This document shows, piece after piece, positions 1-37,849 of a stretch of DNA of 37,849 nt; positions within the stretch are counted from its first letter, which is position 1; every line of letters begins with the position of its first letter. The position numbers and the translations under genes are program-made. The notes under the pieces were generated by a model, which had not been told where the DNA came from, did no database searches, and saw nothing but the letters and a program-made list of their open reading frames with translations. Source of the stretch: Pelotomaculum sp. (GTDB lineage Bacteria; Bacillota; Desulfotomaculia; Desulfotomaculales; Pelotomaculaceae); NCBI GenBank assembly GCA_018435055.1, contig JAHDOA010000054.1, forward strand, positions 1-37,849, read 5' to 3'.

Positions 1-101
1 ATCAATGTTTTGCCGTTTACTTCAACCATGCATTTGGCTGAATCCCTGGTTAACCCTTTTAGCCTTTTTCCCATTCCTGCCGCTAATAATATAGCCTGCA
101 T
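1..101 (-). CDS. Nucleotidyltransferase (NTP_transferase family), N-terminal fragment cut by the window edge
   Basis: The reverse complement gives 33 residues beginning MQAILLAAGMGKRL. This is the classic nucleotide-binding N-terminus (LAAGxGxRL) of the sugar-1-phosphate or phosphocholine nucleotidyltransferase/MobA-like fold, followed by a T-x-D-x-A-K-C segment typical of the same family. The enzymes transfer NMP to a sugar or choline phosphate for surface-polymer or cofactor synthesis in the cytosol; which substrate applies cannot be told from 33 residues. The ATG at 101-99 has a good ribosome site (AGAGGTG) five bases upstream. The rest lies outside the window. The IS21 end lies about 25 bases upstream of the start, so the native promoter may have been displaced. 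Confidence 0.8.
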   Translation of the reverse strand, partial: MQAILLAAGMGKRLKGLTRDSAKCMVEVNGKTL

Positions 102-295
102 TTTTTCACCTCTTTTGATAAGTCGTTGAAAAAGCGCATCACGAAAATTGCATATTTCGCCCCGAGTGAGCCGGTTGTACGGCGTTAAGTGATCCACTCG
201 TGCGGGACAAACTGAGCTGTCAACACGTAGCCCGGTGAGCCACCCTAAGTGGGAATATGCAGGGGGAGTTAATCCCCCACATATCCCGTGTTTTC

Positions 296-1054
296 TTAAA
301 GATTGTTCTGCCGTTCCATGGCGACTCGTTCACGCATGGAGACTTTCCCATCTATGAAGATTGTATGGGAATTATGAATTATCCTGTCCAGCACGGCTTC
401 GGCAATGGCCCCCTCGCCGATTTGCGCCCGCCATCCGGCCGACGAGTATTGAGAGACGAATATGGTCGAGCAGGTTTGGTGCCTTGTCTCAATGATTTCG
501 AGCAGGTTCTGCGCCTCAACGTCTTTCAGCGGCGAGAGGAGCCACTCATCAATGACTAACAAGGCCACCTTTTTATAGACCTTCATCGTTTTTCGGAAAG
601 TTCCCTCGCCCCGGGAGATAGCAAGCTCGTCCAGCAAATCCGGAAGCCGAACGCACCTTGTGGTGTACAGTCTGCGGCAGGCCGCGACGGCGAATGCGTT
701 TCCCATGAACGACTTGCCCGCGCCTGTTGCACCGAGAATGATGATATTCCTTTTTTCAGCGATGTAGTTATTTGTCGCTAGCCTCAATATCTGGGACTTG
801 TCCAAATTCCTATCCGCGTCATAGCGAATATTCTCAATACAGGCATTACTATCCTGTATACAGGCGTTTTTCAAGAGCCGGGCAAGCTGGTTGCTTTTGC
901 GACGGCTCCATTCGATGTCCACAAGGAGCCCGAAGCGTTCTTCGAAAGACATCTCGTTGTACTGAGGGTTGCTGAGCTGTTCCGTAAACGCACGGGCCAT
1001 GGCTGTTATACGCATCTCATTGAGCTTATTGACGGTAGTCATGTCCAGCATCAT
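296..1054 (-). CDS. istB: IS21-family transposition helper ATPase IstB
   Basis: A 252-residue AAA+ ATPase that assembles on target DNA and activates the IstA transposase. The Walker A motif is GATGAGKS (about residues 108-115). Walker B is LLVIDEW (about 165-171), followed by the SPL segment usual in IstB. The length is normal (about 250). The start directly follows the istA stop (TAA then ATG) and a GGAGGGG ribosome site lies inside the end of istA, indicating translational coupling. A second ATG follows immediately, so the start could be one codon later. The gene looks intact. Confidence 0.95.
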   Translation of the reverse strand: MMLDMTTVNKLNEMRITAMARAFTEQLSNPQYNEMSFEERFGLLVDIEWSRRKSNQLARLLKNACIQDSNACIENIRYDADRNLDKSQILRLATNNYIAEKRNIIILGATGAGKSFMGNAFAVAACRRLYTTRCVRLPDLLDELAISRGEGTFRKTMKVYKKVALLVIDEWLLSPLKDVEAQNLLEIIETRHQTCSTIFVSQYSSAGWRAQIGEGAIAEAVLDRIIHNSHTIFIDGKVSMRERVAMERQNNL

Positions 1055-2593
1055 TTAACCCCTCCGATCATAATAATCCGCGCCTCTTGTGAAGCTGTAT
1101 TCAACAGAGGGTGTTTTCCTGACGGGCTCGTCGGGGAGCTTGTCCTGGCCGTTGGCCAGAATCGTCTGGATGTTTTTGAAGCTGGGAGTAGATGTGTAGA
1201 ACAGGGCTTTTTTGCAGGCGGCCTCAAGTCGGGTTACGGAATATTTGTCGCCGAGCTTTAAAAGTGCCATGCACGTCTTGTATCCCTGTTGAGGCACCTT
1301 GTGGTACGACAGCAAGTGCTTTGTGACCACGGTCGTATTCTCGCCGATGCGCTGGGCCCACGAGATAAAACGCTCGGGAGTCCACTCCACATATTTCTGC
1401 TGGTTTTCGGGCATGTGCTCACTGACGGTGCTGTATTGATTGGAGCGTCCGTGCAGCCTTGGGTGGGAACATATCCTGTTGCCACCATAGAAAACCTCTA
1501 TCGTGCTCTTTGTCATTCGAACATCGACTTTTTGCTTTATATACTCAAAGGGAACGGAATAATTCTGCTTGTCCACACAGATATGGCTGTTAAACATAAC
1601 AGTAGCAATCTTCCACGATGCCAGCTCATAGGGCGTTGCCGGCAATGGAAGCAGATAATTCTTCTCATTTTCAAGGAATTCACTTCTGCGGCTGCCCTGT
1701 TTCTTTTGAAAAGGCTTGTTATTAAATTCCCGCAGTTTCTCCCGCATCGCCTGATTAAGCTCGTTCAGGGAAAAGAATGTCTGTTTTCTAAGCGCCGCAA
1801 TGATCCATGTGGACACATTGCCGACAGCCGCCTCAACAGAGCTTTTATCCTGCGGTCTTCTGACTCGGGCAGGGATAACTGCGGTACCATAGTGCTCAGA
1901 CAGTTCCTGATACGTTCTGTTGATGACTACTTCGCTTTTGGATACGCGATCGACGCCGGTGCGGAGATTATCACAGACCAGTATCCTTGTGACGCCGCCG
2001 AAGAATTTGTATGCGTTGACATGGGCGGATATCCAGGCTTCCTGGTCCTGCTTGTGAAATGCCTCAACATAAGCGTACTGACTGTACGGCAGCACGGCGA
2101 CAAATATATATGCAGGCAGTTCTTTGCCAATGGTGCTGTCGGTGACTTTTGCCGTATCGCCTGCCCAGTCGACTTCCATAATCTCGCCGGGCTTGCGGCA
2201 TATATGCATGGTGGCTTTGTTTTTCTTGATATACTCCCGGTAGTAGTAGCAGAACTGCGTGTACTTGAACGGCACATCGCTGCACTGCCTGCACTCCGCG
2301 CAGTACTCCGTCCACAAGAGGCTGAGTGTTACGCCGTTTCTGGCAAGTTCCTTATGGACGTATGCATAATCCGGCATCCGCCGGTTTGATTGGGTCGGGG
2401 GCTTTTTCGGATAAAATAATTCCCCCAGTTTCTCATCGGTAAATTCTTTTGGCAGAGGGGCAGTGAGTTTATGCTCACTGGCTTTCTCAATTGTCCTTGC
2501 CACGGTGTTTCTGGAGCAGTTGCAGCTTGCTGCAATGCTCCGCTGGCTGATTCCCTGGCTGTGGAGCCTTAGGATCTCCCGGTATGGCGTCAT
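1055..2593 (-). CDS. istA: IS21-family transposase IstA (DDE recombinase)
   Basis: 512 residues, a normal IstA length. An N-terminal helix-turn-helix (ISQRSIAASCNCSRNTVAR, about residues 15-33) binds the element ends. The integrase core follows, with EVDWAGD (first Asp), the strand PAYIFVAVLPYSQYAY, VCDNLRTGV (second Asp) and DKSSVEAAVGNVSTW (catalytic Glu). The C-terminal region is the usual Mu-type beta-barrel. The ATG at 2593 has GAGGAGG upstream. It cuts and joins element ends together with IstB. No frameshift or missing catalytic residue is visible. Confidence 0.95.
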   Translation of the reverse strand: MTPYREILRLHSQGISQRSIAASCNCSRNTVARTIEKASEHKLTAPLPKEFTDEKLGELFYPKKPPTQSNRRMPDYAYVHKELARNGVTLSLLWTEYCAECRQCSDVPFKYTQFCYYYREYIKKNKATMHICRKPGEIMEVDWAGDTAKVTDSTIGKELPAYIFVAVLPYSQYAYVEAFHKQDQEAWISAHVNAYKFFGGVTRILVCDNLRTGVDRVSKSEVVINRTYQELSEHYGTAVIPARVRRPQDKSSVEAAVGNVSTWIIAALRKQTFFSLNELNQAMREKLREFNNKPFQKKQGSRRSEFLENEKNYLLPLPATPYELASWKIATVMFNSHICVDKQNYSVPFEYIKQKVDVRMTKSTIEVFYGGNRICSHPRLHGRSNQYSTVSEHMPENQQKYVEWTPERFISWAQRIGENTTVVTKHLLSYHKVPQQGYKTCMALLKLGDKYSVTRLEAACKKALFYTSTPSFKNIQTILANGQDKLPDEPVRKTPSVEYSFTRGADYYDRRG

Positions 2594-2713
2594 GTAATGA
2601 CCTCCTCAGAATGAATTTGTGCTATGCGCATGAATCCATTCTAAGGCATGCCATTTCTATCCGAAATATGGTAAGATGCTGATGACAGCCTTAAGGGAGG
2701 AAACGATCAGAGT

Positions 2714-3250
2714 ATGAGAAAGTCAAAACTGATACACGCAAGGAAACTGGTAATTCCGGATAACTTCGAGCCGCTTCTGCCTAACGATTATGACGAGGTG
2801 TTCCGAAATGGCTGTTTCCATTTTAATATCGAGAAACTTCTTCCATATGTGGCTAAACACAAGAAAGAGTTGCTGCAGGTCTCTGTTAACGTATCTGATT
2901 GGCGCAAAGAGAACGGCCCCGATGATGAATACACCGAGCTGGCGGATTTGACACGGCCTATTATACTTGCGGAGATTGCCCCTGACAGGCTTGAATTTTA
3001 TCCTGACATCAACCCTGCGAACTGGATGGCACGGGGTTACAACCTGATTGATGGCTATCATCGCATTGAGAAAGCGCACCGGCATGGTGTGGAGCAACTC
3101 CCGGCCTACATACTCCCAATGGAGCGCCACATCGGTTTCATCTTCAAGGGGTACAAGGAGTATGCCAACTACTGGAACGACAAATTACTCAACTACGTGA
3201 ACGACATGAAACGCCGCCAGTGCATTGCTGAATTGGCCTTAGATATTTAG
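2714..3250 (+). CDS. ParB/Srx-fold-like hypothetical protein
   Basis: 178 residues. The middle (about 115-135) reads YNLIDGYHRIEKAHRHGVEQ followed by LPAYIL. This matches the phosphate/nucleotide-binding G-x-H-R segment of ParB/sulfiredoxin-like folds, where IDGxHRxxAA..G...VPA is usual. No helix-turn-helix follows, so it is not a partition protein. Related proteins include nuclease-like, kinase-like or regulatory members; the role here is unknown. The start has GGGAGG about 12 bases upstream. It is the only plus-strand gene outside the IS3 element and lies just beyond the IS21 end. That end lies about 26 bases upstream of its ATG, so it may be driven from element sequence. Confidence 0.7.
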   Translation: MRKSKLIHARKLVIPDNFEPLLPNDYDEVFRNGCFHFNIEKLLPYVAKHKKELLQVSVNVSDWRKENGPDDEYTELADLTRPIILAEIAPDRLEFYPDINPANWMARGYNLIDGYHRIEKAHRHGVEQLPAYILPMERHIGFIFKGYKEYANYWNDKLLNYVNDMKRRQCIAELALDI

Positions 3251-3575
3251 CATGTCTAATGGCTCCTCGGACTCCGTGACTGTGGCTCAATTTTCACCGA
3301 GCCGCTGGCTCACTCAACTCCGCACGCGTGGCTCTCATGACGCGTAGTATTCAAAAATCGTATGCTTATTAAAAACAACAGAAAAAACGCCGTATATTAA
3401 ATCAATCAATATACAGCGCCTTAATACGTAAAGAAAAATACGTAAAGAGGATAAAACCGGTCAAACTATAAATTTAACTGCAAATAACTTCAAAGAAATA
3501 TAATTATCCCTGCTCTTCTTGTGTAAATTTAGCGCTGCATTAACACTGCCATTACCATTTTTTGTTTACTTATTA

Positions 3576-3602
3576 TCAGCACTCAAAACAGTTGAGTGCT
3601 AA
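3576..3602 (-). promoter_or_regulatory. CIRCE operator (HrcA binding site)
   Basis: On the plus strand the arms are TCAGCACTC and GAGTGCTAA separated by exactly nine bases (AAAACAGTT). The CIRCE consensus is TTAGCACTC-N9-GAGTGCTAA, so 17 of 18 arm bases match. HrcA binds such sites to repress chaperone genes. The site lies immediately after a minus-strand promoter, its normal position, but no chaperone gene follows in either direction. Confidence 0.88.
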
Positions 3603-3611
3603 CTATGAAAT

Positions 3612-3640
3612 TATATATCATATATTTACAGCTATGTCAA
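3612..3640 (-). promoter_or_regulatory. Sigma-A-type promoter feeding the CIRCE element
   Basis: Read on the minus strand: -35 TTGACA (3640-3635), a 17-base spacer, and -10 TATATA (3617-3612). The CIRCE palindrome begins about nine bases further downstream. This is the standard layout of HrcA-controlled groESL or dnaK operon promoters. Transcription would run toward 3500, where only a nine-codon reading frame (MVMAVLMQR) is found. Confidence 0.75.
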
Positions 3641-3853
3641 TATTATATCCTCAACGTTTGCACCGGAATTTTTCCTCGTTAAGGTGTCAAGGAGAAGGTG
3701 TCAAGGGGAATCATCTTCCATTTATCCTTGTAAAAGGTTTTTAAACACATTTAGTTAACTCCCCGTGGTAAAGCCGATCATAACCCTGTTGCGGGCTTAT
3801 TTTTGCCGGTTGAGTAGCTACATTTTGCGTTACAAAAAGTAATTGTAAGCAAT

Positions 3854-3885
3854 AAAAACTTCAAATGTATATTTACAAATTGAAG
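3854..3885 (-). terminator. Rho-independent terminator after the 3908-4909 gene
   Basis: On the minus strand the arms CTTCAA and TTGAAG enclose a further TGTA/TACA pairing and are followed by TTTTTATT. It begins 22 bases after the stop codon of the 333-residue gene, closing that operon. Confidence 0.65.
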
Positions 3886-3907
3886 GCTTTATTCGATACA
3901 ATTTCTT

Positions 3908-4909
3908 TCACTCTGGGCTTGCAATTCTATCTCTTCGTTCAAGCCACCTAAGAAGTTTCACTGGATCATTAAGAGTCTCATCATCGATTCTTGAAAAATC
4001 TATTTGTTGTATATCGTCTTCGTCATCAGCACCCTCATGATAATAACTAACACCAGCATCTTCCATTTCTTCTTCTGGAAATACAGAGTCGTCACTTTCT
4101 AATAATGTCCACTCGTCATCTTCTTCAAGTAAAATTGTAAAACTTTTATCAGGATTAACGAAATCATAGCCATATTTTTCTTTATAGTAATTATGGTTTT
4201 GTCCCGCAATTTCTTTTAGCCGCTGTTTTGATATAAAGCTATCAGCCGTATAAAATTCTATATATTGCAAGGCCTGATAAGCAGCGAACTCATACGACTC
4301 AGGATACCGAATATAATCCCGTGAAAATCCATATGCCAATTCATAATAAAAATCTTTAACCGTGCGCACTCCTGATATATAGGGGTAGGCAACAGCACAA
4401 AGCGGAAATAAATCCATGCATGTACTATTAATACTAAACCATTCAGACATAAAGACAGCCTGATCTTCAATATATGTACAAAACATAATGTTATCGGCAT
4501 TCTTAATAATTAATACGACAAAACCCTTGTATGTTTTGCTTAAGATCTGAGATATATAATACGAATCCTCACTGCGATCCTTCTTCGAACTGTTAATCTC
4601 GATAGCTAAAAAGACAATAGTATCATCAGAAGATTCATTATTATCTATTAAATCGGAATATCGAAGTTCACACAAAAATGATGCAGTCACAATATGATTA
4701 AGGTACATCATTTCTTGCCTATTATAAAGAGATTTGTTTTGAACGGTAAAGTAAATGAAGTTTTCAATCTTCTGATTTCCACTATAACTATGCGATTTTA
4801 CCGGATAACCCATTGCCCGGAGCAATGCAAGCGAAGCATTGCACAAATCCGAGCAGCTAAATTCGTGAAAAGCATCTTTTATTGCGAATACTTCAAGTAA
4901 TTCATCCAT
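3908..4909 (-). CDS. Hypothetical protein, last gene of the SMC-like ATPase cluster
   Basis: 333 residues, family not recognised. The N-terminal two thirds alternate hydrophobic strands and helices, including TIVFLAIEINSS (about 93-104) and GFVVLIIKNADNIMFCTYI (about 128-146). That pattern resembles a nuclease-like or sensor alpha/beta fold but shows no motif I can assign. The last 80 residues are strongly acidic (DDEDDIQQIDFSRIDDE), perhaps a DNA-mimicking or partner-binding tail. It starts 12 bases after the upstream 175-residue gene and ends at a terminator. It therefore forms one operon with that gene and the truncated ATPase at 5449-6697. Function is unknown; the context suggests a third component of an SMC-based defence or DNA-maintenance system. 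Confidence 0.6.
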   Translation of the reverse strand: MDELLEVFAIKDAFHEFSCSDLCNASLALLRAMGYPVKSHSYSGNQKIENFIYFTVQNKSLYNRQEMMYLNHIVTASFLCELRYSDLIDNNESSDDTIVFLAIEINSSKKDRSEDSYYISQILSKTYKGFVVLIIKNADNIMFCTYIEDQAVFMSEWFSINSTCMDLFPLCAVAYPYISGVRTVKDFYYELAYGFSRDYIRYPESYEFAAYQALQYIEFYTADSFISKQRLKEIAGQNHNYYKEKYGYDFVNPDKSFTILLEEDDEWTLLESDDSVFPEEEMEDAGVSYYHEGADDEDDIQQIDFSRIDDETLNDPVKLLRWLERRDRIASPE

Positions 4910-4921
4910 GCTCTCACTCCA

Positions 4922-5449
4922 CTAATTACTGCGCACAAGCTCTTTCAGTCTGCTTTCGTAATCAATTCCTTCCATTTCTTCTTTGAATTTTACTGTAATA
5001 TCATAAATCCTATTGATATAATCTTCACGGCTTGTAGCGCCGTTGGTGAACTGTTCATATAGTTCTTCAATTCCACCAAGAACATATGAATTAAACAGAT
5101 CCATGTTTTGAGCATGTACAGCCTTTGCATGCTCGGTTTCCTTCTGTGAATCATCACGAAACGCTCTGTCCAACCGCTGCTGAGTTGATAATTCTGTGGT
5201 TTCATCTAAAAGCATTATAAGGCGATAAATGAAATCGCAATTCAACCTTTCGGTAGAAAAGGCGTCGGCATAGATTCTCGCTCTGTCTTGAGAGGAATTG
5301 TCCTTTTTTTCTAACCGTCCATGCAAAAAGCCAATTATAGCCGCATTCATATAGACATCAATATACCGAGAAAACACCTTCGCGTCATTTACTAAATATT
5401 TAAGGTGAGTTGCATGAATGCCGTTAATTGTATAGTCATTTTCGAACAT
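4922..5449 (-). CDS. Hypothetical helical protein, middle component next to the SMC-like ATPase
   Basis: 175 residues, mostly predicted helix, no recognised family. It begins MFENDYTINGIHATHLKYL and continues with charged helices such as QRLDRAFRDDSQKETEHAKAV. The ATG overlaps the last base of the ATPase stop codon (TGATG), so the two are translationally coupled and probably interact. A small helical protein between an SMC-type ATPase and a larger partner recalls the middle component of ABC three-component/Lamassu-like systems. That is an analogy from gene order, not from sequence similarity I can demonstrate. Confidence 0.6.
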   Translation of the reverse strand: MFENDYTINGIHATHLKYLVNDAKVFSRYIDVYMNAAIIGFLHGRLEKKDNSSQDRARIYADAFSTERLNCDFIYRLIMLLDETTELSTQQRLDRAFRDDSQKETEHAKAVHAQNMDLFNSYVLGGIEELYEQFTNGATSREDYINRIYDITVKFKEEMEGIDYESRLKELVRSN

Positions 5450-6697
5450 CAGGAATCACTCCTTTTTAAGATAGAGTAAGTATCCGTTTTTTTATCAAGC
5501 ATCCACTGCGAACCAACGCGGTAAGCCATTACTGGCTCGGCATAACGCCAGTCTTTCTCCATAACAAACATAATGACCTGCTCTGCAACCTCTGGCAATA
5601 TTTTAGAAATATTAGTTGTATGCGTAGCATCAGCATTAGAAAACGGAGCATCCATAACAAGAGGGTACGGCTCGGAGCTCAAATCCAATTTATTCTCGCC
5701 TGCGATAGCAATGATTTTTTCTTTTGCCAGCTCAACGAGACCCGCAATAAAGGCAAAGTTTTTAACACGGTTTAAGCCCTCCGACTCACCAGAAGCAATT
5801 TCTTTTTCTCCGACCGTCGTAAGCAATGTCACGTTATACTTTTCATTGATAGATACACGACGATACCCATGATAAATCTTATTAAAAATTTCATTTACCT
5901 TTTCTTCAAGGCGCTCCCGAATATCGGATTCCTTTTCTTTATATGTTTTGGTTATCCAGGCTAATATTTCCTCTGCGTAGCGGATGTAGGTCATGATAGA
6001 CTTGTTCTTTGAAGAAACTGCCACAAGACTGTCATAAACCTTTTGGAAACGTTCAATATCGTTGTTACATCCTTCATCTTCACGAATAAGACGCTCCCTT
6101 TTTTCGTTCAACTCTTTAAGACGGGACTTAACATCAGAAAGCTTGAGAGAATACTTTTTCATATCCTCTTTGCCCTCGATTTTCCCCCTTATATCATCCG
6201 CTTCATCTTGCCATTCTTGAATATTAGTTTTTGTCCTTAAAATATCTTCATAACGTGATTTCAGGTTCGTGAAATAATTACGGTTTGTTGCATCATACGT
6301 TGCAATTTTATCTTTAAAGTTGCGAATAGATGTTCCTATGGATTGCGGAGGAAGAAAATCAAGTTCTTTTAAAACAGTTTCATACTCATCCGAACCCTCA
6401 ACTAACTCATGTCCACATATACATCTGCCTCTTTTGATAATATCAGCAATTGATTGAGCAGTCATATCTTTAATGCCTTTATCATCAACTTTGGCATCTT
6501 TCAAAAAATTCAGGGCTCTTATCATAAGCGGTTTTGCGAAAAAAGTAACCGTCCCGCCATTGAACTCCTGAACAAATTTACCGTAAATTTGTTCAAGAGC
6601 ATCAGTTTCCCTATTAATCATTCGTTCTAAAGTAAGGCTTCGCTCCTGCAAGGATGCGGTACTTTTACCTTCTGAAAGAATATGATCCAGCCTATAA
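5449..6697 (-). pseudogene. SMC/Rad50/DndD-like ATPase, C-terminal half, 5' end lost at the IS3 element
   Basis: About 415 codons of real sequence remain; the reading frame runs on into IS3 DNA, which gives a spurious hydrophobic N-terminus. From the N-side there is a CICGHEL half zinc-hook motif, then long coiled coil rich in K/E/R (about 150 residues). An ABC signature-like segment SGESEGLNRVKNF follows, then Walker B YPLVMDAPFSNAD and a C-terminal strand QVIMFVMEKDW. The Walker A half, which should precede the hook, is absent. Complete relatives are about 650 residues. The ATPase would have worked on DNA together with the two coupled downstream genes. Without Walker A it cannot form a normal ATP site, so the system is almost certainly dead. 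Confidence 0.85.
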
Positions 6698-6750
6698 TGA
6701 ACCCATAAAACAAGACAGACAAGAAGGGCAAAATAAGTTAGAGTAGAGAC

Positions 6751-7044
6751 ATGGAAAAGAGAAGAAAATTTACTCCGCAAGAAAAATCGAAAATAGTGCT
6801 GGAAGTCCTACGGGAGGAAAAAACACTGAGCCAGATCGGGTCGGAATACCAAGTTCATCCTAATGTTATAAGCCGCTGGAAAGCGGAATTTATAGCCAAT
6901 GCGGACAAGGTATTCAGCAAAGAAGCCGACGAAGTGGGAAAAATCAAACAAGCCTACGAGCAAGAAAAGGATGACCTCTTAAGACAAATCGGACAACTCT
7001 CCTATGAAGTGAGTTGGCTCAAAAAAAAATCTGGTAGAAACTAA
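6751..7044 (+). CDS. IS3-family transposase OrfA (HTH protein)
   Basis: 97 residues. An N-terminal helix-turn-helix of the transposase_8 type (KFTPQEKSKIVLEVL then LSQIGSEYQVHPNVISRW, residues 6-45) recognises the element ends. A leucine-zipper-like C-terminus (QEKDDLLRQIGQLSYEVSWL) serves dimerisation. The gene ends just past an A9 run at 7021-7029. A -1 slip there would fuse it to orfB, the standard way this family makes the full transposase OrfAB. Confidence 0.93.
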   Translation: MEKRRKFTPQEKSKIVLEVLREEKTLSQIGSEYQVHPNVISRWKAEFIANADKVFSKEADEVGKIKQAYEQEKDDLLRQIGQLSYEVSWLKKKSGRN

Positions 7045-7060
7045 ATCCCGCAAAGAACGT

Positions 7061-7900
7061 ATGGCAATGGTCGAAAAAGGCGATAAAAAGCTCAGCATAG
7101 CCCGGCAGGCCGAACTATTGGACATCAACAGGACAAGTCTTTACTACAGGCCTGTCCCGATTAGCCGGGAAGAATTGGATATCAAGCTGCTTATTGATGA
7201 GATTTACACCAAGCATCCTGAGTACGGCTATCGCAAGATGACCAAAGTTTTAAGGAACAAACACAACATCATTATCAATTGTAAAAGAACGCGCCGGTAT
7301 ATGCGGGAAATGGGGATTCGTGGATTTTGTCCGGGTCCCAACCTAAGTAAACGGCTGCACAAAAAATATCTTTACCCCTATTTATTAAGAGGCCTGAATA
7401 TCGACCATGCCAATCAAGTGTGGTCGGTAGATATCACCTATTGCCGGATGAAGCATGGATTTATGTACCTGGTGGCCATTATCGACTGGTATTCCCGGTA
7501 CATCGTAGGATTTGGGCTATCCAACACATTGGAGAAGATATTTGTTGTTGAAACGATAAAGAAAGCAATAAAAACACACGGTACCCCTGAAATCATCAAC
7601 AGCGATCAAGGCTCACAATTTACATGCCGGGAATACGTCGGTCTTTTAAAAGAAAACGGCGTCAAAATATCCATGGATGGTAAGGGCAGAGCGCTGGATA
7701 ATCAAAGGATTGAAAGATTCTTCAGGTCTTACAAATGGGAAAAATTGTACTTGGAAGAATGTGAAACAGGGTATGAGCTTCGCCGGCTTACCAAAGAGTA
7801 TATTGAGGAATACAACAACGAAAGACCGCATCAATCCTTAAACTACCAAACACCAGCAGCATATTATTATAGCAGAAATTTGGAGCTAAAAGCAGGTTAA
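7061..7900 (+). CDS. IS3-family transposase OrfB (DDE integrase domain)
   Basis: 279 residues from the first ATG; the frame is open upstream to the A9 slip site, so the natural product is probably an OrfAB fusion. An HTH_21 segment (about residues 45-100: DEIYTKHPEYGYRKM) precedes the rve core. The DDE residues lie in VWSVDITYC, NSDQGSQFT and DNQRIERFFRSYKWE, with the usual ending NERPHQSLNYQTPAAYY. All catalytic residues are present, so the element could still be active. Confidence 0.95.
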   Translation: MAMVEKGDKKLSIARQAELLDINRTSLYYRPVPISREELDIKLLIDEIYTKHPEYGYRKMTKVLRNKHNIIINCKRTRRYMREMGIRGFCPGPNLSKRLHKKYLYPYLLRGLNIDHANQVWSVDITYCRMKHGFMYLVAIIDWYSRYIVGFGLSNTLEKIFVVETIKKAIKTHGTPEIINSDQGSQFTCREYVGLLKENGVKISMDGKGRALDNQRIERFFRSYKWEKLYLEECETGYELRRLTKEYIEEYNNERPHQSLNYQTPAAYYYSRNLELKAG

Positions 7901-8131
7901 ACCCTTGGGGACGCTGTCCCCAAACCCCTGTCCTCGCCGGAAGGCAACCGGTCATATCTGACCGGAAGACAAAAGGATAATGGGCTGCCAGATGTCAAGG
8001 GTCTCCGGCTGCGCCTCCGATGAACGAGCTTCGCTCGCCCTTGACATCTCAAAATAGAATATCTACAAAAACAACAGGAAAGGAGAACCTAACTTAAGTC
8101 AGTCAAAAATTTGTCTTGACAATGGGGGGCA
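7901..8131 (+). repeat. Hairpin-rich non-coding tail of the IS3 element
   Basis: Three nested or stacked inverted repeats follow the orfB stop: TTGGGGAC/GTCCCCAA (7905-7923), a CCGGTCA/TGACCGG pair near 7949-7964, and AGATGTCAAGGG/CCCTTGACATCT (7990-8001 with 8038-8049). The last encloses a smaller CGAGC/GCTCG hairpin. The first could terminate transposase transcription. The TGTCAAGGG arm resembles the REP-type arms elsewhere in the window, so a REP element may sit inside the IS tail. Confidence 0.55.
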
Positions 8132-8134
8132 CCA

Positions 8135-8269
8135 TACAGTGTCTAAATAGAGGAACCCAACATTTTTAAAATCATCAAGCTCAGCATTTTCCACGATCGT
8201 CCGTCTTAAATTACGTATTGTTTCCAGGCCTGTTCCACCCAGACCAATAACCATTACTAATTTCTCCAT
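8135..8269 (-). pseudogene. Tubulin/FtsZ-like GTPase, N-terminal remnant cut by the IS3 element
   Basis: 45 codons from an ATG with a strong ribosome site (GGAGGTG). The peptide starts MEKLVMVIGLGGTGLETIR and continues to a strand FLYLDT. A GxGGTG loop after the first beta strand, followed by a basic helix and a second strand ending in D-T, matches the start of bacterial tubulin-like (Tubulin_2/FtsZ superfamily) proteins. A Rossmann-type NAD-binding start is the alternative. The frame runs straight into the IS3 end and stops inside it. The rest of the gene is not found on the other side of the element. Confidence 0.65.
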
Positions 8270-8388
8270 CTTGCCACCTCCAGTTCATGCTTTATATAAT
8301 TCTACAAAATGGGACATATACCTTCTGTATCCAATTAGTTGCTAGGCGCTATCGAAAAACTCGATAAAACTATTCGTCACCCGTGTAT

Positions 8389-9057
8389 TTATACATTAAG
8401 CACGCGCCGATAAAATTGCTTCCACTCCTGTTTCTTCAGCTTTGAAAACCGTTTTTTCAATGTTTCTAATTGTTCCTTGTCCAGGTTAGCAAGGGTTTCT
8501 GTCGAGATTGTTTTTAGGTCAAAGGGATAATAATCTGGCAGTTGTTCCTCATCACAGGCTACGATAAGGATTTGCTCTTCTAAGGTTTTTTTCATAAATT
8601 CTTTGATTATCGATTCTCTTTTCTGCGAAAAGATTTGATGTCTCTTAAGATGCTGGGCTTTATTCTCCGCTCTCCTGACTGCTGCCCTTTCTTCTCTTAA
8701 TTGTTCAGCCTTTTGATTTGCAATATATCTCTCATTCTTTTTCTTACGCCAAGCATCTTCAACTCTAAGCATTTCTTGCACGACTTCGGGCAGCTCATTT
8801 CTGGTTTTACCGAGATAAAGAAAATTTATATCATGATAGATCACCATCGAATAATCCAACCAATTATAAAGTTTATAGACCTCTGTAGGATTTGCCTCGT
8901 ACATCGCTTTGATTAACGCTTCTGGATCCAACTTTTTAATCTCTTTACGGAAATCCATACAACCACAGGTTGTACAAAATATCTTAGTACACCATTTTTC
9001 ACTTTTCGCCTTCTTTATTAGCTGTATATATATATTATCGCTCACATTATCGTTCAT
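8389..9057 (-). CDS. Hypothetical protein upstream of the tubulin-like remnant
   Basis: 222 residues if started at the ATG at 9057, which has a clear AGGAGG nine bases upstream. A longer frame (265 residues, start 9186) lacks a ribosome site. Near the N-terminus CTKIFCTTCGCMDFR gives a compact cysteine cluster that could bind metal. Residues about 115-165 are highly charged and probably coiled coil (RKKKNERYIANQKAEQLREE). The C-terminus is again basic and helical. No family recognised. It lies 119 bases upstream of the tubulin-like start on the same strand and may belong to that broken operon. Confidence 0.6.
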   Translation of the reverse strand: MNDNVSDNIYIQLIKKAKSEKWCTKIFCTTCGCMDFRKEIKKLDPEALIKAMYEANPTEVYKLYNWLDYSMVIYHDINFLYLGKTRNELPEVVQEMLRVEDAWRKKKNERYIANQKAEQLREERAAVRRAENKAQHLKRHQIFSQKRESIIKEFMKKTLEEQILIVACDEEQLPDYYPFDLKTISTETLANLDKEQLETLKKRFSKLKKQEWKQFYRRVLNV

Positions 9058-9281
9058 TGCTTTTATCCTCCTATTCCACCTATCGACATATTCCTCAAGA
9101 ACACACATACTTTTGTAAAACCTCCAGCGGGGATAAACTCTGGCGGAGATAAACTGCCCGAGATCCAAAAACCCCTGCCTCTTCATTTAAGTTTACAGCA
9201 AGGGCTGCGTCAGCTGTCTGTCGCAAAAAATAATTTTATTTAGGGACAATTTTCTTGTTAAGTGATCAACAACCGGAACAT

Positions 9282-9398
9282 TTATTTCTCATAAACAGTT
9301 TTGCCTTTTTGAATTATTTCGCCAAACAAAAAGTCGCCTTGCCTGGCTTTTTGGTACTGCTCAACTGAATACGGACGTGGTGATATATCCAAGTCAAC
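9282..9398 (-). pseudogene. MNT-type nucleotidyltransferase (antitoxin), C-terminal remnant
   Basis: A 38-codon open stretch with no start codon: VDLDISPRPYSVEQYQK, then FGEIIQKGKTVYEK and a stop. A VDL strand followed by F..EI...G..VYE is the typical end of small polymerase-beta-type nucleotidyltransferases (MNT). These pair with HEPN toxins and neutralise them by nucleotide transfer. The catalytic GSRARG region is absent, so it is dead. Confidence 0.6.
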
Positions 9399-9415
9399 CC
9401 CCAAAGGTTAGTTTT

Positions 9416-9508
9416 TTAAGAATCAATGATTCTTAAAATTTCGTCAAGTTCAGGAAAAATGCCAGCATTCTTCGCCAAAGCTATTAAATCATGTTTCCTG
9501 GGTGGAAC
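9416..9508 (-). pseudogene. HEPN-domain protein fragment, partner of the MNT remnant
   Basis: In one minus-strand frame VPPRKHDLIALAKNAGIFPE is followed by LDEILRIIDS and a stop. The segment P-P-x-x-H-D-L-x-x-L-A-x-x-A-G is the conserved interior of HEPN proteins of HEPN-MNT pairs; the following RxxxxH RNase motif is missing. It overlaps the end of the 382-residue gene at 9489 in another frame, so that gene's last codons may run into remnant DNA. Confidence 0.55.
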
Positions 9509-10637
9509 CATCAATAAGTTTATTAAAACTGCTAAAAATAAATTCTTCTTTTACTTTATAAATGAAATTAAAATCCTTTATTAGTCTGTAAATTGTTACA
9601 GCAAAGCCACCAATATCTAATTTCCTTATTGCGGTTCCATTACCTAAAGATGTACCTATTGCAACAGCAATAACGTTGCTTGTAGCTGCAATTAAGTTAG
9701 AATAACTTAGAATTTTCCTCGTTTTTACTTCATATAAAGTCTTTGAAATCGTTTGATCATAGAACAATTTATGTATCATTGCAACTAATGCATTAATTAA
9801 CATGGCAAAAGCAGCTTGCTTTGTTATTGCTGCAATATTTGCCATATCAATTCCGTAATCAGCAATATCTTTTGATAGCTCTGGTGAAATGGAAGAGACA
9901 ACAGGTATCGGCAAACTGGCAAAAGAACCAATATCTGACCTTAGGTGTATTGCTTCTTTTAAAATAGATGCCCCGATTATTTTTTTGCCCTCTGTCCCTG
10001 AGTCAAGTAATTTGTTTTTAGTGTAATATAATACTTTTGAGGTACTTGCATTGTACGCAATTTTATCCCTCGCGAAATCATTTTTAGTAAAGCCGGTCTT
10101 AATATGAAATGATCTTAAATCCCATGTAGTTAATGTTCCAGTTGCTATGTTTGCTGTTCCAAAAATCCAACCCAATAATGGATCGTGTCCAAGAGTTTTT
10201 GCTCTATGTGTAAATCCGCCCCCTAATTTCAAATTAAAATCAGGACTTCCAAAATTAGTATCAAAAGGAACAGGATTTAATAATATATCATTTAAACTAG
10301 GATTATACCATCTATAGGTTCTGTTTGAATGCTCTTCAACTCCGCTGTTTGTTTTTTTTGCAGCAGTCTTATCATCAACCCGTTCTTCAAATCCGGTAAG
10401 AATATATTGTCTCACGCACTGTAAAGCGGTTGCGGCAAATAAAAAAATAATATCAGTTTTATTTAATCCTGTTTGAATTTCAAATTCATTTTCGATTTCT
10501 TCTAACCGTTTTGGCGAATATCTCGCAATCTCCTCAACCCTTCTAGATTCATCAGCAATATCTCGCATATGATTTAGAGTGCCTAAGCTACGTTGTCTTA
10601 AATTACCTCTTTGTTTCTTTAATTTATCGGTACACAT
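9489..10637 (-). CDS. Conserved hypothetical protein paired with a DUF697-like membrane protein
   Basis: 382 residues, not assigned to a family. The N-terminus is charged and helical (RVEEIARYSPKRLEEIENEF). Residues about 55-75 (IIFLFAATALQCVRQYIL) are hydrophobic. A glycine-rich middle (LGGGFTHRAKTLGHDPLLGW) and a hydrophobic helix QAAFAMLINALVAMIHKLF follow. It has several amphipathic or membrane-associated stretches but no signal peptide. The ATG has GGAAGGA upstream and lies 18 bases after the 209-residue gene, so the two form an operon. Function unknown; a membrane-acting effector is one possibility, given only by topology and neighbourhood. Confidence 0.65.
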   Translation of the reverse strand: MCTDKLKKQRGNLRQRSLGTLNHMRDIADESRRVEEIARYSPKRLEEIENEFEIQTGLNKTDIIFLFAATALQCVRQYILTGFEERVDDKTAAKKTNSGVEEHSNRTYRWYNPSLNDILLNPVPFDTNFGSPDFNLKLGGGFTHRAKTLGHDPLLGWIFGTANIATGTLTTWDLRSFHIKTGFTKNDFARDKIAYNASTSKVLYYTKNKLLDSGTEGKKIIGASILKEAIHLRSDIGSFASLPIPVVSSISPELSKDIADYGIDMANIAAITKQAAFAMLINALVAMIHKLFYDQTISKTLYEVKTRKILSYSNLIAATSNVIAVAIGTSLGNGTAIRKLDIGGFAVTIYRLIKDFNFIYKVKEEFIFSSFNKLIDGSTQET

Positions 10638-10655
10638 ATGATCCTTCCATTTCTG

Positions 10656-11285
10656 TTAACTAGAGTTTTTTGGTAGGGCTATAAGTTTATTTCTTATTAC
10701 CAACAATTCTCTTAGCTGATTATTCTCCTCTTTTGATAGATCTAATTTTTCTTCAAGTTCTTGAATCCGTTTATCATAAACATCGATTAATTCTTCATAT
10801 TCCTGCATTTGATTTGCAAATACAATTTTTTGTTTTATAAATTCATCCGCTTGTTTTTGAAATTTAATCTCGTAATGGTGAGAAGCCTCTGTATACCCTT
10901 CCTTTTTCCATTCATATTTATTATTTTCATTAAAATGTTTTACTGCTAACCAACCAATCGCTTCTGTTAGACCTGCGGCAGTAGTTGTATTTATAATGTT
11001 ACCAATACCTGGGATCCAACCCACAACTATTTGCGTTATCCCTCGACCTATAAAAGCTGTACCACAGGATCCAATAATTCCTGTTGCTATTTTTTCTGTA
11101 ATTTTGAAACCAAATACTGCACCTAAAGAAACAATCATTGTAACTTGGATAGGAGTAATAATTGCCGCATCTGACAATGGAATCTGAGCCAATCCGGCTC
11201 CTGCAGTACCAGCTGCTACTGAAGCTGTATGGATAATGGAATTACACTGTATTTTCTGGTGTTTACTTAATTTTATTTTCTTCAT
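10656..11285 (-). CDS. DUF697-like membrane protein with C-terminal coiled coil
   Basis: 209 residues. Residues about 15-115 are a chain of glycine/alanine-rich hydrophobic helices (SVAAGTAGAGLAQIPLSDAA and GIIGSCGTAFIGRGITQIV) ending in an A-x-G-L-T-E-A-I-G-W motif. This resembles DUF697/YcjF-type domains often linked to dynamin-like or Ras-like GTPases. The C-terminal 80 residues are coiled coil (YEELIDVYDKRIQELEEKL). The start has GGGGGAG upstream. It is the first gene of a two-gene operon with the 382-residue protein and lies about 260 bases downstream of the BREX tail genes; that gap holds nothing I can identify. Confidence 0.7.
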   Translation of the reverse strand: MKKIKLSKHQKIQCNSIIHTASVAAGTAGAGLAQIPLSDAAIITPIQVTMIVSLGAVFGFKITEKIATGIIGSCGTAFIGRGITQIVVGWIPGIGNIINTTTAAGLTEAIGWLAVKHFNENNKYEWKKEGYTEASHHYEIKFQKQADEFIKQKIVFANQMQEYEELIDVYDKRIQELEEKLDLSKEENNQLRELLVIRNKLIALPKNSS

Positions 11286-11546
11286 ATATCTCCCCCCAAG
11301 CGTTTAGTGCTGTAACCTTTTTTGTATCAGGATGCGCGAAACTAACATATGGGCTCTATCCCCTACATTGGGAACCTGGCATTCGAACAGCAGATCCCAG
11401 GATATAGGTCTAAAATGGTATTATATTGCAACCGTTCACACTTCCGTTCATCTAATCAGTTGATCCCCGATTCCAGAGACTGCATTTCAAGGCTGCAGCA
11501 CCTAATCGAAAACGGGGCCATATTAAAGTGACTACCCTGTGTTAAT

Positions 11547-11750
11547 TTATAGTTCTGCTAGGTTTTTACTTCCACTACCACAATTCGTACAAACATAAAA
11601 ACCACCTGAATCCCTATTTTTACAATCTCGGCTGTCAATAATTTTATGGCATGACCAACAGTGACTTATATAGATCTGCTCATCATGCTTATCTGGGCAA
11701 TAAAATATAGTTGCGTGATTTTTCATGTTTAGTGTAAATAACCCAAACAC
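11547..11750 (-). CDS. Zinc-ribbon segment, probably the frameshifted second half of the cold-shock-like gene
   Basis: A 67-codon frame whose meaningful part holds CWSCHKIIDSRDCKN, then YVCTNCG. This gives two Cys pairs spaced as in a zinc ribbon, with an extra Cys between. Neither the GTG at 11750 nor the ATG at 11726 has a ribosome site. The frame overlaps the end of the cold-shock-like gene by about 60 bases. Removing one A from the A5 run at 11719-11723 would join them into one protein of about 117 residues (…TKHENHATIFYC…). I think it is one gene with a one-base insertion or a sequencing error, but two overlapping genes cannot be excluded. Confidence 0.5.
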   Translation of the reverse strand: MFGLFTLNMKNHATIFYCPDKHDEQIYISHCWSCHKIIDSRDCKNRDSGGFYVCTNCGSGSKNLAEL

Positions 11751-11901
11751 CAGAATCCCGGCTTTTCCCTTTTAATAAAACTGATTGCTTATTAAAATAT
11801 ATACTTTCATTACCATCTTGAATAAATCCATAATCGTTAAAATTTTGTGTTTTTGAATTAAACGTTCCAAACCATTTAATTTTTCCAAGACTTCTCACCA
11901 T
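11689..11901 (-). CDS. Cold-shock-domain-like small protein at the 3' end of the BREX operon
   Basis: 70 residues with GKIKWFGTFNSK, then YGFIQDGNESIYFNKQSV. This is a diverged match to the cold-shock RNA/DNA-binding pattern GxVKWFNxxKGFGFI..DG..DVFVH. The ATG has a strong AGGAGG four bases upstream and lies 33 bases after the brxA-like stop, so it is probably transcribed with the BREX genes. The end of the domain (…KSRN) fits the zinc-ribbon frame at 11547 better than its own last five codons, pointing to a frameshift. Confidence 0.65.
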   Translation of the reverse strand: MVRSLGKIKWFGTFNSKTQNFNDYGFIQDGNESIYFNKQSVLLKGKSRDSGVWVIYTKHEKSRNYILLPR

Positions 11902-11934
11902 AGACCTCCTGAAAGATAACAGCTTTTCAGATCG

Positions 11935-12639
11935 TCATTCTGCCGTTAGGACTACTTTCCCTCCGAAATTATTCAGCTTGAATACCTCCGAGTTATGAAG
12001 CCACTCGTAAGAGACATCGAAGATGAACGGGAAAAACTGCGGAACACAGGATAATTCCGAAATCTCATAATAGGCCTTTTCTCTCAAGGACAGCAAGGCC
12101 ATCAGCAATATCTGAATGGATTTTTGTGCTGTCACATCATGCTTCTTAATCCTAAAGACGCTAACCTTTTCATTTTCAATGACGCCCAAGTTTCTTAACG
12201 TTTGAAGCGTCCTGCTGGTGGAATGAACGAGCGTTCCGCGCTCTCCCCATATTTCAAACAGCTTTTCTTTGAGCCAGGCTGTCGAGAATGTGTCTTGGAT
12301 GTTTGACAGCTTTCCGATTAAGCTGCAGACATCGGCAAAGACCGGGTAGGTAACAAGGAGCATGCTCCAATGGGCTGCAAGAGCATCTATGCCGCCTTTC
12401 TCCACAAGAGCCAGGGCTGCTTCACGAATGCCAAGTAGCTCTGCCGGTGTGTATACCCATGTCTGAAGCAGGATTGTTCGCGTATTTTTCAGATTCACCG
12501 CGCTGTCAATTTCGTAAGACAAATACTCCTGCAGCTCTGCCCGAATCGTTTTTTCATCGTGCCCCTGCCTGACCAATTCTGCCGTCATATTAAGCCATTC
12601 CAATTTGATCGCTCTATTCATGCCAATCACTCTTGCCAT
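11935..12639 (-). CDS. brxA: BrxA-family (DUF1819-like) BREX protein
   Basis: 234 residues, all helical in appearance. Features shared with BrxA proteins are a Trp/Pro helix (WVYTPAELLGIREAALAL), the segment HWSMLLVTYPVFADVCSLIG (about 90-109), and WLKEKLFEIWGERGTLVHST followed by RTLQTLRNLGVIE (about 120-152). BrxA is a small DNA-binding, NusB-like BREX component. It is the last core gene in type 3 loci, as here. The ATG overlaps the pglZ stop by one base (TAATG), so it is translationally coupled. Assignment rests on these patterns plus position. Confidence 0.78.
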   Translation of the reverse strand: MARVIGMNRAIKLEWLNMTAELVRQGHDEKTIRAELQEYLSYEIDSAVNLKNTRTILLQTWVYTPAELLGIREAALALVEKGGIDALAAHWSMLLVTYPVFADVCSLIGKLSNIQDTFSTAWLKEKLFEIWGERGTLVHSTSRTLQTLRNLGVIENEKVSVFRIKKHDVTAQKSIQILLMALLSLREKAYYEISELSCVPQFFPFIFDVSYEWLHNSEVFKLNNFGGKVVLTAE

Positions 12640-14084
12640 TATTCAACCGCCTTTATCTTGACAAAGGGTACAATCACTTCATCGATAGTGATGCCGCCAT
12701 GAGTCATAACTTGAGTATTTTTATTATCGAAAGACACGCCTGTTTTGCAGATCAGATACCGAAAACTCTTGTCCAAATAATACGCCGGATATTCCACGGT
12801 GTTTTCCATAACTACATTGCTAATATCGGCAAAGTCCTTCAGGATCAACATCCGCTTTGCTTTTGTTTCCACCTCGACACCCGCATGGCGCAGGGGGCCT
12901 ATTCCCCGGCACAACGTGTTGCCGTGGTCTGCCGTCAAGTATACCGTAAAGCCCGCAGTATGTAAGGAGCGGATCAATGCTTGAATCCTGCCCGTCCTGG
13001 CCAGCATTGTTATATCATTATACATCCCCGGGCGCCCTTGCCGCTGCCCGTGAACGATATCGTCAATGTCGTTAATGATGACAGCCAGCAGCTTCGTGAA
13101 AGGACTCGGCTGCACATCATACCCCCGGATATAGGCCGCCTGCTGCTTGGAGTATCCGTGTTCCGCGGCGGCGTCATAAAAGCCTTTTTCTTCTTTGCTG
13201 AGTGAAAACGGATTTTCCAATTGTCTGGGATATTTCCCGCTTAACAGGCATTGCCTGGAAATCGCTGTCGTGGACGGGATCAGGGCATATGAACATTGCA
13301 GCTCATACTCGATCCCCTTGAAATACCGGGAGAGGATATTAAAATCAAACAGAGACATACCATCCATCACAATTAGAGCAGCTCTATCCCTTGCAATATA
13401 ATCAAAGACCTTCGGCAGAATGGTGGGCGCCGCGCTGCTTATTTGGCCGGAGAGCTTTTGATAATCAGCCAGGACAAATCGGCCAAAGGCTTCGTCCACA
13501 AATGACATATCAATGGCAAGTCCTGCTCTAGCGGCATAGACTTCAACAGAGGCTTTGACCAGCGCAATATCAAACCAGCCGGAATAACTGAGTGCCTTTC
13601 CGCTATCAGCCGGGAGGATAGACGCAGAAACCAGATCACAGAATCTTTTAACGTTATTCCTGGCAAAAACCTGGTCCTCAATAAAGTATTCTGTTTGTGT
13701 TTCACGCAATTTGTCAGAATACATACCATCGTATGTGAAGCCGATAATGTCTAGATCACTTATATGCCTGGCGATTACCGTTTCATCAAGTTTGGGAAAG
13801 ATAGCGCCCAGTGACAAAGTTACTTCGTAAAACCCGGTCCGGATGTCATAGGGCACATATGTATCATCCCTGATAATGACTGCCCATTTCTCCGGTGAGT
13901 TCTTTATTTCTAACTCGTAACGCAGCCGGAATGCCTCCACATCTGTATAATGGACAACACAAAAACCCTCGGATGCAAGAAGTCCAGGATAGTCAAAAGC
14001 ATCGGAAAACCCGCCAGGATCAAAAACAAGCAGGCGTTTCTCATATTTGATTGATAAGAAATCAGCAACTCTATCTTTAATCAT
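12639..14084 (-). CDS. pglZ: BREX phosphatase-like protein PglZ
   Basis: 481 residues, short relative to type 1 PglZ (about 850) but suited to type 3. The N-terminus (KRLLVFDPGGFSDAF, 16-30) and YPVIIRDD-like strand WAVIIRDDTY begin the fold. The alkaline-phosphatase-superfamily core has ALIVMDGMSLFDF (236-248, metal Asp), the nucleophile region STTAISRQ (271-278) and TADHGNT (384-390, metal Asp-His). PglZ is indispensable for BREX and is thought to act in complex with the methylase and BrxB/C proteins. It begins three bases after the helicase stop. All core metal-binding residues are present. Confidence 0.94.
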   Translation of the reverse strand: MIKDRVADFLSIKYEKRLLVFDPGGFSDAFDYPGLLASEGFCVVHYTDVEAFRLRYELEIKNSPEKWAVIIRDDTYVPYDIRTGFYEVTLSLGAIFPKLDETVIARHISDLDIIGFTYDGMYSDKLRETQTEYFIEDQVFARNNVKRFCDLVSASILPADSGKALSYSGWFDIALVKASVEVYAARAGLAIDMSFVDEAFGRFVLADYQKLSGQISSAAPTILPKVFDYIARDRAALIVMDGMSLFDFNILSRYFKGIEYELQCSYALIPSTTAISRQCLLSGKYPRQLENPFSLSKEEKGFYDAAAEHGYSKQQAAYIRGYDVQPSPFTKLLAVIINDIDDIVHGQRQGRPGMYNDITMLARTGRIQALIRSLHTAGFTVYLTADHGNTLCRGIGPLRHAGVEVETKAKRMLILKDFADISNVVMENTVEYPAYYLDKSFRYLICKTGVSFDNKNTQVMTHGGITIDEVIVPFVKIKAVE

Positions 14085-14087
14085 GGG

Positions 14088-16760
14088 TCACTCCATCCGC
14101 ACCAACATCACGAGCTTGAACTCAGGGCAAATACGCATGCCTTCTTCAAACCGCTTCTGCACTTCGGCTTTTTCCCTCGCCAGCAATTTCAGCTTGTGAC
14201 TGCGGATGTTCTCAATGCCGATATGTTGAGCCGCTTCAATTCGCAGCTCAAGGGCATAAATGTATTTTCTATGGGTTTCCTCATTCCTTTTCTCCACGCC
14301 GGACTTGAGCGCCAGGAAGGTTTCATAAGCAAACTCCTGGGAAGCACCCTGCAAAGCCATCCATGTTTCACTGTCGATCTTTTCACCCACACTTAGCGTA
14401 AGAACCTTATTTGTGTCGAGGAGAGCGTCCCAAATCTTCATGCCCGCCATCGGGCGCAGTATAAAATCGCTGTTGATAAAGATCGGTAAGATCTTCTGGC
14501 CTTGGGTTTCGGCGGATACAGCAAGCCGCCACAGCATGAAATAACCCTTTTCGTTCGGAAAGTTCTGTATGGACACATTCATAACCGGGCTTTCGGTATC
14601 CTGCTGAAGCTCTTTCTTCAGATGCTCCACGATAATGGCGTCGTTTATGCTGAAATGCTCGATCGGCAGGTACGGGTTCCCCATAGAATTTTCGTAATAC
14701 ATAACCATAAGCCGCAGGGCATTTTCAAAGTCAAAGGACGATTCCGACCCTACCAAAGAAGTCAGATCTTTGTCCTCAGTGATCAGCTCGTGAAACCTTA
14801 TGGTGTTCTGCACTTGCTTCTTCAAATCCTCTTCTATCGGGCGGATGTTCAGATCTATATCCTTGGGATAGCGGATCGAGCTCATGTAGGCGCCGGTGAA
14901 ATTAATACCTGCAGCTTCACCGTCAAGTACATCGGCATACTTGTCGACGCCGAGCTCCTTCAAGATGACAGACATCTTTTCCTCCAATACATCCCTGACC
15001 CGGTTCTCCACGGTGTCGGCCAGGACGAAGTTAAAGACGACAACGTCCCGCTGCTGCCCGATACGGTCGACACGGCCGATGCGCTGCTCGATCTTCATCG
15101 GGTTCCACGGCAGGTCAAAGTTGATCACGCAGTTTGAAAATTGAAGGTTAAGACCCTCTCCGCCGGCATCAGTGGAAATGAGGATATCTGTCTTAGTTTT
15201 GAACTCCGCCAGCACCGTGTTTCTCTCATCGATGCTCAAGCTGCCGTTTAGCGTGGATATGGCATACCCCCGGCCCATGAGCAAGTCTTTCAGGTAATTC
15301 TGCGTGGCTACGAACTCCGTAAAGATAATCGTCTTCCGGTGCTTGTCCGCCGCGTAAAGGTCGTCGATCAGCGCCAGCAACGGTTCCACCTTTACATCAC
15401 TGTACTGGAATTCAGCCTGCTTGGCCACGTCGATGATAGCGGTAAGTTGGGCGATCTCCTCTTTGATGTCCAGCGATATGGCGGAAATGGCGTCCTCGAG
15501 ATTTTCTTCCAAGTCCATCTCCGCAAACTCTTCCTCTGTCATGGACTGGTATTGGAACTCCTGTGCTTCAAGCACGGCGACGCGCTTCTCTAAACTCTGC
15601 CGAACGGCGCTCGTACTGCTGGTAACCAGCCGCTGCATCATGATCAGCAGAAAGACAAACCACATGTTCTTGCCACGTTTTCTCATGGCCTTGTTATAGT
15701 TCTTGGAAACGTACCCCGTCACCATTTCATAGAGCTTTTGCTGTATGGAATGGCGCTCGTCCCAGTGCAGGCTGATGATTTTCGTCTGGCGGTTTTTGAA
15801 TAGCTTATCCCCGTTGTTGTCAATGGCGTTTCGCTTCTCTGTGCGGATGACATAGGGAGCGACCTGTTCTTTCACGATGGCCTTATAGTTGGGGAAGGCC
15901 TTTTCATCCACCAGCCGGATCAGGCGCAGGAATGGTTCGGTCTTGCCGTTATGGGGAGTGGCCGTCAGCAGCAGAAGATACGGGCTGGCTTGTGACAGCA
16001 GATTCCCCAGTTTGTAGCGCGCTACCTCACCGGTGCTGCCCGCGACCCTATGGGCCTCGTCGATGACGACCAGATCCCAGCCGCTGTTAATGATGGAATA
16101 GATGCGCTCCTCATTGTACTTCTCAATCCGGGCCTCGTCCCAGCCGATGCGCCGCTCCAAAGGCTTGATGGAATCCATCGGGGATATGACCTGATCGAAC
16201 TGGCCATACACATCGTCGCTATCGGTGATCTTGCGTATCGTGTCGTAGTCTTCGGGGAGGATGATGTTGAACTTCTCCCCGAACTTCTCCTGCATCTCCA
16301 GATTCCACTGGGTCACTAGCCCTTTCGGGCAGACAATTAGGATACGCTTGATCAGGCCCCGCGTCTTCAGTTCCTTGATGATCAGCCCCGCCTCAATTGT
16401 TTTTCCGAGTCCCACCTCATCGGCCAGGATGTAGCGGATGTTGTTATTGGACAGGGTGCGACCCAGCACATGGAGCTGATGGGGCAGCGGAATGACGCTG
16501 CTCGACAGCTTGGAGAGCACACCGGTGGAGGTTTCATTTTTGATCTTGCACAGCAGGGAAACATAGCGAAAAAAGCTCTCCTGGTAGGTTTCCGCAAGGG
16601 CTTCAGCGCTTATTTCATTTGCGGGCAGCTTATATACCGAGCCGGAGGATGGGTTGTACAGCTTATAGGAAATAAATCCCCAGGCCTCACTGATCTCAAT
16701 GACCTGCACCCGTTCTTTTGTTGTAACATCAAAAACATATTGGCCGACACTGAACATCAT
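14088..16760 (-). CDS. brxHII: SNF2-family DEAH helicase, BrxHII of type 3 BREX
   Basis: 890 residues. Motif I is DEVGLGKTIEAG (114-125), motif Ia VCPKGLVTQW, motif II DEAHRVAG (234-241) and motif III LTATPHNG. In the second RecA domain there is TIIFTEF, then STDAGGEGLNLQ, and motif VI IEQRIGRVDRIGQ. This is a RapA/DrmD-like double-stranded DNA translocase. In type 3 BREX a helicase of this class sits between the methylase and pglZ, as here apart from the inserted PrrC-like gene. The ATG overlaps the upstream stop as ATGA. Base composition is GC-richer than the upstream neighbour. A DISARM drmD reading is disfavoured because pglZ and brxC are present and drmB is not. Confidence 0.9.
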   Translation of the reverse strand: MMFSVGQYVFDVTTKERVQVIEISEAWGFISYKLYNPSSGSVYKLPANEISAEALAETYQESFFRYVSLLCKIKNETSTGVLSKLSSSVIPLPHQLHVLGRTLSNNNIRYILADEVGLGKTIEAGLIIKELKTRGLIKRILIVCPKGLVTQWNLEMQEKFGEKFNIILPEDYDTIRKITDSDDVYGQFDQVISPMDSIKPLERRIGWDEARIEKYNEERIYSIINSGWDLVVIDEAHRVAGSTGEVARYKLGNLLSQASPYLLLLTATPHNGKTEPFLRLIRLVDEKAFPNYKAIVKEQVAPYVIRTEKRNAIDNNGDKLFKNRQTKIISLHWDERHSIQQKLYEMVTGYVSKNYNKAMRKRGKNMWFVFLLIMMQRLVTSSTSAVRQSLEKRVAVLEAQEFQYQSMTEEEFAEMDLEENLEDAISAISLDIKEEIAQLTAIIDVAKQAEFQYSDVKVEPLLALIDDLYAADKHRKTIIFTEFVATQNYLKDLLMGRGYAISTLNGSLSIDERNTVLAEFKTKTDILISTDAGGEGLNLQFSNCVINFDLPWNPMKIEQRIGRVDRIGQQRDVVVFNFVLADTVENRVRDVLEEKMSVILKELGVDKYADVLDGEAAGINFTGAYMSSIRYPKDIDLNIRPIEEDLKKQVQNTIRFHELITEDKDLTSLVGSESSFDFENALRLMVMYYENSMGNPYLPIEHFSINDAIIVEHLKKELQQDTESPVMNVSIQNFPNEKGYFMLWRLAVSAETQGQKILPIFINSDFILRPMAGMKIWDALLDTNKVLTLSVGEKIDSETWMALQGASQEFAYETFLALKSGVEKRNEETHRKYIYALELRIEAAQHIGIENIRSHKLKLLAREKAEVQKRFEEGMRICPEFKLVMLVRME

Positions 16761-19021
16761 GCTACACCGTTCACTACTCTCGGTTGCAGTGCATCCACTT
16801 GACCTTTGTACCTGACTTCCATGAATTCAACAACAGCTTTACAAGCTGTAACGATTACGTCCGTAGAAAATGGTGGTTGATTACGCACGGGGCCGTGGGA
16901 CAAGTCCTGACACAGGGTAAAAATGCAGGAATTACTAGAGAGCATCTCATTTCCCGCAATATACGTTTGCAATGATTTTTTCGGATATTCAAATTTACTC
17001 ACTGTTTCAAGCACATGCCGAATAGAATTTGCGCTTGTATGGGATGGTTGTTGAACACCGGATGCTATATCAACGATATCTTTTAGATGGTTTTCATATG
17101 GCATCAGCAATTGATGTTTTAGCAATTCGATTTTCCCAGGCTTCATGACGTATGCTCTGTTAATTATATGATTTCGCGTAATAATGCTAAAAAACTCCAG
17201 GTTATGAGTGAACACCCACATCCTGACGTAAGTGCTAATTTCGAAACATTCTTTTATATCTCGCAATGACTGGGCAACAGCATAAACGAAATGAAAATCC
17301 ATACTGGATATTGGATCATCAATAATGAAAAATAACCGGTTATAATCATTTTCACGACTTAAGCATAAATGAGTTGAAGCAAGATAATAACAAAATGCAA
17401 CAATGCTTTTCTCACCATCACTTAAAATACTCGTAGCTTTTTGTCCGATGTTATTACCTAAAAACCTTATTTGAAAGGTCTCCCTATCAATAGTGTATTT
17501 GCCAGAGAAAAACTTATTAAGGAAATATTCCAGCGTTTTATACACTTTCTCTTTTTTACTGATGCGGGCTTGCTGCTCCTTTTCAATTATGCTGTGCCGC
17601 AATCCGTTTAGCTCTAATGTCAAACTATCTATTTCCTTAAATTGAGTGAATAGAGAGTTAGAGACCTTCAAATATTGGGCCTTGCACAAATTACGTCTTA
17701 ATTGCAGACGTTCTGCATTAGTATTCTGTTTAGTTCTGTTTACTGTATTTATAATCGATGAGTTATTTCTTTGAAGTTGCAGTAAGTTGCATGTATGTTT
17801 TTTGCATTCAGCAACAAGTTCTTGAACAGAAAAATCGGTATTCATGAGGTTGTCGCTCTTATTCAGCAATGCACTTATTATCCCGTTGAAGCAATCAAAA
17901 GCAGTATCTTTGCAATTTGGTATAGCAAGTGTCGTATTTCCAAGTGAAGGAAAATATTTCTTTAATTTTATAATTTCTGCATTTGCTATTTTGGTTTCTC
18001 TACAAAAATTTTTAATATTTTCAATAATTTCATTTATTGCAGATATTTTACCTTCAATCCCCCGCAGAAACTCAGCTTCTTTGTCAGCCAGAAAAGCCTT
18101 ATAACTATGAATTATTCCTAAAGCTACATCGTCAATAGATTGTTTGCAAAATGGACATATTCTATCGGTGTCATTAAAAACTTCGAGCCCTTTCACTATA
18201 AAAGATCTATGCTTTTTTATGTATGAAACAAACTCCCCATCCCATTCCGACTTTGAGTAGGAGGTTGCGAGCAGCTCGGTTATTTCATCAAAAACGGAGG
18301 CATTCAGACTTATAGCAGGATCGTTGACATCAGGGATTCCTTCAGGTAACTGTTTTAACAATTCGAGTTGTCTTACAATCTCCTTGAATGATTGGACACT
18401 GTCTTTTACCTCATTCTGACGTAACCTTTCCTTTTCAATAAGTGTAAACTCTGTTGTCGAGGAACGTATGCCTTTATCCCGAAGTTCTTCTTTTGCATTA
18501 TCAACAATTACATCAATGGCACCGTCTTTAGCTATAATCTCACCTTTTAGCCTTTCTTCGCGCTCTTGTTCTTCAGTGATATCTATCTGAATTTTGCCTA
18601 CGATGTAGCCTTCTATGTTTCCATCAGGGGTATAATCCCGAGGCTTAATATTCTCTTCAACAAAATCGCTGTTAAAGACATGGAAAATAAAACCCGAATC
18701 GTTTTGTACACCGGGGGGTGTGCTTCTCTGCACTGAAATAGATAATTTTTTCTCGTCTATTGGAGTTGCTGTATTTGCAATTTTTAGACTAAGTGCACCT
18801 GACGATTGTCCGAGGGTAAGCAAATCATCAGCGTTTGAACCAAATTTGTCGTCAGATGTTAATCGAAAGGCACGGCTAATAAATGATTTTCCAGTACCGT
18901 TTGATGCATAGAAAATCGCTTTGTTTGAATCAACTTCATCGGAAAAATTTATTTGATTAATCCCATTATGCGGACCGATATTATTTACGTTCAGGTTTAC
19001 AAGGATCTTCTGTTCGGGCAT
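16757..19021 (-). CDS. PrrC/RloC-like ATPase with anticodon-nuclease-like C-terminus
   Basis: 754 residues. Walker A is ASNGTGKS (39-46). Coiled coils flank a single CPFC at 289-292, like the zinc-hook of RloC. The ABC signature is LSDGEKS (533-539), Walker B FFIIDDP (564-570) and the His switch VFTHN (603-607). The C-terminal tail has R668-HVL-E672 and H709 in LSHG. PrrC's tRNA-cleaving site is an Arg-x3-Glu plus a His some 30 residues later; here that spacing is 37. PrrC/RloC nucleases cut tRNA in the anticodon loop when a partner restriction enzyme is inhibited or DNA is damaged. The gene starts three bases after the methylase stop and overlaps the helicase start by four. It is AT-rich, suggesting insertion into the operon. 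A plain OLD/RecF-like ATPase is the alternative. Confidence 0.78.
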   Translation of the reverse strand: MPEQKILVNLNVNNIGPHNGINQINFSDEVDSNKAIFYASNGTGKSFISRAFRLTSDDKFGSNADDLLTLGQSSGALSLKIANTATPIDEKKLSISVQRSTPPGVQNDSGFIFHVFNSDFVEENIKPRDYTPDGNIEGYIVGKIQIDITEEQEREERLKGEIIAKDGAIDVIVDNAKEELRDKGIRSSTTEFTLIEKERLRQNEVKDSVQSFKEIVRQLELLKQLPEGIPDVNDPAISLNASVFDEITELLATSYSKSEWDGEFVSYIKKHRSFIVKGLEVFNDTDRICPFCKQSIDDVALGIIHSYKAFLADKEAEFLRGIEGKISAINEIIENIKNFCRETKIANAEIIKLKKYFPSLGNTTLAIPNCKDTAFDCFNGIISALLNKSDNLMNTDFSVQELVAECKKHTCNLLQLQRNNSSIINTVNRTKQNTNAERLQLRRNLCKAQYLKVSNSLFTQFKEIDSLTLELNGLRHSIIEKEQQARISKKEKVYKTLEYFLNKFFSGKYTIDRETFQIRFLGNNIGQKATSILSDGEKSIVAFCYYLASTHLCLSRENDYNRLFFIIDDPISSMDFHFVYAVAQSLRDIKECFEISTYVRMWVFTHNLEFFSIITRNHIINRAYVMKPGKIELLKHQLLMPYENHLKDIVDIASGVQQPSHTSANSIRHVLETVSKFEYPKKSLQTYIAGNEMLSSNSCIFTLCQDLSHGPVRNQPPFSTDVIVTACKAVVEFMEVRYKGQVDALQPRVVNGVA

Positions 19022-19024
19022 TCG

Positions 19025-21562
19025 TTACACCCTCCCCAGGCTCAGGTCGTAGTACATGAGCAGTTTATCGTCCTCTTGAATTATTTTCTCCGGTAGGCGC
19101 TCGGCGGTATCTACAATGAGTTTGTAGTTCTTGTCCGCCCACAGCTTCGCAAAACCCACCCGGATTGCCTCCGTACGGAACAACTTGAGCTTGCCTTTGA
19201 TAGCGAGGTAGCCTTCAAATTCCTTAAGCAACCTCTTTTCGCGGAGCCTGGCAACGTCGGCTTCCTTTGTGCGGTCGGGTATATACCATTTGCCCTTATC
19301 ATCCTGCAGGAAGCTGTCCTCCAGTAATACAGACAACTCCGGGATTGCCTCATACTTGTCGACGGTCTTGCTTTCCTGCATGAATTTAGGCTGTAACTCC
19401 GCATAGGTTTGTGGTGTAACGAGCTGCTGGTAGAGCCAGGCGATGGCAGACTTTTCATTGGTGACAAAGAGCTGGAATTTAATCTGCTCAACTTCATTCA
19501 TAATGCGGGCGGTATCATATTCATTCACCTGATCAGACAGGAAATACATTTCGTCACGTTTCATGAACCTTTCATCAAGCCCTCTGTAGAAGTCACTGGC
19601 ATCCAGAGGAACCGAGATACCATTCATGATATGGTAAGCCACCATGCGGTCGAACAGCAGGAATGCCTGCCTTTCAACTATGAGTTCTATTTTGCCGTTT
19701 TCAACGACCGCAACAGGCAGATTTTCAAGATGCTGGCGGACAAAGCTCCATGCGGTTTCCTCGCTGCCTGCTTGAGAAATTAAGTCTCTTTTAAAGCTAT
19801 CTTTTGGTTTATAGGCTGTAATTGCTAAATCTTTTTTTACCGCATTAATAGCAACTAATTGATGTAAACTAGGTCTTTTTTTATCAAGTATTCGAATATC
19901 TGCTACAATAAATCCTGCACGAATCAATGCTTCCTGTATTGAGTTCCATACTGCATTCCTGGAATTGTGAAATTCAACTGTCATCCACCTATTTGGCTTT
20001 AATATTCGGTAAAATTCTTCAAAACATTTAGTCATTAACCATTGGTATTCTATAATACCTTTCCTTTGAACCTTGTTAATGACAGCCTCTGTTTTATTAT
20101 TTGTTTTTAACTTCAACCATGTTTCCCATATAAAGCTTAGCTCAGAATAATTTAGATTATCACCAAAAGGAGGATCTGTAAAAATATAATCAATACTGTT
20201 ATCTGGAAATTGATTCAATGCAGTCGAAGATTGGGTTGTAATAGCAACAGAATTATTACGACGAAAATACATTTCCTTAATAGATTTGAATTTATATTCC
20301 AAAAGTGTAATTATGTTTTGCTCAACAACCAGTGAAGGGATATATAATGTACCCGATTTTGGGCCATTTATCCTCCCCTTTGGATTATATTTGTTAATAA
20401 CATAACGATTACATTTATAGGCATTACGATTAACTATCCCCGTTAACAATGTTAAAAGTTTTGTTCTATTTTCATAAATTGAAATTAAGTTATACAATGC
20501 GCTAAGCAAATATTGCGTTCTCTTTGTATAAAATAAATGAACATTTGTTACCCCATGAGAACGTTTGGGTTGTTCTGTATTATATCCTTTAGGCAACTCT
20601 TCGTTAGGATACCAAAATGGAATCCTAACTTGTTCTATTTTATCAATTAATTCCATATCTAGACTATCAGGCATCTTTTTGTAACGTTTCCCATTATATA
20701 TATAATTGATTAACACAGGTACTTGCTTCGCTATACTAACTGTTTTCTTAAGTGAGTTGTCGTAAAAAATAGTTTGCGCCCTTTTACAACTAACCTTTTT
20801 TATTTCAGCGTTACATGAATCGCAATTGAAAGAATCCATAACTGTAGCACGTTTAAAGTCAACAGCTACATTCCAATATACTATTTCCTTGCTGCAATAA
20901 GGGCAAATAAACACATCAGACCAGACGGTATAATTAATTATTCCTTTTTGACTATCATTGGAATCACCAACATTATGAGATGTGGTATACATCCATTCAC
21001 ATTGTCTTCGTAATTCTTCAATTATAGCCTTTGCATTTTTATCATATAAATCAATATCTGTAGAGGAACAATAATTATAAGAAATATAGGTCGCCGCTGG
21101 GGATAAATCATTTAATATACAGTATCTTTCCCCCCAAACTAAATGGGGGATCTCTGACTTCAATTGTTTCTTTAACACGGGATCATCTGAACCACATATT
21201 TGTGCGGCAACACCAGTCATACCTGACCCACTAAAACCATCAAAAATTAAATCACCTGGATCAGTATAATGTAAAATATACCTCATGATTGCCTTATGAG
21301 GAACCTTTGTGTGATAACTATGAGCAGTATATATAGGATCATTTTTACCCACACCAACATCTACAGAAAAAGGTTTTCTATGATAACTGTCTGTAGCCTC
21401 ATCAAAAGGCTTTCCATTTTGTTTAATAAAATTCTCAATAAAGGGGTTAGGACACGCAGTATAATACGGGGGATCAGATAGTTTAATTATATCTTCCTCT
21501 TTGGCTAATGGAAAACCTTCAATATTTATTACCTTACTAATATCATCTCTTGTCAGTTTCAT
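19025..21562 (-). CDS. pglX: PglX-type DNA methyltransferase of type 3 BREX (PglXI-like)
   Basis: 845 residues. An N-terminal DPPYYTACPNPF (30-41) precedes SAM motif I FDGFSGSGMTG (107-117) and NDLSP (151-155). A four-cysteine zinc ribbon lies at C220/C223 and C247/C250. The catalytic motif is TDPPFGDN (462-469), with Phe in place of the usual Tyr. A long C-terminal region (600-845), probably for specificity or partner contact, follows. BREX methylases modify adenine in a non-palindromic host site; that modification marks self. The start has GAGGGGAG upstream. Composition changes sharply near 19790 (about residue 590): row 20281-20340 has 18 G/C of 60, row 19081-19140 has 30 of 60, so the gene is a mosaic. 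Confidence 0.87.
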   Translation of the reverse strand: MKLTRDDISKVINIEGFPLAKEEDIIKLSDPPYYTACPNPFIENFIKQNGKPFDEATDSYHRKPFSVDVGVGKNDPIYTAHSYHTKVPHKAIMRYILHYTDPGDLIFDGFSGSGMTGVAAQICGSDDPVLKKQLKSEIPHLVWGERYCILNDLSPAATYISYNYCSSTDIDLYDKNAKAIIEELRRQCEWMYTTSHNVGDSNDSQKGIINYTVWSDVFICPYCSKEIVYWNVAVDFKRATVMDSFNCDSCNAEIKKVSCKRAQTIFYDNSLKKTVSIAKQVPVLINYIYNGKRYKKMPDSLDMELIDKIEQVRIPFWYPNEELPKGYNTEQPKRSHGVTNVHLFYTKRTQYLLSALYNLISIYENRTKLLTLLTGIVNRNAYKCNRYVINKYNPKGRINGPKSGTLYIPSLVVEQNIITLLEYKFKSIKEMYFRRNNSVAITTQSSTALNQFPDNSIDYIFTDPPFGDNLNYSELSFIWETWLKLKTNNKTEAVINKVQRKGIIEYQWLMTKCFEEFYRILKPNRWMTVEFHNSRNAVWNSIQEALIRAGFIVADIRILDKKRPSLHQLVAINAVKKDLAITAYKPKDSFKRDLISQAGSEETAWSFVRQHLENLPVAVVENGKIELIVERQAFLLFDRMVAYHIMNGISVPLDASDFYRGLDERFMKRDEMYFLSDQVNEYDTARIMNEVEQIKFQLFVTNEKSAIAWLYQQLVTPQTYAELQPKFMQESKTVDKYEAIPELSVLLEDSFLQDDKGKWYIPDRTKEADVARLREKRLLKEFEGYLAIKGKLKLFRTEAIRVGFAKLWADKNYKLIVDTAERLPEKIIQEDDKLLMYYDLSLGRV

Positions 21563-21652
21563 TCTCTACTCCCCTCATATATTAGGTGTGCATTTAATTA
21601 AAACACCAGGAAATATTTAAGCTTTAGCAAATATTATTCCCTATCCATGAAT
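21563..21652 (-). other. Only sizeable gap inside the BREX operon
   Basis: Ninety AT-rich bases between the UDG-like stop and the methylase start, against 0-27 bases elsewhere in the operon. It carries the methylase ribosome site (GAGGGGAG) but no clear terminator. A secondary promoter for the methylase is possible; I cannot point to convincing -35 and -10 boxes. Confidence 0.4.
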
Positions 21653-22405
21653 TTATCCCCTGAGTGCCTCCATTATGGTATCAATATAATTTTCACGCCT
21701 ACTTTGTGGGTGTTGTGTAAAAATAATTCTACAGTTTTTATATTGTCCTATTTTTTCAATAAAACACCCAGGTGAATCGATTACTTTAATATCTAATCTT
21801 TCTATAAAAGGTTGATACCAGGTTTCACCGGCCATTATCAAAATATTATTTGGATTCAATAGATTCAGTTCAATCCGTAATAATTCCACACAGTCATTTA
21901 ACTGTATTTTTTTCAAGGTTCTCGAAGGGTTTCCACCATCAGCAGATACAATTTTATAAAGATTTGACCATGCGATATAGTTTGACCAATTTCTACCACT
22001 ATAATTTACAAGCCTCCTTTGAACAATTTTTTTACTAACCCTCCAAAATGCAGATTTATTCGTATTGCAAATCGGATTATCATGTCCATATTTTATAACC
22101 CAAGACATAGGACATTTAGAACGATCTTCCGCTTTTGCACGGATTAAACCAATAATTTGGGACCTTTTATTCTTATTACTTGCCTCACTGGGTAACCAAT
22201 TTATAGTTATACTATTTATAGGACCGATAGGTGCCCTACCAATTATTAATAGATCATTCTTACAGCAGTATTTATTTCCACTGACCACCCAACTTGCTGT
22301 TATGCTGCCATTTTTATCCGGGTAGTATTTTGATACCTTTGCTAGCATAGAGTCAAATCTATTTTTATACATTCCACTCATATTTATATGGCAATTATTT
22401 ATCAT
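21653..22405 (-). CDS. Uracil-DNA-glycosylase-superfamily protein embedded in BREX
   Basis: 250 residues. Motifs in family order are LLIIGRAPIGP (about 52-62, motif A; family 4 has GEAPG), then WSNLYKIVSADGGNPSRTL (about 145-163, matching the N-x-x-K...G-N-x-P block). ELNLLNPNNILIMAGETWY (about 178-196) and FTQHPQSRRENY (about 228-239, the motif-B H-P-S loop) follow. The order and spacing fit the UDG fold, which flips and excises a damaged or modified base. The target is unknown; a phage-modified base is attractive given the context. It starts nine bases after the brxC stop with a weak AGGA ribosome site. It is AT-rich like the first part of the methylase. A non-catalytic UDG-fold DNA binder is the alternative. 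Confidence 0.7.
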   Translation of the reverse strand: MINNCHINMSGMYKNRFDSMLAKVSKYYPDKNGSITASWVVSGNKYCCKNDLLIIGRAPIGPINSITINWLPSEASNKNKRSQIIGLIRAKAEDRSKCPMSWVIKYGHDNPICNTNKSAFWRVSKKIVQRRLVNYSGRNWSNYIAWSNLYKIVSADGGNPSRTLKKIQLNDCVELLRIELNLLNPNNILIMAGETWYQPFIERLDIKVIDSPGCFIEKIGQYKNCRIIFTQHPQSRRENYIDTIMEALRG

Positions 22406-22414
22406 TATAAATTC

Positions 22415-25400
22415 CTAACGTTTTACTACTATCCGCAGTTTTTCTTTATCTTTTCCCCTGGAATAGCTATCTATTACACCAGTGACGCGGGCTTTGAAGG
22501 TATCCACATCACAGGGGCCAATGGCGTCCAGCTTGTCAATCAGCTCATATGCATTGATGGTGACGGGCTCAAACCCTTGCAGCAACGCTTCGATGGCGCA
22601 TATAAAGAATGTGTCGATCTTCTCAGGCAGTGCCTTTGTTTTCAAGAACTCATCAACAACAGACTGCTGGTCGGGGGTAAGATACTTTTTCTGATCCAGG
22701 ACCAGCGGATCAGAGAGGGTATTCAAAAGGGTCTTTGTCCATTCCTTCAGCAGGTTGTCCATACGTTCTTCAAGCTCATCCAGTTTCCCTTTGACGGGCA
22801 GGTCGCCCCCGCCCATGAGGAAATGGCACTTGGCGCAGAAGTGCGTTGTTTTTAGCATCCCGGTGGTAAGCTCAAAGCACACTTTCAGCCTGGACAAATC
22901 CTTCTCGATGCCGCCCAGCTTGGAAGCGGAGAGAATGCCGATGGACCTCAGCCGTTTCAGGTTTGCCAGCTTGCCGGAACTGACCATATTTCCTTTACGC
23001 TGGCCATCGCTCACGCCCAGTCGTTTCTTTTGATGCTCAGCAAAATACAGGTCGATGTACTGCGCTTTTACTCTAGCCAGCAAGTCCACCACATCTGCAG
23101 CGGAGGATTCCCCGCTCATGTCTTCCGGTAGATCATCGCGGATTTTACGGAAGTTCTCTTTCGCATCGCTGATTGCGTCCGTTAGTAACGCCGGTAGTTC
23201 CATCCGCTCCAGGTTCATCATGTAGCCCACATCGGCGGCGCAATCGTTCTTGAACTTCTCGTATTCAAGGACGATCTTTACCACCGCTAGATCCTTACCG
23301 AGCTGCTCGACCTGTTCCATCGTGTAGGTGAAATTGTTGAGCTTAGCCACGGTGTTGAAGCGACTGCTGAAGTTGCTGAAGGTATCGCGGACATTGGTCG
23401 CCGCCTGCTTATAGCCCTGGGTGATATGGTCGCCGATAAGTGGTTCTCCCCACAGCTCAAACTCGCCGCTTAATTTGCTGTGCGCTCTGACGGCCATATT
23501 CGCCGCCGCCTGCGCTTTCGCCAGCATCTGCCCCAGGCCGGCTTCGCGCTGGGACGGGTTATTGATCAGGCCGGCCGGCAGCTCCAATAGCTCATACAAG
23601 CGCACCAGCTCTGCCAGCTGGATGTCTTTCGGCTTGGTGATGTACTTAAATTCGTAGATGTCCATCGCGGATATTTTTGGTAATGATTCAAGATCGGAAG
23701 CGGTCAGCGTTGTTCCGTTTTTCAGCGCGATCACGGCGTGGCCTGAATAGACCAGGCTGAGCAGGACGATGGGCATCAGCGCATAACTGATGCCGAATTG
23801 CTTGTCTATATACCCGTCAAACACCTCGTTATAGATATCGCTGAAGTTGATCACGGTGTTTACCGGCAGGCTGTTTAGCTTTTTAATGAAGTGCTGGGCA
23901 TATTGCGAATTCTGGACGGTGATAGCATCGCCGTCCAGCAATCCGAAGCTTTCCAGCAGGGCGTTAGCCTGCTGGCTCTTGCGCCCGGCGTACCTGTCGA
24001 TCCCGGCGCGAATAGTCTCCGCCTGATTACGAAGGGTGATCTGGGTCTTGAAGCGCGGTATTCTGGGATATTTCTCACTAAACCAACCGTCCAGGCATAT
24101 CGATGCCACCAGGTCGATAGTCTCCTTGAACGGATTGGTGTTTTTATATTGGCCCTTCATCACCTCGAGAAGCTGTTTCTTCTCGCCTTTATAGATAACC
24201 TCAAAGCAGGTGTTCTTGTTATCGCTGAGAAATTTCGTCAGCTTTTTCTTGAACACTTCCGCCTTGTTGTGATAGGCGCTTTTGTTCTTTTCCTCGGCCA
24301 AATCCTTCATCATCAGGGCGGCGGAATAGAGCTTCAGCGTATTCTTGAATTCCTCGTTGGGCTTGAACTCAAAGAACACTTCATCGGGCTTTTTCTCGTA
24401 GGTGTATGTCTCGTTGCTATAGGGGGGAACGAAGTAAATATAATAATCCTCCGGCGGCTGTGCGGTCGGTCGGTTTTCCGGTGTACCCAAGAATAGGTAG
24501 CCCCGGCGGAAGATATTGTGTGAAGTCCAGTTCAGGGTATGCTCATAGATTTTGAAATTGGTGACATGCTCCTTCTGCTCCCATTCCAGGCAGTAATAGA
24601 TCACATCGTAGAAGTAGTTGTTCATGATGTCGTCATCCATGATGGCAGCCCGCTGGGTGATCTTCTCGTCATAGTCAGTGTATTTTTTAAGGTTGAGATA
24701 ATACTGACCGTTTTCGGTGTTATTCTCAATAAATTGGCCGCTCACAGTCGTAATGACGTCTTTAAGCACAGTCTGAATGACGGACTGTAGCGTGTCGGAG
24801 CTTTGGTCAGGCATGTCGGCTATGTACAGGCAGAGATCGTCTCTCAGGTTCTCGGCGGTAAGGCCGGCCCGGATGCTGATATCGCCGGTGGTCAGTCTAT
24901 GAACGCTGAGGGCATGAATGATCTGCAGGGCCAGCGGCTTATACAATCGCTTGGGGAAAGAGCGGTTGACAATATCTTCGAGTATGCCGCTCTTTTCAAC
25001 GACCTCCTTGATATTGGCGTCTGTCCTGAGCGCCAGGTTTTCCTTGATAAATGACCAATAGCTGTCGAAGGACAAAATGCCGGGGGCATCCCTGGTGATT
25101 TCGTCATCGAGGATGCGCCGGATAATCTCTGAGATGTTTTTCAGGACGTGGCGGTTTTCGATAATGTAAATCTTATTGAAAACGTCGATATAAGAGGGAT
25201 GTATAGGGAAAAGGCCGACGTATTCCTCGATGCGCTCGGACATATTGGAATACAGGTTGCAAAAGGGCAGCAGATGTTCCCGGACAACAGCCATCTGCTC
25301 AGGCGTCTTTTTCAATATCCTTTCGGAGACCACATAAGCCGTGTCCTCTTTACGGATGATGACCTGCTCAAACCTGTCCTTGACGCGATTCAGGGTCTGA

Positions 25401-26092
25401 GACACAAAGGAGAAATTGGGATTGTCAAACAGCTTCTCCTGGACGCCGAAAATGACACGCAGCCGGCTGTTCTTTATAATCTCGCCCAGTTCGCGCATGA
25501 AACCCAGATCGAGCTTGACTTCCTGGGCCTTTCTGCCACCCAGATAGTCAAGGAACTCGTCAACTACGATCATATATCCTTTTTCCGGATACTTCGCAGA
25601 GAACGTCTCCATCATTTTCAGAAGAACATCTTTGTTTGTTATAATCTCTTTCTCATCGGGAAACGAAAAGGAAAGTCCGCGATCCTCGAAGTCCTGCTTC
25701 ACTTTATTCAGGATGATATTCCGCAAAGACATCTGCGAGGCGCCGATCTCAATCCGCAGCACTTCAAAGCGCCCGGCGATGCATTTGGCGTCATCCGCGA
25801 ATTTTTTATTCTGTACATAATTAAGATTATCGGCGTCGAGAGCGACTGCCGATATAACCGACATCAAATGAGATTTACCTGTACCGTAGTTACCGACCAG
25901 GAGGACGCCTTTGTTATCAACTACATCCTCCAAACAAAGCTGTGTCAGCATGTTGTTCTTCAACTTGTCCGCCATGTCGTCGGACATGACATAGCTCTTC
26001 ACCAGATTGGTGGCGATGTTTTTGTCGTTGGCAGCGGTCAGCTGGATCACGCTGTCGATGGGGTTGAAATTGATTAAATCAGCATACCTCAT
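22415..26092 (-). CDS. brxC: BrxC/PglY-type large ATPase (DUF6079-like) of type 3 BREX
   Basis: 1225 residues from the ATG at 26092, chosen because GGGAGG lies ten bases upstream. An in-frame ATG at 26116 has poorer spacing. Walker A is GNYGTGKSH (67-75) after LLV, and Walker B MIVVDEFLDYLGG (174-186). A sensor-like FGVQEKLFDNPNF follows about 35 residues later. The rest is a long helical region with a late CAKC pair (about residue 1110) that could bind zinc. BrxC is a AAA+ ATPase required in all BREX types and is thought to scaffold the defence complex on DNA. The length and position (second gene, after brxF) fit type 3. Composition is GC-richer than the UDG gene next to it. Confidence 0.9.
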   Translation of the reverse strand: MRYADLINFNPIDSVIQLTAANDKNIATNLVKSYVMSDDMADKLKNNMLTQLCLEDVVDNKGVLLVGNYGTGKSHLMSVISAVALDADNLNYVQNKKFADDAKCIAGRFEVLRIEIGASQMSLRNIILNKVKQDFEDRGLSFSFPDEKEIITNKDVLLKMMETFSAKYPEKGYMIVVDEFLDYLGGRKAQEVKLDLGFMRELGEIIKNSRLRVIFGVQEKLFDNPNFSFVSQTLNRVKDRFEQVIIRKEDTAYVVSERILKKTPEQMAVVREHLLPFCNLYSNMSERIEEYVGLFPIHPSYIDVFNKIYIIENRHVLKNISEIIRRILDDEITRDAPGILSFDSYWSFIKENLALRTDANIKEVVEKSGILEDIVNRSFPKRLYKPLALQIIHALSVHRLTTGDISIRAGLTAENLRDDLCLYIADMPDQSSDTLQSVIQTVLKDVITTVSGQFIENNTENGQYYLNLKKYTDYDEKITQRAAIMDDDIMNNYFYDVIYYCLEWEQKEHVTNFKIYEHTLNWTSHNIFRRGYLFLGTPENRPTAQPPEDYYIYFVPPYSNETYTYEKKPDEVFFEFKPNEEFKNTLKLYSAALMMKDLAEEKNKSAYHNKAEVFKKKLTKFLSDNKNTCFEVIYKGEKKQLLEVMKGQYKNTNPFKETIDLVASICLDGWFSEKYPRIPRFKTQITLRNQAETIRAGIDRYAGRKSQQANALLESFGLLDGDAITVQNSQYAQHFIKKLNSLPVNTVINFSDIYNEVFDGYIDKQFGISYALMPIVLLSLVYSGHAVIALKNGTTLTASDLESLPKISAMDIYEFKYITKPKDIQLAELVRLYELLELPAGLINNPSQREAGLGQMLAKAQAAANMAVRAHSKLSGEFELWGEPLIGDHITQGYKQAATNVRDTFSNFSSRFNTVAKLNNFTYTMEQVEQLGKDLAVVKIVLEYEKFKNDCAADVGYMMNLERMELPALLTDAISDAKENFRKIRDDLPEDMSGESSAADVVDLLARVKAQYIDLYFAEHQKKRLGVSDGQRKGNMVSSGKLANLKRLRSIGILSASKLGGIEKDLSRLKVCFELTTGMLKTTHFCAKCHFLMGGGDLPVKGKLDELEERMDNLLKEWTKTLLNTLSDPLVLDQKKYLTPDQQSVVDEFLKTKALPEKIDTFFICAIEALLQGFEPVTINAYELIDKLDAIGPCDVDTFKARVTGVIDSYSRGKDKEKLRIVVKR

Positions 26093-26119
26093 CTGTATTA
26101 GTCCTCCCTCTATCATCCC

Positions 26120-26563
26120 TTATATGACACAAGTAATGTCATAGTCTTGTATTCTGAAAGAGTGATAATCACTGTATTCCGGCGCAGCATACTCCAGCGA
26201 ATTTCCATTTAGCCTGCCGCGCCACTTAACGACAACCTTTTGCCGCCGTGATATTTCTATGAATACCTTGATCGCGTCAATGTCATAGCGAGGATCAAAC
26301 AGGATTTCGTAGTCTTCAAGAAACGTGGGGTCATGGCATTCGGAGACGATCTTCATAATTTCGTCGTTAGCTTTCCGGCTTCGCTGGGACTGTGGGATTT
26401 TTAATAATGCCTCGGCCAGCTTGATATTCAGGTTCAGCGGGACAAATTTGCCGCTCTCCATTAGCTTTGCCACCCTGTTTGAAAAGGAGCAAAGGATGAT
26501 CGGGGTTGTAGCTTTTTTGAGCACATTCGTGTTCAGCATAGATACATTGATCGTGACTCCCAA
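26120..26563 (-). CDS. brxF: BrxF-like first gene of type 3 BREX, without a recognisable P-loop
   Basis: 147 residues. As I recall BrxF, a P-loop is followed by a strand 'iNvnl.LS..Ll.lp..qR', then 'EILFDP' and 'vvaWpG....g.L.YA.PghpeY'. The present protein has LNLNIKLAEALLKIPQSQRS, YEILFDPRYDIDA, KVVVKWRGRLNGNSLEYAAP and EYSDYHSF in that order, so the family is convincing. Where GxxGxGK[ST] should stand it reads PIILCSFSNRVAKLM, so nucleotide binding is probably lost. The start is TTG at 26563 with AGGAG eight bases upstream; ATG at 26539 is the alternative. It lies 27 bases before brxC. Confidence 0.75.
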   Translation of the reverse strand: MGVTINVSMLNTNVLKKATTPIILCSFSNRVAKLMESGKFVPLNLNIKLAEALLKIPQSQRSRKANDEIMKIVSECHDPTFLEDYEILFDPRYDIDAIKVFIEISRRQKVVVKWRGRLNGNSLEYAAPEYSDYHSFRIQDYDITCVI

Positions 26564-26599
26564 GTCTCATTACTCCTTTGCTCATGTTTCATGTCCTGA

Positions 26600-26706
26600 C
26601 TATAGCCAACCTATGGTCTTGGAAGTTGAAACGATTTCATCCAGAATACTGCACCATTTTTCCATTTCTTCTGTGGCTAACTCATCCCAGGGGGTAAAAA
26701 TAGATA
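26600..26706 (-). pseudogene. C-terminal remnant paralogous to the 29097-29525 gene
   Basis: The minus strand reads FTPWDELATEEMEKWCSILD then EI. The end of the 142-residue protein encoded at 29097 reads FTPWAELSTKELKKWCEILD then EI. The fragment runs on to a stop at 26602-26600. The nucleotide match is clear (for example CCCAGGGGGTAAA in both). Only about 25 codons remain, joined directly to the duplicated upstream segment, so the body of the gene has been deleted. Confidence 0.75.
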
Positions 26707-26792
26707 TTAAAAATACTCCAACCACTCTCTTGGCTGTTTATTTCCACATTATCCAATATTTCGATAAATTGCGCGGAAATCCTTTAGTTGTT
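26701..26792. repeat. Duplicated 92-base segment, copy A
   Basis: Matches 29582-29673 in the same orientation, including 29 identical bases around TTCCACATTATCCAATATTT and a shared end (CCTTTAGTT). Copy B lies just upstream of the 142-residue gene. Copy A abuts that gene's remnant, so the duplicated unit was the gene plus its upstream region. Confidence 0.8.
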
Positions 26793-26844
26793 TTGCAGAC
26801 TATTATTAATGAAGGATTATTATATTTTTCTAATGATACTAAAG

Positions 26845-26870
26845 AAAGCCGGTCTATGTGCACCGGCTTT
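26845..26870 (-). terminator. Hairpin terminator after the 103-residue ORF
   Basis: AAAGCCGGT and ACCGGCTTT form a perfect nine-base stem with an eight-base loop. It lies 25 bases past the stop of the minus-strand ORF at 26895. The U-tract is short (TTTCTTT), so termination may be partial; it could also work in the other direction. Confidence 0.6.
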
Positions 26871-26894
26871 CATGTTTGCTGGCGAATTTTTAAT

Positions 26895-27206
26895 CTAGAA
26901 TATGTAACCCCCCTGGCCGCTGGCAATAATATCAGAGTCAGAACTAAAGACGTAATTACCGCTGTTATAAAGATCAATATGTTTATAAATTCTTTCATAA
27001 CCTAAGCCGCTGTAACTGTAAAAACTAACTTCAACCATTTGGTTGGCAATAAATTTAACACAGGGCTCCCAGACAGCAGGCTTATTTTTAACCCACTCCC
27101 AATTATATGGCTCTAAATCAACTTCCTTATAACTTGCTTGATTTTCCCCATATAAAGGTTCCTGTCCGAGTATTTCATGAGTGCTCCAACTGCAACCATG
27201 CCACAT
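26895..27206 (-). CDS. Hypothetical protein, possibly a decayed fragment
   Basis: 103 residues, rich in Trp and Tyr (WEWVKNKPAVWEPCVKF and VEVSFYSYSGLGYERIY); no family recognised. The ATG at 27206 has no convincing ribosome site. The frame is open for five more codons upstream (EELEEFGA), which read like coding sequence, so the true N-terminus may be lost. A hairpin terminator follows. It could be a small immunity-like or phage-related protein; nothing in the sequence settles this. Confidence 0.4.
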   Translation of the reverse strand: MWHGCSWSTHEILGQEPLYGENQASYKEVDLEPYNWEWVKNKPAVWEPCVKFIANQMVEVSFYSYSGLGYERIYKHIDLYNSGNYVFSSDSDIIASGQGGYIF

Positions 27207-27314
27207 AGCACCGAATTCTTCCAGTTCTCTTCAACATCCCCCTTCACAAATCTTCAAGTTGAAGATGCTCTTTGCTGTACCTCGCTATTTTGTACCCAAA
27301 CTCCTCGGTCCTAA

Positions 27315-27620
27315 TTAAAGCTCACCAAAATGACACCATTTTTCCTCAGGCAAAGATCTTAAGAAAGCACACACTTCATTTAGCTGACCTTTGTTATCCG
27401 CCCAATGTAGGTGCTCTTTGAATCGTAGTTGCTTTTCAATTGGCGTAGAATAGTGCCAGGCACCTAATATAAGTGGCAAGGGCGGTTCCCATCCCCCGGA
27501 TGTTTTTTGACGCTTGTCCTTCAACATTTCGTATAATTCTTTCCAGGCCATTGGACATGGTATGACCCTTTTTTTCATAGTGCAATAATCCCAAAGAGTG
27601 TCCAGGGTTTCCTTTGGCAT
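27315..27620 (-). CDS. Small conserved hypothetical protein
   Basis: 101 residues from the ATG at 27620, which has AGGAG eight bases upstream; a longer 120-residue frame has no better site. It is rich in Trp and charged residues (TLWDYCTMKKRVIPCP, KTSGGWEPPLPLILGAW, RSLPEEKWCHFGE). I recall similar small proteins of unknown function in other bacteria, but no role is known to me. No membrane segment or signal peptide is visible. Confidence 0.65.
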   Translation of the reverse strand: MPKETLDTLWDYCTMKKRVIPCPMAWKELYEMLKDKRQKTSGGWEPPLPLILGAWHYSTPIEKQLRFKEHLHWADNKGQLNEVCAFLRSLPEEKWCHFGEL

Positions 27621-27700
27621 TATCTTCACTCCTCGTATCATCATTTTCGTTGAAGGGGATATGGGAATATACATCAATTATGCACCCCCAACAAAGATAT

Positions 27701-27868
27701 TTACTTAAAAAGTTTCCCGAGCAGCTTGCCCGTCGCCTTGCCGGCTGTTCTTCTTACTAACCTTTTTCCTACCGTACCTTTTCTAACCGCGTTCACATCG
27801 CCAAGAAGCTTGGCCAAACCGTACAGAAGGCCTCTGACCTGGCTGATGGAATCTCTTTTCCTGGCCAA
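27701..27868 (-). CDS. Small basic hypothetical protein with a TTG start
   Basis: 55 residues if started at TTG 27868, which follows a GGGGGGAG ribosome site at proper distance. The longer frame (69 residues, ATG 27910) has a less natural N-terminus. The product is basic and begins (L/M)ARKRDSISQVRGLLYGLAK, with LGDVNAVRKGTVGKRLVRRT further on. The Gly/Lys pattern at the end (AGKATGKLLGKLFK) suggests an amphipathic nucleic-acid- or membrane-binding helix. Short proteins of this look often accompany phage-derived genes; function unknown. Confidence 0.55.
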   Translation of the reverse strand: MARKRDSISQVRGLLYGLAKLLGDVNAVRKGTVGKRLVRRTAGKATGKLLGKLFK

Positions 27869-27978
27869 TATTTCTCCCCCCTTACAGCTAAATGGTAAAC
27901 CTCCTGGCATGACAACAGTATGTCTTGCGGATAAAATATTTTTATATTGGTCTGGTCAAATAGGTTACACATAGACCC

Positions 27979-29025
27979 TTAATACCCCGGATACCTTTCC
28001 CGCCATTCCCGGGTGTCTTGATACCCAGTCAGCAGATCATCTGCAATCTGCAGCGTAACCTCAGTCAATTCAACGTTTTCGGTCCAGTTTAAAGGAATTC
28101 TGCTTAATCCTAAATACGCGCCCAGGATATTACCGGTAATGGCGCCGGTGCTGTCGCTGTCGCCGTTATGGTTAACTGAAGCCGCCAGCGCTTTCTTGAA
28201 ATTGTCCTGATACTTCAATGCACAATATACTGCAATCGCCAGGGCTTCCTCACCAACCCATCCTTCTCCAAGCCGCGTTATAGCCTCGACAGGGGGAAGC
28301 CCGCCGTTCGCCAGTTCAACAGCCTGGTTCAGGCTGCCGGCGCATTGATCATGGCCAGCATGGGCTTCAAGCTCGCCAATTGTATCTTTAACTGCAGTTT
28401 TAATATCCTGCCCGGCAATAATTGAAGCAATAATACAGGCCAAGGCGCCTGCCGGCAAATAACCTGACGGATGTCCATGTGTAAGGGCGGCAAATTCAGC
28501 CGCCATATTGAAGGCGTTTTCTTTTGGATAAAACAAACCTGCCGGAGCAACCCTCATTACACCCCCGCAGCCTTTGCTATCATTAATGGGTTCTTTTATG
28601 GTCCCTTGTTTTTTGCTGTTAAGGGCTGACAGGCATGTACTTCCAGGCGCCCTTACTGCATGAAGGTCTTTTACGCCCAAAAGCCAGCCGTCATAAATCC
28701 ATTCGTAATCACTGCTTCTTGAATACCCCTGGGTCGACAGCCAGCGCTGATAAGCAAAGAAAACAACTGACGGCGGATGGCAGATCCCTTTTTGATTGCC
28801 TCTGGTTTCTGCTCTCAAGATTCCTTCAGCGGTAAAAAGAGTCATTTGCGTGTCGTCGGTAATCTCTGCCCGGCCATGGAACTGCAGCTGCAGGTCCTGA
28901 ATTCCGTCAGGCCCGTACCGGCGGATTATATCGCTATATTTCATAAATTCAACAGGCCAGCCCAGGGCGTCGCCAATAGCCCCGCCCATCAGGCAGCCTC
29001 TAAAGGATTCCCGGTTTCTTTTCAT
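27979..29025 (-). CDS. ADP-ribosylglycohydrolase (DraG/ARH family)
   Basis: 348 residues from ATG 29025, preceded by AAGGTGAGG; a start 15 codons earlier (29070) is possible. The family N-terminus is RGCLMGGAIGDALGWPVEF. The first metal-binding block is ITDDTQMTLFTAEG, followed by SKGCGGVMRVAPAGL, LTHGHPSGYLPAGALA and the second metal block NHNGDSDSTGAITGNILGAYLG. All Asp and Thr/Ser ligands for the two Mg or Mn ions are present. The enzyme removes ADP-ribose from proteins, nucleic acids or small molecules in the cytosol; the substrate cannot be told. No ADP-ribosyltransferase gene is visible next to it. Confidence 0.93.
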   Translation of the reverse strand: MKRNRESFRGCLMGGAIGDALGWPVEFMKYSDIIRRYGPDGIQDLQLQFHGRAEITDDTQMTLFTAEGILRAETRGNQKGICHPPSVVFFAYQRWLSTQGYSRSSDYEWIYDGWLLGVKDLHAVRAPGSTCLSALNSKKQGTIKEPINDSKGCGGVMRVAPAGLFYPKENAFNMAAEFAALTHGHPSGYLPAGALACIIASIIAGQDIKTAVKDTIGELEAHAGHDQCAGSLNQAVELANGGLPPVEAITRLGEGWVGEEALAIAVYCALKYQDNFKKALAASVNHNGDSDSTGAITGNILGAYLGLSRIPLNWTENVELTEVTLQIADDLLTGYQDTREWRERYPGY

Positions 29026-29096
29026 CCCAGCCTCACCTTTCTTATCCTGAAAAACTTCCAGACGGCGCATGTTTTATCCCCGCAAAATTAACCTTT

Positions 29097-29525
29097 TTAA
29101 ATTTCATCCAGAATTTCGCACCATTTCTTCAATTCCTTTGTGGATAACTCAGCCCAGGGGGTAAAGACGGAATTTGTAACACCTTCTTTTATATAAGCTT
29201 CGTATTCGTACCGTTCTAGATATCCACCGAAATCAGTGTAATATTCAATGTCAGGCTCACACCCGGCTTCAACCATTTCTATTATTTCATTATCGCATTC
29301 ATTTTCGTCAAATTCTTCACCGTCTATAGCCTTTAAAGCTTCTTCATATTCTTTTTTAGTCAGCACCTTGGGGTCAGATTCATCATGGGGGACCCCGCCA
29401 TAAAAACCTTCATCCGTGAGATAATATGCTGTACCGCTTACCCCGTAACCACTTGTTTCATCTGAAATCCACAGCATTCTATCTATGCTGGATAAACGCT
29501 CAAGATAATCATCTCTTTTTGACAC
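29097..29525 (-). CDS. Acidic hypothetical protein with a decayed paralogue nearby
   Basis: 142 residues, very acidic (EEFDENECDNEIIEMVEAGC), with an aromatic middle (DIEYYTDFGGYLERYEYEAY) and a C-terminus TPWAELSTKELKKWCEILDE. No family recognised. Acidic, single-domain proteins of this size are common among immunity and SMI1-like proteins, but I see no diagnostic motif. The C-terminus and the upstream 92 bases are duplicated at 26600-26792, so this was once a tandem family. It lies 26 bases upstream of the 29070 start candidate of the glycohydrolase, so they may be co-transcribed. Confidence 0.6.
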   Translation of the reverse strand: MSKRDDYLERLSSIDRMLWISDETSGYGVSGTAYYLTDEGFYGGVPHDESDPKVLTKKEYEEALKAIDGEEFDENECDNEIIEMVEAGCEPDIEYYTDFGGYLERYEYEAYIKEGVTNSVFTPWAELSTKELKKWCEILDEI

Positions 29526-29581
29526 TTTTGATACCCCCTGTTGTTATTAAAGCAATGAAGACAATGTCAACTTCTGCCGAG

Positions 29582-29673
29582 TAGATATTAAAAAACAATC
29601 CGGCTACTCTTCTGGGTGGTTATTTCCACATTATCCAATATTTCGATAGATTGCGTGAAAATCCTTTAGTTAT
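29582..29673. repeat. Duplicated 92-base segment, copy B
   Basis: Same-orientation match to 26701-26792 (29-base identical core, then scattered differences). It begins about 57 bases upstream of the start of the 142-residue gene and probably carries its promoter region. The 157 bases from here to the next gene hold nothing else identifiable. Confidence 0.75.
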
Positions 29674-29829
29674 TCGAGGCGGTACAGAACGGCACAATTA
29701 CCCAAGAACAAGGGGAAAAGATGGCTGAAATTACCACTTGTGGTATTTGTGGTGGGTTCGGTTTCCCGGGCGGTAAGGGCAACCAAAAATAATGTAACCA
29801 GGATCTGGCGGGGCCCTGGGGCATTATAT

Positions 29830-31062
29830 TCATTTGCCGCAGCACTTTTTATGTTTCTTACCACTACCGCATGGGCATGGATCATTCCGTCCAACCTTAG
29901 TGCGGGTAGATATCCCAATCACATTCGAATCCCCCCTAACAATTTTAAAGGGCTCGGGCGGCAAAGGTTTTAAGAACTTCTTTTCCTCCTGAAACAACTC
30001 ATTGGGGGTATGCCCTTTTAGCACCCACTGACGGGTATTATTATGCAATTCCATTATCTTTTCAGCTAACTGCTGTACAAATTCAAATGACGGAAACTCC
30101 ATCCAACTCTGCAAGTATTGAATAATCAGTGCCGGCTTAGAATCTGCATTGATCATGTTAGTTATCTGCAATGCGATTTCATTTGTTTCCTCATCAGATA
30201 ACTTGTAATGCTTTAAAAGAAATCTAATAAAGCTGTTCATTTCCGGAGTTATGTCTACATAATTCGGAACACCGGCTTTTAGCAACTGCTTTTTTGTAAA
30301 AGGATAATAATCAACACCCGGTCTCATTATATGTTCATCAACAATTTTCTTTGCATCGAAAACCCTGTCATCCTGATAACCATATGGCGTGTAACGAGCC
30401 TGGCCATAAAAATTACAAGCAAAGGACATTACATTCCTATATTCCAGAATGTCAACTTCTTGATACGTATGCTCTTTAATCTTTTCCTTTATGCGCCATA
30501 CATCCATAACACCATAATAATAAAGCAGCCCATGGGTTAACTGTATCCACTCGGTATTGCGCTGAACTATGTTTTTTAACTCACTGCTGTCTATCTGAGA
30601 GAAAATGTTTATCAGTTCACTTGGCATAAACAAAACTTTTTGATCACCATATAATCCTGGGAAGATAATACTGAATTCCATGAATGATTCCGCATTCTTA
30701 ACCGAAATACCTGTGTCTGGAATAACTCCCGAACTATTGATGATCATTTTGATAAAGTCATACCTGCCTTGATCCAATGTAAATATGAACTTCTTGATTT
30801 TCAAAGGAATCAATTTGGCAAGCTCCGATGCTAGCTCTGCCTTTTTGAAAGAGCTTAAACCTCTGAAATCATAGTTTTTTCGGATTATATCCATTTCAGA
30901 TTTTGTTAACCCGTTAATGGCGTCATAAAGGCTGCATGGGACATCAACCTTCTTCCAAAGCCGCTTCTCTCTGTTTTCCTGCAGTTTTTGGCTATAGGCC
31001 TTGGCATTTTTCAATGCGCATATGAGGGTCGCTTCTGTTTTCTTATCAATTTTATCATTCAT
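29830..31062 (-). CDS. SEC-C motif protein of unknown function
   Basis: 410 residues. The C-terminus RNDPCPCGSGKKHKKCCG is the zinc-binding SEC-C motif (C-P-C-G-S-G-x-K-x-K-x-C-C) known from the SecA tail and many stand-alone proteins. The remaining 390 residues are predicted mostly helical, for example ALKNAKAYSQKLQENREKRL, and resemble no family I know. The gene has GAAGGAAC upstream of its ATG. SEC-C domains generally mediate protein or nucleic-acid contact; they occur in some defence and stress proteins. No membrane segment is visible. It appears intact. Confidence 0.8.
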   Translation of the reverse strand: MNDKIDKKTEATLICALKNAKAYSQKLQENREKRLWKKVDVPCSLYDAINGLTKSEMDIIRKNYDFRGLSSFKKAELASELAKLIPLKIKKFIFTLDQGRYDFIKMIINSSGVIPDTGISVKNAESFMEFSIIFPGLYGDQKVLFMPSELINIFSQIDSSELKNIVQRNTEWIQLTHGLLYYYGVMDVWRIKEKIKEHTYQEVDILEYRNVMSFACNFYGQARYTPYGYQDDRVFDAKKIVDEHIMRPGVDYYPFTKKQLLKAGVPNYVDITPEMNSFIRFLLKHYKLSDEETNEIALQITNMINADSKPALIIQYLQSWMEFPSFEFVQQLAEKIMELHNNTRQWVLKGHTPNELFQEEKKFLKPLPPEPFKIVRGDSNVIGISTRTKVGRNDPCPCGSGKKHKKCCGK

Positions 31063-31091
31063 TAAGGTTCCTTCTTTCCAACCGTCTGAAG

Positions 31092-31116
31092 TGTCAGGGT
31101 GACGGGTTTGTTGACA
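31092..31116. repeat. Degenerate REP-type hairpin
   Basis: TGTCAG and TTGACA arms flank GGTGACGGGTTTG. The pattern matches the REP hairpins at 34146-34170 and 37714-37738 (TGTCAA GGGGACGGGGTTG TTGACA) with four or so changes. Confidence 0.6.
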
Positions 31117-31177
31117 GAATTCGGATCGCTTCTTCTTCTAATTCCACATCTTCCCCGTCGGCGGTTCTAATAGCCAT
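31094..31177 (-). pseudogene. 27-codon gene start cut by a REP element
   Basis: ATG GCT ATT ... gives MAIRTADGEDVELEEEAIRI, then LSTNPSP and a stop, with the last codons lying inside the REP hairpin at 31092-31116. It has no good ribosome site. The acidic peptide looks like real coding sequence that was truncated when the REP element arrived; the gene family is unknown. Confidence 0.35.
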
Positions 31178-31343
31178 TTGTGCAGTACTACAATGATATG
31201 CAATTAATTATTACTGTGTACCTACAGCTTGAGCCACGACAGTAAAAACACCTCTTTGTTTCTAGAATCTCACCACGCCCTTTAGTAAAGGTGTTGCAAA
31301 TATTATAACAGGGCAATAAATGCTTTTTTCACCCTTCGTTTCC

Positions 31344-31446
31344 CTATTCTTTTTCTATTGAATTTGACAAGAGTAGATCCTTTAATTCATTAGCTACCTG
31401 AAAAGCACTTTTACCATCAACGTTTTTCAGGATCTTTGCCTTTGAG
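31344..31446 (-). pseudogene. Short C-terminal coding scrap
   Basis: An open stretch without a start codon reads ILKNVDGKSAFQVANELKDL, then LLSNSIEKE and a stop. The D-G-K-S-A-F-x-V-A pattern recalls the end of an ankyrin-type repeat, but the piece is too short to be sure. The surrounding 31178-31460 region has no other gene-like content. Confidence 0.3.
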
Positions 31447-31460
31447 TGGTCACATATCCG

Positions 31461-33050
31461 TTACTTGCCGGTTCTCAGTACAGGCATATCGGAGTTGTGC
31501 AAAACGCCTTTGGACAGCGCGAAGCAGCCTACCGCAGCCAGCAATTCCCATAAGGCCAGCACCCCCAGTCCGATCAGCACACCGGTCCCCTCAACCATAC
31601 TGCCAAGGACAGTGGCGGCAATCAGGCCGGGCAGCATAATGACGATCACCGCAATAGTGTAAATGAAAACCAGGAGTCCGGCGCTAATGTCCGCGCCTGT
31701 CCAGCGCAGGGAAAGATAGTTTATGCCCAGCAATAAAAATGAAAACAGAGTGTAAACCGCAATGGCCTCAGCAACCAGCCATAAAGGCTCTTCCATGATC
31801 AAGCCCGCGATGCCGAAAACAACCAGGCTTTCCACCAGTACCTTGAACACTATTTCCAGGTTGCTCCAAACGATTTTCTGAAAAGAGCTTTCGGGAATCA
31901 GATAGAGATAATGTATATAAAGCTCTTTGAGGCCGCGCCCTGTTCCAATCATGAAGATCTGCATCCACATGAGGATTTGCAGCAGAATGAGGATCCGGCC
32001 GTCCCCGCCGCGCTGGAACAAAGAAAACAGGGCCGCGCCTAATACCAAGATTACGGACGACACTCCCCAAAGACCGAGCCGGTTGGCACGAAAAGATTCC
32101 CGCAGGTGCTTATAAAAAATGGCGCTGGGTCCCAGACCGCCGATACCGGTTTTGACAACCTTCACTTTTTTCGCCGATGAGGCTTCCGGGTTGATCTGCC
32201 CTTCGGCCAGGACGCGCTTTCTCTCAAACGCAGTTTCCGTAGCGACCAGCACGTCTTCATAATAATCGGGATTGCTCAAGGCGATGTAGAGGACCAGCAG
32301 CGCTCCGGACAGTACAAGCAGCCCGAAAAACAAGAACCCGCTGCCCGTATCGCCGGAAATCAGGGAAACGGCGCCTGCCGACGCCCAGCCGGCCACAGGC
32401 GTCCAATCGGTGAGGGGCGAACGCAGCGTATTTTCCAGCGCCGGAAGAAGAGCACCCGTTCCTGCAATCTGCACGCCGGTATAAACAAGAAGCGGGAGAA
32501 AGGCCGCCACGGCCAGTATTCGGACAACCAGTTTCCGCCCCGGTTTTCCGTTGGTCAGGCTGTAGATCAGAAGCGACAGAATTTGAAGCACACCGACGGC
32601 CAGCATAAAGCCGAGCAGTACCAGGAGCACCGCATCAAACCCTACACCGAAGCCCGTGCTGAGGGAATTGCTTTGAAACAGGATAAAAAAGCCCGCCAGG
32701 AAAGCCGTTTTCGCCATGCGCACGATCCCGTACATAAGGATCAAGCGGGAACTGACCGGTGAAACAAACAGTAAGTTGACATCGTTCATGTCGAAAATAG
32801 CGTCTCCGTTGGCCAGGCCCTTTTGGATGGCGAGCACGACAAACAGCAGGATCAGTAGGAACAGAATGCCCTTGAGCCAGACGAGATCAAGGGAGCCGGC
32901 CGCGCTTTGGCGCGTAAACAGGGAAAGCAGAAAAATCCCGCCGATCCCTGCAATCACAAGCACCCATAACGCCAGCTTCGCCGGTTTCCGCCGAAGCTCC
33001 AGCAGAGTATTTTTGGCGCTTTTGACCAGCAGAAAAACAAGACTGTTCAT
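31461..33050 (-). CDS. ABC exporter permease, multi-pass membrane protein
   Basis: 529 residues with about a dozen hydrophobic segments, for example LALWVLVIAGIGGIFLLSLF (about 26-45), GILFLLILLFVVLAIQKGLA and IYTIAVIVIMLPGLIAATVL near the end. A cytoplasmic charged loop (ERKRVLAEGQINPEASSAKK) divides the protein in two. The sequence pattern with FDMNDVNLLFVSPVSSR near residue 90 is that of putative ABC exporters of the bacitracin/lantibiotic or ABC-2-like class. The ATG overlaps the ATPase stop by four bases, so the two make one transporter. The substrate cannot be inferred. Confidence 0.85.
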   Translation of the reverse strand: MNSLVFLLVKSAKNTLLELRRKPAKLALWVLVIAGIGGIFLLSLFTRQSAAGSLDLVWLKGILFLLILLFVVLAIQKGLANGDAIFDMNDVNLLFVSPVSSRLILMYGIVRMAKTAFLAGFFILFQSNSLSTGFGVGFDAVLLVLLGFMLAVGVLQILSLLIYSLTNGKPGRKLVVRILAVAAFLPLLVYTGVQIAGTGALLPALENTLRSPLTDWTPVAGWASAGAVSLISGDTGSGFLFFGLLVLSGALLVLYIALSNPDYYEDVLVATETAFERKRVLAEGQINPEASSAKKVKVVKTGIGGLGPSAIFYKHLRESFRANRLGLWGVSSVILVLGAALFSLFQRGGDGRILILLQILMWMQIFMIGTGRGLKELYIHYLYLIPESSFQKIVWSNLEIVFKVLVESLVVFGIAGLIMEEPLWLVAEAIAVYTLFSFLLLGINYLSLRWTGADISAGLLVFIYTIAVIVIMLPGLIAATVLGSMVEGTGVLIGLGVLALWELLAAVGCFALSKGVLHNSDMPVLRTGK

Positions 33051-33760
33051 GGCTTGTCCTCCTGGCCTTTTCCTTCCGTGATGGTGAAATATACGTCTTC
33101 AAGGCTTTGGCCGGCCGCGAGGTCCGTACGGCGGCAAACGCGGGCAATCCGGCCCTTGACCATGATGTAGGTTACATCCCAGTCTTCCTCCACGCTTTCG
33201 ATCATATGGGTGCTGACAAGCAGGGCGCAGCCGCTGTCCCGCAGCTTAGCAATGACCGCTTTCAGTTCGCGGATCCCATGCGGGTCAAGGCCGACCAGCG
33301 GCTCATCCATAATGACAGCTTTGGGCTGGGGCAGGAGCGCACAGCAGACACTGACCTTCTGCTGCATTCCCTTGGAAAGCTCTTTACCCAGCTTCATTTT
33401 TTTATCGTCCAGCTCAAAGCGGCGAAGCAAGGCCTCCCCTTTTTCCTCCCAGGCTTCCAACCGGTACGCTTTAGCAATAAACTCCAGGTGCTCGGCCACC
33501 GTCAACATCGGATACAGCACGGGAAACTCCGGCACATACCCCAAAAGCCGTTTCGCCTCCACCGTATGATTCTCATGCCCGTCGATGGTAATGGCGCCTT
33601 GGAAACGCAGGAGGCCGCAGACTGACTTGATCAGTGTTGATTTGCCCGCGCCGTTGGGGCCTAGCAGTACGGCCAGCTCACCGCGGCCCACGGACAGGTT
33701 GATGTTGTCATTGGCCGCCAGCTTGCCGTATTTTTTGGTCATGTTCCGGACGTCAATCAT
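33047..33760 (-). CDS. ABC transporter ATP-binding protein
   Basis: 237 residues. Walker A is GPNGAGKST (about 34-42), the Q-loop region LLGYVPEFPVLYPMLTVAEH, signature LSKGMQQKV (about 129-137), Walker B AVIMDEPLVGLDP and the His switch STHMIES. It powers the permease encoded immediately downstream. It is a typical single-domain CcmA/BcrA-like subunit. A 61-codon frame upstream (33757-33942) overlaps the start and has no supporting features, so I did not call it. The start lies just before MIDVRNMTKKYG; no strong ribosome site stands out beyond GGGAGA. Confidence 0.95.
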   Translation of the reverse strand: MIDVRNMTKKYGKLAANDNINLSVGRGELAVLLGPNGAGKSTLIKSVCGLLRFQGAITIDGHENHTVEAKRLLGYVPEFPVLYPMLTVAEHLEFIAKAYRLEAWEEKGEALLRRFELDDKKMKLGKELSKGMQQKVSVCCALLPQPKAVIMDEPLVGLDPHGIRELKAVIAKLRDSGCALLVSTHMIESVEEDWDVTYIMVKGRIARVCRRTDLAAGQSLEDVYFTITEGKGQEDKP

Positions 33761-34014
33761 ATAAAAATCTCCCTTACCGCGTTAGAAATACTATTACCGG
33801 TATCTTTATTATTTAGGAGCCATGATCTTTGAGTTTCTTTATAGCCACTATACTCATCGTAAATTATTGACATTTTTGTTGTGTATTTAACTCGCTTCCG
33901 TTTTTTATTATTCAAAAAAATCCATTTGTTCAGTATTGCCAAGGAGAAATGAGCTATACGATGTTGCCGGCTGAGGTTCTTGTAATTATACCATTTTTAT
34001 TTTCTCAAAATGTG
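33761..34014. other. AT-rich spacer upstream of the ABC operon
   Basis: About 250 bases that should contain the ABC transporter promoter. The sequence is very AT-rich and offers several possible -10 boxes; none can be singled out. The one long frame here lacks any gene-like features. Confidence 0.4.
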
Positions 34015-34049
34015 AAAAAACTGCTGACAAAATCTAACTTTGTCAGCAG
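34015..34049 (-). terminator. Rho-independent terminator
   Basis: On the minus strand CTGCTGACAAA and TTTGTCAGCAG form an 11-base perfect stem with a seven-base loop, followed by TTTTTT. It ends whatever transcription comes from the riboswitch region and insulates the ABC operon downstream. Confidence 0.85.
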
Positions 34050-34142
34050 CCCGATGGTGGTCAAAACTCGCCAGGCTCCCTTCCCCTTTACTTTGTTAGC
34101 ATGATTGTAAACTCGTCGCCCACCTTTTGGAAGGAGTCAAGG

Positions 34143-34192
34143 GGGTGTCAAGGGGACGGGGTTGTTGACAACTTCAGGCTTTTAGAATAACT
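34143..34192 (-). repeat. RAYT-REP repeat, left copy (3' stub of a RAYT gene plus REP hairpin)
   Basis: Fifty bases identical to 37711-37760 except at one position. On the minus strand it begins with the last codons of a RAYT transposase (VILKA, stop at 34176-34174) and continues into the REP hairpin TGTCAA...TTGACA (34146-34170). Upstream of VILKA the match to the RAYT gene ends abruptly, so only its last few codons survive. Confidence 0.85.
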
Positions 34193-34242
34193 TGTGTTTT
34201 TCGATTTAGTAAATACTAAATTAAGCCAGTAAGCTTGTGGGG

Positions 34243-34281
34243 ATAACAAAGCCTGCCCCTACGTTAATGAGGGCAGGCTTT
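34243..34281 (-). terminator. Hairpin downstream of the c-di-GMP riboswitch, likely its expression platform
   Basis: AAAGCCTGCCC and GGGCAGGCTTT form an 11-base stem with a 12-base loop. It starts six bases after the aptamer on the minus strand and is followed by TTTGTTAT. A terminator directly behind a GEMM aptamer is the usual arrangement for transcriptional control. The U-tract is imperfect. Confidence 0.7.
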
Positions 34282-34286
34282 GTTCG

Positions 34287-34381
34287 GCTTCTCGCAACCA
34301 GGCTATCATAGCGTTTGTTAAGCGCCTTATACCCTATGGCTTTGCGTCCCTGCCTTTTGGCAGGTTTGCCCTTGGCTTTAT
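34287..34381 (-). promoter_or_regulatory. Cyclic di-GMP-I (GEMM-I) riboswitch aptamer
   Basis: The minus strand carries GGGCAAACC, then a CCTGCC-AAAA-GGCAGG stem-loop, then GGGACGCAAAGCC and ATAGGGTATAAGG. A GCG/CGC-closed arm follows, then CTATGATAGCCTGGTTGC. These are the invariant blocks of the GEMM-I aptamer in correct order: GGCAAACC, GGGACGCAAAGCC, GGG-YUAAGG, YAUGAYAGCCxGGUUGCC. Two deviations are visible: an AAAA loop instead of a GNRA loop, and GGTTGCG for GGTTGCC. It senses the second messenger c-di-GMP. It points toward a terminator and then only RAYT debris, so its controlled gene is missing. Confidence 0.92.
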
Positions 34382-34388
34382 TCTATTT

Positions 34389-36261
34389 TTAAACAGCGTC
34401 ACGAAGCCACTGGGGAAACAGTTTGCCCAGATCCATCCATATATATACGCCCGCCCGCAGCAGCTTCATAACATAAGGGCTCAGAGCATCACTGCCCACA
34501 CTTTCCTCCACTGCTTTGAAATATTTAGACAGGTCTCTGTTGTTTCCCCGTCTGAAAGCCGTATGCCCAAGTAAATTCGCGGTTCCCATCCTGATGGGCC
34601 ATTGACCGGCGGCATCAGCCTGGTAGGCAGCCTTATAAGCCGATAGCTCCGCTTCAGAAAGATTGCCGCGATAAAGGGCAACCTCTGCCTTAAAAAACGC
34701 CTCTGCACAATTTTTTATGCCTGTAAGGCTGCAAAGCATGCCGGTCACACTGGTGAACGCCTCAATTTCCGCCTCCAGTTGGCCCGGGGTTTTATGGAAA
34801 AGGATCATCATGGGCATACCGAAGGCAAAGGGTTCCTCGGCCGTCAGGGTACGGCACCTGCCGCCGATCATCCTGGCGGCCTTTTGAATGATCGGCTCCA
34901 TTTTTATGATATCAGGAAACTCCAGAAAGGCGCTAACCAACGTCCACTCGCCCATCAGAGCCTTCTGCCGGGTTTCGTCCGCTATATCTTCGATAATATC
35001 CCTGATTTCCTCCAGCAGTTCAGCCGCTCTTTCTTTTTTGTCAGCGCCAATCAGCGCATAGGCAATGCGCAGCAGGGAAATGGGGTGCTTGCATTTAAGC
35101 TCACGGGGGCAATCCGCCAGAACCCGGGCGGCAATGTCGGTAAAGGATATACCGTTGATACGCGCAAGGGTCATCCCTGTCAGGGGCAAGGACAGGAATG
35201 CATCATATTCACCAACCTCAAGGTAGCAGGTGATAGCGTGACCGACCTCGCCGGTCCGGGCGTACCAATCCCCCGCCCGGCGGTAGCAATGCCTTTTTTG
35301 TTGCGGCATCCGCCACAGCAAGCCTTCTTTGCAGCATTTCCAACAGAATGGCATGGGGCACGTAGCGCCGTTCACCGGGTTCGAAACGGATAAAGGGCGT
35401 TTCCTCCAGCAGGGCAAAGATTCTTTCGGGCAGTTGAGGCTCTTGGAGCAGAAAGTAAATCTGTTCAATTGTTACGCCGGAAAAAAGAGCAATATGAAGT
35501 AAAAGCCTCTTCTCTTCATCCCCGAGGTTCTTCCATACGATATTTTCCATCAGCTGAAGGATTCCCAGGCTGTGAGAATAGCCTTCCCCCCGCTGCATCT
35601 GCAATATTGTAAGATAGAGGGCCACAATCCAGCCCTCGGTGTATTCGTATATTTGCCTGACCTCGCTTGGGGAAACAGCGACGCCGCACATTCTGAAATA
35701 CTGCCTCACGTCTTCTTCATTCAGGCGCAAATCCTCCGCCCGGATCAGGTGAACCTTTGCCTGCTCAAAAAACAAGAGCTGGAAAGGCCGGGCGGTTTGT
35801 GTAATGATTACTATATGCAACATGTCTACAGCACAGGAAAGCAGCTCCGACATGAAGATGCGGGGCAGATCCTTCTGCAAATACTGAAAATCGTCCATCA
35901 CCAGCACAGTTTCGGTCTTACAACTAATGCTCCTGAGTATCCGCCCAATCTCCCAGGCGGACATCAGCTTTGGGAACCCGGCGGCAAGCAGTTTTTTTCC
36001 AGTCAACGGATCAATACGGGTACACTCCCGGCACAGTCTGACCCATGAATTTGCCGGGTCATCTTCCACGACATTCCACCAATAGACTAGCGTGCCTTCA
36101 GGCAGGCTGTCCATGAGATAATCACGTACTGCCGTACTCTTGCCATAGCCTGAAGGAGCTTCCACAACCGTCACAGGCGCAGTCAGAATACCTTCCAGCT
36201 TTTTGCGAAGCCGCGGAGAATAATAATGGGCGCCGGAACCGTTTCTTTTTATTACAGCCAT
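34389..36261 (-). pseudogene. MalT/LuxR-family large ATP-binding regulator, frameshifted and missing its HTH
   Basis: The first frame (36261 to about 35300) gives APSGYGKST (Walker A, about residues 36-44) and VLVMDDFQYLQKDLP (Walker B, about 118). It continues through the winged-helix region EYTEGWIVALYLTILQMQRG typical of MalT-like STAND regulators. At the A6 run (35294-35299) the meaningful frame changes. The +1/-1 frame continues with RRAGDWYARTGEVGHAITCY and TPR-like helices to 34389. The joined product is about 620 residues; family members are about 850-900 with a C-terminal LuxR HTH, which is absent. One frameshift plus loss of the DNA-binding end means it is very likely non-functional. 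The original start (ATG 36261) has GAGG upstream. Confidence 0.88.
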
Positions 36262-36308
36262 AGCCTTACCTCTTCTCCAATGTAATACAGACTATTCCTG
36301 TAACTCAT
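36252..36308 (-). CDS. 18-codon leader ORF overlapping the regulator start
   Basis: ATG at 36308 follows a consensus GGAGG with six-base spacing, a better ribosome site than that of the regulator itself. The peptide is MSYRNSLYYIGEEVRLWL and ends ten bases inside the regulator gene. Its final codons overlap the regulator's ATG (CTATGGCTG). Such an arrangement suits translational coupling or a regulatory leader peptide. No conservation test is possible here, so it is only a candidate. Confidence 0.4.
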   Translation of the reverse strand: MSYRNSLYYIGEEVRLWL

Positions 36309-36383
36309 AGCAAACCTCCAAAATCAGGTACAACTATTCTCATTATATATATATTATATTTTACCATTATCAAGAATAAGGGA

Positions 36384-36425
36384 AAAATAAGCAAGGCACT
36401 CTACGAATTATTACGCAGGGTGCCC
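36384..36425 (-). terminator. Possible terminator after the DUF1254 gene
   Basis: On the minus strand GGCAC-c-CT-g-CG pairs with CG-t-AG-a-GTGCC across TAATAATT. TTGCTTATTTTT follows. The stem has internal mismatches, so this is tentative. It lies 28 bases after the DUF1254 stop. Confidence 0.4.
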
Positions 36426-36453
36426 GAAATTACTCTAATAATAAATATAAGGG

Positions 36454-37719
36454 TTATAATCTGACCCGTTTTACTCCCGGCACTTCATATGTGCCGATTA
36501 ATATTTTAGCAGAGGGTTGATACATTCTTAATAATAAATTGAAATCGTCATCCGGCGCCGGCAGCCAATTAGATTTATGGTTTTTCGGTGGACTATACTG
36601 AATATAGATATCCAGTGAACCATCATCATTATGCTCAAGCCCCGGGGTGTAATCCGCAATGGCATATCGTTTAATACAATTTGGAACTAAATAGAAATCC
36701 TTGTCATACATTGTTACCGACCAAAAAGCTTCTACGGGGGGCAGCTGGTCTTTATCGAAATGCAAAACGTAGTTATACTTTCCATTTAGCTGATTTCCCT
36801 GGTCATCGGTAAAAGTCCTGGGACAAGTGGCTTCTTCATCCACATTTGCCCCAAGTCCCATATAAGCAACCAAAGCCCTCTTCAGGAATTGATCTCCATA
36901 AGTACCTATGCCTGTTAATATCATCCACCCATTACTAAGCCGGTGGTCTACATCTTCCAGACTATTTGAAATTATCAAAAATGCATCTTTTGCCGCTCGA
37001 TTTAAACCCGCAATAGTATCCGGATCTAATTTGCCGGCATCAAAGCCGTAGGTCCGATTGATACCGATATGCTCAAATTGTTTTTCAAAGGATTCATTAC
37101 CAGTATCAGGATTCAGAATCATTAAGTCTGTCATAGCTTTGAAGAAATCCATGGCGCTCAGGTCTTCAACCTTGTTTTCAAATAGTAATTTATTTACGGG
37201 TTTTATTACATATGGGCTGCTATTTTCATCCAGCGAGGCCAGCTTGAATTGCTTTAGTATTTTCATAGCTTCATCTACATCATCCTTGCCTTTTGAAAGA
37301 ACGCGGCATAAAAGCCATGCAGTGTTTGTGGGGGATTTAACCGCTTTTAACCCTGAGGGCAAAACACCTTTCCAATCCGGCCCCACGATGGCAAACTTTC
37401 CGGCTTTCGTTCCTGTAGTGCGGCGCCCTATATAGGAAAAGGTATTTGAATATGCATCCATAATTTGCACTGAATAGTACCTATCATTGGTATCAGGAAC
37501 AATTAGAACTACAGGATTTTGAGAAAGATCCAACCAGGCAGCGCAATAAACAGTATCAACATTGGGCGTTACTACATCCTTGAACTCCGGGTCAATTGAT
37601 TCATGAAACAACACATTGGACGCAGTAAGCGCCGGTTGGATTGTCATATCTAATATAGTTTGCAGTTGCCTAGTCCTTTCCATTAAAACAAGGGGATATC
37701 CATAGATAAAGGGTGTCAA
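36454..37719 (-). CDS. DUF1254/DUF1214 protein, 5' end truncated by a REP element
   Basis: 421 codons. The DUF1254 part contains YGYPLVLMERTRQ, VVTPNVDTVYCAAWLDLSQN and YYSVQIMDAYSNTFSYIGRR. The C-terminal DUF1214 part contains WMILTGIGTYGDQFLKRA, VEAFWSVTMYDKDFYLVPN and YIQYSPPKNHKSNWLPAP. Members are usually exported and about 30-60 residues longer at the N-terminus, with a signal peptide. Here the frame starts TTG ACA CCC inside the REP hairpin and reads straight into FIYGYPL, so the natural start and signal are gone. There is no ribosome site for the TTG. It is probably a pseudogene, although a cytosolic product cannot be excluded. The biochemical role of the family is not established. 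Confidence 0.85.
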   Translation of the reverse strand: MTPFIYGYPLVLMERTRQLQTILDMTIQPALTASNVLFHESIDPEFKDVVTPNVDTVYCAAWLDLSQNPVVLIVPDTNDRYYSVQIMDAYSNTFSYIGRRTTGTKAGKFAIVGPDWKGVLPSGLKAVKSPTNTAWLLCRVLSKGKDDVDEAMKILKQFKLASLDENSSPYVIKPVNKLLFENKVEDLSAMDFFKAMTDLMILNPDTGNESFEKQFEHIGINRTYGFDAGKLDPDTIAGLNRAAKDAFLIISNSLEDVDHRLSNGWMILTGIGTYGDQFLKRALVAYMGLGANVDEEATCPRTFTDDQGNQLNGKYNYVLHFDKDQLPPVEAFWSVTMYDKDFYLVPNCIKRYAIADYTPGLEHNDDGSLDIYIQYSPPKNHKSNWLPAPDDDFNLLLRMYQPSAKILIGTYEVPGVKRVRL

Positions 37720-37760
37720 GGGGACGGGGTTGTTGACAACTTCAGGCTTTCAGAATAACT
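37711..37760 (-). repeat. RAYT-REP repeat, right copy
   Basis: Matches 34143-34192 at 49 of 50 bases in the same orientation. It consists of the 3' end of the RAYT gene (stop 37744-37742) and the REP hairpin TGTCAA...TTGACA at 37714-37738, whose far arm is fused to the truncated DUF1254 gene. Confidence 0.88.
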
Positions 37761-37849
37761 CCCCAATTGATGCCAGTAATTCTCTCAATCTGCCTGATTG
37801 ACAAACCATATTGCTCTTTGAGTTTTTTTAAAAAGCTGTCCCTGGTGAC
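37742..37849 (-). CDS. RAYT (REP-associated Y1 transposase), C-terminal fragment cut by the window edge
   Basis: The last 35 codons read SFLKKLKEQYGLSIRQIERI, then TGINWGVILKA and a stop. This helix-turn-helix tail (YGLS.RQIER.TGI..G...) is the usual end of clostridial IS200-like/RAYT transposases that process REP hairpins. The catalytic HUH part lies beyond the window. A REP hairpin follows the stop by four bases, as expected for a RAYT gene. The nearly identical 50-base copy at 34143 is a stub of a second RAYT gene. Confidence 0.82.
   Translation of the reverse strand, partial: VTRDSFLKKLKEQYGLSIRQIERITGINWGVILKA

Follow-up and report, generated by a model that had tools for sequence, protein, structure and literature searches.

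The window, a stretch of 37,849 nucleotides from Pelotomaculum sp., carries on its minus strand an intact type 3 BREX operon (positions 11935-26563) with the gene order brxF-brxC-[UDG]-pglX-[ATPase]-brxHII-pglZ-brxA. We consider it likely that the two junctions flanking pglX are cargo bays, both filled here with independent cargo: an RloC-type protein that would act as a back-up layer and a UDG-fold protein that would be directed against base-modified phages, the latter probably imported together with the target-recognition (TRD) region of PglX. All eight open reading frames lie on the minus strand, and their order and the outer coordinates agree with those of an earlier note on this DNA. The genes are closely packed, with 3 nt between brxF and brxC, 9 nt between brxC and the UDG-fold gene, 90 nt from there to pglX, 3 nt between pglX and the RloC-type gene, a 4 nt overlap of the latter with brxHII, 3 nt between brxHII and pglZ and a 1 nt overlap of pglZ with brxA. 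The common strand and tight spacing bear out the proposal that the two additional genes are embedded within one transcription unit.

In profile searches, each of the six core genes was matched by BREX models with scores far above chance. These are brxF, the first gene of the operon, encoding a BREX-3 P-loop-like protein (26120-26563; NF033453, 86.5 bits with a cut-off of 50; PDLC02497), brxC, encoding a DUF6079 ATPase (22415-26116; PF19557, 1469.6 bits; PDLC02482, 1378.9 bits), pglX, encoding the type 3 adenine methyltransferase PglXI (19025-21562; PDLC02541, 1145 bits), brxHII, encoding a Swi2/Snf2 helicase (14088-16760; PDLC02500, 981.8 bits), pglZ (12639-14084; NF033449 'BREX-3 PglZ', 255.8 bits with a cut-off of 250) and brxA (11935-12639; PDLC02437, 188.5 bits). 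The exact type 3 core order read from the sequence in the earlier note was thus recovered, and the ATPase, the methylase and PglZ all fell within BREX families. PglZ is present in a short form, common to its relatives, of 481 aa versus about 640-660 aa, as seen when aligned to the 661 aa form of another locus (L044), and is still assigned to the BREX-3 subfamily despite its length. PglX contains the TRD insert with a four-cysteine motif (C220, C223, C247 and C250, all invariant) that belongs to the definition of type 3 BREX PglX (PMC12839542). The operon therefore has the six core genes, the gene order and the PglX insert of type 3 BREX, but differs from it in the short PglZ and in the extra genes at the brxC-pglX and pglX-brxHII junctions. 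Upstream of brxF, a 10-bp bidirectional terminator-like hairpin (26844-26871) was recognised by consensus match only, the total count not being above that of shuffled sequences.

Occupation of these two junctions was surveyed in 116 non-redundant type 3 loci, partly from metagenome-assembled genomes (MAGs), by counting from ORF calls. The brxC-pglX junction (bay 1; 21563-22414 in the window) was found occupied in 30 of 103 loci and the pglX-brxHII junction (bay 2; 16757-19024) in 43 of 77, while junction sequences of relatives with an empty bay were only 12 nt long for bay 1 (L095, L047, L057 and L061) and 17 nt for bay 2 (L080). Altogether, 79 of 206 bay junctions were filled versus 1 of 252 other core junctions (Fisher p about 8e-31), an excess that was stable at thresholds of 150, 300 and 600 bp and in both sub-samples. 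In the plain phylum sample alone, bay 2 was filled in 13 of 28 loci; the filling frequency of bay 1 depends on sampling, since it was 3/37 in that sample and 26/65 in the set of PglX relatives. The same two bays were preferentially occupied in type 1 BREX (17/53 versus 2/71 other junctions, p 7e-6), and certain cassettes, namely a PHP-SMC+AlbA pair and a Cmr/Csx11 module, were found in the same bay of both types. The cargo is very diverse, its 136 proteins falling into 86 groups, and many of the inserts are known defence families. An AlbA-like group occurs in both bays, mostly in bay 1. A strict division of labour, with anti-modification functions in bay 1 and abortive ones in bay 2, was dropped, as DUF262/GmrSD-like proteins are found in both. 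The junctions on both sides of pglX also house unrelated defence genes in many other BREX operons.

The bay 2 insert of the window (16757-19021, minus strand) encodes an ABC-ATPase of 754 aa that is matched over its whole length by the PDC-S06 model PDLC04898 (735 bits) and also by PF13166 AAA_13 (109 bits). A motif scan revealed a P-loop in which the first glycine of Walker A is replaced by alanine (ASNGTGKS), an ABC signature (LSDGE, 533-537), the motifs IIDDP (566-570; IDDP, 567-570) and THN (605-607, with H606), a Rad50-like CxxC zinc hook (CPFC, 289-292) and a complete anticodon-nuclease triad, R668-E672-H709, with the spacing R-x3-E-x36-H and S708 preceding H709. Triad and hook are invariant in the alignment with the proteins from L095 and L047 (three members, 25% identity). 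The published description of RloC comprises an Arg-x3-Glu-x36-52-His triad, often with Ser before His, a CxxC zinc hook and a size of 658-897 aa (PMC2610378), and the protein agrees with it in triad, zinc hook, ABC motifs and size. PrrC sensu stricto, of 341-416 aa, lacks the zinc-hook insert and is linked to a type I R-M system (PMC2610378), which excludes the BREX-linked, hook-bearing 754 aa protein. Of the PrrC/RloC-like ATPase originally suggested, the anticodon-nuclease type was upheld, with every diagnostic residue present, and the PrrC assignment was not; because of the Rad50-like hook and the complete triad, the predicted protein is better called RloC. An AlphaFold model built from three sequences (pLDDT 37) was too poor for use, so the nuclease domain is predicted from its motifs. 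It shares zinc hook, ABC motifs, R-x3-E-x36-SH triad and size with characterised RloCs (PMC2610378, PMC3874168) but, unlike them, it lies inside a BREX operon; RloC family members have already been noted in Pgl operons (PMC3710099). In a profile search of 299 genomes with PDLC04898 the window was the only match, no RloC relatives were found in viral contigs, and phmmer searches of both inserts against PDB gave no match.

The bay 1 insert (21653-22405, minus strand) encodes a protein of 250 aa with a divergent UDG fold, as predicted from both sequence and model comparisons. PF03167, the UDG superfamily model, matched it with 22.0 bits (E 1.8e-4), missing the Pfam cut-off of 24.3 by 2.3 bits; of three distant relatives, two were also below the cut-off and the third was unmatched. 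In Foldseek searches with the AlphaFold model, ranks 1 to 29 were all UDG superfamily members, VIA returned a Z of 9.8, and hhalign against the canonical family-4 UDG of the same genome gave a probability of 90.9. Since the model is weak (pLDDT 58), the fold evidence is moderate, but the fold searches agree with the near-threshold Pfam match, and the UDG-like glycosylase of the earlier note was retained in this sense. Conserved pocket residues are G56, F120/W121, N148 and H232, of which G56, W121, N148 and H232, together with P233, are invariant between the protein and its distant relatives. Family 4 was discarded, because R57 replaces the motif-1 Glu and the four Fe-S cysteines are absent, with no Cys where the canonical UDG of the same genome has its KC position; the protein is placed in no numbered UDG family. 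N148 aligns with the base-reading Asn of the canonical UDG, and in this residue the protein differs from a Brig1-type glycosylase, as Brig1 has Glu (E147) at the Watson-Crick reading position (PMC11078745). The protein resembles the antiphage DNA glycosylases Brig1 and Brig3 (PMC11078745, PMC13160076) in its defence setting, but the published Brig1 residue sets it apart. It may lack activity or have a different substrate, and the attack on modified bases that had been attributed to it we infer for an enzyme with Arg at the motif-1 acid and Asn, not Glu, at the base-reading position. Relatives are few and distant in profile searches. A single-sequence search of 398 genomes of the phylum returned only the protein itself and one stop-riddled match, and no relatives were found in plasmids and phages by tblastn, nor in viral contigs.

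The two inserts do not travel together. The close relative L095, whose contig starts inside brxC so that its brxF side is unseen, carries an RloC orthologue in the same bay without the UDG-fold gene, which makes the inserts separable, and this UDG-fold gene was found neither in the other 115 type 3 loci nor in 30 type 1 regions. The distinct eight-gene arrangement that the earlier note had put forward was therefore not sustained: as each bay houses a wide range of unrelated genes in other loci, the two inserts are instances of a general habit, and together they represent a novel pairing of exchangeable cargo, not a fixed machine of eight genes.

Sliding comparison with L095 also revealed a mosaic structure. 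DNA identity is 94-97% in brxC, falls to 48-71% in the 5' part of pglX and is again 85-92% in RloC and 88-97% from brxHII to brxA. The divergent tract (19900-22405), containing the UDG-fold gene and the 5' two-thirds of pglX, is AT-rich, with a GC content of 0.30-0.38 compared to about 0.5 around it. Within it lies the variable TRD, or specificity region, of PglX (20198-21202, minus strand), which spans residues about 121-455, contains the four cysteines and was delimited from the identity profile versus L095, 32 close pairs and invariant columns. The GC of this region relative to the core is the second lowest of 75 loci. Among 30 close pairs sharing at least 88% identity in the core, all 30 had less than 80% identity in the TRD and 11 had less than 60%; the sets L057/L061/L082 and L063/L099/L065 combine a near-identical core with differing TRDs. 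Low TRD identity may partly reflect divergence, as TRD regions evolve fast; for the tract of the window, import is favoured over plain divergence because of the GC jump. One divergent AT-rich tract covers both the UDG-fold gene and the specificity-determining part of pglX, and the two were probably imported together.

From these features a mode of action can be proposed. The BREX proteins would mark host DNA via PglX and block unmarked phage DNA. The RloC-type nuclease would normally be kept inactive by the ATPase and zinc-hook region of the same protein until DNA breaks or BREX failure signalled that the first barrier had been overcome; it would then cut tRNA and stop translation, as an abortive back-up layer. 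The UDG-fold enzyme would most likely remove a non-standard pyrimidine from the DNA of phages that BREX overlooks because of their modified bases, leaving abasic sites, with N148 making a uracil-type base (dU, 5hmU) likelier than glucosylated cytosine. Both genes would have been gained as independent cargo, with recombination taking place in the conserved core genes on either side, and the glycosylase probably came in on the DNA tract that also brought the present specificity region of PglX.

Other explanations were weighed against this one. The bays could be spurious, produced by gene calling, by frameshifts in core genes or by MAG misassembly, and many loci do come from MAGs and a few (L113, L156) have gaps without an ORF of 100 aa or more, but we find this very improbable, given that other junctions on the same contigs are almost never interrupted, that the result holds at all three thresholds and in both sub-samples, and that many inserts are known defence families. 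The tight single operon would also suit a dedicated layered system of eight genes, whose glycosylase and PrrC-like toxin would be functional components that had evolved jointly with this BREX. Complementary layers have a precedent (PMC8565348) and both bays are filled in 15 of 92 loci, when 10.0 would be expected (Fisher p 0.026, a mildly positive association), but the separability of the inserts in L095, the rarity of each, the many other genes in the bays and a GC content of the UDG tract sharply unlike the core render such a system improbable.

Neither do we find it probable that the inserts form a trigger chain in which base excision by the UDG-fold enzyme in phage DNA leads to strand breaks that activate the Rad50-like RloC. 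The two genes share one operon and RloC is activated by DNA-break inducers and linear DNA (PMC3874168), but breaks of many sources do so, with no partner needed, and RloC occurs without the UDG-fold gene in L095. Unlikely, though to be taken more seriously, is that the UDG-fold protein plays no part in defence and is instead a repair enzyme, degenerate or housekeeping, or cargo carried passively: the motif-1 acid is changed to Arg, the Pfam score is below the cut-off and the relatives are all distant. Against it, a canonical family-4 UDG (C22, L159) is present in the genome as well, the pocket residues are invariant with the distant relatives, the ORF is intact inside a defence operon, and homologues of Brig1, itself structurally close to family-4 UDG, are often found near BREX/Pgl genes (PMC11078745).

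The preferred reading, with two independently filled bays, agrees with several known systems, and earlier publications already cover effectors embedded in BREX, RloC family members within Pgl operons and glycosylases close to BREX. By analogy, layered defence has a precedent in cargo at equivalent positions of type 1 BREX. In the pEFER type 1 BREX, BrxU is encoded between brxC and pglX and two complementary layers were demonstrated by experiment (PMC8565348); the window likewise has at this junction a gene putatively acting on modified phage DNA, but BrxU is a GmrSD-type nuclease and the core is type 1. The Salmonella StySA BREX carries an accessory module in the junction after pglX, between pglX and pglZ (PMC9009780), although in a type 1 core and as an ATPase plus a separate DUF4435 protein instead of a single RloC-type protein. 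The available part of PMC12839542 describes auxiliary effectors embedded in core loci across BREX types, a layered model and a comparable back-up role proposed for PARIS-like modules; it names nuclease effectors, with glycosylases and PrrC/RloC absent from the main text, and contains neither a two-junction rule nor co-exchange of TRD and cargo, for which we found no description in the literature.

The survey unites these scattered cases (BrxU, the StySA ATPase pair, RloC in Pgl operons, glycosylases near BREX) under one positional rule, by which BREX gains additional immunity genes at the two junctions next to its specificity methylase and hardly anywhere else; this rule accounts for the variety of BREX accessory genes and makes reading the bays a simple route to new defence genes, and a linked exchange of self-mark and back-up weapon becomes directly testable with it. 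More tentatively, BREX of at least types 1 and 3 could be a chassis whose pglX-flanking junctions are dedicated payload bays, with payload and PglX specificity region swapped together when the conserved core genes on either side recombine. The window could then be one possible example of such an exchange unit, consisting of the UDG-fold gene and a new TRD. If so, a single event would let a cell switch both its methylation mark and its second line of defence. The window also supplies a specific candidate, a predicted UDG-fold enzyme whose active site contains Asn and whose target may be uracil-type phage DNA.

Eight intact, closely packed ORFs occupy the minus strand between positions 11935 and 26563 of the window. 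In profile searches, each of the six core genes (brxF, brxC, pglXI, brxHII, pglZ and brxA) matched a BREX model, and BrxF and PglZ exceeded the BREX-3 cut-offs, which bears out the type 3 identity proposed in the earlier note. The two extra genes, also on the minus strand, lay where that note had seen them: a putative UDG at the brxC-pglX junction (21653-22405), hereafter bay 1, and an RloC-type ATPase at the pglX-brxHII junction (16757-19021), hereafter bay 2. A terminator scan of the window found no strong coding-strand terminator between the operon genes; a 10-bp hairpin (26844-26871) precedes brxF, terminator-like sites as a class being no more frequent than in shuffled sequences. PglZ (12639-14084) is short, its 481 aa comprising about 170 N-terminal-half residues fewer than the 640-660 aa form, and proteins of 550 aa or less were found in 36 loci.

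Type 3 loci were gathered from a 398-genome phylum sample (40 loci) and from GTDB species contigs scanned with an eight-member PglX profile (80 named loci), leaving 116, window included, after duplicate removal. Taking a gap of at least 300 bp between adjacent core genes as a filled junction, 30 of 103 brxC-pglX, 43 of 77 pglX-brxHII and, with no helicase between, 6 of 26 pglX-pglZ junctions were filled, as were 0/88 brxF-brxC, 1/71 brxHII-pglZ and 0/93 pglZ-brxA junctions. Insertions were thus present in 79/206 bay junctions versus 1/252 of the others (p ~8e-31), a pattern that held at other gap thresholds; the phylum sample alone gave 3/37 for bay 1, 13/28 for bay 2 and 0/98 elsewhere. The stretch between stop and start codons differed cleanly between filled and empty junctions. 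Both bays were occupied in 15 of 92 loci (10.0 expected). The UDG occurred only in the window and the RloC-type ATPase in bay 2 of three loci, namely the window, its nearest relative L095 and L047. Both inserts are therefore rare, non-core and not obligately linked; tallied across the 116 loci, as the earlier note had proposed, neither proved a universal core member, and a reading of the eight genes as one distinct arrangement was not supported.

Type 1 BREX has the same two bays. The phylum sample also yielded 30 type 1 regions, in which gaps were found at 6/27 brxC-pglX and 11/26 pglX-pglZ junctions, and at 0/24 brxA-brxB, 0/25 brxB-brxC and 2/22 pglZ-brxL junctions. The two types also share cargo in matching bays. 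A gene pair for a PHP-SMC (881 aa) and an AlbA-like protein (384-387 aa) occurs in type 1 regions L210 and L220 and in type 3 loci L139 (3402-7189) and L143 (2994-6781), and a Cmr/Csx11 module, a type III CRISPR effector module (Cmr1, Csx11, Cmr4) placed between pglX and the core gene that follows, in type 1 region L213 (11846-18988) and in type 3 loci L041 (2070-9734) and L120 (3026-10561). Two published cases fit: BrxU sits between brxC and pglX (PMC8565348), as in bay 1, and an ATPase with DUF4435 between pglX and pglZ (PMC9009780), as in bay 2.

The 136 cargo proteins fell into 86 similarity groups. They included OLD-type ATPases (loci L034, L036), a HEPN-type DUF3644 protein (L035), Mrr (L040) and DUF488 proteins with DuOB (L058); in L038 both bays were occupied, bay 1 by GmrSD and bay 2 by SIR2 and HerA. 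By our own reading, L057 carries a PHP-SMC 'Ppl'-like protein (the PHP label), L085 and L090 HEPN-MNT-like pairs, and bay 2 of L079 (12572-14092), L092 (12578-14139) and L098 (12554-14094) a CBASS-like nucleotidyltransferase with a small membrane protein. The window's own genome holds five BREX loci, three of type 3 with differing bay-2 cargo (L058 on C12, the window on C60, L063 on C66) and two of type 1 (L212 on C23, L230 on C69), which need not all belong to one organism because estimated contamination is 4.36%.

The bay-2 ATPase, described in the earlier note as PrrC/RloC-like, is RloC-type by its sequence and is predicted to cut tRNA. PADLOC model PDLC04898 (PDC-S06) spans it end to end (735 bits). 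RloC proteins are 658-897 aa long and combine ABC motifs and a zinc-hook insert with an Arg-x3-Glu-x36-52-His triad, often with Ser preceding the His (PMC2610378); the window protein carries CPFC (289-292), LSDGE (533), IIDDP (566), TH (605-606) and R668-x3-E672-x36-H709, with S708 before the His. Both L095 (85% identity) and L047 (25% identity, from a different PDC-S06 subfamily) retain all of these residues unchanged. By hook, ABC motifs, triad and size the RloC half of the description stands; true PrrC proteins are half as long and have no zinc hook.

The bay-1 insert is predicted to have a UDG fold. The Pfam UDG superfamily model matched at E 1.8e-4, 2.3 bits under cut-off, and although the AlphaFold model was of modest quality (pLDDT 58, pTM 0.59), its Foldseek matches 1-29 were all UDG-superfamily structures, with a top VIA-align Z of 9.8 to a family-4 UDG. 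In a profile comparison with the genome's canonical family-4 UDG (probability 90.9), the conserved Asn corresponded to N148 and the motif-2 His to H232; motif 1 reads GRAP, Arg replacing the family-4 Glu, and the Fe-S cysteines are absent. Brig1 has Glu at the position of the canonical Asn (PMC11078745). Judged by this residue, the insert is no orthologue of Brig1, and its substrate is better guessed to be a uracil-type base. Its relatives are few and distant. The one in L077 lies directly 3' of a gene with a HEPN-like C-terminus (our reading of the sequence), and at 7829-10377 of L162 a relative directly overlaps a gene for a 594 aa protein whose C-terminus is HEPN-like, the two possibly forming a two-gene unit.

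Comparison with L095, on an Eubacteriales MAG contig, revealed a mosaic. Protein identity was 96% for brxHII, 93% for brxA, 92% for brxC (343 aa seen), 90% for pglZ, 85% for RloC and 67% for PglX. At the DNA level, the brxC 3' end is 94-97% identical (GC ~0.5); the UDG gene (GC 0.33) is missing in L095; the 5' two-thirds of pglX fall to 48-71% (GC 0.30-0.38); and identity rises again through the pglX 3' third (77-88%), RloC (85-92%) and beyond (88-97%). Relative to its own core, the GC of the window's variable specificity region (TRD) was the second lowest among 75 loci. The simplest reading is that a single imported tract brought in a new specificity region together with the UDG. In the 30 close pairs whose cores are at least 88% identical, the PglX central region was below 80% in all 30 and below 60% in 11, the PglX ends remaining at 74-100%. 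The TRD and the cargo can also vary independently of each other, since L057, L061 and L082 (core identity 94-99%) carry three different bay-2 cargos, and L063 and L099 share cargo with different TRDs.

Genes, motifs, bays and mosaic are direct observations; the roles that follow are inferred. BREX would be the first barrier, RloC a back-up halting translation, and the UDG-fold enzyme would attack, by base excision, phages whose DNA contains non-standard pyrimidines. DNA-break inducers and linear DNA both activate RloC (PMC3874168), and breaks at abasic sites might conceivably do so here, a weak link because L095 has RloC without the UDG. The observation is confirmed and its interpretation partly supported: type 3 BREX and both inserts are real, but the inserts are rare and not obligately linked. 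Layered BREX with embedded effectors has been published (PMC12839542, whose main text mentions neither glycosylases nor PrrC or RloC), Pgl operons were already noted in 2013 to contain members of the RloC family (PMC3710099), and Brig1 homologues often lie close to BREX/Pgl genes (PMC11078745). The cargo combination is new and the kind of system already known. Neither the two-junction rule nor joint exchange of TRD and cargo was found described in the searchable literature, which excludes most subscription journals, and we consider this wider positional pattern of insertions more interesting than the UDG/RloC pairing itself.

Upstream of the operon, on the same strand, lies an ADP-ribosylglycohydrolase gene (27979-29070); Brig1 and one homologue have likewise been described beside such a gene (PMC11078745). 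Downstream of brxA, again on the same strand, are genes for a DUF697-like coiled-coil protein (10656-11285) and a protein without Pfam match (9489-10637), and on that far side the window also carries IS21-type (IstB + rve; 296-2593) and IS3-type (6751-7900) transposase genes.
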